A DNA stretch of 64,000 bases from the NCBI GenBank assembly GCA_017640725.1, contig JAEPQB010000001.1:372001-436000 (forward strand). Reading direction: 5' to 3'. This stretch comes from Kordiimonadaceae bacterium. Its GTDB lineage: Bacteria > Pseudomonadota > Alphaproteobacteria > Sphingomonadales > Kordiimonadaceae. The translations under genes and the position numbers were made by a program. The notes under the pieces are model-generated. The model was not told the DNA's origin, did not search any database, and was given only the letters and a program-made list of their open reading frames with translations. This document shows, in pieces, positions 1 to 64,000 of the stretch (the stretch's first letter is position 1; each line of letters begins with the position of its first letter).

Positions 1-930
1 TTTATAATCAGGCCCCGGCGCACGCCCTTTTGCACCCGATACGCGAACCCGGTCTTTGCCAACGTCTTCAAGCATGACACCTGTAAAGTCGCAAGCGACG
101 TCGGGGAGCAGGTAATTGGCTGGGTCGCCGATTTCATAGAGGATTTGTTCACCAACAGAGCCTCGGTTGATTAGCCCGCCTGTTTCCGGGGGAATTCCAA
201 CGGTGAAATCTCCGCTGGCCTCAATCTCTGCAACCGGGTAGCTGATATCCGCATAGTCTGGTACCAAGTGCCAGTCAGTGAAGTTGCCACCAGCGCACTG
301 GGCTCCGCACTCCAGCACATGTCCGGCGAGCGACCCTTGTGCCAACTTGTCATACTCTTTCATTGACCAGCCAAATTCATGGATGAGCGGCCCAAGCACC
401 AATGCACTATCGACCACTCGACCGGTAACCACAACGTTGGCGCCCGCGGCAAGCGCATCAGCAATCGGCTGGGCGCCCAAGTATGCATTTGCACTCGCAA
501 GCTTTTCAGGCAGCAGCTTGCCTGTGTCCATGTCTGGCATCGCATCGCCAACAAACTCGCCGGCGCGCCCGGATATATCGTCGCCGTAAACACCAGCAAT
601 CGTGAGGTTGAGGCCTTGCGCTTCGCAAAGTGCTTCAAGCGCGGCGATACAGCCTGGCACGTTCACGCCGCCCGCGTTGGCAACTATCTTGATGCCTTTT
701 TTCGCACAGTCAGCCAGCACATCTTTCATGGCAACAGTGACGAAGTCGACAGCGTAGCCATACTGTGGGTCTCGCATGTGTGCGCGCGCCAATATGGCCA
801 TGGTGACCTCAGCGAGATAATCGAACACCAGATAGTCTACTTCGCCCTTGTCAACCAGCTGACGTGCAGCAAGCTGGCTATCACCATAGAAGGCGGACGC
901 GCCACCAATCCGAACCACTTTATCGGTCAT
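1..930 (-). CDS. atuA: AtuA-family protein (DUF1446), 5' part only
   Basis: An open frame of 310 codons starts at the ATG at 930-928 and runs off the left edge with no stop. The product begins MTDKVVRIGGASAFYGDS and continues with AGGVNVPGC, the glycine-rich N-terminal pattern of the AtuA/DUF1446 family; the last visible part (DFTGVMLEDVG..VRVSGAKGR) also fits. Family members are roughly 450-600 residues, so the C-terminus is missing. In Pseudomonas AtuA is required for growth on citronellol/geraniol; its exact reaction is not settled, and a lyase or hydratase step on the glutaryl-CoA intermediate has been discussed. The start overlaps the stop of the upstream carboxylase gene (TAATG), which indicates translational coupling. 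The opposite strand also has a long open frame here, but that is a shadow. Confidence 0.85.
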   Translation of the reverse strand, partial: MTDKVVRIGGASAFYGDSQLAARQLVDKGEVDYLVFDYLAEVTMAILARAHMRDPQYGYAVDFVTVAMKDVLADCAKKGIKIVANAGGVNVPGCIAALEALCEAQGLNLTIAGVYGDDISGRAGEFVGDAMPDMDTGKLLPEKLASANAYLGAQPIADALAAGANVVVTGRVVDSALVLGPLIHEFGWSMKEYDKLAQGSLAGHVLECGAQCAGGNFTDWHLVPDYADISYPVAEIEASGDFTVGIPPETGGLINRGSVGEQILYEIGDPANYLLPDVACDFTGVMLEDVGKDRVRVSGAKGRAPGPDYK

Positions 931-2876
931 TATTCCCCCTCCGTGTCTGACGTTATACTGATCAGAACCTGTTTGCTTTTGACCTGGTCGCCGCTGGCGG
1001 CATTGATGCTTTCAATCACACCGTCAGAACCGGCTTTCAGCGCATGTTCCATTTTCATGGCTTCCATCACCAGCAACGTGTCACCCTTCGATACGCTGTC
1101 ACCCAAGCCGACTTTCACATCCACAACTGCGCCGTCCATCGGTGCCTTTACCTTGCCGTCAGCAGCGGCGGCGCCAACAAGCGCTGGCTCATGGGACATG
1201 TTTTGGAGAATGAAATGGCCGGACGCCGCATCAAGGAAAACCGTCTCACCGTCCTGTGCAAACGCAAAGCGCTTTAGAACACCATTGTGCGTAAGCTGGC
1301 ACGTGTTGGCGCAGACACTCACGTCGGAGAACTCCAGCGTTTCTTCGCCCACCGTCACAGCGAATTGCTCCCTGTGGCGCAGCACTGAAACGGCCTTGTG
1401 CCCCTCATTGGTTTCGAACAGAAATTGCGAACTGAACCCAGCAGCGCTTTCCCAACCCGAGCCATCACTGCGTCCGTCTGCAAACAGTATCAACGCGGCT
1501 TTAGCTAGCTCAAAAGTGCTGGGTGTTGCGGACAGTTGTTCACACTGGTTTTCGGTCAAAAAGGCTGTCGTCGCATTGCCATCTGCAAATGATTGATACG
1601 AAATGGCCTCTCGCATAAACGCACGGTTGTGGGCGAAACCCATCAAGGATGTATCATCAAGGGCGGACTTGAGACGCCGCAGTGCAGCAGAACGTGTATC
1701 GCCATAAGCCATGATTTTCGCGAGCATGGGGTCATAATGGGCGCTGACGGTTTGGCCATTGCACACACTGTGGTCAACACGAACACCATCACGATCAGGC
1801 ACCGACCAATGCTGAACCTTGCCGGTTTGAGGCAAATAACCGTTCACAGGGTCTTCCGCATACAGTCGCACCTCAATCGCGTGCCCATTGAGGGTAATCT
1901 CATCTTGGCGAAGCGGTAATGGGTCACCCTCGGCGACAGCCAGTTGCCAAGCGACAAGGTCTTGGCCTGTCACAAGTTCGGTCACAGGGTGTTCCACCTG
2001 AAGCCGGGTGTTCATCTCAAGGAAATAGAAGTTGCGATCTTTGTCGACAAGGAATTCAACCGTGCCAGCCCCCACATAGCTGCAGGCTTTGGCCGCGTTG
2101 ACCGCAGCCTTTGTCATTGCAGCCCTCAGATCATCCTTCATGAACGGGCTTGGCGCTTCCTCTACCACCTTTTGGTGGCGGCGCTGGATTGAACAATCCC
2201 GTTCAAAAAGGTGCACAACATTGCCGTGGCTATCACCAAACACCTGCACCTCGATATGACGGGGTTCAAGCACCGCTTTTTCAAGGATCAGTTCCCCGCT
2301 ACCAAAGGCGTTTTCCGCCTCAGACCTTGCGGTTTCAACACTTGCCGCAAACTCATCGGCACTTTCCACAAGGCGCATGCCGCGTCCACCGCCACCCGCT
2401 GACGCTTTGATCATCAATGGGTAGCCAATTTTGTCCGCCTCAGCCGCCAGCGTTTTGAGGCTCTGGTCAGCGCCGCTATATCCCGGCACACAGGGAACGC
2501 CTGCTTCAATCATGGCAAGTTTCGACAAGCGCTTGCTGCCCATCAACTCAATGGCTTCAGCTGACGGGCCAATGAATGTGATATCCGCATCCGCACATGC
2601 TTTGGCGAAGTCCGCGTTTTCCGACAGAAATCCGTACCCGGGGTGAATACCATCAGCACCCGTGCGCTTGGCCGCATCAATCACTTTTTCTACAGAAAGG
2701 TAACTTTCACCCACCGGAGCAGGTCCAATGCAAACGGCCTCGTCAGCCATCGAAACGTGCAAGGCTTCTGCGTCCGCCTCACTAAACACCGCTACCGTAC
2801 GATAGCCGTGTGCTTTTGCTGTTTTCAGCACGCGCACAGCAATCTCGCCCCGGTTTGCGATCAGGATCTTTTCCAT
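930..2876 (-). CDS. atuF: Acyl-CoA carboxylase alpha subunit (biotin carboxylase + BCCP), geranyl-CoA carboxylase AtuF-like
   Basis: The 648-residue protein carboxylates its own biotin with ATP and bicarbonate and hands the carboxyl group to the beta subunit. It has the N-terminal biotin carboxylase start (MEKILIANRGEIA), the ATP-grasp glycine loop GGGGRG at residues 161-166, the metal/catalytic segment EMNTRLQVEHP near 287-297, and a C-terminal biotinyl domain with AMKM, the biotinylated lysine being residue 608. Length matches AtuF and MCC alpha subunits. The gene lies between an enoyl-CoA hydratase and atuA, so a geranyl-CoA carboxylase role is favoured. Methylcrotonyl- or propionyl-CoA carboxylase are the alternatives, because alpha subunits alone do not discriminate the substrate. 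Confidence 0.85.
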   Translation of the reverse strand: MEKILIANRGEIAVRVLKTAKAHGYRTVAVFSEADAEALHVSMADEAVCIGPAPVGESYLSVEKVIDAAKRTGADGIHPGYGFLSENADFAKACADADITFIGPSAEAIELMGSKRLSKLAMIEAGVPCVPGYSGADQSLKTLAAEADKIGYPLMIKASAGGGGRGMRLVESADEFAASVETARSEAENAFGSGELILEKAVLEPRHIEVQVFGDSHGNVVHLFERDCSIQRRHQKVVEEAPSPFMKDDLRAAMTKAAVNAAKACSYVGAGTVEFLVDKDRNFYFLEMNTRLQVEHPVTELVTGQDLVAWQLAVAEGDPLPLRQDEITLNGHAIEVRLYAEDPVNGYLPQTGKVQHWSVPDRDGVRVDHSVCNGQTVSAHYDPMLAKIMAYGDTRSAALRRLKSALDDTSLMGFAHNRAFMREAISYQSFADGNATTAFLTENQCEQLSATPSTFELAKAALILFADGRSDGSGWESAAGFSSQFLFETNEGHKAVSVLRHREQFAVTVGEETLEFSDVSVCANTCQLTHNGVLKRFAFAQDGETVFLDAASGHFILQNMSHEPALVGAAAADGKVKAPMDGAVVDVKVGLGDSVSKGDTLLVMEAMKMEHALKAGSDGVIESINAASGDQVKSKQVLISITSDTEGE

Positions 2877-2879
2877 GGC

Positions 2880-3686
2880 CTAACCCTCCGCCCAGTTGGG
2901 TTTACGTTTTTCGATGAATGCTTTGGTGCCCTCGGCACCTTCGGCGCTCCCAAGTGCTTCGGCGAACCAGTCCGCGGCCTGGTCAAGCATGGTTTCGTGA
3001 TCCAACTCACCGACTGACAACAACAGCTTTTTCGTCAGCGCGTTGGCTCCCGGCGCCGTTCGCCGAACACCTGCAAGCACACGGTCGAGAGCCGCTTGCA
3101 TGGCTTCGACGTCGTCTGTCACAGCGTGCACCAGACCAAGCTTTTCAGCTTGTTCACCGTTCACCCAATCACCAAGAAGTGCGAGCTTGCGAGCCTGCGT
3201 GAGGCCAATTCGTTTCACCACAAACGGCGCGATTTGCGCAGGAATGATGCCGAGGCCTGTCTCCGGCATCCCGAATTTTGCTCCCTTATCGGCAATCGCC
3301 ACATCTGAAATGCAGGCGAGACCGAATCCACCGCCCAGTACTGCACCTTCCAGGCAACAGATCACCACCTGCGGCGCTGCGTTCACTTCGGTGATCATGC
3401 GACCAAAGCTGCGGTTAAATTCCCACATCACGGACTTAGCGTCTGCGCCTGGTGCTGAGCGCGTGTTCATGCCGGAAATGTCGCCGCCCGAACAGAAATT
3501 GCCTTCTGCACCGCGCATGACCACAGCACGCACGCTGCGGTCGTCTTTTATGGCGGCAAACACATCACGCATTTCCTGCACAAGCTTGTCGTTCATTGCA
3601 TTGCGTTTTTCCGGCCGGTTGAGCGTGACGTGCAGGACACCATCATTCAAATCGAGCAGGAGCGTTTCGCAAACAGGTAGTTCCAT
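2880..3686 (-). CDS. atuE: Enoyl-CoA hydratase/isomerase (AtuE-like)
   Basis: This 268-residue crotonase-fold protein would hydrate the carboxylated enoyl-CoA (isohexenyl-glutaconyl-CoA in the atu pathway). The oxyanion-hole segments are visible: GNFCSGGDISGM near residue 70 and LEGAVLGGGFGLA near 110. The region PETGLGIIPAQIAPFV carries the second acidic catalytic position of the fold. I chose the ATG at 3686 because GGAGG lies just upstream (GGGAGGACATCATG); a longer frame to 3728 would overlap the preceding carboxylase gene and lacks family similarity. It is sandwiched between the beta and alpha carboxylase subunit genes, the same association as atuC-D-E-F. Methylglutaconyl-CoA hydratase is the main alternative. 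Confidence 0.8.
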   Translation of the reverse strand: MELPVCETLLLDLNDGVLHVTLNRPEKRNAMNDKLVQEMRDVFAAIKDDRSVRAVVMRGAEGNFCSGGDISGMNTRSAPGADAKSVMWEFNRSFGRMITEVNAAPQVVICCLEGAVLGGGFGLACISDVAIADKGAKFGMPETGLGIIPAQIAPFVVKRIGLTQARKLALLGDWVNGEQAEKLGLVHAVTDDVEAMQAALDRVLAGVRRTAPGANALTKKLLLSVGELDHETMLDQAADWFAEALGSAEGAEGTKAFIEKRKPNWAEG

Positions 3687-3696
3687 GATGTCCTCC

Positions 3697-5310
3697 CTAC
3701 AAACGCGCGACGCCGAAGCTGTTCGCATTCAGCTGGCGCTTGTCTGCATCGCGGCACACGGAAAGCGCAAAAGCAACGATGGCACGGGTATCGCGTGGGT
3801 CGATCATACCGTCGTCCCAAAGGCGTGCGGTGTTCGCGAGCGCGCGGGATTTTGCCTCCATGGTGTCCACAACATCTTTTTCCATGGCATCAAGCAGCTC
3901 GTGGTTGACCGCCCCGTGGCGCGCCATTTTGGCTTCACCAACCTGGCGCATCACACTGCCAGCTTGTGCTGGACCCATGACGGAAACAACTGACCGTGGC
4001 CAGGCAAACATAAAGCGCGGGTCCATACCGCGCCCGCACATTGCATAATTGCCTGCACCGTATGAGCCGCCGACAACAACACTGATTTTGGGGACCTGTG
4101 CATTGGTCACTGCCTGGATAAGCTTGGCACCATGCTTGATGATACCAGCCTGTTCAGCTTCTGTGCCCACAAGGAACCCAGTCGTGTTGTGCAGGAACAA
4201 AATTGGCGTGCCAGCCTGTTCACATAGCTGGATAAACTGGGCAGCTTTTGCGGCACCTTTTGCAGTAATCGGTGCATTGTTCCCAATAACGCCACACGCC
4301 CGACCTTCGATATCCATCTGGCCGCATACGGTGCCCATATCAAAGTCGGCTTTAAAGTCGAGGAAGTCCGACCCATCTGCAATGCGACTTATAATTTCCC
4401 GGACATCGTAGGGCGTTTTGGGGTCAGTCGGCACCAAACCCAACAGCTCCTCTGCAGCGTGCAACGGGGCTTCGAACGACTTTGACTTCACTGGCGGTTG
4501 ATCGTCGTCCCATCCAAGTTTCGCGACAATCTCACGGGCAATGCGAATGCCGTCGGCATCATCTTCAGCAAGATAATCGGCTGTTCCAGCGACCTCGGCG
4601 TGCATTTCAGCGCCGCCAATTTCTTCATCGGTCGCGATCTCACCGGTGGCTGCTTTAAGGAGCGGCGGGCCCGCAAGGTAAACTGTCGACTGTTTGCGGA
4701 TCATGACCACATAATCGGACAAGCCCGGCTGATAGGCCCCACCCGCGGTTGCACTGCCGTGCACCACAGTAATTTGTGGGATACCGGCTGCTGACAGTTT
4801 GGACTGCATGGCAAACCCTGCCCCCGACGGGCCAAAAAAGTCGCCCAGGGACTTGAGATCTCCACCACCGGATTGAGCCAGCGTAATGAGAGGCAGCTTG
4901 TTTTCCAGCGATAAATCCAGCATGCGGCGGCGTTTTTTACCCGCGAGTTCAGTGATGGTGCCACCTTTGGTGAGGAAATCATCCACCATTACCATAACCC
5001 GCACACCTGCAACATAACCGATACCAGTGATGCAACTGCCACCAGCACCGCTACCGTCTTTATCGCCTTGCTGTTTGTAACCGCACAGCGTTGAAAGCTC
5101 GAGGAAGGGCGCCCCCGGGTCCAGCAAAAGGTTCATGCGCTCTCTTGGTGAGAGGAAACCCCGCTTGGCATAGCGAGGGGCCTTTTCCTGCGCTTTATCA
5201 ATCACAAGCTTTTCAATGGCACGGAATTCGTCAATGGCCGCGCTCATCACCTCATGGTTGGCAGCATAAGCATCGGAATTTGGGTCAAGGTTAGATTCTA
5301 GAACAGCCAT
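3697..5310 (-). CDS. atuC: Acyl-CoA carboxylase beta subunit (carboxyltransferase), AtuC-like
   Basis: The 537-residue biotin-dependent carboxyltransferase transfers CO2 from biotin to an acyl-CoA. The two crotonase-like halves are seen, with HGSATAGGAYQPGLSDY and VVVGGSYGAGNYAMCGRG as oxyanion/CoA-binding regions. Compared with methylcrotonyl-CoA carboxylases as I know them, the segment after LAGPPLLKAATGE reads IATDEEIGGAEMHAEVAGTADY instead of the usual GGADLHCRKSGVTDH. The stretch GRGMDPRFMFAWP likewise resembles AtuC more than LiuB. This supports a geranyl-CoA-type enzyme, but substrate choice depends on a few pocket residues that I could not align. It is followed after 10 nt by the hydratase gene. 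Confidence 0.82.
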   Translation of the reverse strand: MAVLESNLDPNSDAYAANHEVMSAAIDEFRAIEKLVIDKAQEKAPRYAKRGFLSPRERMNLLLDPGAPFLELSTLCGYKQQGDKDGSGAGGSCITGIGYVAGVRVMVMVDDFLTKGGTITELAGKKRRRMLDLSLENKLPLITLAQSGGGDLKSLGDFFGPSGAGFAMQSKLSAAGIPQITVVHGSATAGGAYQPGLSDYVVMIRKQSTVYLAGPPLLKAATGEIATDEEIGGAEMHAEVAGTADYLAEDDADGIRIAREIVAKLGWDDDQPPVKSKSFEAPLHAAEELLGLVPTDPKTPYDVREIISRIADGSDFLDFKADFDMGTVCGQMDIEGRACGVIGNNAPITAKGAAKAAQFIQLCEQAGTPILFLHNTTGFLVGTEAEQAGIIKHGAKLIQAVTNAQVPKISVVVGGSYGAGNYAMCGRGMDPRFMFAWPRSVVSVMGPAQAGSVMRQVGEAKMARHGAVNHELLDAMEKDVVDTMEAKSRALANTARLWDDGMIDPRDTRAIVAFALSVCRDADKRQLNANSFGVARL

Positions 5311-5319
5311 AGCTCGCCC

Positions 5320-6480
5320 CTAACCGCGCGCGCGGGCCGGCATGATGCCCATATATTTACAGATGATGCCGAGCATCACTTCGTCCGCACCACCGCCGAT
5401 GGAGCCCAGACGGCTATCGCGGTAAGCGCGGGCAATCCCGCTGTCCCACATAAAGCCCTGGCCACCCCAATATTGAAGGCATGCGTCATTGACCTCGCGT
5501 GCCAGACGGCCGGCCTTCAGCTTGGCCATCGAAGCTTTGAGCGTGACATCATCACCGTGGATGTATCCTTCCACGGCGTCATACGTAATGGCGCGCAGCA
5601 TCTCGACCTCGGATTGCAACTCCGCAAGGCGGAAATGCACGACCTGATTATCGAGGATAGACTGGCCAAACGCTTTGCGCTCTCGTGTATAGTCGATGGT
5701 GTCGTTAATGCTGTTCTCTAGGCCCTTCAAGGTATTCGCGGCGGCAAACACGCGTTCTTCTTGAAATTGCATCATCTGGTAGGTAAACCCGGCCCCTTCG
5801 GCACCGATGCGGTAGCGCTGTGGCACACGGACATCATCAAAGAATATCTGCGCGGTATCGCTTGACCGCATGCCAAGTTTATTCAGGCGCTCAGAGAAAC
5901 TCACACCAGGCGTGTTGGTAGGCACAATGACAAGCGACTTGTTTTTGTGCATCGGGTCATCGCTGGTATTAACCAGCAAACACAGATAGTCCGCCTGCGT
6001 TGAGTTGGTAATCCACATTTTGGTGCCGTTGATGACATAGTCGTCACCATCTTTGCGAGCGGTTGTTTTGATGGCGGCAACATCCGAGCCAGCGTGTGGT
6101 TCACTCACGCCAATGGAGAATACAGCCTCGCCGGTGATGGAGGGCGCAAGAAAGTCACGCTTCAACTCATCACTGCCGAACCGCGCAAGCGCCGGGGTGG
6201 CCATGTCGGTTTGAACACCGATGCCCATCGGTACGCCGCCACAACGAATCGCGCCAATTTCTTCTGCAAAAACAGTCTGGTAGCTGTAATCCAGGCCAAG
6301 GCCACCATACTCAACCGGTTTGTGAATGCCGAGCATGCCAAGGTCACCCAGCTTTTTGAAAACCTCGTGCGCCGGGAAAATGCCTTCGGCTTCCCACTCG
6401 TCCACATACGGATTGATCTCTTTTTCAACAAACTGCGCAACCGTATTGCGGATTGCATTGTGCTCTTCAGTGAAACGCAT
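5320..6480 (-). CDS. atuD: Acyl-CoA dehydrogenase, citronellyl-CoA dehydrogenase AtuD-like
   Basis: A 386-residue FAD-dependent acyl-CoA dehydrogenase that would introduce the alpha,beta double bond before carboxylation. Family motifs are VSEPHAGSDV (about 125-134), NGTKMWITNS (151-160) and the C-terminal YWGGQGFMWDSGIARAYRDSR. The usual medium-chain catalytic glutamate in IYEGT is absent (SIGGGADEVML instead). A glutamate in FQEER (residue 242) sits where isovaleryl- and long-chain-type enzymes carry theirs, so a branched substrate is plausible. The gene directly precedes the carboxylase beta gene (9 nt gap), as expected for AtuD. Isovaleryl-CoA dehydrogenase is an alternative. Confidence 0.78.
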   Translation of the reverse strand: MRFTEEHNAIRNTVAQFVEKEINPYVDEWEAEGIFPAHEVFKKLGDLGMLGIHKPVEYGGLGLDYSYQTVFAEEIGAIRCGGVPMGIGVQTDMATPALARFGSDELKRDFLAPSITGEAVFSIGVSEPHAGSDVAAIKTTARKDGDDYVINGTKMWITNSTQADYLCLLVNTSDDPMHKNKSLVIVPTNTPGVSFSERLNKLGMRSSDTAQIFFDDVRVPQRYRIGAEGAGFTYQMMQFQEERVFAAANTLKGLENSINDTIDYTRERKAFGQSILDNQVVHFRLAELQSEVEMLRAITYDAVEGYIHGDDVTLKASMAKLKAGRLAREVNDACLQYWGGQGFMWDSGIARAYRDSRLGSIGGGADEVMLGIICKYMGIMPARARG

Positions 6481-6489
6481 GGAGGTCTC

Positions 6490-7119
6490 CTACTTAAACG
6501 GGCTTTGGTCCGCGCCGATGGCCGCCGCCCGCTTGAAAGCTGGGCGCGCCTGCAGGCGGGCAAGATAGTCTTTAACTTGTTGGGTGTATTTGGCGTCCAA
6601 GCCAAGCGACTGGCCCAGATGCAATGCATAGCCAACAGCGATGTCTGCGACAGTAAAACGGCCATCGCACAGGAATTCGCGGTTCTCTATGTGGGCGTCC
6701 AAACGGCGCAGGCGCGCAATATACCAGGCGGCATAGTCTTCTGCAGCCTGGGGCAAACGGCGGTCACCCTGCTCCAGCATCGTGTACCGCAGCACGATGG
6801 TTTGCGGAAAAGTAAGCGTGGCATCGCTTTGGAACAGCCAATTGAGATAGTCGCCGTACTCTGGATGCTTTGCCTTCAGGCCAAATTCGTATTGCTGGTA
6901 TTTTTCGACAAGATACTGACAGATGCCAGACGATTCCGTCATATTAGTATCGCCGTCTTCAAAATACGGAACGGTGCCGAGTACGTTTTTGCCTAAGAAC
7001 TCTTTTTTGAACATTCGAGGCGGGAACGGCAGAACTTCAAGTTCATAGTCCAGGCCCATTTCTTCTAGCGCCCAGAGCGGTCGCAGTGACCGCGAATTAT
7101 GACAATGCCAAAGTTTCAT
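6490..7119 (-). CDS. Glutathione S-transferase-like protein
   Basis: A cytosolic-type GST of 209 residues. The N-terminal thioredoxin-like domain starts MKLWHCHNSRSLRPLWAL, with a Ser/Arg cluster where the catalytic Ser of beta/theta-like enzymes lies. It then has the cis-proline TVPYFEDG and the glutathione-binding ESSGICQYL at about 62-70. The C-terminal helical domain includes FTVADIAVGYAL with the conserved N-capping box. It is embedded between the two acyl-CoA dehydrogenase genes with 8-9 nt gaps, so it is almost certainly cotranscribed. Its job in the pathway is unclear: it might detoxify reactive enals or act in reductive or isomerising chemistry. The atu operon of Pseudomonas does not, to my knowledge, contain a GST. 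Confidence 0.85.
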   Translation of the reverse strand: MKLWHCHNSRSLRPLWALEEMGLDYELEVLPFPPRMFKKEFLGKNVLGTVPYFEDGDTNMTESSGICQYLVEKYQQYEFGLKAKHPEYGDYLNWLFQSDATLTFPQTIVLRYTMLEQGDRRLPQAAEDYAAWYIARLRRLDAHIENREFLCDGRFTVADIAVGYALHLGQSLGLDAKYTQQVKDYLARLQARPAFKRAAAIGADQSPFK

Positions 7120-7127
7120 AAATCCCC

Positions 7128-8300
7128 CTACAGGCCATATTGGCGGGCAGCGAGGTCCCGCATGATTTCTTCCGAGCCACCGCCGATGGCATTGACGCGG
7201 ACTTCACGGTAAATGCGCTCAACACGGTTGCCGCGCATATAGCCGGCACCGCCCAGGATCTGCATAGCTTCACGCGCACAAAATTCCATGGTTTGGCTGC
7301 ATTGCACTTTCAAAAGTGCGATATCGCCTGCTGGTTCAACGCCATCTTCGATTTGCTTGGACAGCGTCTGGATATAGGCCTCGGTAGCGTTAATGCGCAT
7401 CTTCATGTCTGCGATTTTGTGGCGAATAACCTGATGGTCCGCGAGGCGTTTGCCAAAGGTGTTGCGCTCTCGCGCCCAATTCACGGCCTCCTCAAGGCAT
7501 ACGCGCGCTGATGCAGCCATAGAGACACTCATGCCCATACGTTCGCTGTTGAAGTTATGCATGATAACCCCGAAACCCCGGTTCTCAGACCCCAGAAGAT
7601 GATCAACCGGCACCCGGACATTGTCGAAGTACAGCGTTGCTGTGTCGGACGCCCACCAGCCCTGCTTTTTATCGAGCGGAGTGCGCGAAAAGCCTTCACT
7701 GTCTGTCGGGATCAATAGCGTTGAAACTCCGCCTGCACCGTCGCCCCCTGTGCGCACGGCGGTTGTCACCCAATCAGCGCGCATGCCACCGGTGATATAG
7801 GTTTTAGAGCCGTTTACGACATAGTGGTCGCCGTCCCTGACGGCCGTGGTCGACAGTTGTGCTACGTCGGAACCAGCACCCGGTTCCGTGATGCCCAGTG
7901 AAATATTTTTCTCGCCGCGCAACACAGGCGGGACAACCATGTCTTTGATGTGGTCTTGCGCGAATTTAACAACCGGCGGCAGGCCAATCCCATGCACCAT
8001 AAGGGAGGCGGCAATGCCCCCAGCGCCAACACGGGATAGTTCTTCATTCACGATGTTTTTGTGCCAGATGCTGATACCCTCAGATATGCCACCATATTCT
8101 TCGGGATACCCAAGCCCCAAAAGGCCAAGCTCACCGGCCTTCGGCCAAAGCGCGTCCGGAATATGACCCGCTTCGTCCCATTCATCGGCATAGGGCATGA
8201 TTTCTTTATCAATGAATTTTCTGAGTTGATCGCGCCACGCTTCGTGGTCCGCTGTCAGAAATGGATTTGGCAACCTTGCACTGTCAAAGTCTAGGGCCAT
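7128..8300 (-). CDS. Acyl-CoA dehydrogenase
   Basis: A second acyl-CoA dehydrogenase (390 residues from the ATG at 8300, chosen for the GGGAGAGAGCT ribosome-binding sequence directly before it). Motifs are ITEPGAGSDVAQLS (137-150), NGSKTYITGG (163-172) and a C-terminal QILGGAGYMRGNRVERIYREVR. The catalytic base position used by isovaleryl/long-chain enzymes is filled by E253 in FNSER, and the IYEGT motif is replaced by AIGGGSEEIM. It shares this architecture with the dehydrogenase two genes downstream but the two are clearly different in sequence, suggesting separate steps or chain lengths. An 88-nt gap to the upstream AraC gene leaves room for a promoter. Confidence 0.88.
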   Translation of the reverse strand: MALDFDSARLPNPFLTADHEAWRDQLRKFIDKEIMPYADEWDEAGHIPDALWPKAGELGLLGLGYPEEYGGISEGISIWHKNIVNEELSRVGAGGIAASLMVHGIGLPPVVKFAQDHIKDMVVPPVLRGEKNISLGITEPGAGSDVAQLSTTAVRDGDHYVVNGSKTYITGGMRADWVTTAVRTGGDGAGGVSTLLIPTDSEGFSRTPLDKKQGWWASDTATLYFDNVRVPVDHLLGSENRGFGVIMHNFNSERMGMSVSMAASARVCLEEAVNWARERNTFGKRLADHQVIRHKIADMKMRINATEAYIQTLSKQIEDGVEPAGDIALLKVQCSQTMEFCAREAMQILGGAGYMRGNRVERIYREVRVNAIGGGSEEIMRDLAARQYGL

Positions 8301-8388
8301 AGCTCTCTCCCGTCCGCAAATGGCAGGCAAAGAGAATAGGCGAAAAACAACGTCATTTCATGATATTTCGCGCCATTTTATTTATATT

Positions 8389-9432
8389 TTACGCCAATCC
8401 ACTTTTCTCACGGTAATCTGTGGGCGCCTGGGCATGCCAACTCTTGAAGGCCGTGGTGAAAGCTGCCTGGTCGCTGTAGCCCAACAAAAATGCCGTGTCT
8501 GTCACCGTTACGGTCGGATCACTTAGGTAGCGAACAGCGAGCTGCGCCCGTATTTCCCGCACTTCAGAGCGAAAGCTAGTGCCTCGCTGACCGAGATGTC
8601 GCTGCAGGGTTCGGCTCGACACATTCATGTCCGCAGCAACTGCCGATATAGACAAGTCTCCCAGAGGTAAAAGACGCACGATTGATTGCCGTAGGCGGGA
8701 CCAGAATTTGTCGCTTGGATCTTTGCCATCAAACAGGTCGGCAAAGGGTATGACGCCGCCCTGCGCACGGCGGTAGTTTTGCTGCACCAGCGGCAATCGA
8801 AGACTGTCTCTGGCAAAATACAAGCAGCTGACAGCCGCTGCAAATTCGACATCGTTTCCCAGCATCTTGTGAAGCAACCGGGTGTCTTCCGGTTCCGGAT
8901 ATGTGACGGCTGCCTTCAGGACGGGGTTCGGCATCACACACAGGCTGTCAACAATCATGGCACTTGCCGATAACATAACATCCGTTAAAAAACGTTGTGC
9001 ACCAGTTGAATTATCAAGTGGTCGCCATTCAAGTCTGATGAAAGCGCCATCTGACTGGATTTTCACCTCGCCAATATCGCCCCACATCTTGAGGACGCTG
9101 GGCATTAGATTCAGATAGTCGCGGAAGGTATGGCAGATCGTTGCCATATAAAGCTGAAGATTGAGCCCGGTCAGATAACTAATGCGCCCGGCGTACAGAC
9201 CAATATCCGGACAGTTTGTGGCTACCTCAACAGCGTGAAACATCTTCAGGTAGGTTTCCACCGGCACCCTGTTTTCGGGGTCACTAAGATCATTGATATC
9301 CAAATGCGTCGCACTGAGAACCTCTGATTGAACGGCCCCCAATTGCTCGGCGGCCAGCAAAAGCGAATTAACTGGCGCGGCATAGACACTCCAATTTGTA
9401 TCGCGACCACCGGACTTAGTTGATGGAACCAA
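8389..9432 (-). CDS. AraC-family transcriptional regulator
   Basis: About 347 residues, with an N-terminal AraC-binding-type domain (PF12625-like; LNLQLYMATICHTFRDYLNLMPS) and two C-terminal helix-turn-helix motifs: DLSISAVAADMNVSSRTLQRHLG and VTVTDTAFLLGYSDQAAFTTAFKSW. The frame can be extended into the ligase gene, but the extension is arginine-rich nonsense. A TTG at 9432, one base after the ligase stop and behind AGGAG, is the most economical start; this start is uncertain. The location between the ligase and the dehydrogenase operon makes it the obvious candidate activator of the cluster, with an acyl-CoA or terpenoid acid as probable effector. That is inference from position only. Confidence 0.85.
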   Translation of the reverse strand: MVPSTKSGGRDTNWSVYAAPVNSLLLAAEQLGAVQSEVLSATHLDINDLSDPENRVPVETYLKMFHAVEVATNCPDIGLYAGRISYLTGLNLQLYMATICHTFRDYLNLMPSVLKMWGDIGEVKIQSDGAFIRLEWRPLDNSTGAQRFLTDVMLSASAMIVDSLCVMPNPVLKAAVTYPEPEDTRLLHKMLGNDVEFAAAVSCLYFARDSLRLPLVQQNYRRAQGGVIPFADLFDGKDPSDKFWSRLRQSIVRLLPLGDLSISAVAADMNVSSRTLQRHLGQRGTSFRSEVREIRAQLAVRYLSDPTVTVTDTAFLLGYSDQAAFTTAFKSWHAQAPTDYREKSGLA

Positions 9433-9433
9433 C

Positions 9434-10987
9434 TCAACCCTGCTCCTGCAATAATCCCGGCACGGTCTCACGCAACTCAAACTTTTTGACCTTGCCGGTC
9501 GCGTTGCGCGGCAAGATGTCAATGGTTACCATGTGCATAGGGTGCTTGTAGCGCGCGAGCTTAGCATCGCAGTGGGCCCGAACAGCCTGCAAATCAAGCG
9601 TCTGCCCTTCGCAAACAACCACCACAGCGCAGCCTGTCTCACCCCATTTTTCATCTGGCATACCAATAACAGCCACGTCTTGTATTTCGTCCATTTCGAA
9701 AAGAACGCCCTCAACTTCGGCAGGATACACATTCTCCCCCCCCGAGATGTACATGTCTTTCGCCCGGTCCTGCAGGATGAAATTGCCCTCTTCATCCTGG
9801 CGCGCGATGTCGCCAGATTTGAACCAGCCGTCCTGGAAGCTATCCGCATTAGCCACTTCATTATTCCAGTATCCTGGTGTAATCACAGGGCCGCGCATCC
9901 AAATTTCACCGGCTTCCCCTCGCGGGACCTTATTGCCAGCCTCGTCCACAATTTTCATTTCGGTAAACTGTAGGGCCTTGCCGGATGTGCCAATGACACG
10001 CGGCACATCAGCACGGGTGGTCATACAGTTGCTGGCGGCAGATTCAGTCATGCCGTATCCATCTTGGATCAGCAGCCCTTTTTCATACCACCATTCAACC
10101 AGTTCTTTCGGCACACTGGCACCGCCGGCAAGCGTAGATTTCATGCGGCTATAGTCCGTCGTTTCCACCTTCGGAGAAAACCGCATGGCATTGAACATGG
10201 CGGGCACTCCAAGCGTGTGAGTGATGCCAAGGTCAGGGTTGTTGATGGCATCGAGCGTGGCATCAGGGTCAAACATTCGCATGATAACTGCTGTGCCGCC
10301 AATAGAGAGTGCAGGCAGGCTGGTGACATTCAGCCCACCAATGTGAAACTGCGGCATGAGCGTCAGCCAGACATCGTCAGAAGTTGCCCTGGAGGGGGCC
10401 GTGCCGTTGAAATGGGAATAGCGGATCATTTCGTGGGTAATGATCACGCCTTTTGGTCGCCCCGTGGTGCCGGACGAATACATAAGCATGCATTGGTCAG
10501 TTATGGGTTGCTCAATTCGGTCGTAAAGCGGGGCACTGCTTGATATGCCGGCTTCGAAAGATGAAGGGCCACCAACGCCATCAAAGTCAATATAATGATC
10601 AATACTGACCAAGCCTTTGATTTCAGTGACAACGGCCTCAAACTCAGTGTCAAAAACAAGAACCTTGGGGGTGGAATCATTGATGATGTATTCAAGTTCG
10701 GCGGCAGTAAGCCGGTAATTGAGAGCCAACGCAGAACCGCCAACCCGCCAAATGGCCAAAATGAGGTCCAATAAATCTGTGGAGTTCAGGGCCAAAAAAC
10801 CAACCCTGTCGCCCGGGCCAACGCCTTTGCTTTTTAGGAATCCTGCCAGGCGACCAACACGCTCATGCATTTCCTGATAGGTTTGTTTTCTGCCGCTTGC
10901 CAAGTCAACGGTGGCAAGTTTGTCAGGCGTTACATAAGTGAAATGCTCGACCCAATCGGTGGCTAAAGGTGACGCGTTATTCGACAT
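9434..10987 (-). CDS. AMP-forming acyl-CoA synthetase (long/branched-chain acid-CoA ligase)
   Basis: A 517-residue ANL-superfamily enzyme that activates a carboxylic acid to its CoA ester via an acyl-AMP. It has the A3 loop MYSSGTTGRPKGVIITHE, the A5 motif YGMTES, the A7/A8 hinge GWFKSGDIARQDEEGNF..DRAKDMYISGGENVYP, and the C-terminal catalytic lysine region ATGKVKKFELRE. The start at 10987 is set by GGGAGGGAGC four bases before the ATG. It is likely the entry enzyme for the catabolic cluster, analogous to AtuH; substrate is not determinable from sequence. The stop overlaps the region of the AraC start. Confidence 0.88.
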   Translation of the reverse strand: MSNNASPLATDWVEHFTYVTPDKLATVDLASGRKQTYQEMHERVGRLAGFLKSKGVGPGDRVGFLALNSTDLLDLILAIWRVGGSALALNYRLTAAELEYIINDSTPKVLVFDTEFEAVVTEIKGLVSIDHYIDFDGVGGPSSFEAGISSSAPLYDRIEQPITDQCMLMYSSGTTGRPKGVIITHEMIRYSHFNGTAPSRATSDDVWLTLMPQFHIGGLNVTSLPALSIGGTAVIMRMFDPDATLDAINNPDLGITHTLGVPAMFNAMRFSPKVETTDYSRMKSTLAGGASVPKELVEWWYEKGLLIQDGYGMTESAASNCMTTRADVPRVIGTSGKALQFTEMKIVDEAGNKVPRGEAGEIWMRGPVITPGYWNNEVANADSFQDGWFKSGDIARQDEEGNFILQDRAKDMYISGGENVYPAEVEGVLFEMDEIQDVAVIGMPDEKWGETGCAVVVVCEGQTLDLQAVRAHCDAKLARYKHPMHMVTIDILPRNATGKVKKFELRETVPGLLQEQG

Positions 10988-11062
10988 AAAAGCTCCCTCC
11001 CCAGAAAACTTCTTCACATAGTGTTTGTTATAGATTGCCGAGAGCAGTAGGCAAAGTGAAGC

Positions 11063-11569
11063 TTAATTCAGCGGGAAAATTTGCGCTTCAAATTCAAAGC
11101 TCATGGCGACAGTGAGCGAGCGTATTTTTTCAGCGTCGGTCATGCTCCACGAACGCGCATCGCGGGCTTCACAACATATAATGCCAACAGGGACCATGTT
11201 GCGATAAATCACATAGTCCAGCAGCGACTGCACACCTTGAGGGTCGAAATAGATGTCCACAAGGCTCTCCAGATGCGGATTGTCTCGAACATCCGGCGCC
11301 AAAAGACATATGCTGGACAGGATTTCGGCAAAGTAATCGGGATGCTCGGTACGAGATAGCCTCACCTCGGCGCTCTGATCCTGGTCAAGTTCCTGTCCAT
11401 TCTCAAATAAGAAGCGCCGAACAATGCTATCGCCATCATCTTCAATGGACCAAATGCTGATCAAATCTGCATTTAGAAGATGATACACATCCGAACACAA
11501 TGCCCGAAAAATGTCAGCTTCAGACAATCCCGGACCCCGCGATTTAATAATCTCGACAAGTTTTTGCAC
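11063..11569 (-). CDS. Stand-alone GAF-domain protein
   Basis: A 168-residue protein consisting of a single GAF-like sensor domain: an N-terminal helix (LSEADIFRALCSDVYHLLNADLISIWSI), a central SLLDYVIYRNMVPVGIICCEA strand pair and a terminal helix (SMTDAEKIRSLTVAMSFEFEAQIF). No output domain is attached. The start is a GTG at 11569; an in-frame TAA lies two codons upstream, so it cannot begin earlier. It lies 75 nt upstream of the ligase gene in the same direction, and could be cotranscribed or separately controlled. Such isolated GAF proteins can bind small ligands or cyclic nucleotides; no function is assigned. Confidence 0.65.
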   Translation of the reverse strand: MQKLVEIIKSRGPGLSEADIFRALCSDVYHLLNADLISIWSIEDDGDSIVRRFLFENGQELDQDQSAEVRLSRTEHPDYFAEILSSICLLAPDVRDNPHLESLVDIYFDPQGVQSLLDYVIYRNMVPVGIICCEARDARSWSMTDAEKIRSLTVAMSFEFEAQIFPLN

Positions 11570-11584
11570 AGAGCATTAATCTCC

Positions 11585-11596
11585 AGTAACGTTACT
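11585..11596. promoter_or_regulatory. 12-bp perfect palindrome upstream of the GAF gene
   Basis: AGTAACGTTACT is a perfect dyad 16 bp upstream of the GTG start of the GAF protein gene. Its position fits an operator or a leader element in the divergent region between the GAF gene and the amidohydrolase gene. Binding protein unknown. Confidence 0.4.
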
Positions 11597-11656
11597 CACC
11601 TTGCTGGCATCCCTAGAGGGCGTCTGCCCAATGCTAGCAATTTTTGGTTTAGTACC

Positions 11657-11675
11657 GTTAGTTGACGAAACTAAC
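11657..11675. promoter_or_regulatory. Inverted repeat (7-5-7) in the GAF/amidohydrolase intergenic region
   Basis: GTTAGTT and AACTAAC form a perfect 7-bp inverted repeat around the spacer GACGA. The size is typical for TetR- or LysR-type operators. It is 88 bp from the GAF start and 145 bp from the amidohydrolase start; which promoter it serves cannot be told. Confidence 0.45.
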
Positions 11676-11819
11676 CGAAACAGACTGATAAGCAACCAGA
11701 TTTTTAAATAAATATAACGCACTTAGGTTGATAATTTTGAATGTCAAAGACGACACTGGAAGTGTTTTTTAGACATCAACGCCTGCCGGAATTTATCGCA
11801 ATAGTTGTAAGAGGTTCAA

Positions 11820-13130
11820 ATGATTAACAATTCAGCAGTGCTAAAATTGGGCCTATTAGTCATTGCAATGTTTGGTCTCTCCAAGTTTAGCCAAGCATCC
11901 GAAACCAAAATATTGCGGTTTGACAAAATCATTGACGGAACCGGTATTGCACTTCAAGCCAAGGACATTGCAATTAGGAATGGCGTTATCATTTCGGTAG
12001 GCACTGACCTTGACCGTTCCATCAATGCAGAAGTTGTCGAATTTGATGGCCTGACAGCAATGCCAGGCATCATTGATGCCCATACACATATTACTTATGG
12101 GCTGCCATCAACACCTAAAGGGGATGCCTGGGCTGAACTCGGACAGGCAACCAGAGAGCAGCGCTACAGTGCGTCAATTCTAAACGCGATGCTGACCCTC
12201 CGCACCGGTGTAACGACTGTGCGGGACCTTAATGCCGATCAAAATCTCGATTTTGAGCTGAGGGATGCCATCAATTCTGGAGAAGTCATCGGGCCGCGCA
12301 TTTTTGCCTCAGGTCCTGGAATTCATCCTTTCAACGATCCACCGCCTGAGGGTGTTGAAGAAGCGTCTGCTGATTTTTTGAGAATTGCTGCCCAGAAACG
12401 AATAGATGCGGGGGCTGACTGGATAAAGATATTTGGCACAACGGGAAGCGCCTCTGATCTCACAAGCAAAGCTTATTATTCACCAACCGCCATCGCGGCG
12501 GCTGCCGAAGCTGCAAAAGCAGCCGGCAAACGCATAACAGTTCATTCCTATGGCCCGGAAGCCGTTGATGCGGCCATCAAAGCGGGCGTTACTTCACTCG
12601 ATCATCCAGTCGGAATAAGTGATACGCATATCGCCGCAATGCGCGAAAAAGGCATCATCTACGTGCCCACAGTTGATCACAATCGTTACTATGCACAACA
12701 TGCCTCGGAGTATGGCTACACACCCATAATTCAGCAAAACCTGCATGCCTTTGTTGAACGCAACATAATGACTGTCAGGGCTGCCCACCAAGCCGGTGTA
12801 ACTATTGCCATGGGGTCTGATGCCGTAATGTCCGGGTTTGGCGAAAACACATGCGAGCTAAAGGCATTTCTGGCGGCAGGTATGAGCAACGTTGAAGCAA
12901 TCCAGTCGGCGACGATCAATGGCGCCAAACTGCTTGGCAAAGAACAGGAATTGGGCCGAATTGGCGAAGGCTTTGCAGCTGATATCATTGGCGTGCGCGG
13001 CGACCCAACAATAAACATTGATGCGATTATTTCGGGCGTGACAGTTGTTTTGAAAGACGGGTCAATAGTCGTTGATAACCGGGACAAAGCTGGTGCAATC
13101 AACAAGCCGGACTGCGGCGCCCTATATTAG
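11820..13130 (+). CDS. Exported metal-dependent amidohydrolase
   Basis: A 436-residue protein with an N-terminal signal peptide (residues about 1-27, hydrophobic LGLLVIAMFGLS, cleavage near SQA). It belongs to the imidazolonepropionase/prolidase-like amidohydrolases. Metal ligands are visible: HTH at 88-90, a likely carboxylated Lys202 in WIKIFGTTG, H241 (TVHSYG), H261 (SLDHPVG) and D333 (MGSDA). This full set predicts a binuclear metal site. The substrate is unknown; related exported enzymes hydrolyse Xaa-Pro/Xaa-Arg dipeptides or N-acyl amino acids. RBS AAGAGG precedes the ATG. The gene is monocistronic in appearance, in a relatively AT-rich setting. Confidence 0.8.
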   Translation: MINNSAVLKLGLLVIAMFGLSKFSQASETKILRFDKIIDGTGIALQAKDIAIRNGVIISVGTDLDRSINAEVVEFDGLTAMPGIIDAHTHITYGLPSTPKGDAWAELGQATREQRYSASILNAMLTLRTGVTTVRDLNADQNLDFELRDAINSGEVIGPRIFASGPGIHPFNDPPPEGVEEASADFLRIAAQKRIDAGADWIKIFGTTGSASDLTSKAYYSPTAIAAAAEAAKAAGKRITVHSYGPEAVDAAIKAGVTSLDHPVGISDTHIAAMREKGIIYVPTVDHNRYYAQHASEYGYTPIIQQNLHAFVERNIMTVRAAHQAGVTIAMGSDAVMSGFGENTCELKAFLAAGMSNVEAIQSATINGAKLLGKEQELGRIGEGFAADIIGVRGDPTINIDAIISGVTVVLKDGSIVVDNRDKAGAINKPDCGALY

Positions 13131-13255
13131 TGACCTCAAAAGACGTGGTTGCATATTACCCGCACTGCATGCTGGGAAACTGTCACATTGCTATGTACAA
13201 TGAAACCGTGGAGCGACCGCCTCAGGGGATCACGGTCTAACTAGGGATAGCCGAC

Positions 13256-14392
13256 ATGAACCAAAAACAACCACTTCAAGTCACTTTCATCGCCTCGCTT
13301 GCCATGCTCTTGGTGGCATGTGGAGAAAGCAACCAGACTCCCGAAGAACCGCCGGTTCGAGGGCTGCGAGTATTTGAAGTATCGGCACAAGCTGAAAGTA
13401 TGGAACGTCGGTTCCCAAGCCTGGTTCAGCCAGCAGACGAAACGCCGCTTTCGTTCGAAATATCGGGACAACTGTCGACCGTCGACCTGGAAGTTGGACA
13501 GCGAATAGTTGCTGGCGACACACTTACACGAGTGGACGAAACAACCTTGCGCCTTGAATTGCAACAATCAAGAGCCTCGCTGGAACAAGCAGAAGCTACG
13601 CTGGAGAACTCCCGGACTGACTTCCAGCGCAAAGCTGCGCTTCTGGAAACTGGCAACGTCACGCAAGCTGCTTACGACACCTCTCAAACCAATCTGCGTA
13701 GCGCAGAATCGCAAGCAGATCAGGCCCTGCAGCAATATGCAATTTCCAATGAACGGCTCGAGAAAGCAGTTTTGCGCGCACCCTTTGACGGCATCATCTC
13801 CGAAGTGAACGTACGCTCCTTTTCAAATATTACTGCTGGACAAACGATTGTCTCTTTGTACAGCGAAAACGCCTTCGAGGTGGAGTTCAGTGTGCCTGCA
13901 ACGGTCATCAATGAACTAAGCTTGGGCGATGTTACCGAAGTTGAAATCGCGGACTTGGCCGGACGCACCGTGAGTGGCCGCATTAAGGAACTGGGCTCTC
14001 GCGCCGGGCAAGTCTCTGCTTTTCCGGTGGTGGTTGCTCTCGAAGAAGAACTCCCTGGTTTGAAAGCAGGCATGTCTGCCGACGTCGCTGTCACTGTTGG
14101 CTTGGTTGAAGCAGACATTGGTTTTCTGGTGCCGTTGAATTGTTTTTCGCTCGCAAATTCCAAAACTCTTCAAGAGGGAGAAGCGATCCGCGAAGTAGGC
14201 GGACAAGCGGAAGTGTTTGTCTTCGATCCGGAAAGCTCAACCGTAAGTCGCCGCACGGTATACACAGCAGGCATTCGGGAAAATCTGGTTATTGTTGTGG
14301 GCGGCTTATCAAACGGCGAGCTGATTGCCTCCGCTGGGGTCTCATACTTGTCTGACGGTCAGAAAGTGCGCCGTCTTCCTGCCGCACGCTAG
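13256..14392 (+). CDS. RND efflux periplasmic adaptor (HlyD/AcrA family lipoprotein)
   Basis: The 378-residue membrane fusion protein has a lipoprotein signal with lipobox LLVAC (Cys22). It then has a lipoyl-like half motif, a coiled-coil hairpin (about residues 100-165, LEQAEATLENSRTDFQRKAALLETGNVTQAAYDTS broken into heptads), the second lipoyl half (VLRAPFDGIISEVNV) and a beta-barrel domain. It would bridge the inner-membrane pump encoded 11 nt downstream and a TolC-type channel. No outer-membrane factor gene is present nearby, so that partner must be encoded elsewhere. RBS AGGGA precedes the ATG. Confidence 0.88.
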   Translation: MNQKQPLQVTFIASLAMLLVACGESNQTPEEPPVRGLRVFEVSAQAESMERRFPSLVQPADETPLSFEISGQLSTVDLEVGQRIVAGDTLTRVDETTLRLELQQSRASLEQAEATLENSRTDFQRKAALLETGNVTQAAYDTSQTNLRSAESQADQALQQYAISNERLEKAVLRAPFDGIISEVNVRSFSNITAGQTIVSLYSENAFEVEFSVPATVINELSLGDVTEVEIADLAGRTVSGRIKELGSRAGQVSAFPVVVALEEELPGLKAGMSADVAVTVGLVEADIGFLVPLNCFSLANSKTLQEGEAIREVGGQAEVFVFDPESSTVSRRTVYTAGIRENLVIVVGGLSNGELIASAGVSYLSDGQKVRRLPAAR

Positions 14393-14403
14393 GGAGGCCA
14401 AAA

Positions 14404-17400
14404 ATGACCTCTCTCACGGAACTGGGGCTCAACAAAGCCCGCTTCACCGTCCTGCTCATGATATCCTTGGTGATATCCGGCATTCTTCTCTATGTGGATT
14501 TTCCCAAGCGCGAAGACCCGGAAATCCTGATCCGCACAGCAATTGTTGATGCTCGATACCCGGGCATGACGCCAGAGCGTGTGGAAAATCTGATTGCGGA
14601 AAAAGTTGAGCGAAAAATCCGCGAAATCAAAGAAGTGGATGAAATCAATACCGTCTTAAAAACAGGCAGTATGCGCATATATGTCAACCTAAAGGACGAG
14701 GTGACCGACCTCGACCCCATTTGGCAAGAATTGCGTGACAAAATGGGCGATGTTGAGCGCGAAATGCCCGAAGGCACCCGTGGCCCATTTGTAAACACAG
14801 AATTTGGCGACGTTGCCATCACCACCATCGCCATGACAGCTGAAGGCTTTTCCTACCGCGAAATGGAAGTGACAGCAAAAGAGCTGCAGCGACAGCTCTA
14901 TTCTGTGGACGGTGTATCCAAAGTGGAAATTTCCGGTGTTCAGGAAGAGCGCATTTGGCTTGAACTGGATACGCGCCGGTTCGGTACAATTGGCGGTCAA
15001 CTTAACACGCTGATCAATGACCTTCAGACCCAGAATATCATTCTTCCTGCCGGGGAGCTGAATGCGGGTGGCAATGCTATTCTTCTTGAAGCAAGCGGCG
15101 ACTTCAAAAGTGTCGAGGAAATCGAGAATATGCTGACGCAAATCGCCGTGTCTGGCGATTTTGTTCGGTTAAACGATATTGTCACAGTGAAACGCGGCTT
15201 CGTTTCACCAAAGGAACAGCCGGCCTTCTATAATGGCAGACCCGCCCTCGTTATATCTGTTCAAATGCAGCCTGCATTTGACGTTCAGGATGTCGGTAGA
15301 GATGTGTTCGCCAAAGTTCAGGAGTTCGAAGCAAACTCACCGATTGGTTATGCTTTCAGTTTTGCGACGTTCCAACCCGACGATGTGACCCGTGCCATTG
15401 CAGATGCCTTATCAAATGTAGGGCAGACATTCATTGTCGTTCTATTGGTGGTACTGGCGTTCCTGGGCATTCGTTCTGGTCTCGTGATCTCCTCAATTGT
15501 GCCATTTGCGGTGATGTTTACCTTGCTTGGCATGAGCTTGCTTGACATCGCGCTTGAGCAAATCTCCATCGCTGCGGTCATTATTTCGCTCGGCCTTCTG
15601 GTTGATAACGGCGTAGTAATCGTTGAAGACATCCTGCGCCGTATCGATGAAGGCTCAAGGCGTCATGACGCAGCGATGGCGGCAGGCAAACAGTTCGCTA
15701 TGCCGCTGCTAATATCTTCATTGACAACGATATTTGCCTTCACACCGTTCTTCCTGCTGGTCGGTGCAGAAGGGGAATACGCCTTTTCACTTGGGTCTGT
15801 TGTTGCTCTCACTCTGATCGGGTCATGGATTTCGTCCATGTATTTTCTGCCGCTTATTGCGTCGAATTATCTCCGGCGCAGATCAGAGGACGGACCCAAG
15901 TCGGAAGAAGAAAAAGAGAATGCCCTTACCCGGACTTACGGCGCCATACTGCCGGGTGCGGTAAACCGAGCGGGCTGGGTGATTATCGGCAGCTACGCCC
16001 TGATTTTTGGAACAGTTCAACTGTTCGCCAATGTGCCAAACGAAATGTTCCCGACCAGTGACCGCGGCGAAGTGCTTATTTACATGGACCTGCCAAAAGG
16101 GTCCGATATCTCGGCGACTGAAGCGATAGCTGGCGAAGTTTCAAACTGGATTGGAGACATTGAGACAAACCCCGAAGTGCGGGATCATGTTCTTTATGTC
16201 GGCTCGGGCGGACCTCGCTTTTACCTGAGCCTCAACCCGGAAGACCCAGACCCGGCTACTGCCTTTTTTCTGGTCAACACGCACAGCTCTGAAGAAGCAG
16301 ATCGCTTTTCCAACAGGGCCAAGCGGCACTTATTTGAAAATCAACCGGAAGGGCGATTCACGATCAAGCGTCTATCAATGGGCGCGAGCGAGTCTGGCCT
16401 GGTGAAGGTTGAGATTTCCGGCAGCAACCTGGAGCGCCTTTTGCAATTAGGCGGTGAAGTGCAACAGCTGTTTGCCACAGCGCCTGGCATTCAGGACAAC
16501 AAGCATGACTGGGGCGAAAAGCTGGTCAAATTTGTAATCGATATTGACCAGGACAAAGCGCGTCGCTTGAACCTAAGCTCTCAAGACATGGCGCAGATAT
16601 TGAGCGCTTATATCGATGGCTTCGAAATTTCAGAGTTCCGGGATGAAGACCAATCAATCCCCATCATGATGCGTTCTATTGAGCGGGACCGAAACAGTAT
16701 TGGCGACTTGCTTGACATCATTCTGCCAGCCGGCGCGGGCAGTGACGACCTGACACCACTTGAGCAACTAGCGGTTCTCAAGCCTCAGCTTGAGAATTCG
16801 CAGATCAGGCGAAAAGATCAGGTTCGCACCATAACGATTACCGGCAAAAGCACAGAATTGCCTGCGGCAGCGTTATTGGCTCATATCCAACCGGGTCTGG
16901 ATGCCCTTGAAATGCCAGACGACTTTAACGTTAATATTGGTGGCGAGCTCGAGGACGCCGCAGACATCTACGGTAAACTGGGGGCCGGTCTGCCATTTGC
17001 GTTTCTGTTAATGATTTTGGCTGTTGTGTTTCAATTCAACTCAATCCGGCGCATGGCTGTTATCTTCATGACGGTGCCACTTGCCCTTGTGGGCGTACCG
17101 ATTGGGTTGTGGGTTACCGGTGAGCCAATGTCTTTCTTTGCAATGCTCGGCATCATTAGCCTTGCTGGCATCATCATTAATAATGCCATTGTGCTTGTTG
17201 ATCAGATCGATATCGAAATGCAGGATGTTGGCATCACTGAAGCCATCACCAACGCTGGCATGAAACGGCTGCGGCCCATTCTGCTGACATCGATCACAAC
17301 AGTTGTGGGACTAGCGCCGCTCTATTTCTTTGGTGGTGCGCTCTGGTCACCGTTGGCGGCCGTGATGATGTTTGGGCTGGCGTTTGCCTCAGCGTTAACA

Positions 17401-17457
17401 CTGATATTTGTGCCCGCTGCCTATATGCTGTTTTTCAGGCGTACGGCAGCAGCCTAG
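14404..17457 (+). CDS. RND-family efflux transporter permease
   Basis: This 1017-residue proton-driven efflux pump has the expected 12 transmembrane segments, with TM1 at about 15-33, a large periplasmic loop, TM2-7 at about 335-540, a second loop, and TM8-12 at about 850-1010. The TM4 proton-relay region reads SLGLLVDNGVVIVED, with Asp followed by Asn in place of the AcrB Asp-Asp pair. The TM10 segment SLAGIIINNAIVLVDQ lacks the AcrB lysine. This pattern is common in the MdtB/NolG-like branch. It is translated with its adaptor (RBS AGGGAGGC). Substrate unknown. Its stop overlaps by 4 bp the stop of the convergent dioxygenase gene, leaving no room for a separate terminator. Confidence 0.9.
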   Translation: MTSLTELGLNKARFTVLLMISLVISGILLYVDFPKREDPEILIRTAIVDARYPGMTPERVENLIAEKVERKIREIKEVDEINTVLKTGSMRIYVNLKDEVTDLDPIWQELRDKMGDVEREMPEGTRGPFVNTEFGDVAITTIAMTAEGFSYREMEVTAKELQRQLYSVDGVSKVEISGVQEERIWLELDTRRFGTIGGQLNTLINDLQTQNIILPAGELNAGGNAILLEASGDFKSVEEIENMLTQIAVSGDFVRLNDIVTVKRGFVSPKEQPAFYNGRPALVISVQMQPAFDVQDVGRDVFAKVQEFEANSPIGYAFSFATFQPDDVTRAIADALSNVGQTFIVVLLVVLAFLGIRSGLVISSIVPFAVMFTLLGMSLLDIALEQISIAAVIISLGLLVDNGVVIVEDILRRIDEGSRRHDAAMAAGKQFAMPLLISSLTTIFAFTPFFLLVGAEGEYAFSLGSVVALTLIGSWISSMYFLPLIASNYLRRRSEDGPKSEEEKENALTRTYGAILPGAVNRAGWVIIGSYALIFGTVQLFANVPNEMFPTSDRGEVLIYMDLPKGSDISATEAIAGEVSNWIGDIETNPEVRDHVLYVGSGGPRFYLSLNPEDPDPATAFFLVNTHSSEEADRFSNRAKRHLFENQPEGRFTIKRLSMGASESGLVKVEISGSNLERLLQLGGEVQQLFATAPGIQDNKHDWGEKLVKFVIDIDQDKARRLNLSSQDMAQILSAYIDGFEISEFRDEDQSIPIMMRSIERDRNSIGDLLDIILPAGAGSDDLTPLEQLAVLKPQLENSQIRRKDQVRTITITGKSTELPAAALLAHIQPGLDALEMPDDFNVNIGGELEDAADIYGKLGAGLPFAFLLMILAVVFQFNSIRRMAVIFMTVPLALVGVPIGLWVTGEPMSFFAMLGIISLAGIIINNAIVLVDQIDIEMQDVGITEAITNAGMKRLRPILLTSITTVVGLAPLYFFGGALWSPLAAVMMFGLAFASALTLIFVPAAYMLFFRRTAAA

Positions 17458-18434
17458 GAGATCAGCGAAGCCAAAACCCGCCGCTTGCCAACAAACGAGC
17501 GGCGGCCATGCATCACCTGATAATTGTCCACAAGGGCCACGTCACCAGGCTGCCAGGGCAGGTCCACAATCAGGTCTTCTGCCATATCACAGACTTTTTG
17601 CATGGCATCAGCTGGCATTGGTGTGCCGTCCCCAAACGCAATTTTATGCACACCAGTGTGACTGATATCCGCCCAGCCAAGGAAAGCTGCTATCAACTGA
17701 TTGAAAAACGCCTCGCGGCCGTTCGCTGATTTTTTGATGGCCGGCAAAGCAGGCGTGGTGGTGAGCAAACTACCGTCTTCTAACCATTGCCAGCTATAGC
17801 CCAGTTTTTGCAAACGGGCTTCGCCCTCTTCCTTGCTGTTCACACCAAGTGTGCTCTGCCAACCTCTGCCTTGCCCTGATTCCGGGTCGTCAATCGATGG
17901 CATGATCAAGCTGTATTTGACGAGCTTATCGCGGCAGTTTTCAACAAACTCAGGCATGGTCTCTTTCATGCGGTCGAGTAGAACATCTGACCGACACACA
18001 GGTGTCTCACCGCCTTCATCGGCAGCGATCTCACAGAAAAAATAGAGCTTGGACGGATAGAGCGGCGTTTGTGCCATTTCGTGGTGCAGGTAAATGCCCA
18101 CTTCCGGCGGTGCTTCGTTGGCTGTGAATACACGCGGTGTTAGGTTGACCCGCACTGCGTTTGAAAGCGACTCTTTATAAGTAAAACCAGATTCGCCGAA
18201 TGCCCCAATGAAGGCGTCAAAGTCTTCCGGAGACTTGAGCGGAAACCCTCTAAACAAAACCGTACCACTGTCAGAAAGAGCCTGAAACAGTCGGCTCTTT
18301 TCCGCCTTCACCCACTCAACAGCACTGCTGAGATCCAAATTATCATCACCATTCACAACGAGTGCTGGAAAAGGCCCATCAGCATACTGCTGTTGAAAAT
18401 CCGCTTGTTTGTCCTGAATACTGGCGTTGCTCAT
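17454..18434 (-). CDS. TauD/TfdA-family Fe(II)/2-oxoglutarate dioxygenase, SyrP-like
   Basis: A 326-residue non-haem iron oxygenase. The iron facial triad is visible as H117 and E119 in YLHHEM and the distal H309 in YQVMHGRRSF. The following GKRRVL supplies the arginine that binds 2-oxoglutarate. The HHEMA..PLYPSKLYFFC segment resembles SyrP-type hydroxylases, which act on amino acids in secondary metabolism, rather than taurine dioxygenase. It lies 27 nt downstream of the Gfo/Idh/MocA gene and is probably cotranscribed with it. The pair is divergent from a TonB receptor/TRAP uptake operon, so a role in processing the imported compound is possible but unproven. Confidence 0.8.
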   Translation of the reverse strand: MSNASIQDKQADFQQQYADGPFPALVVNGDDNLDLSSAVEWVKAEKSRLFQALSDSGTVLFRGFPLKSPEDFDAFIGAFGESGFTYKESLSNAVRVNLTPRVFTANEAPPEVGIYLHHEMAQTPLYPSKLYFFCEIAADEGGETPVCRSDVLLDRMKETMPEFVENCRDKLVKYSLIMPSIDDPESGQGRGWQSTLGVNSKEEGEARLQKLGYSWQWLEDGSLLTTTPALPAIKKSANGREAFFNQLIAAFLGWADISHTGVHKIAFGDGTPMPADAMQKVCDMAEDLIVDLPWQPGDVALVDNYQVMHGRRSFVGKRRVLASLIS

Positions 18435-18461
18435 GGTCTTTCTCTCAAATGGGCCGCGGGA

Positions 18462-19691
18462 CTATTTTTCTGGCGGCAGGAAGTCTTCCAGGTCGTGTTC
18501 GTTAATCAGATCAGCAATCTCAACCGGTTGCTTAGTGGCAACAGACAGTTCCGCAGCAGCACCAACCAAAACCGCGAGCAGGCCTTCAGCGCAGTCAGCA
18601 GCATCAGTGTCTTTGCCGTCGATCAGATCCACAAAACGCGCGTGTTCAATATAGGTGGCGCCGCTGTGGCCACTGGTCTCGATTCGGTCAATGTAACGTG
18701 GTGAAATGCGGCGCGAGATGGCGTCTTCGCCGTGCAAAATATCCAGCCCCGTCTGCAGAACATCGTCCTGAAGCGTATTAATTTCCTCAAACGCTTTCAG
18801 ACGGCCCTCATCGCCCATAACAATGAGCTCTTCATAAAAAGAAGGCGAAAACATATTCAGGGAAAAAGCGCCGGTCGCGCCGTTTTTATAGTCAACAGTG
18901 ACGAAAGCATTGTCGAGGATGTCAGACTTTTTGCCATTCTTCTCAAAGTTGACAAAATTAACCGCTTGATTGCCAGTCGCAAAAACACGCGTGGGCCGCG
19001 CGCCCGCAAACATGGTCATCAAGTCAAAATAGTGACAGCATTTTTCAACCAATGTGCCGCCTGATTTTTCGGCAAATTTGTTCCACTGACCAACTTTATC
19101 GAGAAATGGCGGGCGATGTTCTGCCATCGAAACCGTTTTGACATCCCCAAGCACTTTTCGCCCCAGCACTTCTTTGATGGCTTCGGCGTATGTAGCTTTG
19201 TATCGATACTGCAGGCCCACCTGGATCGGCGCAACATAGTCCTTGGCAATTTTTGCGATTTCTCGTGCGTCTGCCAAATTCGGCGCCATGGGCTTTTCAA
19301 GCAGAATTGGCTTGCCCGACTGCACGGCTACTTTCAACACGTCTAAATGGGTGTGGTTTGGTGTGCAAATAATTAGGGCATCGGCTGCTGGGTCATTGCA
19401 GGCGGCTTCCAGTGTTGGGTATGTGACCAGCTGTCGGTCGGAATGCTCTTTGAAAATATGCTGCGCAACTGCCAAGCTTTTTGCACTGAGATCAAACAGG
19501 CCATGCACGATGGCGCGGCCTTCCAGTTCAGTGACCCGCATATGTTCCTGGCCTATCGTGCCCGTACCGATAACGTTGAAGCGATATTTGGCTGGGTCAC
19601 CGGTGAACAGGTAACGATCTTCTTCTTCAACAAAGTCGAAGAAAGGTGCTTCCTCCATGTGACGAAGGCGCAGTTCTTTTTTCTTTGCCAT
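18462..19691 (-). CDS. Gfo/Idh/MocA-family NAD(P)-dependent oxidoreductase
   Basis: 409 residues from the ATG at 19691; a longer frame exists but MAKKKELRLRHMEE is the natural N-terminus. After a 30-residue N-terminal extension comes the Rossmann motif NVIGTGTIGQEH, the ICTPNHTH segment, and the family hallmark ILLEKPMAPNL. The C-terminal domain has GGTLVEKCCHYFDLMTM, where the histidine is the usual catalytic or substrate-contacting residue. Such enzymes oxidise or reduce sugars, inositols and related polyols. The neighbour is a 2-oxoglutarate dioxygenase, and the opposite strand starts a TonB/TRAP uptake system, together suggesting a small catabolic unit. Exact substrate unknown. Confidence 0.85.
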   Translation of the reverse strand: MAKKKELRLRHMEEAPFFDFVEEEDRYLFTGDPAKYRFNVIGTGTIGQEHMRVTELEGRAIVHGLFDLSAKSLAVAQHIFKEHSDRQLVTYPTLEAACNDPAADALIICTPNHTHLDVLKVAVQSGKPILLEKPMAPNLADAREIAKIAKDYVAPIQVGLQYRYKATYAEAIKEVLGRKVLGDVKTVSMAEHRPPFLDKVGQWNKFAEKSGGTLVEKCCHYFDLMTMFAGARPTRVFATGNQAVNFVNFEKNGKKSDILDNAFVTVDYKNGATGAFSLNMFSPSFYEELIVMGDEGRLKAFEEINTLQDDVLQTGLDILHGEDAISRRISPRYIDRIETSGHSGATYIEHARFVDLIDGKDTDAADCAEGLLAVLVGAAAELSVATKQPVEIADLINEHDLEDFLPPEK

Positions 19692-20032
19692 GGTTGGACC
19701 CTGGTTGACACACCTACCGTCGATTCTTTCCAATTGACAGCGGTGTCTTTTCTCTCTCTGGCACAGTATGACCTGCTCGAAAAATGCTGCAAGTAAATTT
19801 GTGCAGATGAATCACTTCTTGCCCTAAAGCCCGACAATAAGTTGCTTTTTTTTTGCAAATGTTATCCAATGGCACTTGGGAAGATTAAGAAGTCGTAACT
19901 TTTATGTGCGTTTAGGCACCTTTAGTTATGTCTGGGGAGAAACCACCACCCTTGGCTTTGCGTCCACAAAGCCTGCAGCTCCCGTGCGTTTAGTTTTGAG
20001 TCTACAAAACATAATTTAAGCCGGAGGTTTAT
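19692..20032. promoter_or_regulatory. Divergent promoter region with a repeated TTTGnGTCnACAAA dyad
   Basis: This 341-bp gap separates the Gfo/Idh/MocA gene (minus) from the TonB receptor gene (plus). It contains two copies of the 14-bp pattern TTTG-n-GTC-n-ACAAA: TTTGCGTCCACAAA at 19957-19970 and TTTGAGTCTACAAA at 19995-20008. Each lies in a longer inverted repeat (GGCTTTG/CAAAGCC with a 6-nt loop at 19954-19973; GTTTTG/CAAAAC with a 6-nt loop at 19993-20010). The 10-mer GTGCGTTTAG is also present twice, at 19906-19915 and 19984-19993. The two dyads are 38 bp apart. I read them as tandem operators for the receptor/TRAP operon. No recognisable Fur box is present. Confidence 0.5.
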
Positions 20033-22408
20033 ATGTCCACTTCAGTTCGGATCAAAATGACAGCGTTGTCAAGTGTGGCAGCGTTGGCCATGACGATACC
20101 CACTGCGGCCCAAGATGCTTCAGTGGATGAAGTATTTGAAGAGATTGTCGTAACGTCGCAAAAGCGCGAACAGCGCCTGAGTGAAGTGCCAATCGCAGTA
20201 AGCGTGCTGGGTTCAGCTGCCATCGAACGCAGCCAGGCGCCCAATATCGAATCACTACAAACGCTTATTCCTGCCGTAAGCTTCAGGAAAGGCACGACAA
20301 ACGCCAACTCTGCAATCACAATTCGCGGTATCGGCACAATTTCATTCAGTGGCGCCGCCGAACCAAGCGTTTCCACCGTTGTTGACGGTGTTGTTCTGGC
20401 CCGTTCTGGCCAGGCATTCGCGGACCTGTATGACATTGACCGACTGGAAGTCCTGCGCGGACCGCAAGGCACCCTGTTTGGTAAAAACGCATCGGCTGGT
20501 GTGGTCAACATTGTGACCAAACGCCCCTCTTCTGAGTTTGAGGGTTATATTGATGCCATGTATGCCGAAGACAACGAGTGGCGGGTTCGCGGCCGCGTTG
20601 CAGGTCCGCTGACGGACACTGTCAACGCAAGCCTGACTGTCACCAAATCCGAATTTGGCGGCTATATCCGCAACGTGTTCAATAACCGAACTGTGAATGG
20701 CTATGACCGTTTTGGCGTGAGAGCGATGGTGGAATATCAGCCGTCCGACACGCTTTCGATCCTCGCAATTTATGAGCACTCGGAAACAGATGACGACTGC
20801 TGCGCCGACTTGGAAGTATTACCAAGCGGCCGAAATCCAGCATCCCCTGCTGCGCCCGACAGTAATGGCATTGTAAACGGCGTAGCCGACCTCGATCTGG
20901 GTCAGCGCCGGGTAGACCATGATTTCGAGACCACCACAATCGACAACACAGACGCCTGGTCGGTAGAGATTAACAAAGACTTCGAAAACATTACGCTCAC
21001 GTCGATCACAGCCTACCGAAACTGGGTCAATACGGAGTTCCGTGAAGGCGACTTCACATCGATCGGCGGCACGTCCGACCAGCCCGTGTTTGGTGTACCA
21101 TTCCAGCTTCATGATGATGGCACCCGGGAGTGGGATCAGTTCTCGCAAGAGATCCGGCTAGCAGGCCCCGAGGGCGAGCGCCTGTTCTACCAAGTGGGTC
21201 TCTATTACTTCAATCAGGACCAGGAAGCTGACTTTACGCGGAACGCCAGCTGTCAAAACAATGGCGGTCAAAACCAACCGATCCTGGATGCCAACCCTGG
21301 CCTGACCTGTAATGCCAATGACATTGTTGCAGCCACGGGCTTCTCAAGCGTTGATATCGAAAACTTCGCTCTCTTTGGGCAAGCCCACTATGAACTGATC
21401 GAAGACGAACTAACGCTGATAGTTGGTGCGCGCTATACCGATGACACCGTGTCCTTCAATCACCGCCGTGTGAGCCTGGACCCATTTGGGCGCCAAGGTG
21501 TTGGTGTTCGCCCTCAATTGCCAAACAGTCAATTCAGTGAGGCGTCTGGTGGTTTTGCCACTGACTTCAACAACGAGAGCTCAAACACAGACTTCTCCGT
21601 TCAAGCAGGCCTTCAGTATGACACGCAAGGCTCTGGCATCTTTTACGCAACCTATGCGCAAGGCTACAAAGGGCCAGCTTTCAACGTGTTCTACAACATG
21701 GGACGCAATGACGAATTGCCAATTGATGAAGAGTCTTCTGACAGCTTCGAAGTTGGCTACAAATACGCAGACTCAGACATCGTTGTAAACTTGGCTGCCT
21801 ACTACACGGAAATCAGCGGCTTCCAGGCCAACAACTTCGATAACTCCACGGGTGTTACCATCACGCGCCTGACAAACGCAGGTGACGTGTCCACCAAAGG
21901 TATTGAACTGGATGTTCTCTGGAACCCAACGGCAAACTTCACTCTAACCGCATCGGCTGCGTTGAATGATGCCCAGATCGAAGAGTTCAACTGCCCGGTT
22001 GACCCACTTTCTGGTCAACCACCAGCCAACTGCTCGGATCGTTCTGGATTGGATCTGCTGTTCTCGCCTGACTTCAACTTCAACATCGGCGGCGAGTATG
22101 TCATTCCGGTGAACGACGACACAGAAGTTGTGTTGAACGCCAACTGGGCTCGTGTGGATGACCAAAATTCTCTGCTGCCGCGCACAGATGGAACGTTTGC
22201 ACCAGTGAGCCTGCTGCCTGGTTACGACAAAGTGGATGCAAGCATCACCTTGTCAATGAATGACGGCCAGTATCTGATCACTGGCTTTGTGCGCAACCTG
22301 TTTGACGAAAGCTTTGTTACCACCTACAGCGGTGACAACTTCCGTTATCAGATTCCGCGCGATGCAGAGCGTTACTTTGGTGTGAACCTTCGGGCGAACT
22401 TCAACTAA
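20033..22408 (+). CDS. TonB-dependent outer-membrane receptor
   Basis: The 791-residue receptor has a signal peptide (about 1-26, ending PTAAQ), then a TonB-box-like EEIVVTSQKREQRLSEVP. The plug domain follows (about 45-160, RLEVLRGPQGTLFGKNASAGVVNIVTKRP), and then a 22-strand beta-barrel to the C-terminal YFGVNLRANFN. The plug motifs are those of the large iron-complex/nutrient receptor group common in sphingomonads and marine alphaproteobacteria. There is no Fur-like site upstream, and a TRAP transporter operon follows on the same strand. An organic nutrient such as an acid or sugar acid is therefore more likely than a siderophore. RBS CCGGAGG precedes the ATG. Confidence 0.9.
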   Translation: MSTSVRIKMTALSSVAALAMTIPTAAQDASVDEVFEEIVVTSQKREQRLSEVPIAVSVLGSAAIERSQAPNIESLQTLIPAVSFRKGTTNANSAITIRGIGTISFSGAAEPSVSTVVDGVVLARSGQAFADLYDIDRLEVLRGPQGTLFGKNASAGVVNIVTKRPSSEFEGYIDAMYAEDNEWRVRGRVAGPLTDTVNASLTVTKSEFGGYIRNVFNNRTVNGYDRFGVRAMVEYQPSDTLSILAIYEHSETDDDCCADLEVLPSGRNPASPAAPDSNGIVNGVADLDLGQRRVDHDFETTTIDNTDAWSVEINKDFENITLTSITAYRNWVNTEFREGDFTSIGGTSDQPVFGVPFQLHDDGTREWDQFSQEIRLAGPEGERLFYQVGLYYFNQDQEADFTRNASCQNNGGQNQPILDANPGLTCNANDIVAATGFSSVDIENFALFGQAHYELIEDELTLIVGARYTDDTVSFNHRRVSLDPFGRQGVGVRPQLPNSQFSEASGGFATDFNNESSNTDFSVQAGLQYDTQGSGIFYATYAQGYKGPAFNVFYNMGRNDELPIDEESSDSFEVGYKYADSDIVVNLAAYYTEISGFQANNFDNSTGVTITRLTNAGDVSTKGIELDVLWNPTANFTLTASAALNDAQIEEFNCPVDPLSGQPPANCSDRSGLDLLFSPDFNFNIGGEYVIPVNDDTEVVLNANWARVDDQNSLLPRTDGTFAPVSLLPGYDKVDASITLSMNDGQYLITGFVRNLFDESFVTTYSGDNFRYQIPRDAERYFGVNLRANFN

Positions 22409-22444
22409 GCAATTGCATGCACAATTGGATTTGAGCAACATTCA

Positions 22445-22468
22445 GGCGCATCACCAAGGTGGTGCGCC
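22445..22468 (+). terminator. Intercistronic hairpin between TonB receptor and TRAP genes
   Basis: GGCGCATCACC and GGTGGTGCGCC can pair over 9-11 bp with one G-U pair. No T-run follows, so it is better seen as an attenuator or 3'-end stabiliser than as a full intrinsic terminator. It could set different expression of receptor and transporter. Confidence 0.45.
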
Positions 22469-22509
22469 AATTCTGCTTAAGTAGATAAGCACAAATCTGG
22501 AGAGAGAAT

Positions 22510-23049
22510 GTGCTGGGTTTTCTTGAGAAAATTGTCCATTGGCTCGGCAAGGTAAACGCCGCGGTCGCACGCGTCGGCTGCAATTTGGCAGCAGTTTTGT
22601 TAGCCGTCATGGTCACTATCGTACTGGCTCAGGTTTTCTACAGATACATCCTGAACGATGCTTTTGGCTGGAGTGAAGAAATCGCAAAAGTCATGATGGT
22701 CTGGGTGACTTTCCTGGTTAGCCCTTGGGCTTATCGATACGGCGCATTTGTCTCAGTAGACATGTTTATAGAACCGTTTGGTGAACGGTTTCGCCTTTGG
22801 CTCGGGTTGGCCATTAACCTGCTGGTCTTGTGGGCCCTTTATGTCTTTTTCATTGAGAGCCTCGACTTCTGGAACCGTGGCAGAGCAACCCTGGCCGCCA
22901 CATTGCCGATAGAACTCGCGTGGTTTTATAGCATTGTGCCAATAGCATTTACTGGCCTTATGCTTGTCGGCATAGAGACCAACCTGCGTCACATATTGAC
23001 CCTCATGGACAGAGGAAAATCTCATCTGATCCCTGAAGGGGGAGGCTGA
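22510..23049 (+). CDS. TRAP transporter small permease (DctQ-like)
   Basis: 179 residues with four predicted membrane segments (about 20-42 VGCNLAAVLLAVMVTIVLAQ, 55-75, 92-114, 135-157). The family element FGWSEEIAKVMMVWVTF is present between the first two. It forms the small membrane subunit of a tripartite ATP-independent periplasmic transporter driven by the sodium or proton gradient. The frame starts at a GTG (22510) behind GGAGAGA; an overlapping ATG is in a different frame. The large permease gene follows 1 nt after its stop. Confidence 0.85.
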   Translation: MLGFLEKIVHWLGKVNAAVARVGCNLAAVLLAVMVTIVLAQVFYRYILNDAFGWSEEIAKVMMVWVTFLVSPWAYRYGAFVSVDMFIEPFGERFRLWLGLAINLLVLWALYVFFIESLDFWNRGRATLAATLPIELAWFYSIVPIAFTGLMLVGIETNLRHILTLMDRGKSHLIPEGGG

Positions 23050-23050
23050 T

Positions 23051-24337
23051 ATGTCGTTGGGTTACTTCTGGATTTTTGTTCTTTTGATGGTGATCGGCGC
23101 ACCGGTCGTGTTTGCGCTGCTTATCGGCCCTGCCCTCAGCCTAACTCTTGATGGTCAACCGATGTATGTAAGGGCTCTCCTCAGCCGACTTTACAACGGC
23201 ATGGATAGTTTTCCGCTTATGGCGGTTCCGTTTTTCATTTTGGCCGGCGAATTGATGAACTCCGGCGGCATTACACGCGCCATCGTGCGCTTCAGTGAAA
23301 CGCTGATTGGCCATGTGCGCGGCGGTCTGGCACAGATCAATATATTGTCTTCCATCCTGTTTGCTGGCCTCTCTGGTTCTGCGGTCGCCGACACTTCGGC
23401 GCTAGGCAAAATGCTGGTGCCTGCGATGGAAGAAGCCGGATATTCGAAGCGGTTTTCCGCGGCGGTCACTGCCGCATCCTCCGTCATCGGGCCAATCATT
23501 CCCCCGTCCGGGATCATGATTATTTACGCCTTCATCATGAACGTATCCGTAGGTGGATTGTTCGCTGCGGGCATTGTGCCAGGCTTTCTAGTTGCCGTGG
23601 GGTTGATGTTGATGACAAGCCGGATCGCAAAAGCCCGTGACTATCCGGTTGCCAGCAGAAAAGCCACCTGGGGCGAGAGAGCTGACGCGTTCAAAAGCAC
23701 CATTTTGGCGCTATTGACGCCGGTTATTCTACTTGGCGGTATTATTCTCGGCATATTTACCCCAACGGAAGCCGCCGCGGTTGCCGCCTTTTATGCGCTT
23801 GTTGTTGGTCTGTTTTTCATGCGGTCGCTGAACACACGGGACTTGCCACATATCTTCCGGTCCGTGGCGCAACAATCCGGCGTTATCCTTTTGCTGGTCG
23901 GCTCTGCGGTTACCTTCGCATGGATCATTACAGTTTCCGGCATGGCAGAGCAGTTGGCGACAGCACTGACCGGCATTACCGATAACATTCTCCTGCTTCT
24001 GTTTTTGGTGAATATCTTTTTGTTGATCGTCGGCATGTTCCTGGACGCGGGACCTGCGATCCTGATTTTGGGTCCAGTTCTGGGGCCGATATTCATTGGA
24101 CTTGGTATTGAACCGCTCCATTTTGCGATCGTCATGTGCGTTAATGTAACGGTTGGTTTGGCGACACCGCCCATGGGTCTGGTACTATTTGTTGCCTCGT
24201 CAATTTCGGGGGAGAAAGTCGACCGTATTGCACAGGAAATGTTGCCGTTTCTGGCGGTTGAAATCGGGGTGATATTCCTGATCACCTATTTCCCGGCGAT
24301 ATCGCTGACAATCCCTCGATTGCTTGGCTTTTTGTGA
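23051..24337 (+). CDS. TRAP transporter large permease (DctM-like)
   Basis: 428 residues, almost entirely hydrophobic, with about twelve membrane helices. Family motifs include PFFILAGELMNSGGI, SSILFAGLSGSAVADTSALGKMLVPAMEEAGY, IGPIIPPSGIMIIYAF, GIFTPTEAAAVAAFYAL and LGPVLGPIFIGLGIEPLHFAIVMCVNVTVGLATPP (partly quoted). It is the translocating subunit. RBS GGGGGAGG precedes the ATG. The binding-protein gene starts 7 nt downstream of its stop. The transported compound is unknown. Confidence 0.9.
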   Translation: MSLGYFWIFVLLMVIGAPVVFALLIGPALSLTLDGQPMYVRALLSRLYNGMDSFPLMAVPFFILAGELMNSGGITRAIVRFSETLIGHVRGGLAQINILSSILFAGLSGSAVADTSALGKMLVPAMEEAGYSKRFSAAVTAASSVIGPIIPPSGIMIIYAFIMNVSVGGLFAAGIVPGFLVAVGLMLMTSRIAKARDYPVASRKATWGERADAFKSTILALLTPVILLGGIILGIFTPTEAAAVAAFYALVVGLFFMRSLNTRDLPHIFRSVAQQSGVILLLVGSAVTFAWIITVSGMAEQLATALTGITDNILLLLFLVNIFLLIVGMFLDAGPAILILGPVLGPIFIGLGIEPLHFAIVMCVNVTVGLATPPMGLVLFVASSISGEKVDRIAQEMLPFLAVEIGVIFLITYFPAISLTIPRLLGFL

Positions 24338-24344
24338 GGACAAA

Positions 24345-25400
24345 ATGAGCGAGACCGAACCACAAGCCGACGATTTTAGAACCAAAGTTATCCGGGTGTT
24401 TTTCTTTGCGCTGGTAACTATGTGTTTTGTTGGTCTTGCATCCAGCTTCGAGGGTCAGCGCGGCGAGGTAATCAAAGTCGCATTCTTGGGTTCTAAAGAT
24501 GACGAAGACTATGCTGGCGCTTTGGCATTCAAAGAAACAGTTGAACGGGAAACCAGCGGCAAATTATCCGTCCAGATATTTCCTGCAGGCCAATTTTGCG
24601 GCAATGCCCGTGAATGCCTCGAAGCCCTGCAGTCAGGCACACTCGAAGTTTCCATGACAACTGCCGGCGGTGCTGGCAGTTTGTTTGGCGCAATCCAGGT
24701 ACTTGACCTGCCCTACGCATTTAATGGTGACACCGTTGCTGAGTGTGTGATGGACGGATCTTTTTCTGGGCAGCTCCGCACAGCCATGCTTGAGGCTGGA
24801 ACTGGCATACGCCTGGGAGTCATTTCCAACACCGGTGGTTGGCGAAATTTTGCAACAGTTGATACGCCAGTCAGGTCAGCTGAAGACCTTGCAGGATTAA
24901 AACTGAGAACCGTAACTGCCCCCATCCAGCAAGAAATGATGCGCCAACTCAACGCCAGTGCAACACCAATCGCTTGGTCAGAACTCTATTCAGCCCTGGC
25001 AACCAAGGTCGTGGAAGGCACCAAAAACAGCGTTCAAGATATTGTCGGCATGAAATTTCATGAACACATAAAACACCTGTCGTTGGATGGTCATGCATAT
25101 ATGGCGGCTATGTGGTGGCTCTCCGATAGCCGCTGGCAGCGTTTCTCCGCAGAGGAAAAGCAAGCGGTGATGAACGGTTTACGGGCGTTGCAGGCGGAAA
25201 CACGCACCATAGTTAAAGCTGGGGAACAGGCCGCGCTCAAAGAATTTACAGATGCAGGCGGCACGGTTTATCAACTGACCGATGAGCAGCGACAGTCCTT
25301 CATCAATGCCACTGCTGGCATGCGGACTTGGTTTAGCAATCAGTACGGACCAGAATGGTTGCAATCTCTGGATCAGGCCGTGCAGGTTTGTTCTTCCTGA
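24345..25400 (+). CDS. TRAP transporter solute-binding protein (DctP-like)
   Basis: 351 residues from the ATG at 24345, chosen for the GAGGAC Shine-Dalgarno; a longer frame would begin inside dctM. A single N-terminal hydrophobic segment (about 15-33, VFFFALVTMCFVGLASS) acts as signal or membrane anchor. DctP features follow: LSVQIFPAGQFCGNARECLEALQSGTLEVSMT, the conserved arginine region LAGLKLRTVTAPIQQEM, and SAGE-like ALATKVVEGTKNSVQDI. The Arg in LKLRT is the usual carboxylate-binding residue, so the ligand is probably an organic acid. A two-cysteine motif (FCGNAREC) is less usual in the family. Confidence 0.85.
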   Translation: MSETEPQADDFRTKVIRVFFFALVTMCFVGLASSFEGQRGEVIKVAFLGSKDDEDYAGALAFKETVERETSGKLSVQIFPAGQFCGNARECLEALQSGTLEVSMTTAGGAGSLFGAIQVLDLPYAFNGDTVAECVMDGSFSGQLRTAMLEAGTGIRLGVISNTGGWRNFATVDTPVRSAEDLAGLKLRTVTAPIQQEMMRQLNASATPIAWSELYSALATKVVEGTKNSVQDIVGMKFHEHIKHLSLDGHAYMAAMWWLSDSRWQRFSAEEKQAVMNGLRALQAETRTIVKAGEQAALKEFTDAGGTVYQLTDEQRQSFINATAGMRTWFSNQYGPEWLQSLDQAVQVCSS

Positions 25401-25436
25401 CAAAGTACATGTTGCGCTTGATACGCCGGGCTGCTC

Positions 25437-25451
25437 GTGCATAGCATGCAC
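25437..25451. other. Small inverted repeat upstream of the TPR/ATP-grasp gene
   Basis: GTGCAT and ATGCAC are separated by AGC in the 85-bp gap between dctP and the next gene. No T-run follows. It may be a weak hairpin or an operator; nothing else is recognisable in this gap. Confidence 0.3.
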
Positions 25452-25485
25452 CCCAGTTACCTGAAGCGCGAAGTGAAATCACCGA

Positions 25486-26997
25486 ATGCCTTTTTTTAAT
25501 AAGTCTTCTAAAGCTGACAGCGAACCCTCTGACCTGGACCGGGAAGTTGCGGAAGCATTTGTCGCTCTTGGACGCCGTGACAAAGATGCGCCAATTCCTG
25601 CCGGTCTTGCTAAAGAAACGCTGATATCGATGATGTTCCGCCATGCAGACATGCTGTCCGGAACCATGCAGTCGGCAGAATCAGCTATTTTGTATGAAAT
25701 TGCCTCACATTTGGCTGGAGTGGGCAACGACTCGCTCACAAAAGGCAAGGATGCGGAAGACCTTCGCCAAACCGGGGCCGTTTTGCTTGCCGCTGGACGC
25801 CTGCAGTTGGCCCTTAAAGTCTATGAGCAATTGGTCCAGCAAGACCCCACGAGCCACGATGACCATACACGATTGGCGGCTCTGTACCGAAACGCCAATG
25901 GCGAGGACATGGCTCGAGACTTTCTCCAATCCTATTTTGCTAAAAATCCGGTCGAGCGAGAGTTTGCAGGTGACAGCCAACCTTCCAAGGGCGCAATACT
26001 TAGCGTTACTGGCTATGACAAAAGCATTTACAAAGTCGGCAAGCGAGGCGACGGCAGCTATAAGTGTTACCGCAGTGGCGGACATTTTATGCTTCGGTAT
26101 CTGGTCGACATGCACGATTATGATGTCACCAGTTATGTTGTCGCGCGCGATAACCTCTCCAGAATTCAGCCAACAGGCAAACAAGACTTACTGCTGAACA
26201 CCATCGCTGACCCGGACACTGAGCACGCCTCGCTCATCTCTCTCGAAAAGTATGTTGTTGGTCATCCGCCGGCCAGTCTGATCAATCATCCCACGGAGGT
26301 TCTCAAAACCACACGTGACGGGAATTATGACCGGCTTCATTCAATCGACGGCATCAGGTTCCCCAAAACCATGAGGTTTGCTTCCGCTAATGTTTCGTCG
26401 GATGAACTGGCCACCGCCATCGAAACAGAGGGCTTTGAATACCCCTTCATTGTGCGCCGCACGGGAACTCACACGGCTGTATCAACCAAGTTGATTGAAC
26501 ATAGGAGCGCGCTTGAGGCTTACATCACAGATGCCGACGGCGAAGAGCTTTATGTCATCGAATTCGTAGAAAACCGTTCGCCCGAAGGCCACTTCACCAA
26601 GATGCGGTTTTTCGCAATTGATGGCGCCCTTTACCCGGTGGTGCATCATATCGACGAAGTCTGGAATGTGCATGGCGGCAACCGCAAAACATTCATGGCC
26701 AATAACGAGTGGATGCTCGAAAAAGAACAGCAATTTATGAACGACCCGGCAAGCATACTTGGTGACCAAGTTTACGGCTTGCTGCAATCACTTCCCGCTA
26801 TGATTGGACTGGACTTTTTCGGATTTGATTTCACCATTCTGCCAGATGACAACGTGCTGATTTTTGAACTGAACCCGGCAATGCGCCATAGCTTTGACCA
26901 TGCTGACAATTTTTCTTACCTGGAGCCACACATGCAGGCGGTTAGTGACGCCTTCGCCAACATGGTCGACAGAAAGATCGCTCAAGCAAGGGGCTAA
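25486..26997 (+). CDS. TPR and ATP-grasp-like protein of unknown function
   Basis: 503 residues in two parts. Residues about 85-165 form TPR-like helices (RLQLALKVYEQLVQQDPTS, HDDHTRLAALYRNAN). The C-terminal half (about 280-495) resembles an ATP-grasp domain: a strand-loop YPFIVRRTGTHTAVST where the nucleotide-binding lysine/arginine region would be, then LYVIEFVEN, and GLDFFGFDFTILPDDNVLIFELNPAMRHSF. In that last segment the acidic residue and Asn (E461, N463) match the Mg-binding E-x-N of ATP-grasp enzymes. There is no signal peptide. The family typically joins a carboxylate to an amine or thiol. It faces the aminotransferase gene tail to tail (4-bp stop overlap) and is 1.3 kb from PEP mutase, so a role in amidating or peptidyl-coupling a phosphonate is possible. 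That is inference. Confidence 0.6.
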   Translation: MPFFNKSSKADSEPSDLDREVAEAFVALGRRDKDAPIPAGLAKETLISMMFRHADMLSGTMQSAESAILYEIASHLAGVGNDSLTKGKDAEDLRQTGAVLLAAGRLQLALKVYEQLVQQDPTSHDDHTRLAALYRNANGEDMARDFLQSYFAKNPVEREFAGDSQPSKGAILSVTGYDKSIYKVGKRGDGSYKCYRSGGHFMLRYLVDMHDYDVTSYVVARDNLSRIQPTGKQDLLLNTIADPDTEHASLISLEKYVVGHPPASLINHPTEVLKTTRDGNYDRLHSIDGIRFPKTMRFASANVSSDELATAIETEGFEYPFIVRRTGTHTAVSTKLIEHRSALEAYITDADGEELYVIEFVENRSPEGHFTKMRFFAIDGALYPVVHHIDEVWNVHGGNRKTFMANNEWMLEKEQQFMNDPASILGDQVYGLLQSLPAMIGLDFFGFDFTILPDDNVLIFELNPAMRHSFDHADNFSYLEPHMQAVSDAFANMVDRKIAQARG

Positions 26998-28193
26998 AGG
27001 GACGCAAGTGCTGCGAGCCCTCGCTCGAAAGTTTCATCGTCCGAGCATAAAATCATGCGCAGGCTCGAGGCACTTGTTGGCCCATACACAAAACCCGGAA
27101 TAGCTGCCACCTTGTGGGTTTCCAGTAGCCAGTCTGCAACGGCTCTACCGGCACCCTCTGCGTTTTCTTGCCCTAACCTGGCAGCCAAATCGCTCACATC
27201 CGGGAAGGCAAACATGCTGCCCAGCGGCTTTCGCCTCCAAACAAAACCCTTTTCAGGTATCAGTGTTTCGATCAACTGGTTCGCCCTGCGACCAAGAAGG
27301 TCCGAAGTCTCATCCATCCACTTGTCGGCGCTTTCATCAGAGATGAGACGCAGGGCGATCCGTTCCGAAAGAATATTGACACCCAGATACATATAATCAT
27401 GCAGTTTAGCGGCCAAATCGATAACTGGTGCTGGCGCGCACATCCAACCGATGCGCAGCCCGGGCACACCATATTTTTTTGAAAAACTGTTGATTAGTAT
27501 CGAGCGATCATTGAGAGCAGACACAGCCCGCGCCGGCTTGTGAGGCCGCGCAAATGCCATACTGTCATAGACTTCATCATGAATGAGCCACAGGCCTTGT
27601 TTTTCAACAAAATCGCTCAGCCCAGCAAAATCCTTATCACTCAACACATAACCACTTGGGTTTTCCGGTGAGTTCACAATAAGCGCTTTGGCTTTGCCGT
27701 TTACTCCCCAGTCCGGTGCATTTTCATACTCATGCTCAGTGATTTGCCGCGAAACGCACTCAGGTTGACGCCCCAAGGTTTGTAAGGCCCTTGAATAGAG
27801 CATGTAGCTGGGGTCGGTGATCAACACGCGCTCACCAGGATCAGTGGTCACCAATGCCGCCAAACTGATGGCTTCAACACCACCGTGAGTGATCAAAATT
27901 TCACTGTCGGGGTCAACCTGTAGGCCATAGCGCCGGTCATAATAATGCGCGATCGCCGCACGCAATTCAGGCATACCCCGATTACTCTCGTAGCGCTTGC
28001 TGGCGTCCAAAAACGCGCCCCAGTTCAGGTCCATTTCCTCAATAGCCTGCTTGCTTGAACACGGCGGGCCAAATGCAGGTTCGCCGAAAGCCATGTTGAT
28101 GACACCTGGAACACTTTTCGCTTTTTCCGCCATTGCTTTTGTGGCGTACCCGTCAAGGCTCAGCAGCTGCGGACTTAGTTCTGGCAGATTCAC
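26994..28193 (-). CDS. PLP-dependent class I/II aminotransferase
   Basis: 399 residues with the fold-type I signature. The PLP lysine is K239 in NSFSKKYGVPGLRIGW, with NSPENPSGYVL (the Asn contacting PLP), HDEVYDSMAF (the Asp pairing with the ring nitrogen) and a C-terminal arginine region SSLRMILCSDDETF. The start is a GTG at 28193 behind GGAG. It is divergent from the PEP mutase gene across 145 bp. Known 2-aminoethylphosphonate transaminases are usually class V enzymes, so if it acts on phosphonoacetaldehyde or phosphonopyruvate it is a non-standard choice. Ordinary aspartate/alanine-type transamination is the alternative. Confidence 0.85.
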   Translation of the reverse strand: MNLPELSPQLLSLDGYATKAMAEKAKSVPGVINMAFGEPAFGPPCSSKQAIEEMDLNWGAFLDASKRYESNRGMPELRAAIAHYYDRRYGLQVDPDSEILITHGGVEAISLAALVTTDPGERVLITDPSYMLYSRALQTLGRQPECVSRQITEHEYENAPDWGVNGKAKALIVNSPENPSGYVLSDKDFAGLSDFVEKQGLWLIHDEVYDSMAFARPHKPARAVSALNDRSILINSFSKKYGVPGLRIGWMCAPAPVIDLAAKLHDYMYLGVNILSERIALRLISDESADKWMDETSDLLGRRANQLIETLIPEKGFVWRRKPLGSMFAFPDVSDLAARLGQENAEGAGRAVADWLLETHKVAAIPGFVYGPTSASSLRMILCSDDETFERGLAALASL

Positions 28194-28248
28194 GCTCTTT
28201 CACTCCAAAGTGATGCAAATGCTTGCGACAAAACAACATTTGCGATGA

Positions 28249-28265
28249 CAGACCGCGTGGGTCTG
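28249..28265. promoter_or_regulatory. Inverted repeat in the aminotransferase/pepM divergent region
   Basis: CAGACC and GGTCTG surround a 5-nt spacer, between the divergent aminotransferase (start 28193) and PEP mutase (start 28339) genes. It could be a shared operator; a weaker pair CAAATG/CATTTG lies just beside it (28216-28242). Confidence 0.35.
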
Positions 28266-28338
28266 GGCTAAAAAGGGTTGTTGTCCCCAGTGGCAGTATG
28301 CTGATGAAAACTTCAAGTGCAACAGGTCGGTACCCGCA

Positions 28339-29253
28339 TTGAGCCATAACCCAACACAACAAAATCTGAGCCCCGCCACAAAGCTGAGAGCCTTGCTTGA
28401 AAACAACGCGCTTGGCTTCATTATGGAAGCCCATAATGCCCTGTCGGCCAAGCTGGCCACAGACGCAGGCTTTGAAGCTTTGTGGGCGTCAAGCCTGACC
28501 CTTTCCGCGTCAATGGGACTTCGGGACGCCAATGAGCTCAGCTGGTCACAGGTTTTGGACCTTGTGGACCCCATGCTTGAATTCGTTGAAACACCCGTCC
28601 TTGTGGACGCTGACAGCGGTTACGGCGACTTTAATATCTTTGGCCGGTTTGTGCGGAAAGCTTCAGAACGCGGAGTCGCAGGCGTTTGCATTGAAGATAA
28701 AGCTTTTCCCAAAAGGAATTCCTTCGCAAACACCAGCCACGAACTCGCTGACATTGATGACTTTTGCGGCATGATACGGGCCGCGAAAGACCAACAGAAT
28801 TCTGATGAGTTTTGCGTTGTTGCACGCACCGAAGCTTTTGTTGCGGGTGCGGGCCTCTCAGAGGCTCTCGAAAGAGCCAGCAACTATGAAGTGGCTGGGG
28901 CTGACGCGCTTTTTGTGCACTCCAAACAAAAAACCGCATTCGAAATTGAGTCATTCTGCCGAAGCTGGAACGGCAATATCCCGCTTGTGATAGCACCAAC
29001 AACCTATGCTTCAACACCCACGGCCGATTTTGTGCGATTGGGTATTGCCGCAGTCATCTGGGCGAATCACGGGCTACGCGCCGCAATAAAAGCGATGCAG
29101 GACAGTTATCAACAGATTGCTGCCGAACGGTCAGTGGCTGGCTTGGAGGGCAACATTACATCAGTCAGCGAATTACTGGACATCACCGGTACGGAAGACC
29201 TCATTAAGAAGCAAGACGCATATCGTCCACCGATTAAGAAATCGGGGTCGTAA
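28339..29253 (+). CDS. pepM: Phosphoenolpyruvate mutase
   Basis: The 304-residue isocitrate lyase-superfamily enzyme rearranges PEP to phosphonopyruvate, forming the C-P bond. The diagnostic PEP mutase motif EDK-x5-NS is intact (E119, D120, K121, N127, S128: EDKAFPKRNSF), as is the metal-binding VDADSGYGD at about 89-97. This separates it from oxaloacetate hydrolases and methylisocitrate lyases. No ATG precedes the conserved core; a TTG at 28339 is the best start, with only a weak AGG upstream, so the N-terminus is uncertain by a few residues. Phosphonopyruvate decarboxylase follows 3 nt after the stop, which pulls the unfavourable mutase equilibrium forward. Confidence 0.92.
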   Translation: MSHNPTQQNLSPATKLRALLENNALGFIMEAHNALSAKLATDAGFEALWASSLTLSASMGLRDANELSWSQVLDLVDPMLEFVETPVLVDADSGYGDFNIFGRFVRKASERGVAGVCIEDKAFPKRNSFANTSHELADIDDFCGMIRAAKDQQNSDEFCVVARTEAFVAGAGLSEALERASNYEVAGADALFVHSKQKTAFEIESFCRSWNGNIPLVIAPTTYASTPTADFVRLGIAAVIWANHGLRAAIKAMQDSYQQIAAERSVAGLEGNITSVSELLDITGTEDLIKKQDAYRPPIKKSGS

Positions 29254-29256
29254 GCA

Positions 29257-30399
29257 GTGCTAAACGCTTCTGATTTTCTAGATGCGCTCGTAACAAATGA
29301 TTTTTCTTTTTCTTCTGGTGTGCCCTGTTCATTCCTGAAAGGCCCCATGCAGCTCCTGGCCAACAATGGCAGCTATGTGGCGGCCAGCATAGAAGGCGAA
29401 GCAGCGGCAATTGCCGCCGGTGCTTGGCTGGCTGGAAAACATTCGGCCGTGTTCAGCCAAAACTCAGGACTCGGGAATTTGGTGAATCCGCTGACGTCGC
29501 TCAATCAGCCGTTTAAAATTCCGACACTTTTGGTGGTTGGTTGGCGCGCTGCACCCGGTGTCGAAGACGAACCCCAGCACAGACTGATGGGTAGCATAAC
29601 CAAGGAAATGCTAGAGTTGATGGAAGTGGAAGTCGTCGAATTGTCCGCTAGTGAACCGGTGATGCGACAGCAGGTGAAAGAAGCCGCGACCGAGGTGAAA
29701 ACACATCGTAAATCCGTTGCGCTTCTCGTCCGTCCAGACTGTTTTAGAGACGATCCTGAACAGCTTACTCGGCCATTACTGCCTCCGCGGCCACGCGGCA
29801 TATTGCATTCTTTGATGGGGAACGAGGAGAAGCCGAGCCGCCACCAAGCCTTGGAGGCTTTTCAAGACATAGTCTCATCCGATGCCGCTGTGATTGCCAC
29901 CACGGGTAAGTGTGGCAGAGAACTTTTCACGCTGAATGACCGCGACCAAAATTTCTACATGGTGGGCTCGATGGGCTCAGCAAGCGCCATAGGACTTGGA
30001 ATTGCTTGTGCGCAACCATCAAGGCCTGTTTTTGTCCTAGACGGTGACGGGGCGGCACTGATGCGGCTCGGCACAATGTCGACGATCGGCCAACAAAGTC
30101 CAAAAAACCTGGTCCACATCATTTTGGACAATGGAGCACACGACTCGACAGGCGGCCAATCGACAGGTTCAGAATCAATAGACTTTCCGAATGTTGCGCT
30201 GGCCTGTGGTTACGCTGCGGCATGGCAATGCGGTGCAATTTCCTGTTTTGATAAAGCGCTCAAACAAGCCAGCAGCACAGAAGGACCAACTCTGGTTCAC
30301 CTCACCATAAGACCAGGCTCAATTAAGAACCTCGGACGACCAACTGTGCTGCCCCATGAGGTTGCAGACAGGTTCCGGCAGTTTTTACTGAAAGCCTAA
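29257..30399 (+). CDS. ppd: Phosphonopyruvate decarboxylase
   Basis: The 380-residue thiamine-diphosphate enzyme converts phosphonopyruvate to phosphonoacetaldehyde. The N-terminal pyrimidine-binding half has FSSGVPCSFLKG and the cofactor-activating glutamate in SIEGEAAAIAAGAWLAG. The C-terminal half holds the ThDP/Mg motif, starting VLDGDGAALMRLG and ending VHIILDNGAHDSTGGQ. Length and the GVPCSFLK segment are typical for Ppd rather than acetolactate synthase. The start is a GTG, coupled to pepM. Its stop overlaps by 4 bp the stop of the convergent permease gene. Confidence 0.92.
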   Translation: MLNASDFLDALVTNDFSFSSGVPCSFLKGPMQLLANNGSYVAASIEGEAAAIAAGAWLAGKHSAVFSQNSGLGNLVNPLTSLNQPFKIPTLLVVGWRAAPGVEDEPQHRLMGSITKEMLELMEVEVVELSASEPVMRQQVKEAATEVKTHRKSVALLVRPDCFRDDPEQLTRPLLPPRPRGILHSLMGNEEKPSRHQALEAFQDIVSSDAAVIATTGKCGRELFTLNDRDQNFYMVGSMGSASAIGLGIACAQPSRPVFVLDGDGAALMRLGTMSTIGQQSPKNLVHIILDNGAHDSTGGQSTGSESIDFPNVALACGYAAAWQCGAISCFDKALKQASSTEGPTLVHLTIRPGSIKNLGRPTVLPHEVADRFRQFLLKA

Positions 30400-32042
30400 A
30401 ACTTGTTCTTGCTCGATACTCTGTTGAGCAGCAAAACCGGCAATAGTCCAACAAGCACAATTGCAAGTGCCGCTGTTGAAGCCTCAGCAAGCCGCTCGTC
30501 GCTTGCCAAGCGATAGACACGTGTTGCCAGTGTTTCAAAATTAAATGGGCGCAATATTAGGGTTGCCGGCAACTCCCGCATCACATCAACAAATACGAGC
30601 AACATGGCGGCAGCCAAACTTGGACGCAAAAGCGGCATATGAATTTTGCGCACAACGCCGCTAGGTGATTCACCCAAACTCCGCGCTGCTGCGTCCATTG
30701 ACGGCGAAATAGTCGCGAGCCCACCACTCACAGAGTTGAAGGACACGGTCAGAAAGCGAACAACATAGGCATAGACCAGCAAAACCGTGGTGCCACTCAG
30801 CACCAAACCGCCAGTCCAGCCAAAATTGTCCGCCATAAAACCCGTAAGCGCACGATCATAGTTACCAATAGGGCCGAGCAAGGCAATCGCAAGCATCAAT
30901 CCTGGCAACGCATATCCAAGTGTTGATAGTCGAATGGCGACTTTTGTGGCTGGGCTTTCGCTCAGTCTTTGTGCATACGCAAGCAGTAGCGCTAAACCAG
31001 TTGCCACAATCGCTGCAACCACAGCAACGCTCACACTGTTAGTTAGAAAATCAATAAACCCTCGGCCTAGCAATTGGTCGCCACCTTCAAAAGTGTACGC
31101 CAGCAAACTAACCATCGGCACAATAAAGCCAATCGTTACGGGAGCAAAACAAAATGCCAAAGCACCCCACTTCGCCCAGCCCTGGAGCTGCATTGGTATG
31201 AATTTGCCGTGGGCAGTTCCACTATCGAACCGGCCACGCCGACCCAGGCTTTCAAACCCAATGAGTGCAATAACAAACACCAGCATGATCGCCGCCAGTT
31301 TCATGGCAGCCAGCTTCTCCCCCATGGCAATCCAGGTACGGAAAATGCCGGTACTGAATGTAGGGATTGCGAAATAATCGACGACGCCAAAATCAGCAAG
31401 TGTTTCCATCAAAACCAATGCCAAGCCGCCAGCAATCGCCGGCCGTGCGGCAGGAAGTGCTACTCGAACAAACGCAGAGAATGGCGAATGGCCCAATGTC
31501 CGCGCAGCCTCAAAATGCACACCAGCCCGCGTCGCAAATGCGTTGCGAGCCAGCAAGTAGATGTAGGGATACAGAACCAAACTTAGCAGAAGTGCTGCTC
31601 CCGGTAGACTTCGGATGGCTGGAAACCAGTACTGGCCAGCTTCCAGGCCAAAACTCGACCGGATCCAAGTTTGAACAGGTCCTGCGAAGTCCAAAAGGTC
31701 AGTGTATAAATAAGCCACCACATAAGCAGGGGCAGCGAGTGGCAAAACCAGGAGCCAACTCACTGTTTTTTTGCCCGGAAAATCGGTTGCCGCCACGAGC
31801 CACGCCGTTGGCACGCCCAGCAGGCAGGAAAACACGGCAACTAACGCCATCAAAGTAAGGGAGTTCCACACATATCCGCTTAACGTCGTTTCAAGCAAAT
31901 GGTCCCATGCAGCGCCGCCCGGCACAAATAGATGGAATAGCAACACCCCAATTGGCAACACCATACCTGCTGCGACAAGCAAAGACGCAAAGGTCCATCC
32001 AGACAGGTCAGCTTTGCGCATTATCGTGTCCATGCTCGTCAT
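30396..32042 (-). CDS. fbpB: Fe(III) ABC transporter fused permease (FbpB-like)
   Basis: A 548-residue inner-membrane permease with two homologous halves and about twelve helices. Both ATPase-contact (EAA) loops are visible: EAARTLGHSPFSAFVRVALPAARP at about 175-198 and DAAARSLGESPSGVVRKIHMPLLRP near 440-465 (partly quoted). This double-length arrangement is typical of Fbp/Sfu/Hit iron transporters and some thiamine or 2-aminoethylphosphonate systems. It is divergent from the ATPase gene across 121 bp. The binding protein encoded nearby carries iron-type tyrosines and a Fur-like box, so iron is favoured over phosphonate. Confidence 0.82.
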   Translation of the reverse strand: MTSMDTIMRKADLSGWTFASLLVAAGMVLPIGVLLFHLFVPGGAAWDHLLETTLSGYVWNSLTLMALVAVFSCLLGVPTAWLVAATDFPGKKTVSWLLVLPLAAPAYVVAYLYTDLLDFAGPVQTWIRSSFGLEAGQYWFPAIRSLPGAALLLSLVLYPYIYLLARNAFATRAGVHFEAARTLGHSPFSAFVRVALPAARPAIAGGLALVLMETLADFGVVDYFAIPTFSTGIFRTWIAMGEKLAAMKLAAIMLVFVIALIGFESLGRRGRFDSGTAHGKFIPMQLQGWAKWGALAFCFAPVTIGFIVPMVSLLAYTFEGGDQLLGRGFIDFLTNSVSVAVVAAIVATGLALLLAYAQRLSESPATKVAIRLSTLGYALPGLMLAIALLGPIGNYDRALTGFMADNFGWTGGLVLSGTTVLLVYAYVVRFLTVSFNSVSGGLATISPSMDAAARSLGESPSGVVRKIHMPLLRPSLAAAMLLVFVDVMRELPATLILRPFNFETLATRVYRLASDERLAEASTAALAIVLVGLLPVLLLNRVSSKNKF

Positions 32043-32163
32043 AAAGGGTGCCTTGAGGACAGTTTAGTCCGCTATTGTTTGAACTCTGATTTCTGTTTAT
32101 CAGATAACTCTGGCTTCGCAATCCATAGAAACCAGAGCCGCAATGTGATGAAAGGACCCTTGC

Positions 32164-33201
32164 ATGGGTTTGGTGTTCCAAAATATATCGCACTCATATG
32201 GAGAGGGCCGCGTACTTGACGACGTTAGCCTAGAAGCGAATTCGGGCGAAATAACCTGTCTGCTGGGCCCTTCTGGTTGCGGAAAAACGACACTTTTGCG
32301 CCTTGCAGCCGGTCTCATGCCTCTTCAATCTGGGCAGATCAGCTTGGATGACTTGACCCTGGCAACTCAGCATCGATCGACACCGCCTGAGGAAAGGCCC
32401 GTGGGTCTTGTTTTTCAGGAAGGGGCCCTATTTCCTCACATGACGGTCGAAGAGAATATCGCTTTTGGCATCGCCGCGACCCCTGACAGCCAAGAGCGTG
32501 TTCAAAGCCTTTTGAAAACTATCGACCTCGTGGGGTATGAAAACCGCCACCCGCACTCTTTGTCAGGTGGTCAGCAGCAAAGGGTCGCTCTTGCCAGGGC
32601 GTTAGCACCTTCACCCAGCGTTCTTTTGCTCGATGAACCATTTGCCAATATTGACAGCCAATTACGCCAAGACCTGCGTGCCGAAACCCGTCAAACGCTG
32701 AAAGCAAGCGGCACAGCTGCAATACTGGTAACGCATGATCCCGATGAAGCGCTGGAAATGGCCGATCGCATTGCCATATTAGACAAAGGGAAAATTGTGC
32801 AGTTCGACACACCAAGAGAATTGCTCGACAATCCTATTACCATCGAAATCGCGACCCTTTTTACCCGAAGCAAAATTATGCTTGCCAAAGTAGACGGCAA
32901 CCGTATGGTCACGAGCTTCGGTGAGTGGCCCATCGAATGCTTAAAAAATGCAGACTCCTTGCCAAAATCACCGCGGTTAGTTGTGCGTCAGAATGTCTTG
33001 CAAGTTGAACAAATGGAGGGCGCCAGCAACACCATCAAACTTGTGCGCCCGTCGCCGCATGGCCACCTGATTACCGTACAAGGTAGCGACAATTTTGAAC
33101 TTGATGTTCAACTGGAAGACATATCTGGCCTTGCAGAAGGCATGCCCGTTGTCATTACGCCAAAAGAGGCATCAATTTTGGCTTTTTCCGCAACAGAATA
33201 A
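32164..33201 (+). CDS. fbpC: Fe(III) ABC transporter ATP-binding protein (FbpC-like)
   Basis: A 345-residue ABC ATPase: Walker A GPSGCGKTTLLRLAAG (residues about 37-52), Q-loop VFQEGALFPHMTV, signature LSGGQQQRVALARAL, Walker B VLLLDEPFANID, and H-loop VTHDPDEAL. A C-terminal TOBE-like regulatory region follows (about 240-345). The length and Q-loop are those of iron/spermidine-type importers. RBS AAAGGA precedes the ATG. The binding-protein gene lies 99 bp downstream with its own Fur-like site. Confidence 0.88.
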   Translation: MGLVFQNISHSYGEGRVLDDVSLEANSGEITCLLGPSGCGKTTLLRLAAGLMPLQSGQISLDDLTLATQHRSTPPEERPVGLVFQEGALFPHMTVEENIAFGIAATPDSQERVQSLLKTIDLVGYENRHPHSLSGGQQQRVALARALAPSPSVLLLDEPFANIDSQLRQDLRAETRQTLKASGTAAILVTHDPDEALEMADRIAILDKGKIVQFDTPRELLDNPITIEIATLFTRSKIMLAKVDGNRMVTSFGEWPIECLKNADSLPKSPRLVVRQNVLQVEQMEGASNTIKLVRPSPHGHLITVQGSDNFELDVQLEDISGLAEGMPVVITPKEASILAFSATE

Positions 33202-33223
33202 CAATTGCAATTCCGTTGGTTTC

Positions 33224-33238
33224 TGATAATCATTCTTA
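33224..33238. promoter_or_regulatory. Fur-box-like site upstream of fbpA
   Basis: TGATAATCATTCTTA matches the 7-1-7 Fur pattern (TGATAAT, 1 nt, imperfect inverse), 62 bp before the fbpA start. Iron-responsive regulators in some alphaproteobacteria are RirA or Irr instead, so the identity of the binder is inference. Confidence 0.5.
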
Positions 33239-33300
33239 ACAAGGGCCGTGAATTCACTTTCCGGCAACTAACTATTATCGATTAAGCGAGGAAATCCCTG

Positions 33301-34365
33301 ATGTTTCGAAACGCCCTTTTAGCCACCACCGGGGCTTTGGTACTGGCTGCGTGCAGCCAAAATGAGAACAATGCCGGCAACGAAAATGCCGAGTCAGCCA
33401 AAACGGAAATAGCTGGTGAAGTGAATGTTTATTCTTCCCGGCACTATGATACCGATTTGGCCCTGTATGATGAGTTCACTGCAGCAACGGGGATCAAGAT
33501 CAACTTGATTGAGGCCGGTGCTGATGCCCTGATTGAACGCATCAAAAGCGAAGGTGAGTATAGCCCGGCTGATGTTCTGATTACCGTAGATGCGGGCCGT
33601 CTGTGGCGAGCCGAAGAAGCTGATATTCTGGATACCGTTTCTTCGGAAACGTTAAGCAGTCGCGTGCCAGCATACCTGCGCCACCCCGAAGGCCTTTGGT
33701 ATGGCCTGTCTAAGCGAGCACGCGTCATTATTTATAACAAAGCGGCGGGCAAACCAGAGGTTTTGGATAATTACGCCGACCTTGCAGACCCCAGCAATTC
33801 TGGCAAAGTCTGCATTCGCTCCAGCTCAAATATCTACAACATTTCACTGATGGCGAGCATGGTCAGCCACTTGGGCGCCGAAGCCGCAGAAAACTGGGCC
33901 AAAGGCGTTGTTGCCAACTTTGCACGCGATCCGCAAAGCAATGACACGGGCCAAATCCAAGCTGTGGCAAGCGGCGAATGTGGAATAGCCGTCGTGAACA
34001 CCTACTACCTGGCCCGATATGTCGCCTCAAATGACCCCGAGCTCAACGCCATTGCAGATTCAGTCGGTGTTGTGTTTCCGGATCAAGACGGGCGCGGTAC
34101 GCACGTCAACATCAGCGGTGCAGGCGTTGTGAAAGGCGCGCCCAACCGGGAAAATGCCGTTAAATTCATCGAATATTTAACGGAAGACCAAGCGCAGAAT
34201 TATTTTGCCAACGGCAATAATGAATACCCTGCCGTTCCCGGCGTCGCCCCTGCAGCTGCAGTCGTGACGCTCGGCTCCTTCAAGGAAGATGAATTGAACG
34301 CTTCTTTGCTGGGTCAAAATCAGGCTGAAGCCGTGCGTGTTTTCGACCGGGCGGGATGGCAATAA
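33301..34365 (+). CDS. fbpA: Fe(III)-binding periplasmic lipoprotein (FbpA/FutA-like)
   Basis: A 354-residue extracytoplasmic binding protein with lipobox LVLAAC (Cys18) followed by an Asn/Glu-rich linker. The mature domain starts EVNVYSSRHYDTD, the ferric-binding start motif with its tyrosine and histidine. It also carries NTYYLARY, the paired tyrosines that coordinate iron in FbpA/FutA proteins. ADVLITVDAGRLWRA and HVNISGAGVV are further family segments. The lipid anchor is unusual for a Gram-negative FbpA but known. A Fur-like site lies upstream. Confidence 0.88.
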   Translation: MFRNALLATTGALVLAACSQNENNAGNENAESAKTEIAGEVNVYSSRHYDTDLALYDEFTAATGIKINLIEAGADALIERIKSEGEYSPADVLITVDAGRLWRAEEADILDTVSSETLSSRVPAYLRHPEGLWYGLSKRARVIIYNKAAGKPEVLDNYADLADPSNSGKVCIRSSSNIYNISLMASMVSHLGAEAAENWAKGVVANFARDPQSNDTGQIQAVASGECGIAVVNTYYLARYVASNDPELNAIADSVGVVFPDQDGRGTHVNISGAGVVKGAPNRENAVKFIEYLTEDQAQNYFANGNNEYPAVPGVAPAAAVVTLGSFKEDELNASLLGQNQAEAVRVFDRAGWQ

Positions 34366-34380
34366 ACCTTACAGTTTTCT

Positions 34381-34402
34381 GGTCAGTGTTTTGGCGCTGA
34401 CC
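34381..34402. terminator. Hairpin between convergent fbpA and piuC
   Basis: GGTCAG and CTGACC pair around a 10-nt loop in the short convergent gap. It overlaps the first base of the piuC stop. No clear T-run, so a weak bidirectional terminator at best. Confidence 0.35.
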
Positions 34403-35079
34403 TACACCTCCGCCCACATGCGCAACAGATTTGAAATGCTCTTGTCGAGTGTAAGCAATTCAGCGGACTGACCCGGCAATTTACCAACCAATTCTGCGCG
34501 CAGGTTTTCCAAATCAAACAAAAGTTCGCGCTGGCTTGGGTCACGCACCATACTTTCAATCCAACCGACGCAGGCCAGGCGGGTACCGGATGTAACCGGG
34601 GCCACTTGATGGATACTGGATGACGGGTAAAGGACCATGTCCCCCGCTGCGGGCTTCAGTGACTGCACGGCGCCCGGCAGATCGATGGTAAGCTCACCAC
34701 CTTCATATTCGTCTGGCTGTGACAAAAACAGGGTGAAGGAAATATCCGAGCGCAGCCGCGATCCTGCAGGCCCCATGATGGCATTGTCGGTATGAAATCC
34801 GTACCCACCAGCTGTTTCCGTTTTGCTGATCAGCAACCGGGAGAAGCGCTTTGGCCGGGCAGCAGCTTGCACCACGGGGTGGGCCTTTAAGATCGCCATC
34901 AAAGCATCATGAAGTTTTGCGCCTTTGCCAGAACGCAAGTCGGCCTGCTCGTTTTTTTTGGCCTTCTTTGCCCTGCCCCCAGCAGTTGTGCCTCCGTCCC
35001 TCCACGTGAGAGTTTTCAAGGAGTTCCGGGTATCTGTAAGTGTCTGGCTATCCAGGACTTCGGCGAGTGTAAGCAGCAT
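34402..35079 (-). CDS. piuC: PKHD-type Fe(II)/2-oxoglutarate hydroxylase (PiuC/YbiX-like)
   Basis: 225 residues, with the double-stranded beta-helix iron ligands in YGFHTDNAIMG (HxD) and SSSIHQVAPVTSGTRLACVGW (distal His and the 2-oxoglutarate arginine). Family members are about 225 residues and start MLL, as here. PiuC genes typically sit beside siderophore receptor genes and are iron-repressed; here the gene lies between fbpA and an acidic-repeat lipoprotein gene. A Fur-like site lies 11 bp upstream of the ATG, in the divergent region. The native substrate is not established. Confidence 0.85.
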   Translation of the reverse strand: MLLTLAEVLDSQTLTDTRNSLKTLTWRDGGTTAGGRAKKAKKNEQADLRSGKGAKLHDALMAILKAHPVVQAAARPKRFSRLLISKTETAGGYGFHTDNAIMGPAGSRLRSDISFTLFLSQPDEYEGGELTIDLPGAVQSLKPAAGDMVLYPSSSIHQVAPVTSGTRLACVGWIESMVRDPSQRELLFDLENLRAELVGKLPGQSAELLTLDKSISNLLRMWAEV

Positions 35080-35089
35080 GAATTACCTG

Positions 35090-35106
35090 TTGAGAATCGT
35101 TTGCAA
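35090..35106. promoter_or_regulatory. Fur-box-like site between piuC and the acidic-repeat lipoprotein gene
   Basis: TTGAGAATCGTTTGCAA resembles Fur boxes of the TGAGAATCATTTGCA type. It lies 11 bp before the piuC ATG and 57 bp before the lipoprotein ATG, so it could control both directions. Confidence 0.5.
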
Positions 35107-35163
35107 GAACCTGGGTGCGATTGTATAAGCAATCAAAAGCATCTTCCAAGGGGATAAGCAAAA

Positions 35164-36114
35164 ATGGAAACAAAATTTAAGCGCCTGAAGGGGCTGGGAC
35201 TAACGGCGGCATTGCTGAGCACAACAGCGCTCGCAGCTTGCTCTGGCGAAAGCGGAGAAGGCGAGCACGGCGAAGGTGAAGGCGGCGAAGCTGTCGTTGA
35301 GCAAACCGTCGGCGAACGCGGCGAGTCTGGCGAAGGTGAGCGCGGAGAAGGCGAATCCGGTGAAGGTGAGCGCGGAGAATCCGGCGAAGGTGAAGGCGGT
35401 GAAGGCGAGTCTGGCGAAGGTGAGTCTGGCGAGGGCGAGTCTGGTGAAGGCGAACGCGGCGAAGGTGAGTCTGGCGAAGGTGAAGGCGGCGAAGGCGAGT
35501 CTGGCGAAGGTGAAGGCGGCGAAGGCGGCCATTCCATGGACACCCTTCCTGTTGAAAACCGCTTGGCCTTCATGACTGGCCATGTGAAAGCTGGCATTAG
35601 TCTTTACAGAGCCGGAGAGGCGTCTATGGGCGCACCACACTTGCTGCACCCAGTTTCTGAAACGCACCAAGCCGAGCGTGCCGGCTTGGATGCTCTGGGT
35701 TTTGATGCATCGTTGTTCGAAACTGTTTCTGCCGCACTAGATGCTGGTAAGCCCGCCGCAGAAATTGAGCCTCAGTTGCGCGCCGCTGAAGAAAACCTAT
35801 CTATGGTCGCAGAGAAAGCAGGCGGCGATGCGGCAAGCGTCATCACTTACCTTATGGGTGTGATTGTTGAAGAATACACGATTGCCATTACTGATGGCGC
35901 TGTGACAGACCCTGGAGAGTATCAGGATGCATGGGGTTTCGCGCAAGTTGCCAAGGACCGTGCAGCCAGTTTGCCGGGCGATACGCGTGATGCAGTGATC
36001 GCAGAGATCGACGCACTGATTGCATTGTGGCCAGCGGCTCCAATCCCACCCGAAAGCCCTGCGCCTATTGCGCAAGTTGTTGCTCAAACCTCACGGGTTT
36101 TGCTGCGGCTTTAA
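35164..36114 (+). CDS. Acidic pentapeptide-repeat lipoprotein, probably iron-linked
   Basis: 316 residues. A lipoprotein signal ends in LAAC (Cys26). Residues about 27-122 are almost only Glu, Gly, Ser and Arg, organised as XGEGE pentapeptides with X = S, R or G (at least twelve copies in residues 52-122). The C-terminal 190 residues are a normal-composition helical domain with histidines ([28 protein letters not shown]) and acidic segments. I do not recognise the domain with certainty. The DNA repeat is a 15-bp unit, prone to length change. Location opposite piuC, beside fbpA and next to a Fur-like box suggests a surface or periplasmic metal-collecting role; the glutamates could bind cations. 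RBS AAGGGGATAAGC precedes the ATG. Confidence 0.75.
35317..35529 (+). repeat. 15-bp tandem repeat encoding (S/R/G)GEGE
   Basis: About 210 bp of imperfect 15-bp units (type GGCGAAGGTGAGTCT) within the lipoprotein gene. The reverse strand gives a long Pro/Ser open frame here that is a by-product of the repeat. Confidence 0.85.
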
Positions 36115-36139
36115 CGAGCATTGCATTGTAGACTGAGTG

Positions 36140-36170
36140 AAAGGGCCTGCATCTCGCGGGCCCTTTTTTA
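36140..36170 (+). terminator. Rho-independent terminator after the acidic-repeat lipoprotein gene
   Basis: AAAGGGCC (36140-36147) pairs with GGCCCTTT (36159-36166) around an 11-nt loop, and T residues follow. It lies 26 bp beyond the stop. Its distal side overlaps the stop codon of the convergent ccoS gene. Confidence 0.75.
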
Positions 36171-36317
36171 TTCTTCGTCATCGTCATCGAGAAGAATTCG
36201 ATGCGCATTGCCTTCCATATCATCAAACTGATCGTTCTTAAGTGCCCACATAAAAGCAATAAGACCAATAAGACCAAGCGTGAGAGCGATGGGGATTAGA
36301 TACAGCAGGATGTCCAT
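36168..36317 (-). CDS. ccoS: cbb3 oxidase maturation protein CcoS
   Basis: A 49-residue single-pass membrane protein: MDILLYLIPIALTLGLIGL, then IAFMWALKNDQFDDMEGN and an acidic tail HRILLDDDDEE. The transmembrane helix followed by FMWALKNDQFDDMEG is the CcoS signature. It is needed for insertion of haem b and copper into the catalytic subunit. The ATG follows the ccoI stop directly (TAGATG), the last gene of the operon. Confidence 0.92.
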   Translation of the reverse strand: MDILLYLIPIALTLGLIGLIAFMWALKNDQFDDMEGNAHRILLDDDDEE

Positions 36318-38618
36318 CTATTTGTCTCTCATCATATTGAGGCGGAACGAGTTCAGGATCACCACAAGCGACGAGCCCGACATCGCAATGGCGGCAACCA
36401 GTGGAGTCACATGGCCCATGATCGCAAGTGGGATAGCCACAATATTGTAAACCACAGCGAGGGCAAAATTTTGTTTCACCAGGGACATTGCCTTGCGCGC
36501 TGTCACGTAGCTTGAAGCAATGGGAGCGAGCTCATCGCCCTGAAAAACCACATCTGCCGTGTTTTGTGTAATATCCACCGCGCTGGCGGGTGAAATGGAG
36601 ACATCCGCAAATGCCATCGCTGCCGCGTCATTGAGCCCATCGCCCGCCATCATCACCGAATGGCCTTTTGATTGAAGTGATTTGAGACGATCACATTTCT
36701 GAACCGGTGACACCTCGGCTGAAAATTCTTCAATACCAGCGTTAGCAGCAACTTGCCGTGCAACCGTTTTCCTGTCTCCTGACAACAGCTCAACATCAAG
36801 TCCGGCGTCTTTCAGGCTCGCAACCGCCTCTGCTGCATCGGGGCGCAATTGGTCGGCAAAAACAAACCGTTCCTTCGCAGCACCATCAACTGACAGCCAT
36901 ATTTCCAGTGCAGCGTCTTCAGCATCGCCTTCAATCCCGCACCATTTTCGGCTTCCAAGCCTGAGTTCACTGTCATCGAATTGTGCCGCCAATCCCTGTC
37001 CTTGGCTCTCAGCAACTTCCAGCTCAACCAGCGGTCCTTCAAAGGAATCGGCAAGCGCAACCGACAAGGGATGCTTGCTGTGGCTCGCCATTGAGGCCGC
37101 GAGTTCATAGAACTTCTGATCATGGTCACTTGATATCAGTGTCGGTCGACCCAGCGTCAGAGTGCCAGTTTTGTCAAACACCACTCTGTCAATGTGGGCC
37201 ATTTTTTCGAGCGCGTCCCCAGACTTTAAAAGAATGCCTCGCTTCATCAAGCGCCCGCTCGCAAGCACCTGCACCACCGGTACTGCAAGGCCAAGCGCGC
37301 AGGGGCAGGTGATGATCAAAACCGTTACTGCATTCAGGAGCGACACCTGCCAAGGCGCCTGCATGATAAGCCACCAGCCCAGGAACGTGAGCGCGCCCAT
37401 CGAATGAATAACCGGTGTGTAAAGCCGGGCCGCAGCGTCTGCGAGCCGAACATACTGGGACTGCCCCTGCTCTGCCACTTCCATCAGTTTCACGATTTCA
37501 CTGAGCAGGCTTTTTTCGCTCGCTTTGGAAACCTGCACACGTATGGGAGCCGAAATATTGAGTGTGCCAGCAAAAACCTCACTGCCTTCGCCAATCGATT
37601 CTGGCACCGTTTCGCCCGTGATCAGCGACAAATCTGCACTCGACGCGCCGGAAACAACTACGCCGTCTGCAGGAATATTCTCGCCCATGGCCACGCGCAC
37701 CATCATGCCTTCGCGCAGGTCTCGCATCGGCATCTGAACTGTCTTGCCAGCCTCTTCCACCGTCGCAAATCCCTGAAGGCGCCCCAAGAGCTGAACAGCG
37801 GACGTCCGCGCCTTACCTTTGGCACGTGCATCCAGATAGCGACCGATGAGCAAGAAAAACAGCAGCATAACAGCACTGTCAAAATAGACATGCTCGCCTT
37901 TGTTCATTGTCTCAAAAAGGCTCATGGCGGTGGCCAGGATCACAGCCAACGAGATGGGCACGTCCATATTGGTGTGCCGTTCCTTCAGCACCCCAAGCGC
38001 AGAACTAAAAAAGGGTTGGCCGGCATAAACAACAGTTGGCATAGCGATAAGCGCCGATATCCAGTGCATCAGCTCACGCGTTGCCATGCCCATGGTTTCC
38101 GTTGTGGAAGCCCATAACCCCATAGAGAGCAGCATCATGTTGGCAGCTGCAAAGCCGGAGACAGCAATCGCACGCAACAGGCGTTTTTCCTGATCGGTTT
38201 GAGGCGCCGCCTCATCGGTCAGCGCATGCAGTTTATAGCCCAGTTTCGTAACGGAACTGGCAAGGGCGTCAGCGCGTTCTTTTGGCCCATGCCAGCGAAC
38301 TGTCATGCGTTCGGTTGACATGTTGACGCGCGCTTGGGAAACGCCTTCTCCTGCGGCAAGCGCATTTTCAATCAACCGAATACACGAGGCGCAGTGAATG
38401 CCCTCAACACCCAGTGTCAAGGAGTGCTCGTCATCACCCAGATCGTGGGCGAGCGCGGCAAAGCCAAATTGCTCTGACATTGCTTCGCTCGCACTGTGTG
38501 CCGCTTCGCAGCCACTGCAGCAAAAATCAGCACCCTCAGGGACCGCAGTGCCACAGTGCAGGCAGACACCTAGCGTACGATCAGACGTTGGCTGTGCTGA
38601 TATTGCTGCTGATTCCAT
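36318..38618 (-). CDS. ccoI: Copper-exporting P1B-type ATPase for cbb3 oxidase assembly (CcoI/FixI)
   Basis: 766 residues from the ATG at 38618. An N-terminal zinc-ribbon-like CLHCG..CCSGC segment is followed by a heavy-metal domain with GIHCASCIRLIENAL. There are eight membrane segments, the ion site CPCALGLAVP, the phosphorylation site DKTGTLTLGRP and the hinge MAGDGLNDAAAMAFADV. It supplies copper for CuB of CcoN. A later start would remove the cysteine-rich region, so the 49-bp overlap with ccoH is accepted. Neighbours ccoG, ccoH and ccoS confirm the assignment over a general copper exporter. Confidence 0.92.
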   Translation of the reverse strand: MESAAISAQPTSDRTLGVCLHCGTAVPEGADFCCSGCEAAHSASEAMSEQFGFAALAHDLGDDEHSLTLGVEGIHCASCIRLIENALAAGEGVSQARVNMSTERMTVRWHGPKERADALASSVTKLGYKLHALTDEAAPQTDQEKRLLRAIAVSGFAAANMMLLSMGLWASTTETMGMATRELMHWISALIAMPTVVYAGQPFFSSALGVLKERHTNMDVPISLAVILATAMSLFETMNKGEHVYFDSAVMLLFFLLIGRYLDARAKGKARTSAVQLLGRLQGFATVEEAGKTVQMPMRDLREGMMVRVAMGENIPADGVVVSGASSADLSLITGETVPESIGEGSEVFAGTLNISAPIRVQVSKASEKSLLSEIVKLMEVAEQGQSQYVRLADAAARLYTPVIHSMGALTFLGWWLIMQAPWQVSLLNAVTVLIITCPCALGLAVPVVQVLASGRLMKRGILLKSGDALEKMAHIDRVVFDKTGTLTLGRPTLISSDHDQKFYELAASMASHSKHPLSVALADSFEGPLVELEVAESQGQGLAAQFDDSELRLGSRKWCGIEGDAEDAALEIWLSVDGAAKERFVFADQLRPDAAEAVASLKDAGLDVELLSGDRKTVARQVAANAGIEEFSAEVSPVQKCDRLKSLQSKGHSVMMAGDGLNDAAAMAFADVSISPASAVDITQNTADVVFQGDELAPIASSYVTARKAMSLVKQNFALAVVYNIVAIPLAIMGHVTPLVAAIAMSGSSLVVILNSFRLNMMRDK

Positions 38619-39043
38619 GTCACATACACTCGTACATCCCAAATACCATCAAGTGGAAAACTTACCTGAGCAGAATAGCTTCCGTCTTGCAGGCCCATGA
38701 GCGGCGTTTGGAAGTCTACACCACTTTGGGTCGGACGTGTAAACTCGGCAACAACCTCAGCCCCAACAATACCTTTGAGACCATCGGAAAGCGCGAAGTT
38801 GAAAGTGCCATTCTGGTCAAGAGAAGCAGAACTGGTCCAACCAAGATCAGCCTGGGCTTCAGCAGCTGCAACCGTTTCATTGTACTTCAGTCCTCGTTCA
38901 TAAGCTTGATCTGTCACAACGCCGGTAAAAGTGCTGGTGGCGAGATACACAAATATGCCGTCCATGATCGCCAATCCGACGAAAAAGGCGACAAAATACC
39001 AGGGAATCCATTTATCCCGTTTGTCGAAAGTTGAAGTGGTCAT
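38570..39043 (-). CDS. ccoH: cbb3 oxidase assembly protein CcoH/FixH
   Basis: 157 residues from the ATG at 39043 (GGGAGCC upstream); a TTG one codon earlier is less likely. One N-terminal membrane helix (about 14-36, WYFVAFFVGLAIMDGIFVYLA) is followed by a periplasmic domain ending DGIWDVRVYVTWNQQQYQHSQRLIVR (partly quoted), typical of FixH. It assists assembly of the oxidase. It overlaps the start of ccoI. Confidence 0.88.
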   Translation of the reverse strand: MTTSTFDKRDKWIPWYFVAFFVGLAIMDGIFVYLATSTFTGVVTDQAYERGLKYNETVAAAEAQADLGWTSSASLDQNGTFNFALSDGLKGIVGAEVVAEFTRPTQSGVDFQTPLMGLQDGSYSAQVSFPLDGIWDVRVYVTWNQQQYQHSQRLIVR

Positions 39044-39053
39044 CAAAGGCTCC

Positions 39054-40469
39054 CTAGCGCCTAGAACTCAGGAAAAGGCCTGAGTAAATTTCAGAAATCA
39101 TCTCGTCACTGGATGTTGCCGTAAAAATTAATTTGGAACGGGCCGCACCGGGTTTTGGTGCGGTTACAAACACCCGGAAATGGCCGACACTATCTGCGTA
39201 AACCAGCAGTGCATCCGCACTTGGGTCGCCTGCTGCCTGCACTCGCAGGTTGGCCCCGTCAAGACCGTCCACTGTCAGGGAAAACACCATGTCTTCGTGG
39301 GTTTTGTTCAAGATGCGAATGTCATAGCCATTGCGGATTGTGCCATCCGATAAGGTGACATAAAGCGGGTTTCGGTCGTGCAACACATGCAGCTCAGAGG
39401 CGCTTCGATTAAGCAGGCCATACAGCATCACAAGCCCAACAATGGAGATTATGGAAACATACCAGAAAGTTCTGGGTCGAAGTATGTGCGAGCTCTCAGG
39501 TTTACCTGCAAGCCGTGCTTCCTGATTATTTGTGGTGTCATAGCGGATCAAGCCACGCGGGCGTTCCACTTTATCCATCACCCCGTTGCAGGCATCCACA
39601 CACAGGCCGCAGGCGATGCATTCCATCTGCAAGCCGTCGCGTATGTCAATGCCGACCGGGCAAACCTGCACACACAAGGTGCAATCAACACAGTCCCCGC
39701 GGCCGTCCCAAGTGTCACCTTTTTTATGCTTGCCTCTTGGTTCACCGCGCACGTCGTCATAGCCAATGATCAGCGTATCTTTGTCAAACATTGCAGACTG
39801 GAAGCGCGAATAGGGACACATATACATGCACACCTGTTCACGCGCGAAACCTGCCATAAGATATGTGGAAAATGTGAGGGCGAGGATCCAGCCACCAACT
39901 GACCACGGCACATCAAAATGGATGATCTGCTCAAGCAGCGTCGGCGCATCATTAAAATAGAATACCCAGGCACCGCCCGTAAGCATGCCAATCACGATCC
40001 ACAATGCGTGGGTGACCGACAGTTTCCAGAGTTTTTCGACAGACCATGGCCCATTCGCGAGCTTCATGCGCTTTGCCCGGTCACCCTGAACAATACGCTC
40101 CACCCAAACAAACAGGTCGGTCCAAACGGTTTGAGGACAGGTGTACCCACACCAAACACGCCCAGCGAGGCTGGTCACAAAAAACAGGGCAACGGCGGCA
40201 AGCACCAGAATGCCCGTGAGGTAATAAACCTCCTGCGGCCAAATCTCGATAAAGAAGAAATAGGCACGGCGTGCGGGCATATCGATCAGGATCGCCTGAT
40301 CAGGTGCGTGTAAGCCGCGATCCCACCGCAGAAACGGCGCCAAATAGTAGATCGAAAGGGTCACGATCATCGCCACCCACTTAAGCTGGCGGTACTTACC
40401 CCAAACCCGTTTGGGGTAAGCCCTCTCCCGCTTTTCGAAAAACTTAATTGGTTCCGCCACATCACTCAT
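39054..40469 (-). CDS. ccoG: Polyferredoxin-like cbb3 assembly protein CcoG/RdxA
   Basis: 471 residues with about five membrane segments and cysteine clusters. These are CGYTCPQTVWTDLFVWVER (NapH-type loop), CMYMCPYSRFQSAMFD, and two 4Fe-4S sites CVDCTLCVQVCPVG and CIACGLCVDACNGVMDK. A C-terminal immunoglobulin-like periplasmic domain follows. CcoG acts in Cu(II) reduction or delivery for cbb3 biogenesis. It starts 6 nt after ccoP and is followed 10 nt later by ccoH. Confidence 0.93.
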   Translation of the reverse strand: MSDVAEPIKFFEKRERAYPKRVWGKYRQLKWVAMIVTLSIYYLAPFLRWDRGLHAPDQAILIDMPARRAYFFFIEIWPQEVYYLTGILVLAAVALFFVTSLAGRVWCGYTCPQTVWTDLFVWVERIVQGDRAKRMKLANGPWSVEKLWKLSVTHALWIVIGMLTGGAWVFYFNDAPTLLEQIIHFDVPWSVGGWILALTFSTYLMAGFAREQVCMYMCPYSRFQSAMFDKDTLIIGYDDVRGEPRGKHKKGDTWDGRGDCVDCTLCVQVCPVGIDIRDGLQMECIACGLCVDACNGVMDKVERPRGLIRYDTTNNQEARLAGKPESSHILRPRTFWYVSIISIVGLVMLYGLLNRSASELHVLHDRNPLYVTLSDGTIRNGYDIRILNKTHEDMVFSLTVDGLDGANLRVQAAGDPSADALLVYADSVGHFRVFVTAPKPGAARSKLIFTATSSDEMISEIYSGLFLSSRR

Positions 40470-40475
40470 AGCGTG

Positions 40476-41348
40476 TTACTCCGCTTCACCGCCGCCCAGC
40501 GAATGAACGTAAATCGCAAGCTGGCGGATCGTTTCCGCGTCCAGACGCGTGTCCCAGTTGGGCATCATGCCGTGCTTGGGCCGATTGATTTGGTTGATGA
40601 GCTCCGCGCGGGTGCCTCCATAGAACCAGATTGCATCCGCCAGATTTGGCGCGCCTTGGAACCGGTCGCCCGTGCCATTGTCTGCATGACAAAGGGCGCA
40701 CTGTTCGTCATAGAGCAGCTTGCCGCGCGCTGGGAAATCGCCCCCTGCACTGAAACTCAGCGCATAGTCTGCGATGTCCGCGACTTCTTCCGCACTATAG
40801 ATGTCTGCAAAAGCGGGCATTTCAGAAAAGCGCGTTTCATCATGATCAGCCCGGACGCCAAACTGAATAGTCTCGTGAATATCAGTGATCGTGCCGCCCC
40901 ACAGCCAATCGTCGTCCAACAGGTTTGGGTAGCCAGGCGCACCGGTGCCACCCGTGCCGTGGCAGGTCGCACAATTGTCTTTGAATGCGGACGCACCGCC
41001 AGCGATGGCAAAAGCATAGAGGCCAGCGTCCGCCTGGATTTCTTCAAAGCTGGACGTTTCGAAGCGGCTAAGATACTGGGCCCTGCGCGCCATGATCTCG
41101 CCCTGGCTTTCTTCCAGTTCTTTGTATTGGGTCCAGCCCATGGTGCCGACGGTGCCGCCCCGCTCACCGTCACCGGAAAGCGTTGGCCAGGATGGGTAAA
41201 CCACAGAGTATCCAATGCCCCAGATGATGGTGATGATCATAACGATCAGCCACCAGCGCGGTGCCGGGTTATTGAGCTCTTTGATACCGTCCCACTCGTG
41301 ACCCGTGGTCTCAACGCCGGAGTGTTCGTCTTTTTCAATGTTGCTCAT
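40476..41348 (-). CDS. ccoP: cbb3 cytochrome oxidase subunit III, di-haem cytochrome c (CcoP)
   Basis: 290 residues. An N-terminal cytoplasmic stretch with KELNNPAPRWWL precedes the membrane helix (WLIVMIITIIWGIGYSVVYPSWP, about 33-55). Two cytochrome c domains follow, with haem-attachment motifs CATCHG and CALCHADN and axial methionines in MPAFADIY and GMMPNWDTRL. It passes electrons from the bc1 complex or c-type cytochromes to CcoO/CcoN. The start overlaps the ccoQ stop (ATGA). Confidence 0.95.
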   Translation of the reverse strand: MSNIEKDEHSGVETTGHEWDGIKELNNPAPRWWLIVMIITIIWGIGYSVVYPSWPTLSGDGERGGTVGTMGWTQYKELEESQGEIMARRAQYLSRFETSSFEEIQADAGLYAFAIAGGASAFKDNCATCHGTGGTGAPGYPNLLDDDWLWGGTITDIHETIQFGVRADHDETRFSEMPAFADIYSAEEVADIADYALSFSAGGDFPARGKLLYDEQCALCHADNGTGDRFQGAPNLADAIWFYGGTRAELINQINRPKHGMMPNWDTRLDAETIRQLAIYVHSLGGGEAE

Positions 41349-41503
41349 TGCTCGTCCCCTTCGAGAGGAATGTATCTGTGACCTTCAATTTCGTCCTTTT
41401 TCTTCGGGTTGAACGCCCAGTAAGCGATCCCGCAAAAAGCAGAGAAGAAGAAGAGGAGGCCGACCATGCCGGCATTGGTGTTGTCGGAGAGCCACTCAAT
41501 CAT
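41345..41503 (-). CDS. ccoQ: cbb3 oxidase small subunit CcoQ
   Basis: 52 residues: [20 protein letters not shown], then [18 protein letters not shown] and a polar tail. One membrane helix followed by the AFNPKKK signature defines CcoQ, which stabilises the CcoNOP complex. Its ATG overlaps the ccoO stop and its stop overlaps the ccoP ATG (both ATGA), so the three are translationally coupled. Confidence 0.93.
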
Positions 41504-42234
41504 CTGCCACTCCTTTGTGTGCCATCATGCTTATAGTCCTGCAGTTCAGCCATCGTGCCCAGCACCTGCAGGTAAGCGATCAACGCGTCCATTTCTGTGG
41601 TTGTTGATCGACCATCGAAGTTGCGTGCATTCACTTTGCTGTAGCGTTCCAAAAGGCCATCAATACCGGGGCTATCCGTGGCAGCTTGCGCCAGAGCATC
41701 CGCATAAGCATTGTCAATCTGTTCGTCGGTGTAAGGCACACCCACCATGCGAAGAGCCATCATATGGTCTGGAATATCATCAAGCGTGACTGTCTTTTCC
41801 ACGAGGTGCGCGTACTTGGGCATAATGGATTCAGGCACCAGTGACTTCGGATCAATCATGTGCTGAAGATGCCAATCGTCAGAGTATTTGCCACCCACGC
41901 GCGCCAGGTCAGGTCCCGTCCGCTTGGAGCCCCACTGAAACGGGTGGTCGTACATGCTTTCTGCCGCCAGGGAGTAATGACCGTAGCGCTCTACTTCGTC
42001 CCTCAAGGGGCGGATTTGCTGGCTATGACAGCCATAGCAACCTTCACGCAGATAGACATTGTACCCGGCTAGCTCTAGCGGCGTGTATGGCCGAACGCCC
42101 TTTACTGGTTCAATGGTTGTTTCCAGCCTGAACAGCGGCACAATTTCAACGATGCCGCCGATCGAAATGGTGATCACCACAAAGATGAGCATCAGAATGG
42201 AGTTTTTCTCCAAAGCAGCGTGTTTGTTAAGCAT
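41500..42234 (-). CDS. ccoO: cbb3 cytochrome oxidase subunit II, mono-haem cytochrome c (CcoO)
   Basis: 244 residues from the ATG at 42234, which overlaps the end of ccoN by 8 nt. The N-terminal membrane anchor is [19 protein letters not shown]. The haem motif [11 protein letters not shown] near residue 70 and the axial methionine region [13 protein letters not shown] are intact. It carries electrons between CcoP and the catalytic subunit. Confidence 0.95.
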
Positions 42235-43666
42235 GAGCCGCCTCCAGCTTGACCATGCCGGGCTCGCGCGCGGTGTCACCGCGCACAGTCCGGATGAGAT
42301 TGTAGACCATGATCAGGCTACCAAGGAGGAACAGAATGCCGCCCAGTGCCCGGATCAGATAAGGAATAAATTTGGCCTGCACCGTTTCAACGAAGCTGTA
42401 TTCCAGGAAACCCAGGGCGTCATATGACCGCCACATCAGGCCTTCCATGATGCCGGTTACCCACATGGATGCGATATAGAGTACGATGCCGATGGTCGCG
42501 ATCCAAAGGTGCGTATTCACCAGCTTGAGCGAATAAAGGCCGTTACGCTTCCAAAGGATCGGCACCAAGTGATAGACGGCGCCAAAGCTGATGAAAGCGA
42601 CCCAACCAAGGGCACCTGAGTGCACGTGACCAATGGTCCAATCAGTATAGTGGCTGAGGGCATTCACCTCTTTAATGGACATCAGCGGGCCTTCAAAGGT
42701 GCTCATGCCGTAGAATGCAAGCGAGATGATCATGAACTTTAGCACGGGGTCTTCGCGCAGTTTGTGCCACGCGCCTGAGAGCGTCATCATCCCGTTGATC
42801 ATACCACCCCACGACGGCATCCACAGCATCACAGAGAAGGTCATGCCAAGCGTTTGTGCCCAATCTGGCAGTGCGGTGTAATGCAAGTGGTGGGGCCCCG
42901 CCCAAATATACATGAAAATGAGGGACCAGAAGTGCAGGATGGAGAGCCGATAACTGTAAACCGGCCGGTTTGCCCGCTTTGGCACAAAATAATACATGAT
43001 GCCCAGGAAGCCTGCTGTCAGGAAGAAGCCCACCGCGTTGTGCGCATACCACCACTGGATCATGGCAGACTGCACACCACCCCAGAGCGGATAGCTCTTG
43101 CTGCTGAACAGCGACACGGGGATAGCTGCATTGTTCACCAGGTGCAGAACTGCGACCGTGACAATGAAACCAAGGAAGAACCAGTTGGCCACGTAAATAT
43201 GTGGCTCTTTGCGGTTCTTCAGTGTCATCAGAAACACGATCAGGTACGCAACCCAAACGATCGTCAGCCAAAGGTCTGCGTACCACTCTGGTTCCGCATA
43301 TTCTTTGGCCTGCGTTACACCGGTCACATATCCAAGAGCTGCAATTACGATGAAGAACTGGTAGCCCCAAAAGGTGAATTTGGACCAACCATCACCCCAA
43401 AGTCGTGTCCGGCAGGTGCGTTGAACCGCAAAATAACTGGTGGCAAACAGCGCGTTCCCGCCAAAGGCAAAAATCACAGCAGATGTATGCAGCGGACGCA
43501 GCCGCCCAAACGTCAGATATTCACCAACATTGAGCGCTGGAAACGCTAACTGCAGCGCCAAAACGACGCCAACAAGAAAGCCAACCACGCCCCAGAAAAC
43601 GGTCGCGATCGTGAACCATTTCACGATCTCGTCGTTATAATTGGGTTTTTCAGCAAGCGATGTCAT
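42227..43666 (-). CDS. ccoN: cbb3 cytochrome oxidase catalytic subunit I (CcoN)
   Basis: 479 residues from the ATG at 43666 (GAGGA upstream). Twelve membrane helices carry the metal ligands: the low-spin haem b histidine in [13 protein letters not shown], CuB/haem b3 histidines in [12 protein letters not shown] and [13 protein letters not shown], and the pair in [13 protein letters not shown]. It reduces O2 to water with high affinity and pumps protons, supporting respiration at low oxygen. It is the second gene of the FNR-box operon, 10 nt after the TauE/SafE gene. Confidence 0.96.
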
Positions 43667-43676
43667 AGGCTTGTCC

Positions 43677-44399
43677 TCATGATAGTAATCCCCCTGCAAT
43701 TGCGAGCAAACTCAGTCCGTTAAAGGCCATCGCGCCTTGGGCGATAACCCGAATGTTTGCGGACCATTTGCGCGCAAAAAATTGGCCCAGCGCCGCCCCA
43801 AAGGTGAGCGCCGGAATGGTGGCGAGGCCAAAGCTCGCCATGGCAAAAAAGCCGGTGAATGGGTCGCCTGACGCTGCTGCAGCAAAAAGCGCAGCGCCAA
43901 CGAGCCCACATGGTAGAAATCCAAGAACCAGTCCAAGTGCGAAGCGATGTACCGGCGACTGCCCGGCGAAAAAAGGCCGCGCAATTTGGCCAAGAGTGGT
44001 GCCGATACGGCCAACGCCCGAAGTGGCAGAATCCAAACCAAAAGAGCGAATTGAAACCGCACTTGCCAAAAACAAAATGGCTGCGGTTCCCATCATCACA
44101 GCAGCTGCGATAGTGAAGAGCGCCTTGTCTGCAAACAGGCTCGTAAATGATGCCACCAAGGCGCCTAACACTGCATAAGTGATGATGCGGCCAAGGTGGT
44201 ACGGCAACAAAGCCACATTTTTCAGCCGACCAAACACCGTAGCTTGCGACCTTGAAGAAGCCGTTTGTGCAAATGCAAACGGCCCGCACATGCCAACGCA
44301 GTGGGTTACACTTCCCAATAGGCCACCCATAAACAGCGTGATCATCAATCCACTGTTTTGGGTTAATGCTGCCTGGCAATTTGCTAGAAAATATTCCAC
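43677..44399 (-). CDS. TauE/SafE (DsbD_2-type) membrane protein at the head of the cbb3 operon
   Basis: 240 residues with six predicted membrane helices. The first helix region has [16 protein letters not shown], a Cys-x3-Cys metal or redox motif, and a later one reads [16 protein letters not shown]. Proteins of this group, often annotated as sulfite exporter or urease-accessory UreH-like, accompany cco operons and have been linked to copper or haem handling. The function here is inferred from position as first gene of the oxidase operon. The start is a GTG at 44399 (AAGG upstream). Confidence 0.8.
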
Positions 44400-44433
44400 T
44401 AAACCTTGGCTCTAGTTCTTTGTGTCTAGGGCC

Positions 44434-44475
44434 TAGATATCTGTTTCATCAAAGCGCGTGCTTGACGAAAGTCAA
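44434..44475 (-). promoter_or_regulatory. FNR/FixK-dependent promoter of the cbb3 operon
   Basis: TTGACGAAAGTCAA at 44462-44475 is a perfect TTGAC-N4-GTCAA anaerobox. On the minus strand a TATCTA hexamer at 44439-44434 lies 32 bp from the box centre, the geometry of class II FNR/FixK promoters (box at -41.5). It predicts transcription start near 44427, about 28 nt before the GTG. A CTAGG-G-CCTAG dyad (44426-44436) overlaps the start region. Confidence 0.8.
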
Positions 44476-44521
44476 AAGGCTGCTTGGGGTGCGACAGCTT
44501 GTCCTTATTTTCGGGATAGTA

Positions 44522-45919
44522 TTAGTCTGTAAGCGACTGGGCCGCAGTTTCACCAGCCAATTTTCCTAGTGTAACAGCAGTGCAAATTCCCATTCCGGGC
44601 AGATAACCCCAAACAGAAGGACCTGAGACACTGCGTGCAGCACCGCCACCTGCATAAAGGTTCGGGAACGCAGTGCCATCACGGCGAACAACCCGGGCTT
44701 GGCTATCTACGCACAGGCCACCTTGCGTATGGAACAAGGCGCCCGTCACTTTTATGGCGTAATAGGGTGGTTCAAGTTTTTTGGTGCCGGCAAAATCTCT
44801 TCCAAATGGGTCTTGCCGCGAACCATCCTTAAAGTCTTGCAGGTCTGACATGGTTTGCACCAGTGCACCTGCCGGCACTTTTATCTGCTCTGCTAGGCCT
44901 TCCCATGTGTTGGCGTTTTTACAGAGGTTCAGCTTCACCGCGTCGCGGTATTCTTCAAACCTGTCTGCGGCTTCAGTGTGCAGCGCTTCATCAGTGACGA
45001 TCCAAATTTCGCCGTCCGGTTGCTCCAGGATTGTTAGCGCCTGGCCGGAAATATCATGCATTTCATTTTCAAAACGCTCGCCGTTTTTGTTGATTTGCGC
45101 GCCGCCACCGATGAGAAGTGTGTGAGGGATTACAAGATTGCCGGGGCTGCTGAGGGACCCCAAAGCCTGGTATGCGCCCAAATCGTCATAGGCCGCATCA
45201 AGCGCCTGCCCCCACAACAGCGCGTCGCCTTCGTTCCCCTCATGGCCATAATACTGCGCGCCCTTCAGTTCCGGCATATGTGTTGCGATTAGCTCTTCAT
45301 TGGCGCCGTAACCACAAGTCGCCAGAATAAGCTGTTGGGCACCAAAGCGTTCTTCCCCATCAGGGGTTTTGACCACTACGCCGAGTACACGGTCGCCTTC
45401 CCCAACAATCAGATCTTCAACCTTTGACTGGGTCAGAATGTCTACACCCTCACGCTCAGCCGCGGACAACAGCATACCCATCAACACCTCGCCCGATCGG
45501 CCGGGCGGCGCGTGCAGGCGCAAATTGCTATGACCCAGACCGGCCCACTGGACCTCTACCTCGAGATCGAAACCCAGCTCTTCTGTTAGCCAATCAAGCG
45601 TGGGGCCTGCATTGTCAGCGATAGTCCGCGCGAGCGCTGGGTCCGTCTGGCCCTTGGTGATCGTCATGATGTCTTCGAAAAAAGTATCTGCGGCGTCGTT
45701 AATATCCGCGCGCGCCTGTGCTTTGGTACCAGCGCCACAAATGCCCCCATAGGACATGGCTGTCGAGCCTGCTGGATGCGGGTCGCGCTCAAGTACCACA
45801 ACATCTGCGCCCTGACGCCGCGCCGCGATGGCAGCCGTTAATCCACAAGCACCGCCGCCTATCACAACAACAGGAACGGTGTACTCTGGTTCAAAGTCAG
45901 GATCGCGAATGATTCCCAT
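44522..45919 (-). CDS. FAD-dependent dehydrogenase (FAD_binding_2; fumarate reductase/3-ketosteroid dehydrogenase-like)
   Basis: 465 residues from the ATG at 45919. The N-terminal dinucleotide-binding fold is VVVIGGGACGLTAAIAARRQGADVVVLERD (partly quoted), followed by STAMSYGGICGAGTK. A capping domain occupies the middle, and the C-terminus has NLYAGGGAARSVSGPSVWGYLPGMGI, where the flavin ring is held. This is the fumarate reductase flavoprotein/KstD superfamily, which dehydrogenates cyclic ketones, acids or steroids. The gene is divergent from a MarR regulator over a palindromic operator; it probably acts in the same pathway as the MmgE/PrpD-SDR operon. Confidence 0.82.
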   Translation of the reverse strand: MGIIRDPDFEPEYTVPVVVIGGGACGLTAAIAARRQGADVVVLERDPHPAGSTAMSYGGICGAGTKAQARADINDAADTFFEDIMTITKGQTDPALARTIADNAGPTLDWLTEELGFDLEVEVQWAGLGHSNLRLHAPPGRSGEVLMGMLLSAAEREGVDILTQSKVEDLIVGEGDRVLGVVVKTPDGEERFGAQQLILATCGYGANEELIATHMPELKGAQYYGHEGNEGDALLWGQALDAAYDDLGAYQALGSLSSPGNLVIPHTLLIGGGAQINKNGERFENEMHDISGQALTILEQPDGEIWIVTDEALHTEAADRFEEYRDAVKLNLCKNANTWEGLAEQIKVPAGALVQTMSDLQDFKDGSRQDPFGRDFAGTKKLEPPYYAIKVTGALFHTQGGLCVDSQARVVRRDGTAFPNLYAGGGAARSVSGPSVWGYLPGMGICTAVTLGKLAGETAAQSLTD

Positions 45920-45956
45920 GGCTGGCTCTTGGACTAACAGGCATTTCGTCAATTTC

Positions 45957-45982
45957 ACTTGATAGAAAGCTTTCTGTCAAGT
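45957..45982. promoter_or_regulatory. 26-bp near-perfect palindrome, probable MarR operator
   Basis: The half sites ACTTGATAGAAAG (45957-45969) and CTTTCTGTCAAGT (45970-45982) are inverse with one mismatch. They lie between the divergent FAD dehydrogenase (start 45919) and MarR gene (start 46013), the expected place for autoregulation and control of both directions. Confidence 0.7.
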
Positions 45983-46012
45983 TATATTGACTTCTGAAAA
46001 GTGGGGAAGTTT

Positions 46013-46516
46013 ATGTCAGACCAAGAAGACAGATTGGATCGACTAAGCCGCGCATGGGCGAAAAACCGAACGGACATGGATATCACGCCATGGCAGGTGT
46101 GGGGCCGTATCACCCGCATAAACGACATCTTCCTTGCCCGCCTGAGCAAACTTTTGAACCAGCACGGCCTCAATTACACTGAACTGCAAACGCTGGGCGC
46201 CCTCATCGTCGGCGGCCCCCCTTATGAAGCCAAACCAAACGCCATTTCGCGCCATAACCTGCTCACGTCGGGCGGCATGACCAATGTACTCACGCGCATG
46301 GAGAAAAAAGGCCTGATAAGCAGACGCAAAGATGACAATGATCGCCGCAGTGTCATCGTTTCTGTAACGCAACAAGGCTTGGATGCTTTCGAAGCTGTTA
46401 TCGTTAAAGAAAACCAGATTGAGCATCGGCTTCTTGATGGTATTGGCAAAGAAGATCGTGAAACGGTTGCTACTGTCCTTCGGCAAATCCTTCTGAACAT
46501 TGACGACGAGGACTGA
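46013..46516 (+). CDS. MarR-family transcriptional regulator
   Basis: 167 residues from the ATG at 46013 (GGGGAAG upstream). The winged helix is seen in LNYTELQTLGALIVGGPPYEA, the recognition helix region ISRHNLLTSGGMTNVLTRMEKKGLISRR (partly quoted) and the wing DDNDRRSVIVSVTQQG. Long N- and C-terminal helices give dimerisation. It likely represses its own operon and the divergent FAD enzyme gene, with an aromatic or acidic catabolite as inducer. The operon continues with MmgE/PrpD after 4 nt. Confidence 0.9.
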   Translation: MSDQEDRLDRLSRAWAKNRTDMDITPWQVWGRITRINDIFLARLSKLLNQHGLNYTELQTLGALIVGGPPYEAKPNAISRHNLLTSGGMTNVLTRMEKKGLISRRKDDNDRRSVIVSVTQQGLDAFEAVIVKENQIEHRLLDGIGKEDRETVATVLRQILLNIDDED

Positions 46517-46520
46517 CAGA

Positions 46521-47897
46521 ATGACCCAATCCTCTTCATTGCCGAACAATTTGCGCGCATTTCTTGAATTCGCGTTAGGGGAAACAACTGCGCAAGCGTC
46601 AGACCAAACTTACAAAACCGCATCCAGATTTTTGGCTGATACATTGGGATGCTCGCTTGCAGGCAGCGGATCAGCGACCAACAAAGCCCTTCAAGCCGCC
46701 TTTGACAGAAACCGGGCCGGTTACTCTATTCCCGGGCGCGAACGTCGACAAAACAAAGAGTGCTCAGCACTTCTAACTTCGCACGCCATCCATTGTCTGG
46801 AATGGGACGCTGTTCATGAACCAGCCGTTGTTCACGCCATGTCGGTGACGACAGGTGCGTTATGGGCTGAACTGCAAGACAACTCACTTGCCACCGGTCG
46901 TGACCTTCTGGAGTGCATTATCGTTGGTGTTGAAATCGCATCTAGATTAGGGGTGGCAAGCGAAAGTGCATTACGATTTTTCAGGCCAGCCACTGCTGGG
47001 TTACTTGGAGCGGCCGCAGCCATCTGTCGTATGCGCCAATTAAAAATTGACGTTGCGGCAGATGCTATGGGCCTTGCCTACAGTCAGGTTCAGGGCACGA
47101 TGCAGGCCCATTTGGAAGGCACTTCAGCACTTGCCATACAAGTCGCTCTATCAGCACGTGCAGCCCTAAATGCATGTGACATGGCAGAGGCAGGCCTTAC
47201 TGGCCCCCATGATATTCTTTCAGGTCCATTCGGCTATTTCACTTTGATTGAGGAGGGCGGCAACCCCGATAGCCTCGGCGAAGGATTTGGCGATACGTTT
47301 GCGATTGATGAGCTGTCCATCAAACCTTACCCAACAGGCCGTGCAAGCCATGGCGTGCTGTCAGTTTTGATGAAGCACATGAACTCTGGCATCGTTACCA
47401 AAAACAATTTTGCGCGTCTAACGGCGGAAGTGCCCCCGCTTATCCATCGTCTTGTTGGGAGACCCTATAAACCCGGCATGACGGAAGCGTACGCAAGGCT
47501 ATGTTTGCCGTATCTGGTGGGATTGGCGCTGGAGGACGGCAGCATTAACCCAAAGCGCTTTTCGGCAGTGGATTTCGCTGATGTTGCAGTCACGGCGCAC
47601 ACAGATAAAGTCGAGGTCGTTGTCGACAATAACCCAGACCTGAACGCACTTGCACCACAGCGTGTGTCCATCGAACTTACAGACGGCCGAATAATTTCTG
47701 AGGCCGTTCCCGCAACGCTCGGGTCACCGGCCAATCCGCTCACAGAAACAGAGTTGAAGCAAAAATTCCTGCTCGCTGCATCGTTGAGCCACATCGAAAT
47801 AGCAAACACCAGTCAGATTTTTGACAACCTATTGAACCTATCAGACGCACCCATTGCCTTCGACGTTTTGAAGCAACTGGTACCTGAGCAAAACTAG
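46521..47897 (+). CDS. MmgE/PrpD-family protein
   Basis: 458 residues from the ATG at 46521, 4 nt after the MarR stop. Characteristic segments are FLADTLGCSLAGSGSA, HAIHCLEWDAVHE (the usual LDFDD/HPG region is altered here to WDAVHEPAVVHA), LLGAAAAICRMRQL, VQGTMQAHLEGTSALAIQVAL, and SIKPYPTGRASHGVL near 283-297. Characterised relatives are 2-methylcitrate dehydratase, cis-aconitate decarboxylase and iminodisuccinate epimerase, so the reaction is probably a dehydration, decarboxylation or epimerisation of a carboxylate. No prpC or prpB lies nearby, so propionate catabolism is not supported. Confidence 0.8.
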   Translation: MTQSSSLPNNLRAFLEFALGETTAQASDQTYKTASRFLADTLGCSLAGSGSATNKALQAAFDRNRAGYSIPGRERRQNKECSALLTSHAIHCLEWDAVHEPAVVHAMSVTTGALWAELQDNSLATGRDLLECIIVGVEIASRLGVASESALRFFRPATAGLLGAAAAICRMRQLKIDVAADAMGLAYSQVQGTMQAHLEGTSALAIQVALSARAALNACDMAEAGLTGPHDILSGPFGYFTLIEEGGNPDSLGEGFGDTFAIDELSIKPYPTGRASHGVLSVLMKHMNSGIVTKNNFARLTAEVPPLIHRLVGRPYKPGMTEAYARLCLPYLVGLALEDGSINPKRFSAVDFADVAVTAHTDKVEVVVDNNPDLNALAPQRVSIELTDGRIISEAVPATLGSPANPLTETELKQKFLLAASLSHIEIANTSQIFDNLLNLSDAPIAFDVLKQLVPEQN

Positions 47898-47914
47898 CCA
47901 GAAAGGACGCCACC

Positions 47915-48229
47915 ATGACCACTATCGTTGTTCTCTTTAATCTGAAAGACGGAACCGACCGAAGCGCATACGAAGCCTGGGCCAAAGAGACAGACCTCAA
48001 AACAGTGCGGAGTCTCGCGTCCATCAGCAGCTTCAACGTTTTTCGCGCGAACGGTCTGTTGGGTACAGAAGACCCCAGCCCATTCGAGTACGTGGAAATC
48101 ATTGATGTGGCCGATATGGCCAAATTTGGTGAGGAAGTTGGCACCGATGTCATGCAAAAAGTGGCTGGTGAATTTCAGGGGTTTGCCGACAACCCCATGT
48201 TCATTCTGACAGACAATATCGAAAGCTAA
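47915..48229 (+). CDS. Small REDY/HapK-like protein
   Basis: A 104-residue ferredoxin-like alpha/beta protein: MTTIVVLFNLKDGTDRSAYE, then WAKETDLKTVRSLASISSFNVFRANG, a C-terminal EYVEIIDVADMAKFGEEV and ending in GEFQGFADNPMFILTD. It resembles the REDY-like HapK family of dimeric alpha-beta-barrel proteins; the family assignment is from memory of its pattern. Members occur in prodiginine-type and catabolic operons, with no firmly known reaction. It sits between MmgE/PrpD and an SDR gene with an RBS AGAAAGGA, clearly cotranscribed. Confidence 0.55.
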   Translation: MTTIVVLFNLKDGTDRSAYEAWAKETDLKTVRSLASISSFNVFRANGLLGTEDPSPFEYVEIIDVADMAKFGEEVGTDVMQKVAGEFQGFADNPMFILTDNIES

Positions 48230-48233
48230 GAAG

Positions 48234-49064
48234 ATGGCAAAAACACTGGAAAGCAAGGTCGCGATTGTCACGGGTTCGGGCCGCCGCAAGGGCCTTGGGG
48301 AAGGCATCCTGAAAGCATTTGCGGCTGAAGGCGCAAAACTGGTTGTTACTGACCTGGGTGCGCCCGCCGAACATATGGCAGCTGGTGACATTGGTACAAC
48401 GTCCGAAATGGAAGAAATTGCTGCTGACCTGCGCGGCATGGGCGCCGAAGTGTTAACTGTTGCGGCGGACATTCGTGATGACGCACAAGTTCAAACCTTG
48501 ATCAACAAAACGGTCGAGCATTTCGGCAAACTGGATATTCTCGTTAACAATGCTGGCATTGGCTACATCATGAAACCCATGTTTGAGCTGGCTGCAGACG
48601 AATGGGATGCGGTTCTCGACGTCAACCTGAAGGGCGCATTTCTCTGCAGCAAGTACGCCGCCATGGCCATGAGAGACCATGGGGGCCGCATTATCAATAT
48701 TGCTAGCCAGGCCGCTAAAACAGGCTTTCCGCATATGGCGCCTTATACAGCGTCCAAGCACGGGATGGTCGGCCTGACGCGCTCGAATGCCGTTGAACTG
48801 GGCGGCTTCGGTATCACTGTAAACGCCGTCTGCCCCAACCATGTCACAACCGGGCTGGGTGCCAAGCAAAATGACTATTTCTCAAAGCTTCTTGGTTTTG
48901 ACAGTGTGGATGATTATCTCGCAAACATGAAACGCAGCAATCCAATGGGGCGGCCTGGCCTCGCCTCAGACACTGCCGCGGCCTGTGTATTCCTTGCCTC
49001 TGAAGCCGCGAATTATATCACCGGCGAAGCATTGAATGTTTCAGGCGGTGAGGAGGTTCACTAG
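48234..49064 (+). CDS. Short-chain dehydrogenase/reductase
   Basis: 276 residues with an NAD(P) loop TGSGRRKGLGEG (13-24) that is two residues longer than the classical TGxxxGxG, the NNAG motif at 105-108, and the catalytic Ser158, Tyr171 and Lys175 (YTASK). The C-terminal TGEALNVSGGEEV is typical of FabG-like SDRs. It closes the MarR-led operon and would oxidise or reduce a hydroxyl/keto group of the unknown substrate handled with the MmgE/PrpD and FAD enzymes. Confidence 0.88.
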   Translation: MAKTLESKVAIVTGSGRRKGLGEGILKAFAAEGAKLVVTDLGAPAEHMAAGDIGTTSEMEEIAADLRGMGAEVLTVAADIRDDAQVQTLINKTVEHFGKLDILVNNAGIGYIMKPMFELAADEWDAVLDVNLKGAFLCSKYAAMAMRDHGGRIINIASQAAKTGFPHMAPYTASKHGMVGLTRSNAVELGGFGITVNAVCPNHVTTGLGAKQNDYFSKLLGFDSVDDYLANMKRSNPMGRPGLASDTAAACVFLASEAANYITGEALNVSGGEEVH

Positions 49065-49085
49065 AGCCTTATTCGACATAATGCT

Positions 49086-49136
49086 GGTGGCCAGACGTCT
49101 ATCGATAGAGGAAACCTATCGATAAACTTGGCCACC
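49086..49136. other. Long interrupted hairpin after the SDR gene
   Basis: GGTGGCCA (49086-49093) is inverse to TGGCCACC (49129-49136), and inside it TATCGATAG (49100-49108) is inverse to CTATCGATA (49116-49124) around a 7-nt loop. The 6/4-nt internal loop separates two perfect stems of 8 and 9 bp. It is 22 bp beyond the SDR stop, so a terminator or 3'-stabiliser is plausible; a T-run is seen only further down (49169-49176). Confidence 0.5.
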
Positions 49137-49203
49137 TGTCCTTTCAACCAACGCACGATCAACTCTATTATTTTTTTAAGAACTCGAAAAAAGCGTAATT
49201 TCG

Positions 49204-49235
49204 CATGACATTTGTCATGGTTGGCCAAAGGGCCA
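49204..49235. promoter_or_regulatory. Two adjacent dyads upstream of the methyltransferase gene
   Basis: CATGACA-TT-TGTCATG (49204-49219) is followed closely by TGGCC-AAAG-GGCCA (49222-49235), 42-73 bp before the methyltransferase ATG. They could be an operator and a small leader hairpin. Confidence 0.4.
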
Positions 49236-49276
49236 TTTTACTATTCAAATCACAAATCAAGTGACCGAGTAGAGAT

Positions 49277-50458
49277 ATGACAAAAACATCCTCCTCCCTA
49301 CCGCCAGCGTGGCACCATGTTGAACAGCACGATATGTTCCCTGAGCATGATCATGATGATGTAGCTCGCTTCAATTTTATCGCTTCCATGAACAAATACC
49401 TGTCGCAGACGTTGGGTGCGGGCAATGAGCTTAGCTATGAAAAGCGTGTGTTACCTGCCCTGCAAAAAGAGTTGCGCCGGGAACCGCGCTCGCGCCATGA
49501 AATCCGCGAAGCCATGAACCGTGACCCCTATCACCGGATCTGGAGCGCGGCCAAGCGCAACACTATGGAACAGCGCCAGCAAATCAGCCGTTCAATTGTG
49601 TTACCACAAGCTGACGCGCTGGCTGAAAAGGCAGCAGACCTTATTGAAGCCGCTGGCAACTTGGAACTGGACCCTGCGCTGGAAATTCCGCCTTACATCA
49701 AAAGCGTGGATCATCACTGCATGCCAGGCAGTTATCATACCGAACTGGTTGATGACGACGTGTCAGCAGGGGCCAATTATGACATGGGGATGTTTGCCAC
49801 CACGGGCGGTGCAATGGGCAAACTAACCGACATGGCAGGTTGTGCCGTTGTTGACTGGTTGCGCGACGAGTATCCGAATTTCAAGCCCAAGCGCATTCTC
49901 GATATCGGCTGCACAATCGGTCACACAGTGCTGCCGATTGCTGCTGCTTTCCCAGAGGCTGAGGTGATCGCCATTGATGTTGCGGCACCCGTGCTGCGCT
50001 ATGCGGCTGCGCGGGCGGCGGCGCTCGGCATCAACAATGTACGCTTTGTTCAGGCAAGCGGAGAGGACCTGTCGCGCTTTGACGACGAAAGCTTTGACAT
50101 GGTCTACACATCTATGTTCCTGCATGAGACCTCCAACAGCGCGATTTCAATCATTATGAACCAAATTTACCGCGTGCTCGCTCCGTCTGGTCTGTCGCTA
50201 CACCTTGAGCAGCCCAGCTACACAGATGAAATGCCGCTCTATGAGCAGTTCATCCGCGACTGGGACGCCCACAATAATAATGAACCATTTTGGTCTCGGC
50301 TTCATGACACCAGCATTCACGGCGAGATGCAGGCGAGTGGCTTCGCCGCTAGCGACCTGTTCGTTGCCAAAGTCGCGTCAGCAAGTGTGACCGAAGGCCC
50401 AGAAGATCACGGACGCGGTGCGGCTTGGCACGCATATGGCGCAATCAAAGGTGAATAG
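49277..50458 (+). CDS. Class I SAM-dependent methyltransferase with long N-terminal domain
   Basis: 393 residues. The Rossmann core begins at about 205 with motif I RILDIGCTIGHTVLP (the usual GxGxG is GCTIG), then EVIAIDVAAPVLRYA (motif II acidic residue), VRFVQASGEDL and DMVYTSMFLHET (motif IV-like). The first 200 residues form a separate, mostly helical region with several histidines (HHVEQHDMF, HDHDD, VDHHCMPGSYHTELV). I do not recognise a specific family for that region. The substrate is unknown. The next gene starts one base after its stop, so the two are a translational pair. Confidence 0.75.
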   Translation: MTKTSSSLPPAWHHVEQHDMFPEHDHDDVARFNFIASMNKYLSQTLGAGNELSYEKRVLPALQKELRREPRSRHEIREAMNRDPYHRIWSAAKRNTMEQRQQISRSIVLPQADALAEKAADLIEAAGNLELDPALEIPPYIKSVDHHCMPGSYHTELVDDDVSAGANYDMGMFATTGGAMGKLTDMAGCAVVDWLRDEYPNFKPKRILDIGCTIGHTVLPIAAAFPEAEVIAIDVAAPVLRYAAARAAALGINNVRFVQASGEDLSRFDDESFDMVYTSMFLHETSNSAISIIMNQIYRVLAPSGLSLHLEQPSYTDEMPLYEQFIRDWDAHNNNEPFWSRLHDTSIHGEMQASGFAASDLFVAKVASASVTEGPEDHGRGAAWHAYGAIKGE

Positions 50459-50459
50459 T

Positions 50460-50825
50460 ATGTCTGAAGAGTTGAACCACCTGGTCAACAAGAACGCGCA
50501 AGGCCGCAGGCCGCAGTTTTTGAACACAAAAACCGAAGAACACCTTCTCTCAATGACAATGGCGCTTATGCAGGAGCTTGCGGTCACAAGGGAGCGGCTT
50601 GATACGCTTGAACGTGTGCTGGAAGCGAAGGGCAACCTGACGACAGAAGAACTCAAAAGCTATCGCCCTGACGAGACGGCAGAATCTGAGCGCCAGGAAG
50701 CGCAGCGCCGCTTGATCGCAACTGTCATGCGTTCAATTGAGCAGGAAAAACACGCGCTTGAGGATTTGGCGGCTCCTGAAGTCAGTCAGTTGCATGTTGT
50801 GTCAGACGACGAAAAGGTCGCCTAA
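50460..50825 (+). CDS. Small helical protein of unknown function
   Basis: 121 residues from the ATG at 50460, which directly follows the methyltransferase stop. The sequence is charged and helical throughout, with a coiled-coil-like stretch (LLSMTMALMQELAVTRERLDTLERVLEAKG) and a second one (ESERQEAQRRLIATVMRSIEQEKHALEDL), both partly quoted here. No membrane segment or cofactor motif. It may form a complex with the methyltransferase; I do not recognise the family. Confidence 0.65.
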   Translation: MSEELNHLVNKNAQGRRPQFLNTKTEEHLLSMTMALMQELAVTRERLDTLERVLEAKGNLTTEELKSYRPDETAESERQEAQRRLIATVMRSIEQEKHALEDLAAPEVSQLHVVSDDEKVA

Positions 50826-50849
50826 ACTGCGCCCCTCTGCGCGGCAGCA

Positions 50850-52925
50850 TTAGAAGTTGCCGCGCACACTAAACGTTACGCGGTAGCCGAAATTCTGATC
50901 CCTGAACTCGCGGAACAGCAAGGGGTTGATGCCGCGCAAGCCGTCAAACACTCGGCGGTTTCTAATACGGCCGTTAACGAAAGCATTGCCAAATTCAAGA
51001 CGGAAACGGAGTCCGCCAAACCTTGTGATTTCGGCAAAAATATCCAGGTCAATCTGACGCTGATTTGTGTCAAGTTCATCCACACCAAAGAAGGGTACGT
51101 TGCTGCCAACCACCAACACCCCGCCCCACGAAAACTTTGACTGCGGAAAGTCCTGCCGAAACTGGGTCTCCACCTCCCAATTGCGCAGGTCGGTTAGGCG
51201 CCTGTCCAGGCCAGTGACCGGGTCAGACACATTGGTGTCTTGTACGAAACCCGAGAAATCCACCCTGCCCCCGCGCAAAATGGGTGACAAAGGCAAAGTG
51301 CCCTCAAACTCAACGCCTGTGCGGGTTGCACTGCCGATGTTGCCGATAGATTCGCGGCCGTTCGCCGCGGGTAAGACGTCAACCAGATCACTGATTTCCT
51401 CATGGAATCCGGTAAGTGTCAGGCTTCCCAAGTCCCCAAAACGCCATTCAGACGCCAAACTGAAACGCCAGCGCGTGTCAGGGCTAAGTTCCGGATTTCC
51501 CGCCAAAATCTCGTCATCGCCCAGGTCGGTTGAGCTGGCAAAGTCGCCAAAATTCAACTGACCGATCAATCGTTCGATGCGGGCACGGACCTGAAGCCGC
51601 GAAGAGGGTGAATAACTTGCCGCCAATGAGGGCTTGAAAAAGTTGAAGGTCCGGGAGTTTGGGTTGTCGCCCGTCTGGCGAATGGTTGATGTTTCTGCCG
51701 CCAGCGTGGTGTCCAAGACAAGCTGCCCAAGTGTCCAGCTGTCTGAAAGCGTGAAGTCACCGCGCGTTTCCTTGATGCTGGTCTCTCCGCCTGCAACAAC
51801 AATCGGCACAAGCTCGCCGCCCGGCGTGTCGGCAAGGGCCAGCGACAAATTGCTGTCGAGCTTGTTGACCGCATACTCACCAGAGAGCTCGATGATATGA
51901 TTGCGCCAGCCTGAATAATCAGTCTCAAGCCTAGCAATCGTCTCAGTTTCCAGTGTTTCCAGATTGCTATCGGTTAGCCTACCGACTGTCTCCTCGGTTG
52001 GTCCGCGGGACAGGTCACCGCCGTTTCCCTCGTCTTCGCGGCGGTAAAGGCCAACGACTTTGGTTGACCAGTTTTTGCCAAACTGGCGCTCAATATCGGC
52101 TCCCAGCTCGAGTTCTTTCTCGTCTTCGTCGAGGCCTTGCAGCAAAAAGAATGGGGCCGGGTCACCGGTTGGCAGACGTTCAGAAATCTCGCCACCATCC
52201 CGGCGACGGTCACTGTAGGCGGCGTTGAAGCCAACCTTATAGTCCCCAAGGCGGGCCTGACCATTGGCCGAGACTTTCCATTCCCAGCCAGACTCTTCGT
52301 ATTCCTCGTCGCGCAGCTCCAGCAATTCGTCATTGGGTCCAAGGACTTGTTCAACGCTTTCAAATTGGAAAATACCGCGTTCAACTTCGGCGCCAAAAGT
52401 AATGTCCAGTTTGTCAGACGACTGAGACACGGAAACGACAGAAAACGGATAGAATCCTACGTCGATGGAGCGTGTGTTGGTGCCAACTTCATAGGTAACA
52501 GAGCGTCTTTGACCGCGCACAAGGATGACATTCACCGCAACACTTTGGCCGCGAAGATCAAGACCACCTGCCTGCCCGCGGATCAGTTGCACTTCCATAA
52601 CGGCGCCTGCTGGCAGGCGACTTAATATGTCAGAAGCGGTTTCAGATTTTGCCGACGGGCGCTCACTGTTGATAAGCACATTGCCAGCTGCACCCGCAAA
52701 CCCACGTGACCGATCACCCTCATCGATCTGGAAACCAGGCGTGTTTGTCACCACATCAAGCGCCGTAATGGGGGAATATTTGTCAAAAAAAGTACGAGGA
52801 TAAGTGATAATGCAATCACTTCCCTCACATTCGGGGGATTGCGGCGGGGGTACCGCTTCTTGCGCAGATAGCCAAGATGGAGTCGCCGCGAGTGCAGTTG
52901 CGGTCAAAAATAGTGCGCGCTTCAT
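50850..52925 (-). CDS. TonB-dependent outer-membrane receptor (TonB-box-poor type)
   Basis: 691 residues. Signal peptide about 1-21 (LFLTATALAATPSWLSAQ). The plug domain has TALDVVTNTPGFQIDEGD, RGFAGAAGNVLINSERPSAK and SDILSRLPAGAVMEVQLIRG, and the barrel ends YRVTFSVRGNF with the terminal phenylalanine. The plug lacks the RGPQGTLFG element of classical receptors and resembles a family of proteobacterial receptors with unknown ligands. The leader region contains a strong hairpin (52942-52990). No transporter gene adjoins it. It converges on the methyltransferase pair. Confidence 0.85.
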   Translation of the reverse strand: MKRALFLTATALAATPSWLSAQEAVPPPQSPECEGSDCIITYPRTFFDKYSPITALDVVTNTPGFQIDEGDRSRGFAGAAGNVLINSERPSAKSETASDILSRLPAGAVMEVQLIRGQAGGLDLRGQSVAVNVILVRGQRRSVTYEVGTNTRSIDVGFYPFSVVSVSQSSDKLDITFGAEVERGIFQFESVEQVLGPNDELLELRDEEYEESGWEWKVSANGQARLGDYKVGFNAAYSDRRRDGGEISERLPTGDPAPFFLLQGLDEDEKELELGADIERQFGKNWSTKVVGLYRREDEGNGGDLSRGPTEETVGRLTDSNLETLETETIARLETDYSGWRNHIIELSGEYAVNKLDSNLSLALADTPGGELVPIVVAGGETSIKETRGDFTLSDSWTLGQLVLDTTLAAETSTIRQTGDNPNSRTFNFFKPSLAASYSPSSRLQVRARIERLIGQLNFGDFASSTDLGDDEILAGNPELSPDTRWRFSLASEWRFGDLGSLTLTGFHEEISDLVDVLPAANGRESIGNIGSATRTGVEFEGTLPLSPILRGGRVDFSGFVQDTNVSDPVTGLDRRLTDLRNWEVETQFRQDFPQSKFSWGGVLVVGSNVPFFGVDELDTNQRQIDLDIFAEITRFGGLRFRLEFGNAFVNGRIRNRRVFDGLRGINPLLFREFRDQNFGYRVTFSVRGNF

Positions 52926-52941
52926 AAAAAGTATCGACCCT

Positions 52942-52990
52942 CGAAAGTTGCGCGCACCATATGCGATCAGGTGCCTTCTCGCAACTTTCG
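52942..52990 (-). promoter_or_regulatory. Strong hairpin in the leader of the TonB receptor gene
   Basis: CGAAAGTTGCG (52942-52952) is a perfect 11-bp inverse of CGCAACTTTCG (52980-52990). Inside it, GCACC (52954-52958) and GGTGC (52970-52974) form a second stem with an 11-nt loop. It ends 17 bp before the ATG at 52925, next to the GAGGG that may be the RBS. A cis-acting RNA element or an extended operator are both possible. Confidence 0.6.
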
Positions 52991-53052
52991 CTTAGTTTCG
53001 CCCGCGACCGGTTTGTACTATCCAAATGCAAAGCTGGTTTGCCTCTTTGTCC

Positions 53053-53076
53053 AATGGTTCTATAATAAAACCAACT
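53053..53076. promoter_or_regulatory. HxlR operator-like motif, copy 1
   Basis: AATGGTT followed by CTATAATAAAACCAACT contains TGGTT (53055-53059) and AACCA (53069-53073) around 9 AT-rich bases. It is 15 bp before the hxlR start codon. A closely similar motif lies at 55054-55077. Confidence 0.55.
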
Positions 53077-53090
53077 AACAGGAGGTTACC

Positions 53091-53537
53091 GTGAAGCAAA
53101 AAAGTTTTGCCGATATGCGCTGTTCGATAGCGCGGTCCTTGGAAGTGATTGGGCCTTGGTGGAGCTTTTTGATTATTCGGGACGCCTTTATGGGGGTAAC
53201 CCGATTTAAGGATTTTGAGCGATCGCTCGGCATCGCCAAAAACACGCTGTCAAACCGGCTGAAGCTTTTAGTCGAGAACGGGCTGCTGGATAAAGTCACC
53301 GACCCAGGTGGCTCGAAATACGCGGCATACCACCTAACCGAAAAAGGCCGTGACCTGTTTCCTGTGTTAGTGGCTATCACTCAGTGGGGGGACAAATGGG
53401 CCGTTCATGAAGACGGGCCCAGCTTTGAAATCATCGACAAGAGAACCGATCAGAGCATCCCGCCCCTCGCGCTGCTTGGCGGCGACGGTAAGCCATTACC
53501 GGAAGACGAGATTGGCGTGAAAAGAGCCTCCAATTAA
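53091..53537 (+). CDS. HxlR-family transcriptional regulator
   Basis: 148 residues starting at a GTG behind AGGAGG. The winged helix is typical: MRCSIARSLEVIGPWWSFLI, FKDFERSLGIAKNTLSNRLK and LLDKVTDPGGSKYAAYHLTEKG, with the conserved Cys near the N-terminus (DMRCSIA) that can act in redox or thiol sensing. It converges on the SDR-tautomerase operon, and the promoter region of that operon carries the same motif as its own promoter. It is therefore the probable repressor or activator of that operon. Confidence 0.88.
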   Translation: MKQKSFADMRCSIARSLEVIGPWWSFLIIRDAFMGVTRFKDFERSLGIAKNTLSNRLKLLVENGLLDKVTDPGGSKYAAYHLTEKGRDLFPVLVAITQWGDKWAVHEDGPSFEIIDKRTDQSIPPLALLGGDGKPLPEDEIGVKRASN

Positions 53538-53546
53538 CCGCCTCTC

Positions 53547-54272
53547 CTACCATTTTTCCTTAAAAGGTCTTAGCTCAACCTCATGAGACCAGGCGTTTCT
53601 TGGTTGCACATGCGTTGCCCAAAAAGCGTCGGCAATAGACGTAGGTGAAAGCGCCCCGTCCTGGCCCATTTGATCGAGATAATCCGGGTAATTTTCGCGT
53701 ACTCGGTCACCATCAATAACGCCGTCAATAATGAAGTGCGCGACATGAATACCCTGTGGCCCAAACTCACGCGCGAGCGATTGCAACAGGTTTCTCAGCG
53801 CCCCTTTGGCAGAAGCAAAGTGCGCAAAGTTGGGTTTGCCACGAAGCGAGCCAGAGGCTCCAGTGAAAAACAAACTGCCTTCACCTTGCGTTTTCAAAAG
53901 CGGCACCGCCCGCTGGGCGGTGAGAAAGGCACCGAAACAGGCAACCCGCCAAAAGTCTTCAAACAAGTCCGCAGTCAACTGTTCAAAAGGAATGATCGCA
54001 TTGTTGCCTGCGTTATATAATACGGCGGCAATGGGGCCCATGCTCTCTGCTTTTGCAAACAAAGCGTCCTGGTCCTCAGCACTTGTCACATCAACCTGCA
54101 TCGCCTCAATTGAGGCGCCATCAGCAGCCAAAGCATCCGCGGCAGCCTGCACTTTTTCGATAGAGCGGCCAGTAAAAAGAACATGATGGCCTTCTCGTGC
54201 AAACCGTGCCGCCAGCGCACCGCCAACACCGTTAACAGGACCGCCGCCCAAGATAATCACAGTACCTTTCAT
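53547..54272 (-). CDS. SDR-family protein with altered active site
   Basis: 241 residues from the ATG at 54272, which overlaps the tautomerase stop (ATGA). The nucleotide loop is ILGGGPVNGVGGALA. The catalytic Tyr-x3-Lys is replaced by F-A-S-A-K in NFAHFASAKGALRN, so the usual proton donor is missing although the Lys stays. Ser remains in FTGASGSLRG. A known SDR subgroup with IHVAHFIIDG-type C-termini shows the same change, so it may be a genuine variant chemistry or a non-dehydrogenase role. It is the last gene of the three-gene operon. Confidence 0.8.
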   Translation of the reverse strand: MKGTVIILGGGPVNGVGGALAARFAREGHHVLFTGRSIEKVQAAADALAADGASIEAMQVDVTSAEDQDALFAKAESMGPIAAVLYNAGNNAIIPFEQLTADLFEDFWRVACFGAFLTAQRAVPLLKTQGEGSLFFTGASGSLRGKPNFAHFASAKGALRNLLQSLAREFGPQGIHVAHFIIDGVIDGDRVRENYPDYLDQMGQDGALSPTSIADAFWATHVQPRNAWSHEVELRPFKEKW

Positions 54273-54682
54273 TTCGCCGCCTCTGCTGCCAAACGCTGTG
54301 CATGGGCTTCCAACCATGCCGCTTCTTCACCGGGTTCTGGGAAAACGTCACCACCTTCCATCACCCAACTGGCGGGCACGTCCATCAGTTGCATGCCAAT
54401 GTCAGCGATGCCAAGGCCCGTGTGCCGTGCAATTGAACCACACATGCCACGAATTATCTCGTCTTTTTGCGCACTGTTGCGTCCCGCGCGAATGTTCCCT
54501 TGCAAATAGGCCTGATTGTTATCGAGGGGCGGCGCCTCAGCTTCCTCCAAAAAGAAAACATGCACAAACTCGGCGGGAGCATCGGTGGCTTTGCAGTGAA
54601 TATCGGTTATGTCCCGCGCAATTTTCGCCTTCGCTTCGACAGGTACAGACCCAGTTTTCATGTTGCACAAATAAAGGGGCAT
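54269..54682 (-). CDS. Tautomerase-superfamily protein (N-terminal Pro)
   Basis: 137 residues beginning M-P-L-Y-L, so that removal of Met exposes the catalytic Pro1 of the tautomerase superfamily. The length is that of fused-type enzymes such as cis-3-chloroacrylic acid dehalogenase and malonate semialdehyde decarboxylase (130-150 residues) rather than the 62-residue 4-oxalocrotonate tautomerases. A conserved Arg is present in GNIRAGR. Its RBS AGGAGG overlaps the stop of the preceding gene. Likely reaction: keto-enol tautomerisation, or hydration/decarboxylation of an acrylate-type acid. Confidence 0.75.
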   Translation of the reverse strand: MPLYLCNMKTGSVPVEAKAKIARDITDIHCKATDAPAEFVHVFFLEEAEAPPLDNNQAYLQGNIRAGRNSAQKDEIIRGMCGSIARHTGLGIADIGMQLMDVPASWVMEGGDVFPEPGEEAAWLEAHAQRLAAEAAK

Positions 54683-54694
54683 GCCCAGATCCTC

Positions 54695-55012
54695 CTAATT
54701 AAGCGGGTCGCTGACAGCAGCGACAATTTCATTGATGGAGCATCCGGTGTTTTCCATCCAGAAATCACAGATCTTCTCCATAATTTCTACACGTTCTTCC
54801 TGTGTCAAACTACGGTTTGCTTCCATCCTCACCAATGACGCCTTTGAAGGTTGCGCGCCTGAAAACCCGTTACCGGATTGCACTTCCACCCAGCGGATGG
54901 CCGGTTCAACACCAAAAGCTGACTGACATATATCTGCCATACCCTTTTCAAGCGTTTCAAATGTCGAGGATGCAATCTGCCCCTCCTGAACAAATGATAA
55001 TACCGGTATCAT
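54695..55012 (-). CDS. Tautomerase-like protein lacking N-terminal Pro
   Basis: 105 residues from the ATG at 55012, fixed by GGAGG seven bases upstream. It begins M-I-P-V-L, so the residue after Met is Ile and the catalytic Pro1 is not exposed by normal Met removal. The rest (SGNGFSGAQPSKASLVRMEA, RSLTQEERVEIMEKICDFW, ENTGCSINEIVAAVSDP) has the beta-alpha-beta pattern with PSK..LVR seen in tautomerase-like proteins. It is the first gene of an operon with a canonical-looking tautomerase, so it may be a partner subunit. Family assignment is moderate. Confidence 0.6.
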   Translation of the reverse strand: MIPVLSFVQEGQIASSTFETLEKGMADICQSAFGVEPAIRWVEVQSGNGFSGAQPSKASLVRMEANRSLTQEERVEIMEKICDFWMENTGCSINEIVAAVSDPLN

Positions 55013-55053
55013 TGGCGCCTCCACTGCTTTGATCTCAACAGCCTCAATATATC

Positions 55054-55077
55054 AATGGTTTTATTATTAGACCACTT
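55054..55077. promoter_or_regulatory. HxlR operator-like motif, copy 2
   Basis: AATGGTT followed by TTATTATTAGACCACTT matches the motif at 53053-53076 in most positions, with TGGTT and GACCA at the same 9-nt spacing. It lies 41 bp before the start of the first tautomerase-like gene. Confidence 0.55.
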
Positions 55078-55085
55078 TAAACTTT

Positions 55086-55102
55086 TGCATACGCAGTATG
55101 CA
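55086..55102. promoter_or_regulatory. 7-3-7 inverted repeat between the tautomerase operon and the serine hydrolase gene
   Basis: TGCATAC-GCA-GTATGCA is a perfect inverted repeat, 9 bp from the HxlR-like motif and 108 bp before the serine hydrolase ATG. It may be a separate operator. Confidence 0.45.
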
Positions 55103-55210
55103 GAGTTGCCTGGCCACTTCGATCTTCCTTCAGCCAGCTCCCGCCACACGGCTGTATTCAACTGAAGAACCGCCTGCTAAAGTGCTTTTCCAACTAGAAA
55201 GCGGGGGACT

Positions 55211-56242
55211 ATGAAGAACAAAAAGCTTGTCTTTTGGGCGCGCATTGCTGCGGTTTTCGTGACATTCACAAGCATCTATATTTTTGCCCCCTGGGAAGCT
55301 GCCCTTCATTACCTGAAACCACTACCTGACACGCTGCAGGAAGAAGTGGCAGATGCTGCGGATCAGCATATTGCTGGTATCATTGTCTATGCACAACAAG
55401 GCGACAAACCGCCGGAAACATATGCAAGTGGTTGGCATAACCGGGCAGAAAAAATCCCCGCTTTTGCAAATGCACTATTTAAAATCGCCAGTATCGCCAA
55501 GCTTTATGATGCCGCTGCAGTGGCACAGCTGACGGCGGATGGAGTGCTGTCCTTGGACACCACGCTTGCTTCTTATATGCCCGAGCTGGTTGGCAGGATC
55601 GAGCATGCTGAAACAATAACACTTCGTATGATGGTTCAGCACCAAAGTGGCATTCCTAATTTTACCGACCAGCCCGAGTTTAACTGGGGCGAAGCAAATC
55701 TGGATGTTTTGGAAATTGCGCTCGATAAACCGGCATTGTTCGAGCCGGGTACGGACTGGTCTTACTCAAACACAAATTATCTGTTGCTGCAGCGGATCAT
55801 GACCCGTGTGCTCGGTTACAACTACACCCAATTCATCAGAGAGGAAATGCTGGCTCCATTGGGCCTCTCCGACACATACTTCTCAGTGAATGAAGTGCCT
55901 GAGCAAAGCCGACTGATGAGCGGCTATTATGTTGGTTACGAGGAAGACTTAAAGGGACTGGATCAAGGATATGTGGCGAGCGCGGCCGATGTTGGGCAAT
56001 TCGTGCGGGCGCTGAATAATGGTTCTCTTTTCAGCGGCAGCGCCGCACAGATTTACTCATCCCTGTACGAGTTTGGCCATGACGGCTGGGTGCTTGGGTA
56101 CCTCAGCAAAGCCTGGTACCAGCCTGATATTGATACAGTTGTTGTGCAGTTCGTGAACACCAACGGCGATCACACGGTGATGTTGAACGATGTCATCTAT
56201 AGCCGCGTGGTAGATATCCTGAGAGCCACTGAAGCTGACTAG
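55211..56242 (+). CDS. Serine hydrolase of the beta-lactamase/DD-peptidase-like family
   Basis: 343 residues with one N-terminal hydrophobic helix (about 9-26, ending IYIFAPW) that anchors or exports it. The class C-type catalytic elements are present: S94-x-x-K97 in FKIASIAKLYDA and Y185-S-N187 in WSYSNTNYLLL; a C-terminal DGWVLGY replaces the KTG triad with HDG. Such proteins are esterases, D-amino peptidases or beta-lactamase-like hydrolases. It is a single gene; function cannot be narrowed. Confidence 0.85.
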   Translation: MKNKKLVFWARIAAVFVTFTSIYIFAPWEAALHYLKPLPDTLQEEVADAADQHIAGIIVYAQQGDKPPETYASGWHNRAEKIPAFANALFKIASIAKLYDAAAVAQLTADGVLSLDTTLASYMPELVGRIEHAETITLRMMVQHQSGIPNFTDQPEFNWGEANLDVLEIALDKPALFEPGTDWSYSNTNYLLLQRIMTRVLGYNYTQFIREEMLAPLGLSDTYFSVNEVPEQSRLMSGYYVGYEEDLKGLDQGYVASAADVGQFVRALNNGSLFSGSAAQIYSSLYEFGHDGWVLGYLSKAWYQPDIDTVVVQFVNTNGDHTVMLNDVIYSRVVDILRATEAD

Positions 56243-56345
56243 GCATAGAACGCATGAGGGCTTACTCCCGCCAAAGTGAACCCACTAGGGTCAAACTGAC
56301 CAGAGGCCCCTCCGTCAATAATCTGATTGGCTCTGACCGCTCACA

Positions 56346-57161
56346 TTAATTCCCTTTGAAGTCCGGCATGCGTTTTTCAAGGAACGCCGAAACACCCTCC
56401 TCAAAATCCTCGGACAATGCTGTCAGCAGATACTGGTCACTTTCCATGTATGTGGCAGCATAGTTATTGGCAGCAGTTGCAGCGTTCACGGCGTGCTTGG
56501 TCATGCGGATGGGCAGGGGTGGCAGTTTTGACAGGTTCGCTGCCCACGTCTGGGCTGTGTCATGCGTTGTGCCATCAGGCACCACCTCATCAGCACAACC
56601 CCACGTCTCAAGCTGATTGGCTTTCAGTTTTTCGCCAAACATCACCATGCGTTTGGTACGCGACGGACCGATCATGGCAACCAACCGTGGGACAGTGTGC
56701 CAGCTCATGTTAATGCCGAGCGGCACTTCCGGCAAACTCATGTAAGCGCTTTCGCCCATAATGCGAAAATCGCAGGCGACAGCTAGTGCGGCAGCCCCGC
56801 CAATGCAGTGCCCCTCAATTGCGGTGATGGTCACACAGGGAAGCTCTTCCCATGCTTTGCACATATTGGGGCCCACATTCGCCTCTTTCCTCAGTTCCAT
56901 CAGCTTTGGGCGCTTTTCGCCCGCTGAAGCCTTGGCGTTTTTCTCTTCAAAAATCGATAGATCAGCCCCCGCTGAGAAGAAGGTGTCTGCACCACGAAGA
57001 ATGATGGCATGCGTCTCATTGTCATCACGGTGAGCAAGCGCAAAATCTGTGAGTTCCCGCATCAGCTCAAGGCTGAGGCTGTTGCGCTGTTCCTCACGGC
57101 TTATGCGAACCGTTATGACTCCATCACAGTTGGTGACATTCAGACAATTGTATTCCGTCAT
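56346..57161 (-). CDS. Enoyl-CoA hydratase/isomerase family protein
   Basis: 271 residues from the ATG at 57161 (AGGAG upstream). Crotonase elements are GADTFFSAGADLSIFE near 65-80, IEGHCIGGAAALAVACDF near 110-127 and LPEVPLGINMSWHTVPRLVAMIG. The acidic residue in LPEVPLG matches the second hydratase glutamate; the first position (GGAAAL) is less typical, so isomerase or another crotonase activity is possible. It stands alone, divergent from the large BNR-repeat gene. Confidence 0.85.
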   Translation of the reverse strand: MTEYNCLNVTNCDGVITVRISREEQRNSLSLELMRELTDFALAHRDDNETHAIILRGADTFFSAGADLSIFEEKNAKASAGEKRPKLMELRKEANVGPNMCKAWEELPCVTITAIEGHCIGGAAALAVACDFRIMGESAYMSLPEVPLGINMSWHTVPRLVAMIGPSRTKRMVMFGEKLKANQLETWGCADEVVPDGTTHDTAQTWAANLSKLPPLPIRMTKHAVNAATAANNYAATYMESDQYLLTALSEDFEEGVSAFLEKRMPDFKGN

Positions 57162-57280
57162 ATCTGAGAAACTCCTTCTGCTAGCTTTTTTTTCGAAGCC
57201 AACCAAACCATAAGCATTTCCTACGCAAAAAAACAGTAACCGTTCCCGATTGCTTCAACAGTTTAGGAAGTGCCACAAAG

Positions 57281-57294
57281 CAAACTAAAGTTTG
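57281..57294. promoter_or_regulatory. Palindrome between the hydratase and BNR-repeat protein genes
   Basis: CAAACT-AA-AGTTTG is a perfect 6-2-6 dyad in the 219-bp divergent region. A TATACAAT sequence (57304-57311) just after it could be a -10 element for the plus-strand gene. Regulator unknown. Confidence 0.35.
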
Positions 57295-57380
57295 GTCATT
57301 GTTATACAATTACCCATTGTGGCGGCGCCCCATATTGTTATGCTCCTCGACGGACAAGTCACAATGAACGGGGTAAGGGC

Positions 57381-60300
57381 ATGAAACGTCTCGTCACTTC
57401 TGCATTATTTGCATCATTGCTTTTTGCGGGCGCCGCACAAAGCCAGTCAGGGGACTCTGAAAAAGCTGAAGTCTTCAGCAGTAAAACTTTCTCAGCCATG
57501 AAAATGCGCAATATAGGACCAGCCTACATGTCTGGCCGGATTGCAGACATTGCCGTGGACCAGACCGATCCATCCACATGGTATGTGGCCGTTGGGTCTG
57601 GCGGCGTGTGGAAGACCGAAAACAATGGCACCACCTGGGCACCCATTTTTGATGACCAGGCAGTGTATTCAACTGGTGATGTCACCATCGCACCAAGCAA
57701 CCCAAACATCATTTGGGTTGGCACCGGTGAAAACAATGGTGGCCGGCACATCAGTTTTGGTGACGGCGTTTACAAGTCGCTCGACGGCGGCAAAACCTGG
57801 AAAAATATGGGCCTTGGTGAAACAGAGCATGTCTCCGACATCATTATTCACCCAACGAACCCGGACGTTGTTTGGGTCGCAGCTCAAGGCCCTCTTTGGA
57901 CAGGCGGCGGTGAGCGCGGCCTTTATAAAACCACTGACGGCGGCGAAACCTGGAACCTGGTTCTGGAAACGGCTGATGAATGGACCGGTGTAACATCGCT
58001 GGTTGCTGACCCCCGCAATCCGGACCGCCTGTATGCGGCAACCTGGTCGCGCCAACGCACCATTGGGGCATACGTAGGCACGGGCCCCGGTGCTGGCATC
58101 TTCACGACCGAAGACGGCGGTGAAACTTGGACAGAGCTGAAAACTGGCTTGCCAACAGGCAATATGGGTAAAATCGGCCTCGCGATTTCACCGATGCAGC
58201 CCGATGTTGTCTATGCCGGCATCGAAATTGATAACCGCGAAGGCGGCGTGTACCGCTCGACAAACCGCGGTGCCAGCTGGGCCAAAATGTCTGACGAAGT
58301 GGGCGGCGGCACTGGCCCTCATTATTACCAGGAACTGTATGCAGATCAGCATCAGTTCGACCGCATCTATATGATGAGCAACTATAGTAAAGTTTCTGAC
58401 GATGGCGGTAAAACCTGGGGCCCGCTTGGCAACGACAAAAAGCATGTGGACGACCACGCCATGGCGTTCCACCCCACGGACCCGGACTTTGTGCTCGTGG
58501 GCTCTGATGGCGGCGTATATATGTCCCATGACCGCATGAAAAACTGGCAGTTCATCTCGAACCTGCCTGTTTCGCAGTTCTATAAAGTGGCCGCGGATGA
58601 CGCCAAACCGTTTTATTTCGTTTATGGCGGCACGCAGGACAACTCCACGCAGGGTGGCCCCTCGCGCACAGATAACGAGCAAGGCATCAAAAATAGTGAA
58701 TGGTTCCTGACCCTGTTTGCAGATGGTCACCAACCGGCAACTGAACCGGGCAACCCCGACATCATGTATTCGCAGTGGCAGCAGGGCAACCTGGCGCGCC
58801 ATGACCGGAAAACCGGCGAAGTGACTTACATCCGGCCGCAGCCACGGCCGGGTGAACCTGCGGAGCGCTACAATTGGGATGCGCCGATCAATGTGTCAGC
58901 CCATGACTCTGCCCGCATTTATCACGCGTCGCAGCGGGTTTGGCGTTCGGACGACCGCGGCGATAGTTGGACACCGATTTCACCGGACCTGACCAAGGAC
59001 GGCAACCGCATGCTCGATCCGATGATGGGTCGTACCTGGTCGGTGGAAGCGGGCTGGGACCTGCTCGCCATGTCCAATTTCCACACCATCGCCAACTTCG
59101 CTGAAAGCCCCGTAGACGAGAATGTGCTGTGGGCCGGCACAGACGACGGCCTTATTCAGGTAACAACTGATGGCGGCCAGAACTGGAACGCGATTGAGCT
59201 TGATGACATTCGCGGTATTCCAGAGACAGCTTACGTCAACGATATCCGGGCTGACCTCTTTGACCGTGAAACCGTTTATGTGGCGCTCGATAACCACAAA
59301 TATGGCGATTACAAACCTTACCTGATCAAGTCGACCAATCTTGGTCGGTCCTGGACCTCGCTGGCTGACGATCTGCCAGAGAAGCACTTGGTATGGCGCA
59401 TTGTGCAAGATCATGTGAACAAAGACTTGATGTTTATCGGGACTGAGTTTGGCCTCTTCTTCACCGTCGACGGTGGCGACAAATGGGTTGAGCTTGAGGG
59501 TGGCATGCCAACCATCTCTACCCGTGACGTGGTCATTCAACGCGATGAAGGCGACCTGGTTGCTGGCACGTTTGGGCGCGGTATCTATATTCTGGATGAT
59601 TATAGCCCGCTGCGCTCGCTGGATGAAGACGCGTTTGAGCGGGACGCGCTGTTGATGGCACCCGGTCGCCCTGTTAAATGGTACCGCGAAAGCGGCCTGC
59701 ATTCTGATAGTGATGGCGACTCTGCTTATGCAGCCGAAAACCCACCGCACGGCGCGACGCTGACCTACTATTTGAAGGACAGCCTGCAGACCGCCAAAGA
59801 CCGGCGCCAAGCCGCGGACAAAGAAATCATCGATGATGGTGATTTCCCCACATACCCAAGCTGGGAGTCGATCGAAGCGGAAAACGAGGAAGCCAAGCCC
59901 GCTGTTTACCTGGAAATCCGCGACGCCTCAGGCGCCTTCGTGAACCGGGTTGCTGCCAAAGCGAAGAAAGGCCTGCACCGCGTGACGTGGGACATGACAC
60001 ATGCCTCAACGGGTGCTGTGACAACTGCGAATGACGCGAGCGGCATGATGGCTGTACCGGGCACTTACTCGGCAACGCTAATGAAGCGTGAAGGTGGCAC
60101 TGTGTCTCAGCTTGCACAACCAGTGAGTTTTGAACTGGCTGCCATTCGCGAGGGTGCACTTCCGGGTGTCGACCATGCGACCCGTGCCGCGTTTAAAGGC
60201 GAGGTCAGCGCTGCGATGAAACAAGCGTCTGCAACAAGGGCAAGCCTGCGCAAGCTTCGTGAAGAGTTAGGCCTGCTGCGCACGGCACTTGATCGCACAC

Positions 60301-60638
60301 CAGCTGACACAGCGGCACTGGAAGCAACGTACGAGAGCATCCGCAGTGAGATGGAAACGCTGGTGAACGAGCTTACTGGCCTGCGGTCCCGTCAGGGTAT
60401 GGGCGCAACACCCGCAACCGTGATGAGCCGTTTGCAGTATGCGTCTTCTGCTGACTGGGGCTCGTATGGCCCAACGCAGCAGCACCGTGAGCAATTTGGC
60501 TATGCCATGGAAGGTCTGGACGACATCACTGCCCGCACCGCAGCTTTGGTGGAAGGCCGTATGCAAGAGTTCCGGGCAGCGCTCGCAGAAGCTGGCGCAC
60601 CCTGGACACCGGGTGCCGCCATTCCTGGCACCAACTAA
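57381..60638 (+). CDS. Large exported BNR/sortilin (VPS10)-like beta-propeller protein
   Basis: 1085 residues from the ATG at 57381 (GGGGTAAGGG just upstream; a longer frame has no sensible N-terminus). Signal peptide about 1-21 (TSALFASLLFAGAAQSQ). Residues about 35-740 form one or two beta-propellers with many Asp-box/BNR blades: GVWKTENNGTTW, GVYKSLDGGKTW, GLYKTTDGGETW, GIFTTEDGGETW, GVYRSTNRGASW, VSDDGGKTWG, LIQVTTDGGQNW, FFTVDGGDKW. A C-terminal region contains a beta-sandwich (VYLEIRDASGAFVNRVA) and a helical tail. Relatives are annotated as glycosyl hydrolase or sortilin-like, without proven activity. It may bind or process extracellular polymers. Confidence 0.85.
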   Translation: MKRLVTSALFASLLFAGAAQSQSGDSEKAEVFSSKTFSAMKMRNIGPAYMSGRIADIAVDQTDPSTWYVAVGSGGVWKTENNGTTWAPIFDDQAVYSTGDVTIAPSNPNIIWVGTGENNGGRHISFGDGVYKSLDGGKTWKNMGLGETEHVSDIIIHPTNPDVVWVAAQGPLWTGGGERGLYKTTDGGETWNLVLETADEWTGVTSLVADPRNPDRLYAATWSRQRTIGAYVGTGPGAGIFTTEDGGETWTELKTGLPTGNMGKIGLAISPMQPDVVYAGIEIDNREGGVYRSTNRGASWAKMSDEVGGGTGPHYYQELYADQHQFDRIYMMSNYSKVSDDGGKTWGPLGNDKKHVDDHAMAFHPTDPDFVLVGSDGGVYMSHDRMKNWQFISNLPVSQFYKVAADDAKPFYFVYGGTQDNSTQGGPSRTDNEQGIKNSEWFLTLFADGHQPATEPGNPDIMYSQWQQGNLARHDRKTGEVTYIRPQPRPGEPAERYNWDAPINVSAHDSARIYHASQRVWRSDDRGDSWTPISPDLTKDGNRMLDPMMGRTWSVEAGWDLLAMSNFHTIANFAESPVDENVLWAGTDDGLIQVTTDGGQNWNAIELDDIRGIPETAYVNDIRADLFDRETVYVALDNHKYGDYKPYLIKSTNLGRSWTSLADDLPEKHLVWRIVQDHVNKDLMFIGTEFGLFFTVDGGDKWVELEGGMPTISTRDVVIQRDEGDLVAGTFGRGIYILDDYSPLRSLDEDAFERDALLMAPGRPVKWYRESGLHSDSDGDSAYAAENPPHGATLTYYLKDSLQTAKDRRQAADKEIIDDGDFPTYPSWESIEAENEEAKPAVYLEIRDASGAFVNRVAAKAKKGLHRVTWDMTHASTGAVTTANDASGMMAVPGTYSATLMKREGGTVSQLAQPVSFELAAIREGALPGVDHATRAAFKGEVSAAMKQASATRASLRKLREELGLLRTALDRTPADTAALEATYESIRSEMETLVNELTGLRSRQGMGATPATVMSRLQYASSADWGSYGPTQQHREQFGYAMEGLDDITARTAALVEGRMQEFRAALAEAGAPWTPGAAIPGTN

Positions 60639-60655
60639 GTTTCTAAAGAATTCGT

Positions 60656-60675
60656 ACGCGGGCTTTGGCCCGCGT
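60656..60675. terminator. Hairpin between the convergent BNR-repeat and guaD genes
   Basis: ACGCGGGC and GCCCGCGT form a perfect 8-bp stem with a TTTG loop in the middle of the 51-bp convergent gap. The high GC stem suits a bidirectional terminator although no T-run is visible. Confidence 0.6.
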
Positions 60676-60689
60676 GCCCTGTCCCAAGC

Positions 60690-62024
60690 CTAATCGATCT
60701 GGTGAACAATATTCCCTGCCACATAAGTGGCAGATATCAGCCGGTCATCCCCCAAAATCATGCAAGCGAACAGGCTGGATTCAAGCGAACCCGATAGCTG
60801 TTGCCGATGCTCCAAGATCGGCGTAGCGCGCGGGTTGACGACGATGATATCAGCGTATTTGCCAACGGCAAGACTGCCCGTCTCATCGTCTATGCGCAGT
60901 ATCTGTGCATTAGCGAGTGTTGCCAGATAGTAAGCCTCAAAAGCCGGTAGTGCATATCCCTTGAGCATGGCCACTTTATAGGCTTCCGCCATGGTTGCGA
61001 GCATGCTGTAGCTGGTGCCAGCACCAATATCAGTTGCCAATCCAACGGCAATGGGCCGCGCCGCCTTTTTGGTGGCAGGCAAATCAAACAGCCCGGAGCC
61101 TAAGAAGTTGTTGGATGTGGGGCAGTGAATGATCGACGCACCAGCATCGTGAATGCGCTGATACTCTCGCTCGCTCAAGTGAATGCCGTGGGCGAAGATG
61201 CTGCGGTCCGTCAGCAGGCCAAACCGGGCATACACATCTGTGTAATCCTGCGCATCCGGGAACAGTTCCTCTACGGTCGCGATCTCACCTGGGCTTTCAG
61301 ACAGGTGCGTCTGCATCAATACGGATGGGTTTGCCTTAAGAAGCTCACCTGCAAACCTTAGCTGCTCTTCCGTGGACGTTACAGCAAACCGCGGGGTGAC
61401 CGCATAGCGGGCGCGCCCCTTTTTGTGCCAATTGTCGATCAGGCTCTGGCTTTGCGCGTAACTTTCTTCTGGTGTATCCGTCAGACCCTCTGGCGCCATG
61501 CGGTCCATCATGGTTTTGCCGCTGACCATGGCCATGTTGAATTCGCTCGCTGCTTCAAACAGGGCGTCGACAGAAACACTGTGCACTGTCGCAAAGGTGA
61601 GCGCCGACGTGGTGCCGTTTCTGAAGAGTTCGCGCAGAAATACGGTGGCGGCTCGCTGAGCAAAGGCTTCGTCGCCATACTGTATTTCTTCAGGGAAGGT
61701 ATATTTGGACAGCCATTCCATGAGCGACTTACCCGGTGCCGCTGGCATGCGGTACTGGGGGAAATGTACATGAGCATCAATAAAGCCTGCCATCAGATAC
61801 TGGCCCTGATAATCGTGGCGCTCGGCATTCTCATACTGTTCGGGCAGCTCGCCCGCCGCGCCGATCCAGGCGATGCGCCCGTCTGCGTTCACGGCGATGG
61901 CACCTTTTTCAATGTGCAGGACATCTTGCTCCGACACCTGACCACTGGTCGGCGAGCCGGTAAAGCCCACAACAGTACCAGTCAGTACCTTGGCTGCGTT
62001 TTTGTATGTCGCGGTATCAGACAT
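60690..62024 (-). CDS. guaD: Guanine deaminase
   Basis: A 444-residue amidohydrolase converting guanine to xanthine. The zinc site is built from H85 and H87 in GFIDAHVHFPQYRMP, histidines in MQTHLSESPGE and FAHGIHLSE, and the aspartate in GLATDIGAG. HVHFPQ and the SLMEWLSKYTFPEE segment are specific to GuaD rather than other deaminases. It is the last gene of the xdhB-xdhC-guaD group; its ATG overlaps the xdhC end. Product xanthine feeds xanthine dehydrogenase. Confidence 0.92.
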   Translation of the reverse strand: MSDTATYKNAAKVLTGTVVGFTGSPTSGQVSEQDVLHIEKGAIAVNADGRIAWIGAAGELPEQYENAERHDYQGQYLMAGFIDAHVHFPQYRMPAAPGKSLMEWLSKYTFPEEIQYGDEAFAQRAATVFLRELFRNGTTSALTFATVHSVSVDALFEAASEFNMAMVSGKTMMDRMAPEGLTDTPEESYAQSQSLIDNWHKKGRARYAVTPRFAVTSTEEQLRFAGELLKANPSVLMQTHLSESPGEIATVEELFPDAQDYTDVYARFGLLTDRSIFAHGIHLSEREYQRIHDAGASIIHCPTSNNFLGSGLFDLPATKKAARPIAVGLATDIGAGTSYSMLATMAEAYKVAMLKGYALPAFEAYYLATLANAQILRIDDETGSLAVGKYADIIVVNPRATPILEHRQQLSGSLESSLFACMILGDDRLISATYVAGNIVHQID

Positions 62025-62958
62025 TAAGCGATTCTCGTTTCATCAAAAGCTCTGTTGTGACGGAAACTGCAATAGAGGCTGGGTCTTTGCCCGCAATTCC
62101 TTCAAATCCGATCGGGCACCGAAGGCGCGCAATCAAGTCCTCAAGACATCCTAGTTTTTTCAAGCGGCTGCGAAAACGCTTGCCTTTGGTTTCAGACCCG
62201 ATCACGCCAACGTATGAAAATCTGTCCTGTGTCAGCGCCTCATTGCACAGAGCAAAATCCAGATCATGGCTGTGCGTCATGATCAACACCATGGCGCCAG
62301 ATGGTGCTGCGGCCAGAGAGGCCTCAGGCTTTTCTTCAGCCAAACACCGAAAATTTGATGGCACATGGGCTGGAAACATATCCGCGCGCTGATCGAACCA
62401 ACTGACACGAAACGGCAGCGGTGCAAGCGAGAGCATCAGTGCCTTCGCCACATGACCTGCCCCATACAAATATAACTGGGAAAGCTGATCGCCGAATGCT
62501 TCAAGATATTGACCATCGCCAATATCTGTGACCCTGTCCGCGCTCGCCTCACCAGAGATTGTGCGTTTGACGCGTCCATCTGTCAGAGATGTGGCGGTCG
62601 AAAACACGCCCTTTTCTTCTGCCTTTGATAACAGCGCAACATCATGGACCTGCTCAATATCAAACGCCTCAATCAACACCTCTACCGAGCCACCACAACA
62701 CTGGCCAAGGCTTGGACCAAGCGCGAATTTTTGCAGCTCGTAGCCATCTGTTTTGTCAGATAGCATTTTCTGAGCCGTTTTCAGGCAATCCCACTCCAAT
62801 GTCCCGCCGCCAATGGTGCCTTTGAAGCTGCCATTTGGTGCAACGACCATGCGCGCACCTGCTTCGCGCGGAACGGAGCCCTTAACGGCGAGCACCGATA
62901 CCATCGCTGCTGAACCATATTCGGCCAGAAACGCGCTTAGTGTTGACCAGGTTTTCAA
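62017..62958 (-). CDS. xdhC: Xanthine dehydrogenase accessory protein XdhC
   Basis: 313 residues. The N-terminal part has VSVLAVKGSVPREAGARMVV and GTIGGGTLEWDCL; the middle GQCCGGSVEVLIE is the XdhC cysteine motif. The C-terminal Rossmann part includes LYLYGAGHVAKAL and FSYVGVIGSETKGKRFRSRL. XdhC binds molybdenum cofactor, supports its sulfuration and inserts it into XdhB. The start is a TTG (62958) whose bases overlap the xdhB stop (TTGA); no ATG is available nearby. Confidence 0.92.
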   Translation of the reverse strand: MKTWSTLSAFLAEYGSAAMVSVLAVKGSVPREAGARMVVAPNGSFKGTIGGGTLEWDCLKTAQKMLSDKTDGYELQKFALGPSLGQCCGGSVEVLIEAFDIEQVHDVALLSKAEEKGVFSTATSLTDGRVKRTISGEASADRVTDIGDGQYLEAFGDQLSQLYLYGAGHVAKALMLSLAPLPFRVSWFDQRADMFPAHVPSNFRCLAEEKPEASLAAAPSGAMVLIMTHSHDLDFALCNEALTQDRFSYVGVIGSETKGKRFRSRLKKLGCLEDLIARLRCPIGFEGIAGKDPASIAVSVTTELLMKRESLNV

Positions 62959-64000
62959 ACGCGCCTCTCCTCGCGAAGAGCGGTGATTGCCTTAAGGATT
63001 GCTTCCGGGGTGGCCGGTGCATTGAGCGGTGGCAGCGTCTTGGTGCCAGGTTTTGCCATGCTGGCAATAGCGTCAAAAATCGCTGAATAGACCGAAATCG
63101 CAAGCATTACGGGGGGTTCACCCACTGCCTTGGACTTATGGATAGTGTCAGCCTGATTGCCTTCAGATGGCATGAGCTCAACCCGGAAATCCTCCGGCAA
63201 ATCGAACGCCGTCGGAATTTTGTATGTGGACGGCGCATGCGTGCGCAAGATGCCTTTGTCGTCATACACAAGCTCTTCAGTCGTCAACCAGCCCATGCCC
63301 TGAACGAACCCGCCTTCGATCTGACCAATGTCGATGGCGTCGTTTAGCGAACGCCCGACGTCATGCAGAATGTCTACGCGGTCCACCTTCATCTCGCCCG
63401 TGAGCGTATCAATAGTCACTTCACTGCAGGCAGCTCCGTATGCAAAATACAGGAAAGGCTGGCCCGTTGCAGTTTCGCGTTCCCAAGTAATATTTGGGGT
63501 TGCGTAATAGCCAGTGGATGAGAGCGAAACCCGCTCCAGCACCGAGAGCCGCGCCAGCTCGGAAAAGGCGACTTTGCTTTCACCCGCCTGAACATGGTTT
63601 TTCGCAAAGACAACCTCGGCTGTCTGGCATTGATAAAGCCGCGCCGCGAGCTCTGCCATTCGGTCTCGAATGGTTGTCGCGGCAATCGATGCCGCCATAC
63701 CATTCAGGTCCGTGCCCGACGATGCGGCCGTCGGTGACGCATTGGGCACCTTGTCCGTGCGTGTGGACGTGATCTTGACCCGGTCAATATCAACGCCAAA
63801 AACGTCCGCCACAATCTGCGCGACTTTGATATAGAGGCCCTGGCCCATTTCCGTGCCGCCATGGTTGATTTGCACAGACCCATCGGCAAATACATTCACC
63901 AAGGCACCAGCCTGGTTTAGATGCTTGAGCGTGAAAGATATGCCGAATTTTACGGGCGTTAACGCGATGCCTTTGCGCAAATACGGATTGGCTTTGTTAA
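62955..64000 (-). CDS. xdhB: Xanthine dehydrogenase molybdopterin-binding subunit XdhB, C-terminal part
   Basis: The frame continues past the right edge; about 347 C-terminal residues are visible (the full subunit is about 770). The visible start NKANPYLRKGIALTPVKFGISF is internal. Diagnostic segments are HGGTEMGQGLYIKV, ASSGTDLNGMA, DIGQIEGGFVQGMGWLTTEE and KSKAVGEPPVMLAISVY, where the Glu of GEPP is the catalytic base. It hydroxylates hypoxanthine and xanthine to urate. The small FAD/FeS subunit XdhA should be encoded just outside the window. Confidence 0.93.
   Translation of the reverse strand, partial: NKANPYLRKGIALTPVKFGISFTLKHLNQAGALVNVFADGSVQINHGGTEMGQGLYIKVAQIVADVFGVDIDRVKITSTRTDKVPNASPTAASSGTDLNGMAASIAATTIRDRMAELAARLYQCQTAEVVFAKNHVQAGESKVAFSELARLSVLERVSLSSTGYYATPNITWERETATGQPFLYFAYGAACSEVTIDTLTGEMKVDRVDILHDVGRSLNDAIDIGQIEGGFVQGMGWLTTEELVYDDKGILRTHAPSTYKIPTAFDLPEDFRVELMPSEGNQADTIHKSKAVGEPPVMLAISVYSAIFDAIASMAKPGTKTLPPLNAPATPEAILKAITALREERRV

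Follow-up and report, generated by a model that had tools for sequence, protein, structure and literature searches.

Four adjacent genes, for a phosphoenolpyruvate (PEP) mutase (PepM), a phosphonopyruvate decarboxylase (Ppd), a class I/II aminotransferase (AT) and a TPR-ATP-grasp protein, appear to form a cassette that one clade of the marine genus Kordiimonas inherited as a unit and that would make 2-aminoethylphosphonate (AEP) with a transaminase other than PhnW and then join it to a carboxylate, to yield an amide or peptide-like conjugate of AEP. We assign a probability of about 0.55 to this reading, inheritance and pathway taken together.

Results

The cassette lies in a window of 64,000 nucleotides, the whole stretch of DNA analysed, whose source genome is a Kordiimonas. 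The four open reading frames of a preliminary description of this DNA were found again at the same positions:

25486..26997, + strand: TPR and ATP-grasp protein (RimK/ArgX/LysX-like fold), 503 aa; by predicted fold and key residues
26994..28193, - strand: class I/II (PF00155) PLP-dependent aminotransferase (AT), 399 aa; by Pfam; proposed non-PhnW phosphonoacetaldehyde (AEP) transaminase
28194..28338, no strand: intergenic region of 145 bp between the divergent AT and pepM genes; no promoter assigned
28339..29253, + strand: pepM, stand-alone phosphoenolpyruvate mutase, 304 aa, TTG start; TIGR02320 above cut-off, alignment with 1m1b
29257..30399, + strand: ppd, phosphonopyruvate decarboxylase, 380 aa, GTG start; TIGR03297 above cut-off, alignment with 9iz3

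The arrangement described earlier was borne out, with the AT gene divergent from pepM and convergent with the ATP-grasp gene, which it meets tail to tail with an overlap of 4 bp. The proposed coupling of pepM to ppd agrees with a gap of 3 bp between them.

Nine of 19 Kordiimonas genomes carry pepM, and all nine keep the four genes in the same order and orientation, a count that includes a genome whose ATP-grasp gene runs off the contig and another whose AT and ATP-grasp genes are split over frames. The preliminary description had held that absence of the AT and ATP-grasp genes beside pepM in relatives would speak against a dedicated pathway; both are present in 9/9. The end of the ATP-grasp gene overlaps the AT gene in five of the seven intact cassettes. 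In an rpoB tree that covers 14 of the 19 genomes, seven of the nine among them, the pepM-bearing genomes form one clade, which therefore points to one origin and not to nine independent associations, so that coinheritance could mirror descent more than function.

The surroundings of the cassette vary. One flank holds a TRAP transporter, a chemotaxis receptor or proteins that Pfam does not match, the other an iron-type ABC permease, an FAD enzyme, a B12 radical SAM protein, a GtrA protein or an esterase. Beyond the four genes, no family is common to more than three of the eight cassette loci of the contig scan (ORFs of at least 70 aa within 9 kb), and the cassette loci share no gene for transport, resistance or regulation. 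Genes for a TonB receptor, a TRAP transporter, a Gfo/Idh/MocA protein and TauD (17454-25400) were rejected as pathway members because they adjoin the cassette only in the window and three relatives (L094, L095 and L097). The iron-type ABC transporter (30396-34365) was rejected because its permease and binding protein are unmatched in the eight other cassette regions; both match NCBIfam AEP-transporter models far below the cut-off, the best match of the binding protein being such a model.

The first two steps, from PEP to phosphonoacetaldehyde, were proposed earlier and are assigned by curated family models. PepM, which would convert PEP to phosphonopyruvate, passes the NCBIfam equivalog TIGR02320 (335.6 bits, curated cut-off 319.55), and Ppd, which would decarboxylate phosphonopyruvate irreversibly to phosphonoacetaldehyde, passes TIGR03297 (420.2 bits, curated equivalog cut-off 312.5) and was aligned with structure 9iz3. 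PepM also matches PF13714 in Pfam (211 bits) and stays far below the NCBIfam cut-offs for phosphonopyruvate hydrolase (206 of 374 bits) and methylisocitrate lyase (140 of 354 bits). Its residues 11-297 align with the solved PEP mutase 1m1b, with EDKAFPKRNS in place of EDKLFPKTNS, and this alignment confirms the intact EDK-x5-NS noted before, which we take to be the active-site motif of PEP mutases.

The AT passes PF00155 in Pfam (165.6 bits, gathering cut-off 19.7), and its residues K239, D206, Y209, N174, R247 and R379, presumably the Schiff-base lysine and PLP-site residues, are invariant in all eight aligned enzymes (the window and seven orthologues). Neither TIGR02326 nor any other AEP transaminase model is present among the best 25 of its 73 NCBIfam matches. 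The best named NCBIfam profile among the matches listed is GntC (NF041364, a PLP cyclodehydratase), which is matched by all eight enzymes and whose cut-off of 415 bits the AT fails with 215.6. Its predicted fold, from a moderate model (pLDDT 75), is nearest to ordinary class I aminotransferases among the matches listed (2o0r: Z 36.0, rmsd 4.0, 370 aligned), the top matches being tied and C-S lyases slightly lower (Z about 33). Orthologues with 61-69% identity occur in exactly the nine pepM-bearing genomes of the 19, among which the best other AT reaches 33% identity over a short stretch; in a sample of the phylum, a single genome among 397 others passes the E 1e-45 mark, at 32% (at most four candidates scored per genome). 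Searches with defence-system models gave no match to the AT or to the ATP-grasp protein.

The label ATP-grasp-like, the weakest point of the preliminary description, is supported by predicted fold and conserved residues, though sequence models fail: the only Pfam match is to TPR, below the gathering score, no ATP-grasp model of Pfam or NCBIfam matches at E<=0.001, and NCBIfam gives nothing for the protein. In the structure model (pLDDT 88.9), a helical TPR-like part (about 1-155) precedes a predicted ATP-grasp part (about 169-503). Foldseek relates the protein to D-Ala ligases (E 1e-9, among the matches listed), and in fold comparisons drawn from the best 50 matches the ATP-grasp part resembles RimK (VIA; Z 19.0, rmsd 4.0, 267 aligned), tied with ArgX (Z 18.8) and LysX/ArgX (18.6). 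D448, E461 and N463, which we take to be the metal-binding Asp and the Glu-x-Asn of ATP-grasp enzymes, are identical in 32/32 aligned sequences, the window included, and together with the predicted fold they place the protein in the ATP-grasp superfamily. It differs from RimK/ArgX/LysX ligases, whose fold residues about 169-503 are predicted to share, in its N-terminal TPR-like helices, in an identity of 11-14% in structural alignments and in the lack of a common small carrier gene. No LysW-like carrier-peptide gene was common to the cassettes among the best 15 groups of 635 small ORFs around the nine cassettes; of these groups, those found in three or four loci are other frames of TRAP genes, and the rest occur in two loci.

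The TPR-ATP-grasp family is older and wider than the cassette. Relatives with 30-43% identity occur in five of the 19 Kordiimonas genomes, all five without pepM; among 385 genomes of the class, 22 match the ATP-grasp part, own genome included, the other two of 24 matches being confined to TPR; and the family extends without pepM to other Alphaproteobacteria and to Cyanobacteria, so it need not be phosphonate-specific. The K. laminariae copy clusters with those of the cassettes in a single supported group, and cassette proteins and non-phosphonate relatives have the same residues at the active-site positions checked. Outside the Kordiimonas clade, PepM, Ppd or the AT adjoins the ATP-grasp gene in none of 20 regions, which hold 22 of the 31 matches other than the window. 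Eight of 39 ATP-grasp loci in the contig scan are cassettes, all in Kordiimonas genomes of the genus set, one of them (L098) in the record of Kordiimonas aquimaris JCM 16665; locus L129 has weak matches to the PEP mutase superfamily and to an aminotransferase, without Ppd.

Genome-wide searches with one model, TIGR02326, placed PhnW above the cut-off in none of the 19 Kordiimonas genomes (best 163 of 400.8 bits) and in no control genome either, and class V aminotransferases matching this model below the cut-off (up to 163 bits) occur in every one of the 19. PhnX exceeds its cut-off in none of these genomes, and PhnJ has no match in them, with E. coli as positive control. As stated before, a class V AEP transaminase, a cytidylyltransferase and a phosphonate-lipid gene are lacking: tblastn with Roseomonas proteins (E<=1e-5) gave no match to a nucleotidyltransferase/cytidylyltransferase, a PhnW-like protein or a CDP-alcohol transferase in the 64-kb window, nor in 8/8 cassette loci (L132 and L099 with short flanks). 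Among 20 other alphaproteobacterial pepM loci, taken from 43 other genomes with PepM above the cut-off and including a short contig (L149), 16 have a nucleotidyltransferase, seven a PhnW-like gene and none the AT or ATP-grasp gene of the cassette type.

Discussion

Given that no PhnW above the cut-off was found in 19/19 genomes, the class I/II enzyme is the natural candidate for the amination step and would take the role usually played by the class V enzyme PhnW, converting phosphonoacetaldehyde to AEP; it may be a second type of AEP transaminase, which PhnW-based searches would overlook. A class V aminotransferase below the PhnW cut-off could instead aminate phosphonoacetaldehyde, and unspecific host aminotransferases of Streptomyces are said to do so in the available part of PMC8976061. 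The TPR-ATP-grasp protein would then couple an ATP-activated carboxylate to the amine of AEP, from which we infer a phosphonopeptide-like product. The earlier proposal of 2-AEP synthesis followed by coupling is thus partly upheld, being favoured by the retention of the whole set and the missing PhnW and weakened by the restriction to one clade and by ATP-grasp relatives without pepM.

Actinobacterial phosphonate pathways follow a similar logic, and the cassette is a variant of known pathways. The aminotransferase AlpL of the argolaphos pathway is, we assume, of the class I type. As far as the available part of PMC8976061 describes it, the argolaphos cluster of Streptomyces monomycini resembles the cassette in combining PepM (AlpH), Ppd (AlpI), an aminotransferase acting on a phosphono-aldehyde (AlpL, PRK05764) and an ATP-grasp enzyme (AlpC), but there a reductase, an oxygenase and a dehydrogenase, all missing from the Kordiimonas cassette, precede the amination of phosphonoformaldehyde, and AlpC is of the PRK02186 type and not TPR-RimK-like, its role there being putative. 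The phosphonoalamide genes pnaABCD likewise form a minimal four-gene pathway with PepM, an aminotransferase and ATP-grasp ligation, but in the accessible text of PMC11867202 they include no Ppd, the aminotransferase acts on phosphonopyruvate and there are two ATP-grasp ligases. With canonical AEP loci (PepM, Ppd, AEPT/PhnW and the nucleotidyltransferase PntC, according to the part of PMC6697681 at hand) the cassette shares PepM and Ppd and probably the AEP intermediate. In contrast to these loci, of which a Roseomonas marmotae plasmid is an example, it has a class I/II AT and a TPR-ATP-grasp protein instead of a PhnW-like protein, a fused or separate nucleotidyltransferase and a CDP-alcohol transferase.

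The pathway might also end at free AEP formed by the class I/II AT, with the ATP-grasp protein as a neighbour whose task is older and unrelated, such as the ligation of amino acids or of protein C-termini. The occurrence of its family without pepM in Kordiimonas, the class and Cyanobacteria, with the same active-site residues, fits this view, which we nevertheless consider doubtful, since the gene is kept beside AT and pepM in 9/9 cassettes (one cut, one split) while other neighbours change, and its end mostly overlaps the AT gene. It is unlikely that the AT forms phosphonoalanine from phosphonopyruvate as PnaA does, with the ATP-grasp protein making phosphonoalanine peptides and Ppd serving a second branch. 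PnaA, of the aspartate aminotransferase superfamily, does couple to PepM in a system with two ATP-grasp ligases (available text of PMC11867202), but an irreversible Ppd coupled directly behind PepM would compete for phosphonopyruvate, and Ppd is kept in all nine cassettes while that published minimal set, as described there, has no decarboxylase.

We think it highly improbable that the PLP enzyme carries out a GntC/VioD-like elimination or cyclisation instead of a transamination, with a product other than AEP: GntC is the best NCBIfam match listed and is matched by 8/8 aligned enzymes, but the score is about half of the cut-off, and the fold is nearest to class I aminotransferases, albeit with tied matches, C-S lyases close by and a pLDDT of 75. 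As the cassette loci share neither a nucleotidyltransferase nor a lipid headgroup gene nor an exporter, the CMP-AEP-derived surface decoration usual for this class is an unlikely product of the preferred pathway. A more speculative and rather improbable form of AEP conjugation is that the TPR-RimK-like ligase caps a protein or carrier-peptide carboxylate with AEP, yielding phosphonoproteins or carrier-bound phosphonates in this Kordiimonas clade; the TPR part would then recognise the acceptor, AEP would be attached without nucleotide activation and an exporter would be unneeded.

Kordiimonas was not found as a phosphonate maker in the literature searched, which lacks most subscription papers and in which the genus and phosphonates came up together in a paper on the cultivation of sponge bacteria, and the main text of a survey of marine phosphonate genes (PMC9381506) contains no word starting with 'Kordiimonad'. 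With a RimK-like ligase, no nucleotidyltransferase and no PhnW above the cut-off in the genus, the cassette is a compact candidate for nucleotide-free AEP conjugation and points to Kordiimonas as a candidate phosphonate-making genus.

A phosphonate cassette conserved in pepM-bearing Kordiimonas

The Kordiimonas locus analysed here is a real, coinherited phosphonate cassette of four genes. Kordiimonas is a marine genus, and the source genome of the window (G000:C6:372001-436000) measures 4.04 Mb. The cassette comprises the following ORFs:

25486-26997, + strand, TPR-ATP-grasp protein of 503 aa
26994-28193, - strand, aminotransferase (AT), PF00155
28339-29253, + strand, pepM, above the curated equivalog cut-off
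29257-30399, + strand, ppd, above the curated equivalog cut-off

When 196 genomes of the order were searched with PepM, 9/19 Kordiimonas genomes showed strong matches (E<1e-90). PepM, Ppd, a divergent AT and a convergent ATP-grasp gene were present at the loci of all eight other pepM-bearing genomes, counting L067, in which the ATP-grasp gene is truncated by the contig end, and L068, a locus of a draft metagenome assembly (same contig as L101) with AT and ATP-grasp genes broken across several frames, which may be due to sequencing error or decay. The comparison of pepM neighbourhoods proposed in the preliminary description thus found all four genes kept in 9/9 pepM-bearing genomes, cut in L067 and split in L068. 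Of the 19 Kordiimonas genomes, these nine alone carry the AT orthologue (61-69% identity), other aminotransferases reaching at most 33% identity; in a phylum sample of 398 genomes, a single one other than the source genome passed E 1e-45, at 32%. When the seven intact cassettes were compared in pairs, the divergence values of the four proteins were correlated (r 0.73 to 0.90), as expected for coinheritance.

The flanks are variable. TRAP genes adjoin the ATP-grasp gene in the window and three other cassettes, and the neighbours of ppd differ between cassettes. The block at window 17454-25400 (TauD-family dioxygenase, Gfo/Idh/MocA oxidoreductase, TonB receptor, TRAP transporter) keeps its order in the cassette loci L094, L095 and L097, where identity is 93-95% for the large TRAP subunit and only 53-61% for the adjoining ATP-grasp. 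An iron(III)/AEP-binding-type ABC transporter (window 30396-34365) is convergent with ppd, with a 4-bp overlap; its substrate-binding protein had an AEP-binding protein as its best NCBIfam match (84 of 310 bits) and contains a Tyr-Tyr pair that recalls iron-binding FbpA proteins. The permease and binding protein had no match in other cassette regions. At L066:11656-13557 (G432), the gene after ppd, in the same orientation, encodes a B12-binding radical SAM protein; none was seen beside other cassettes. Further along the window (35164-36114), a predicted lipoprotein-like ORF shows, by eye, an N-terminal Cys followed by a long repeat of Gly, Glu and Ser.

Enzymes and proposed pathway

PepM and Ppd both exceeded curated NCBIfam equivalog cut-offs, and PepM could be aligned to the solved enzyme 1m1b including the EDK-x5-NS loop, in agreement with the motif described previously. 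By family model, PepM would convert PEP to phosphonopyruvate and Ppd would convert this to phosphonoacetaldehyde, two steps that are solid as sequence-based assignments.

The following step is likely to be the amination of phosphonoacetaldehyde to AEP by the class I/II AT, since this is the sole aminating enzyme common to the cassettes and no PhnW, the usual class V AEP transaminase, was found above cut-off in the 19 Kordiimonas genomes. PhnX was likewise below cut-off in all 19; no control genome exceeded the PhnW or PhnX cut-offs either, so that the controls are no proof of sensitivity at these thresholds. PhnJ had no match in any of the 19 genomes (E. coli was positive as control). Weaker class V matches to the PhnW model occurred in 19/19 Kordiimonas genomes, with up to 163 bits, and these enzymes could use phosphonoacetaldehyde. 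The AT is predicted to fold like class I aminotransferases; many of the structural matches are tied, and the model is moderate, with a pLDDT of 75. GntC was its best named NCBIfam model, matched by 8/8 aligned enzymes (window AT and seven orthologues), with a score of about half the cut-off. For argolaphos, PMC8976061 describes an in vitro reaction in which an aminotransferase, with a coupled dehydrogenase, turns a phosphono-aldehyde into an aminophosphonate.

The 503-aa protein matched no curated ATP-grasp model in Pfam or NCBIfam, only TPR-like ones. Its predicted structure (pLDDT 88.9) contains an ATP-grasp domain at about 169-503, closest to RimK (Z 19.0, rmsd 4.0, 267 aligned), ArgX (18.8) and LysX/ArgX (18.6); glutathione synthetase, D-Ala ligases and inositol phosphate kinases scored Z 15 to 17. 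The ATP-grasp residues D448, E461, N463, K372 and R374 were identical in 32/32 aligned sequences. Fold and residues thus bear out its earlier naming as ATP-grasp-like, on which the sequence models are silent. RimK, LysX and glutathione synthetase are amide-forming ligases, and from these precedents amide formation by the ATP-grasp protein is a plausible fourth step. Phosphonopeptide ATP-grasp enzymes, a further precedent, also form amides, and four enzymes suffice for a phosphonopeptide in the phosphonoalamide pathway, according to PMC11867202. A literature search found no paper that brings RimK, ATP-grasp ligases and phosphonate together, and one that brings together Kordiimonas and phosphonate; this layout may be mentioned in the early-branch-point inventory of Li and Horsman 2022, which lies outside that search. 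The papers drawn on are PMC11867202, PMC6697681, PMC12871164, PMC8931226, PMC9381506, PMC8976061 and PMC12723261.

Whereas the canonical layout on a Roseomonas plasmid consists of a long PepM, Ppd, AEP transaminase, cytidylyltransferase and CDP-alcohol transferase, neither the window nor the 8/8 further cassette loci matched a nucleotidyltransferase, PhnW-like gene or CDP-alcohol transferase. Twenty other alphaproteobacterial pepM loci included a nucleotidyltransferase match in 16 and a PhnW-like gene in 7; matches to the window AT or ATP-grasp (E<=1e-5) were found in 0/20 and in none of L071-L073.

Origin of the cassette and its ligase

In an rpoB tree of the 14/19 Kordiimonas genomes with usable rpoB, seven pepM-bearing genomes lie together on one side of a branch (support 100/99); the other two with pepM, G450 and G459, are missing from the tree because no rpoB was obtained from them. 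Because of this grouping, the cassette was probably gained once and then kept; an independent, repeated association of the four genes is not claimed.

The TPR-ATP-grasp family is also found outside the cassette. Matches occurred in 24/385 genomes of the class (own included), 2 of them to the TPR part only and 22 concerning ATP-grasp. Both this family and PepM are present in G014, G056, G147, G182, G184 and G334, and the fetched ATP-grasp regions of G014, G056, G184 and G334 had no PepM match. A contig scan returned 39 loci, many cyanobacterial and 8 of them cassettes. A TPP-enzyme gene directly precedes TPR-ATP-grasp in four alphaproteobacterial loci (L109, L114, L123, L129); the one tested matched all three TPP-enzyme domains and is ilvB-like in appearance. 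Further on, an ilvN-like reading frame in L129 and an ilvC-like one in L109 were seen by eye, and together with the ilvB-like gene this suggests a link of the ligase to branched-chain amino acid synthesis. At L129:9866-12851, the TPR-ATP-grasp gene appears to lie in two pieces around an ORF that, by eye, resembles an IS66-type transposase. Within the genus, relatives at 30-43% exist in five genomes without pepM, and the K. laminariae copy forms one supported group (100/99) with seven cassette copies. Given this occurrence outside the cassette, the ligase is probably older than the pathway and was recruited to it, or shares a more general substrate.
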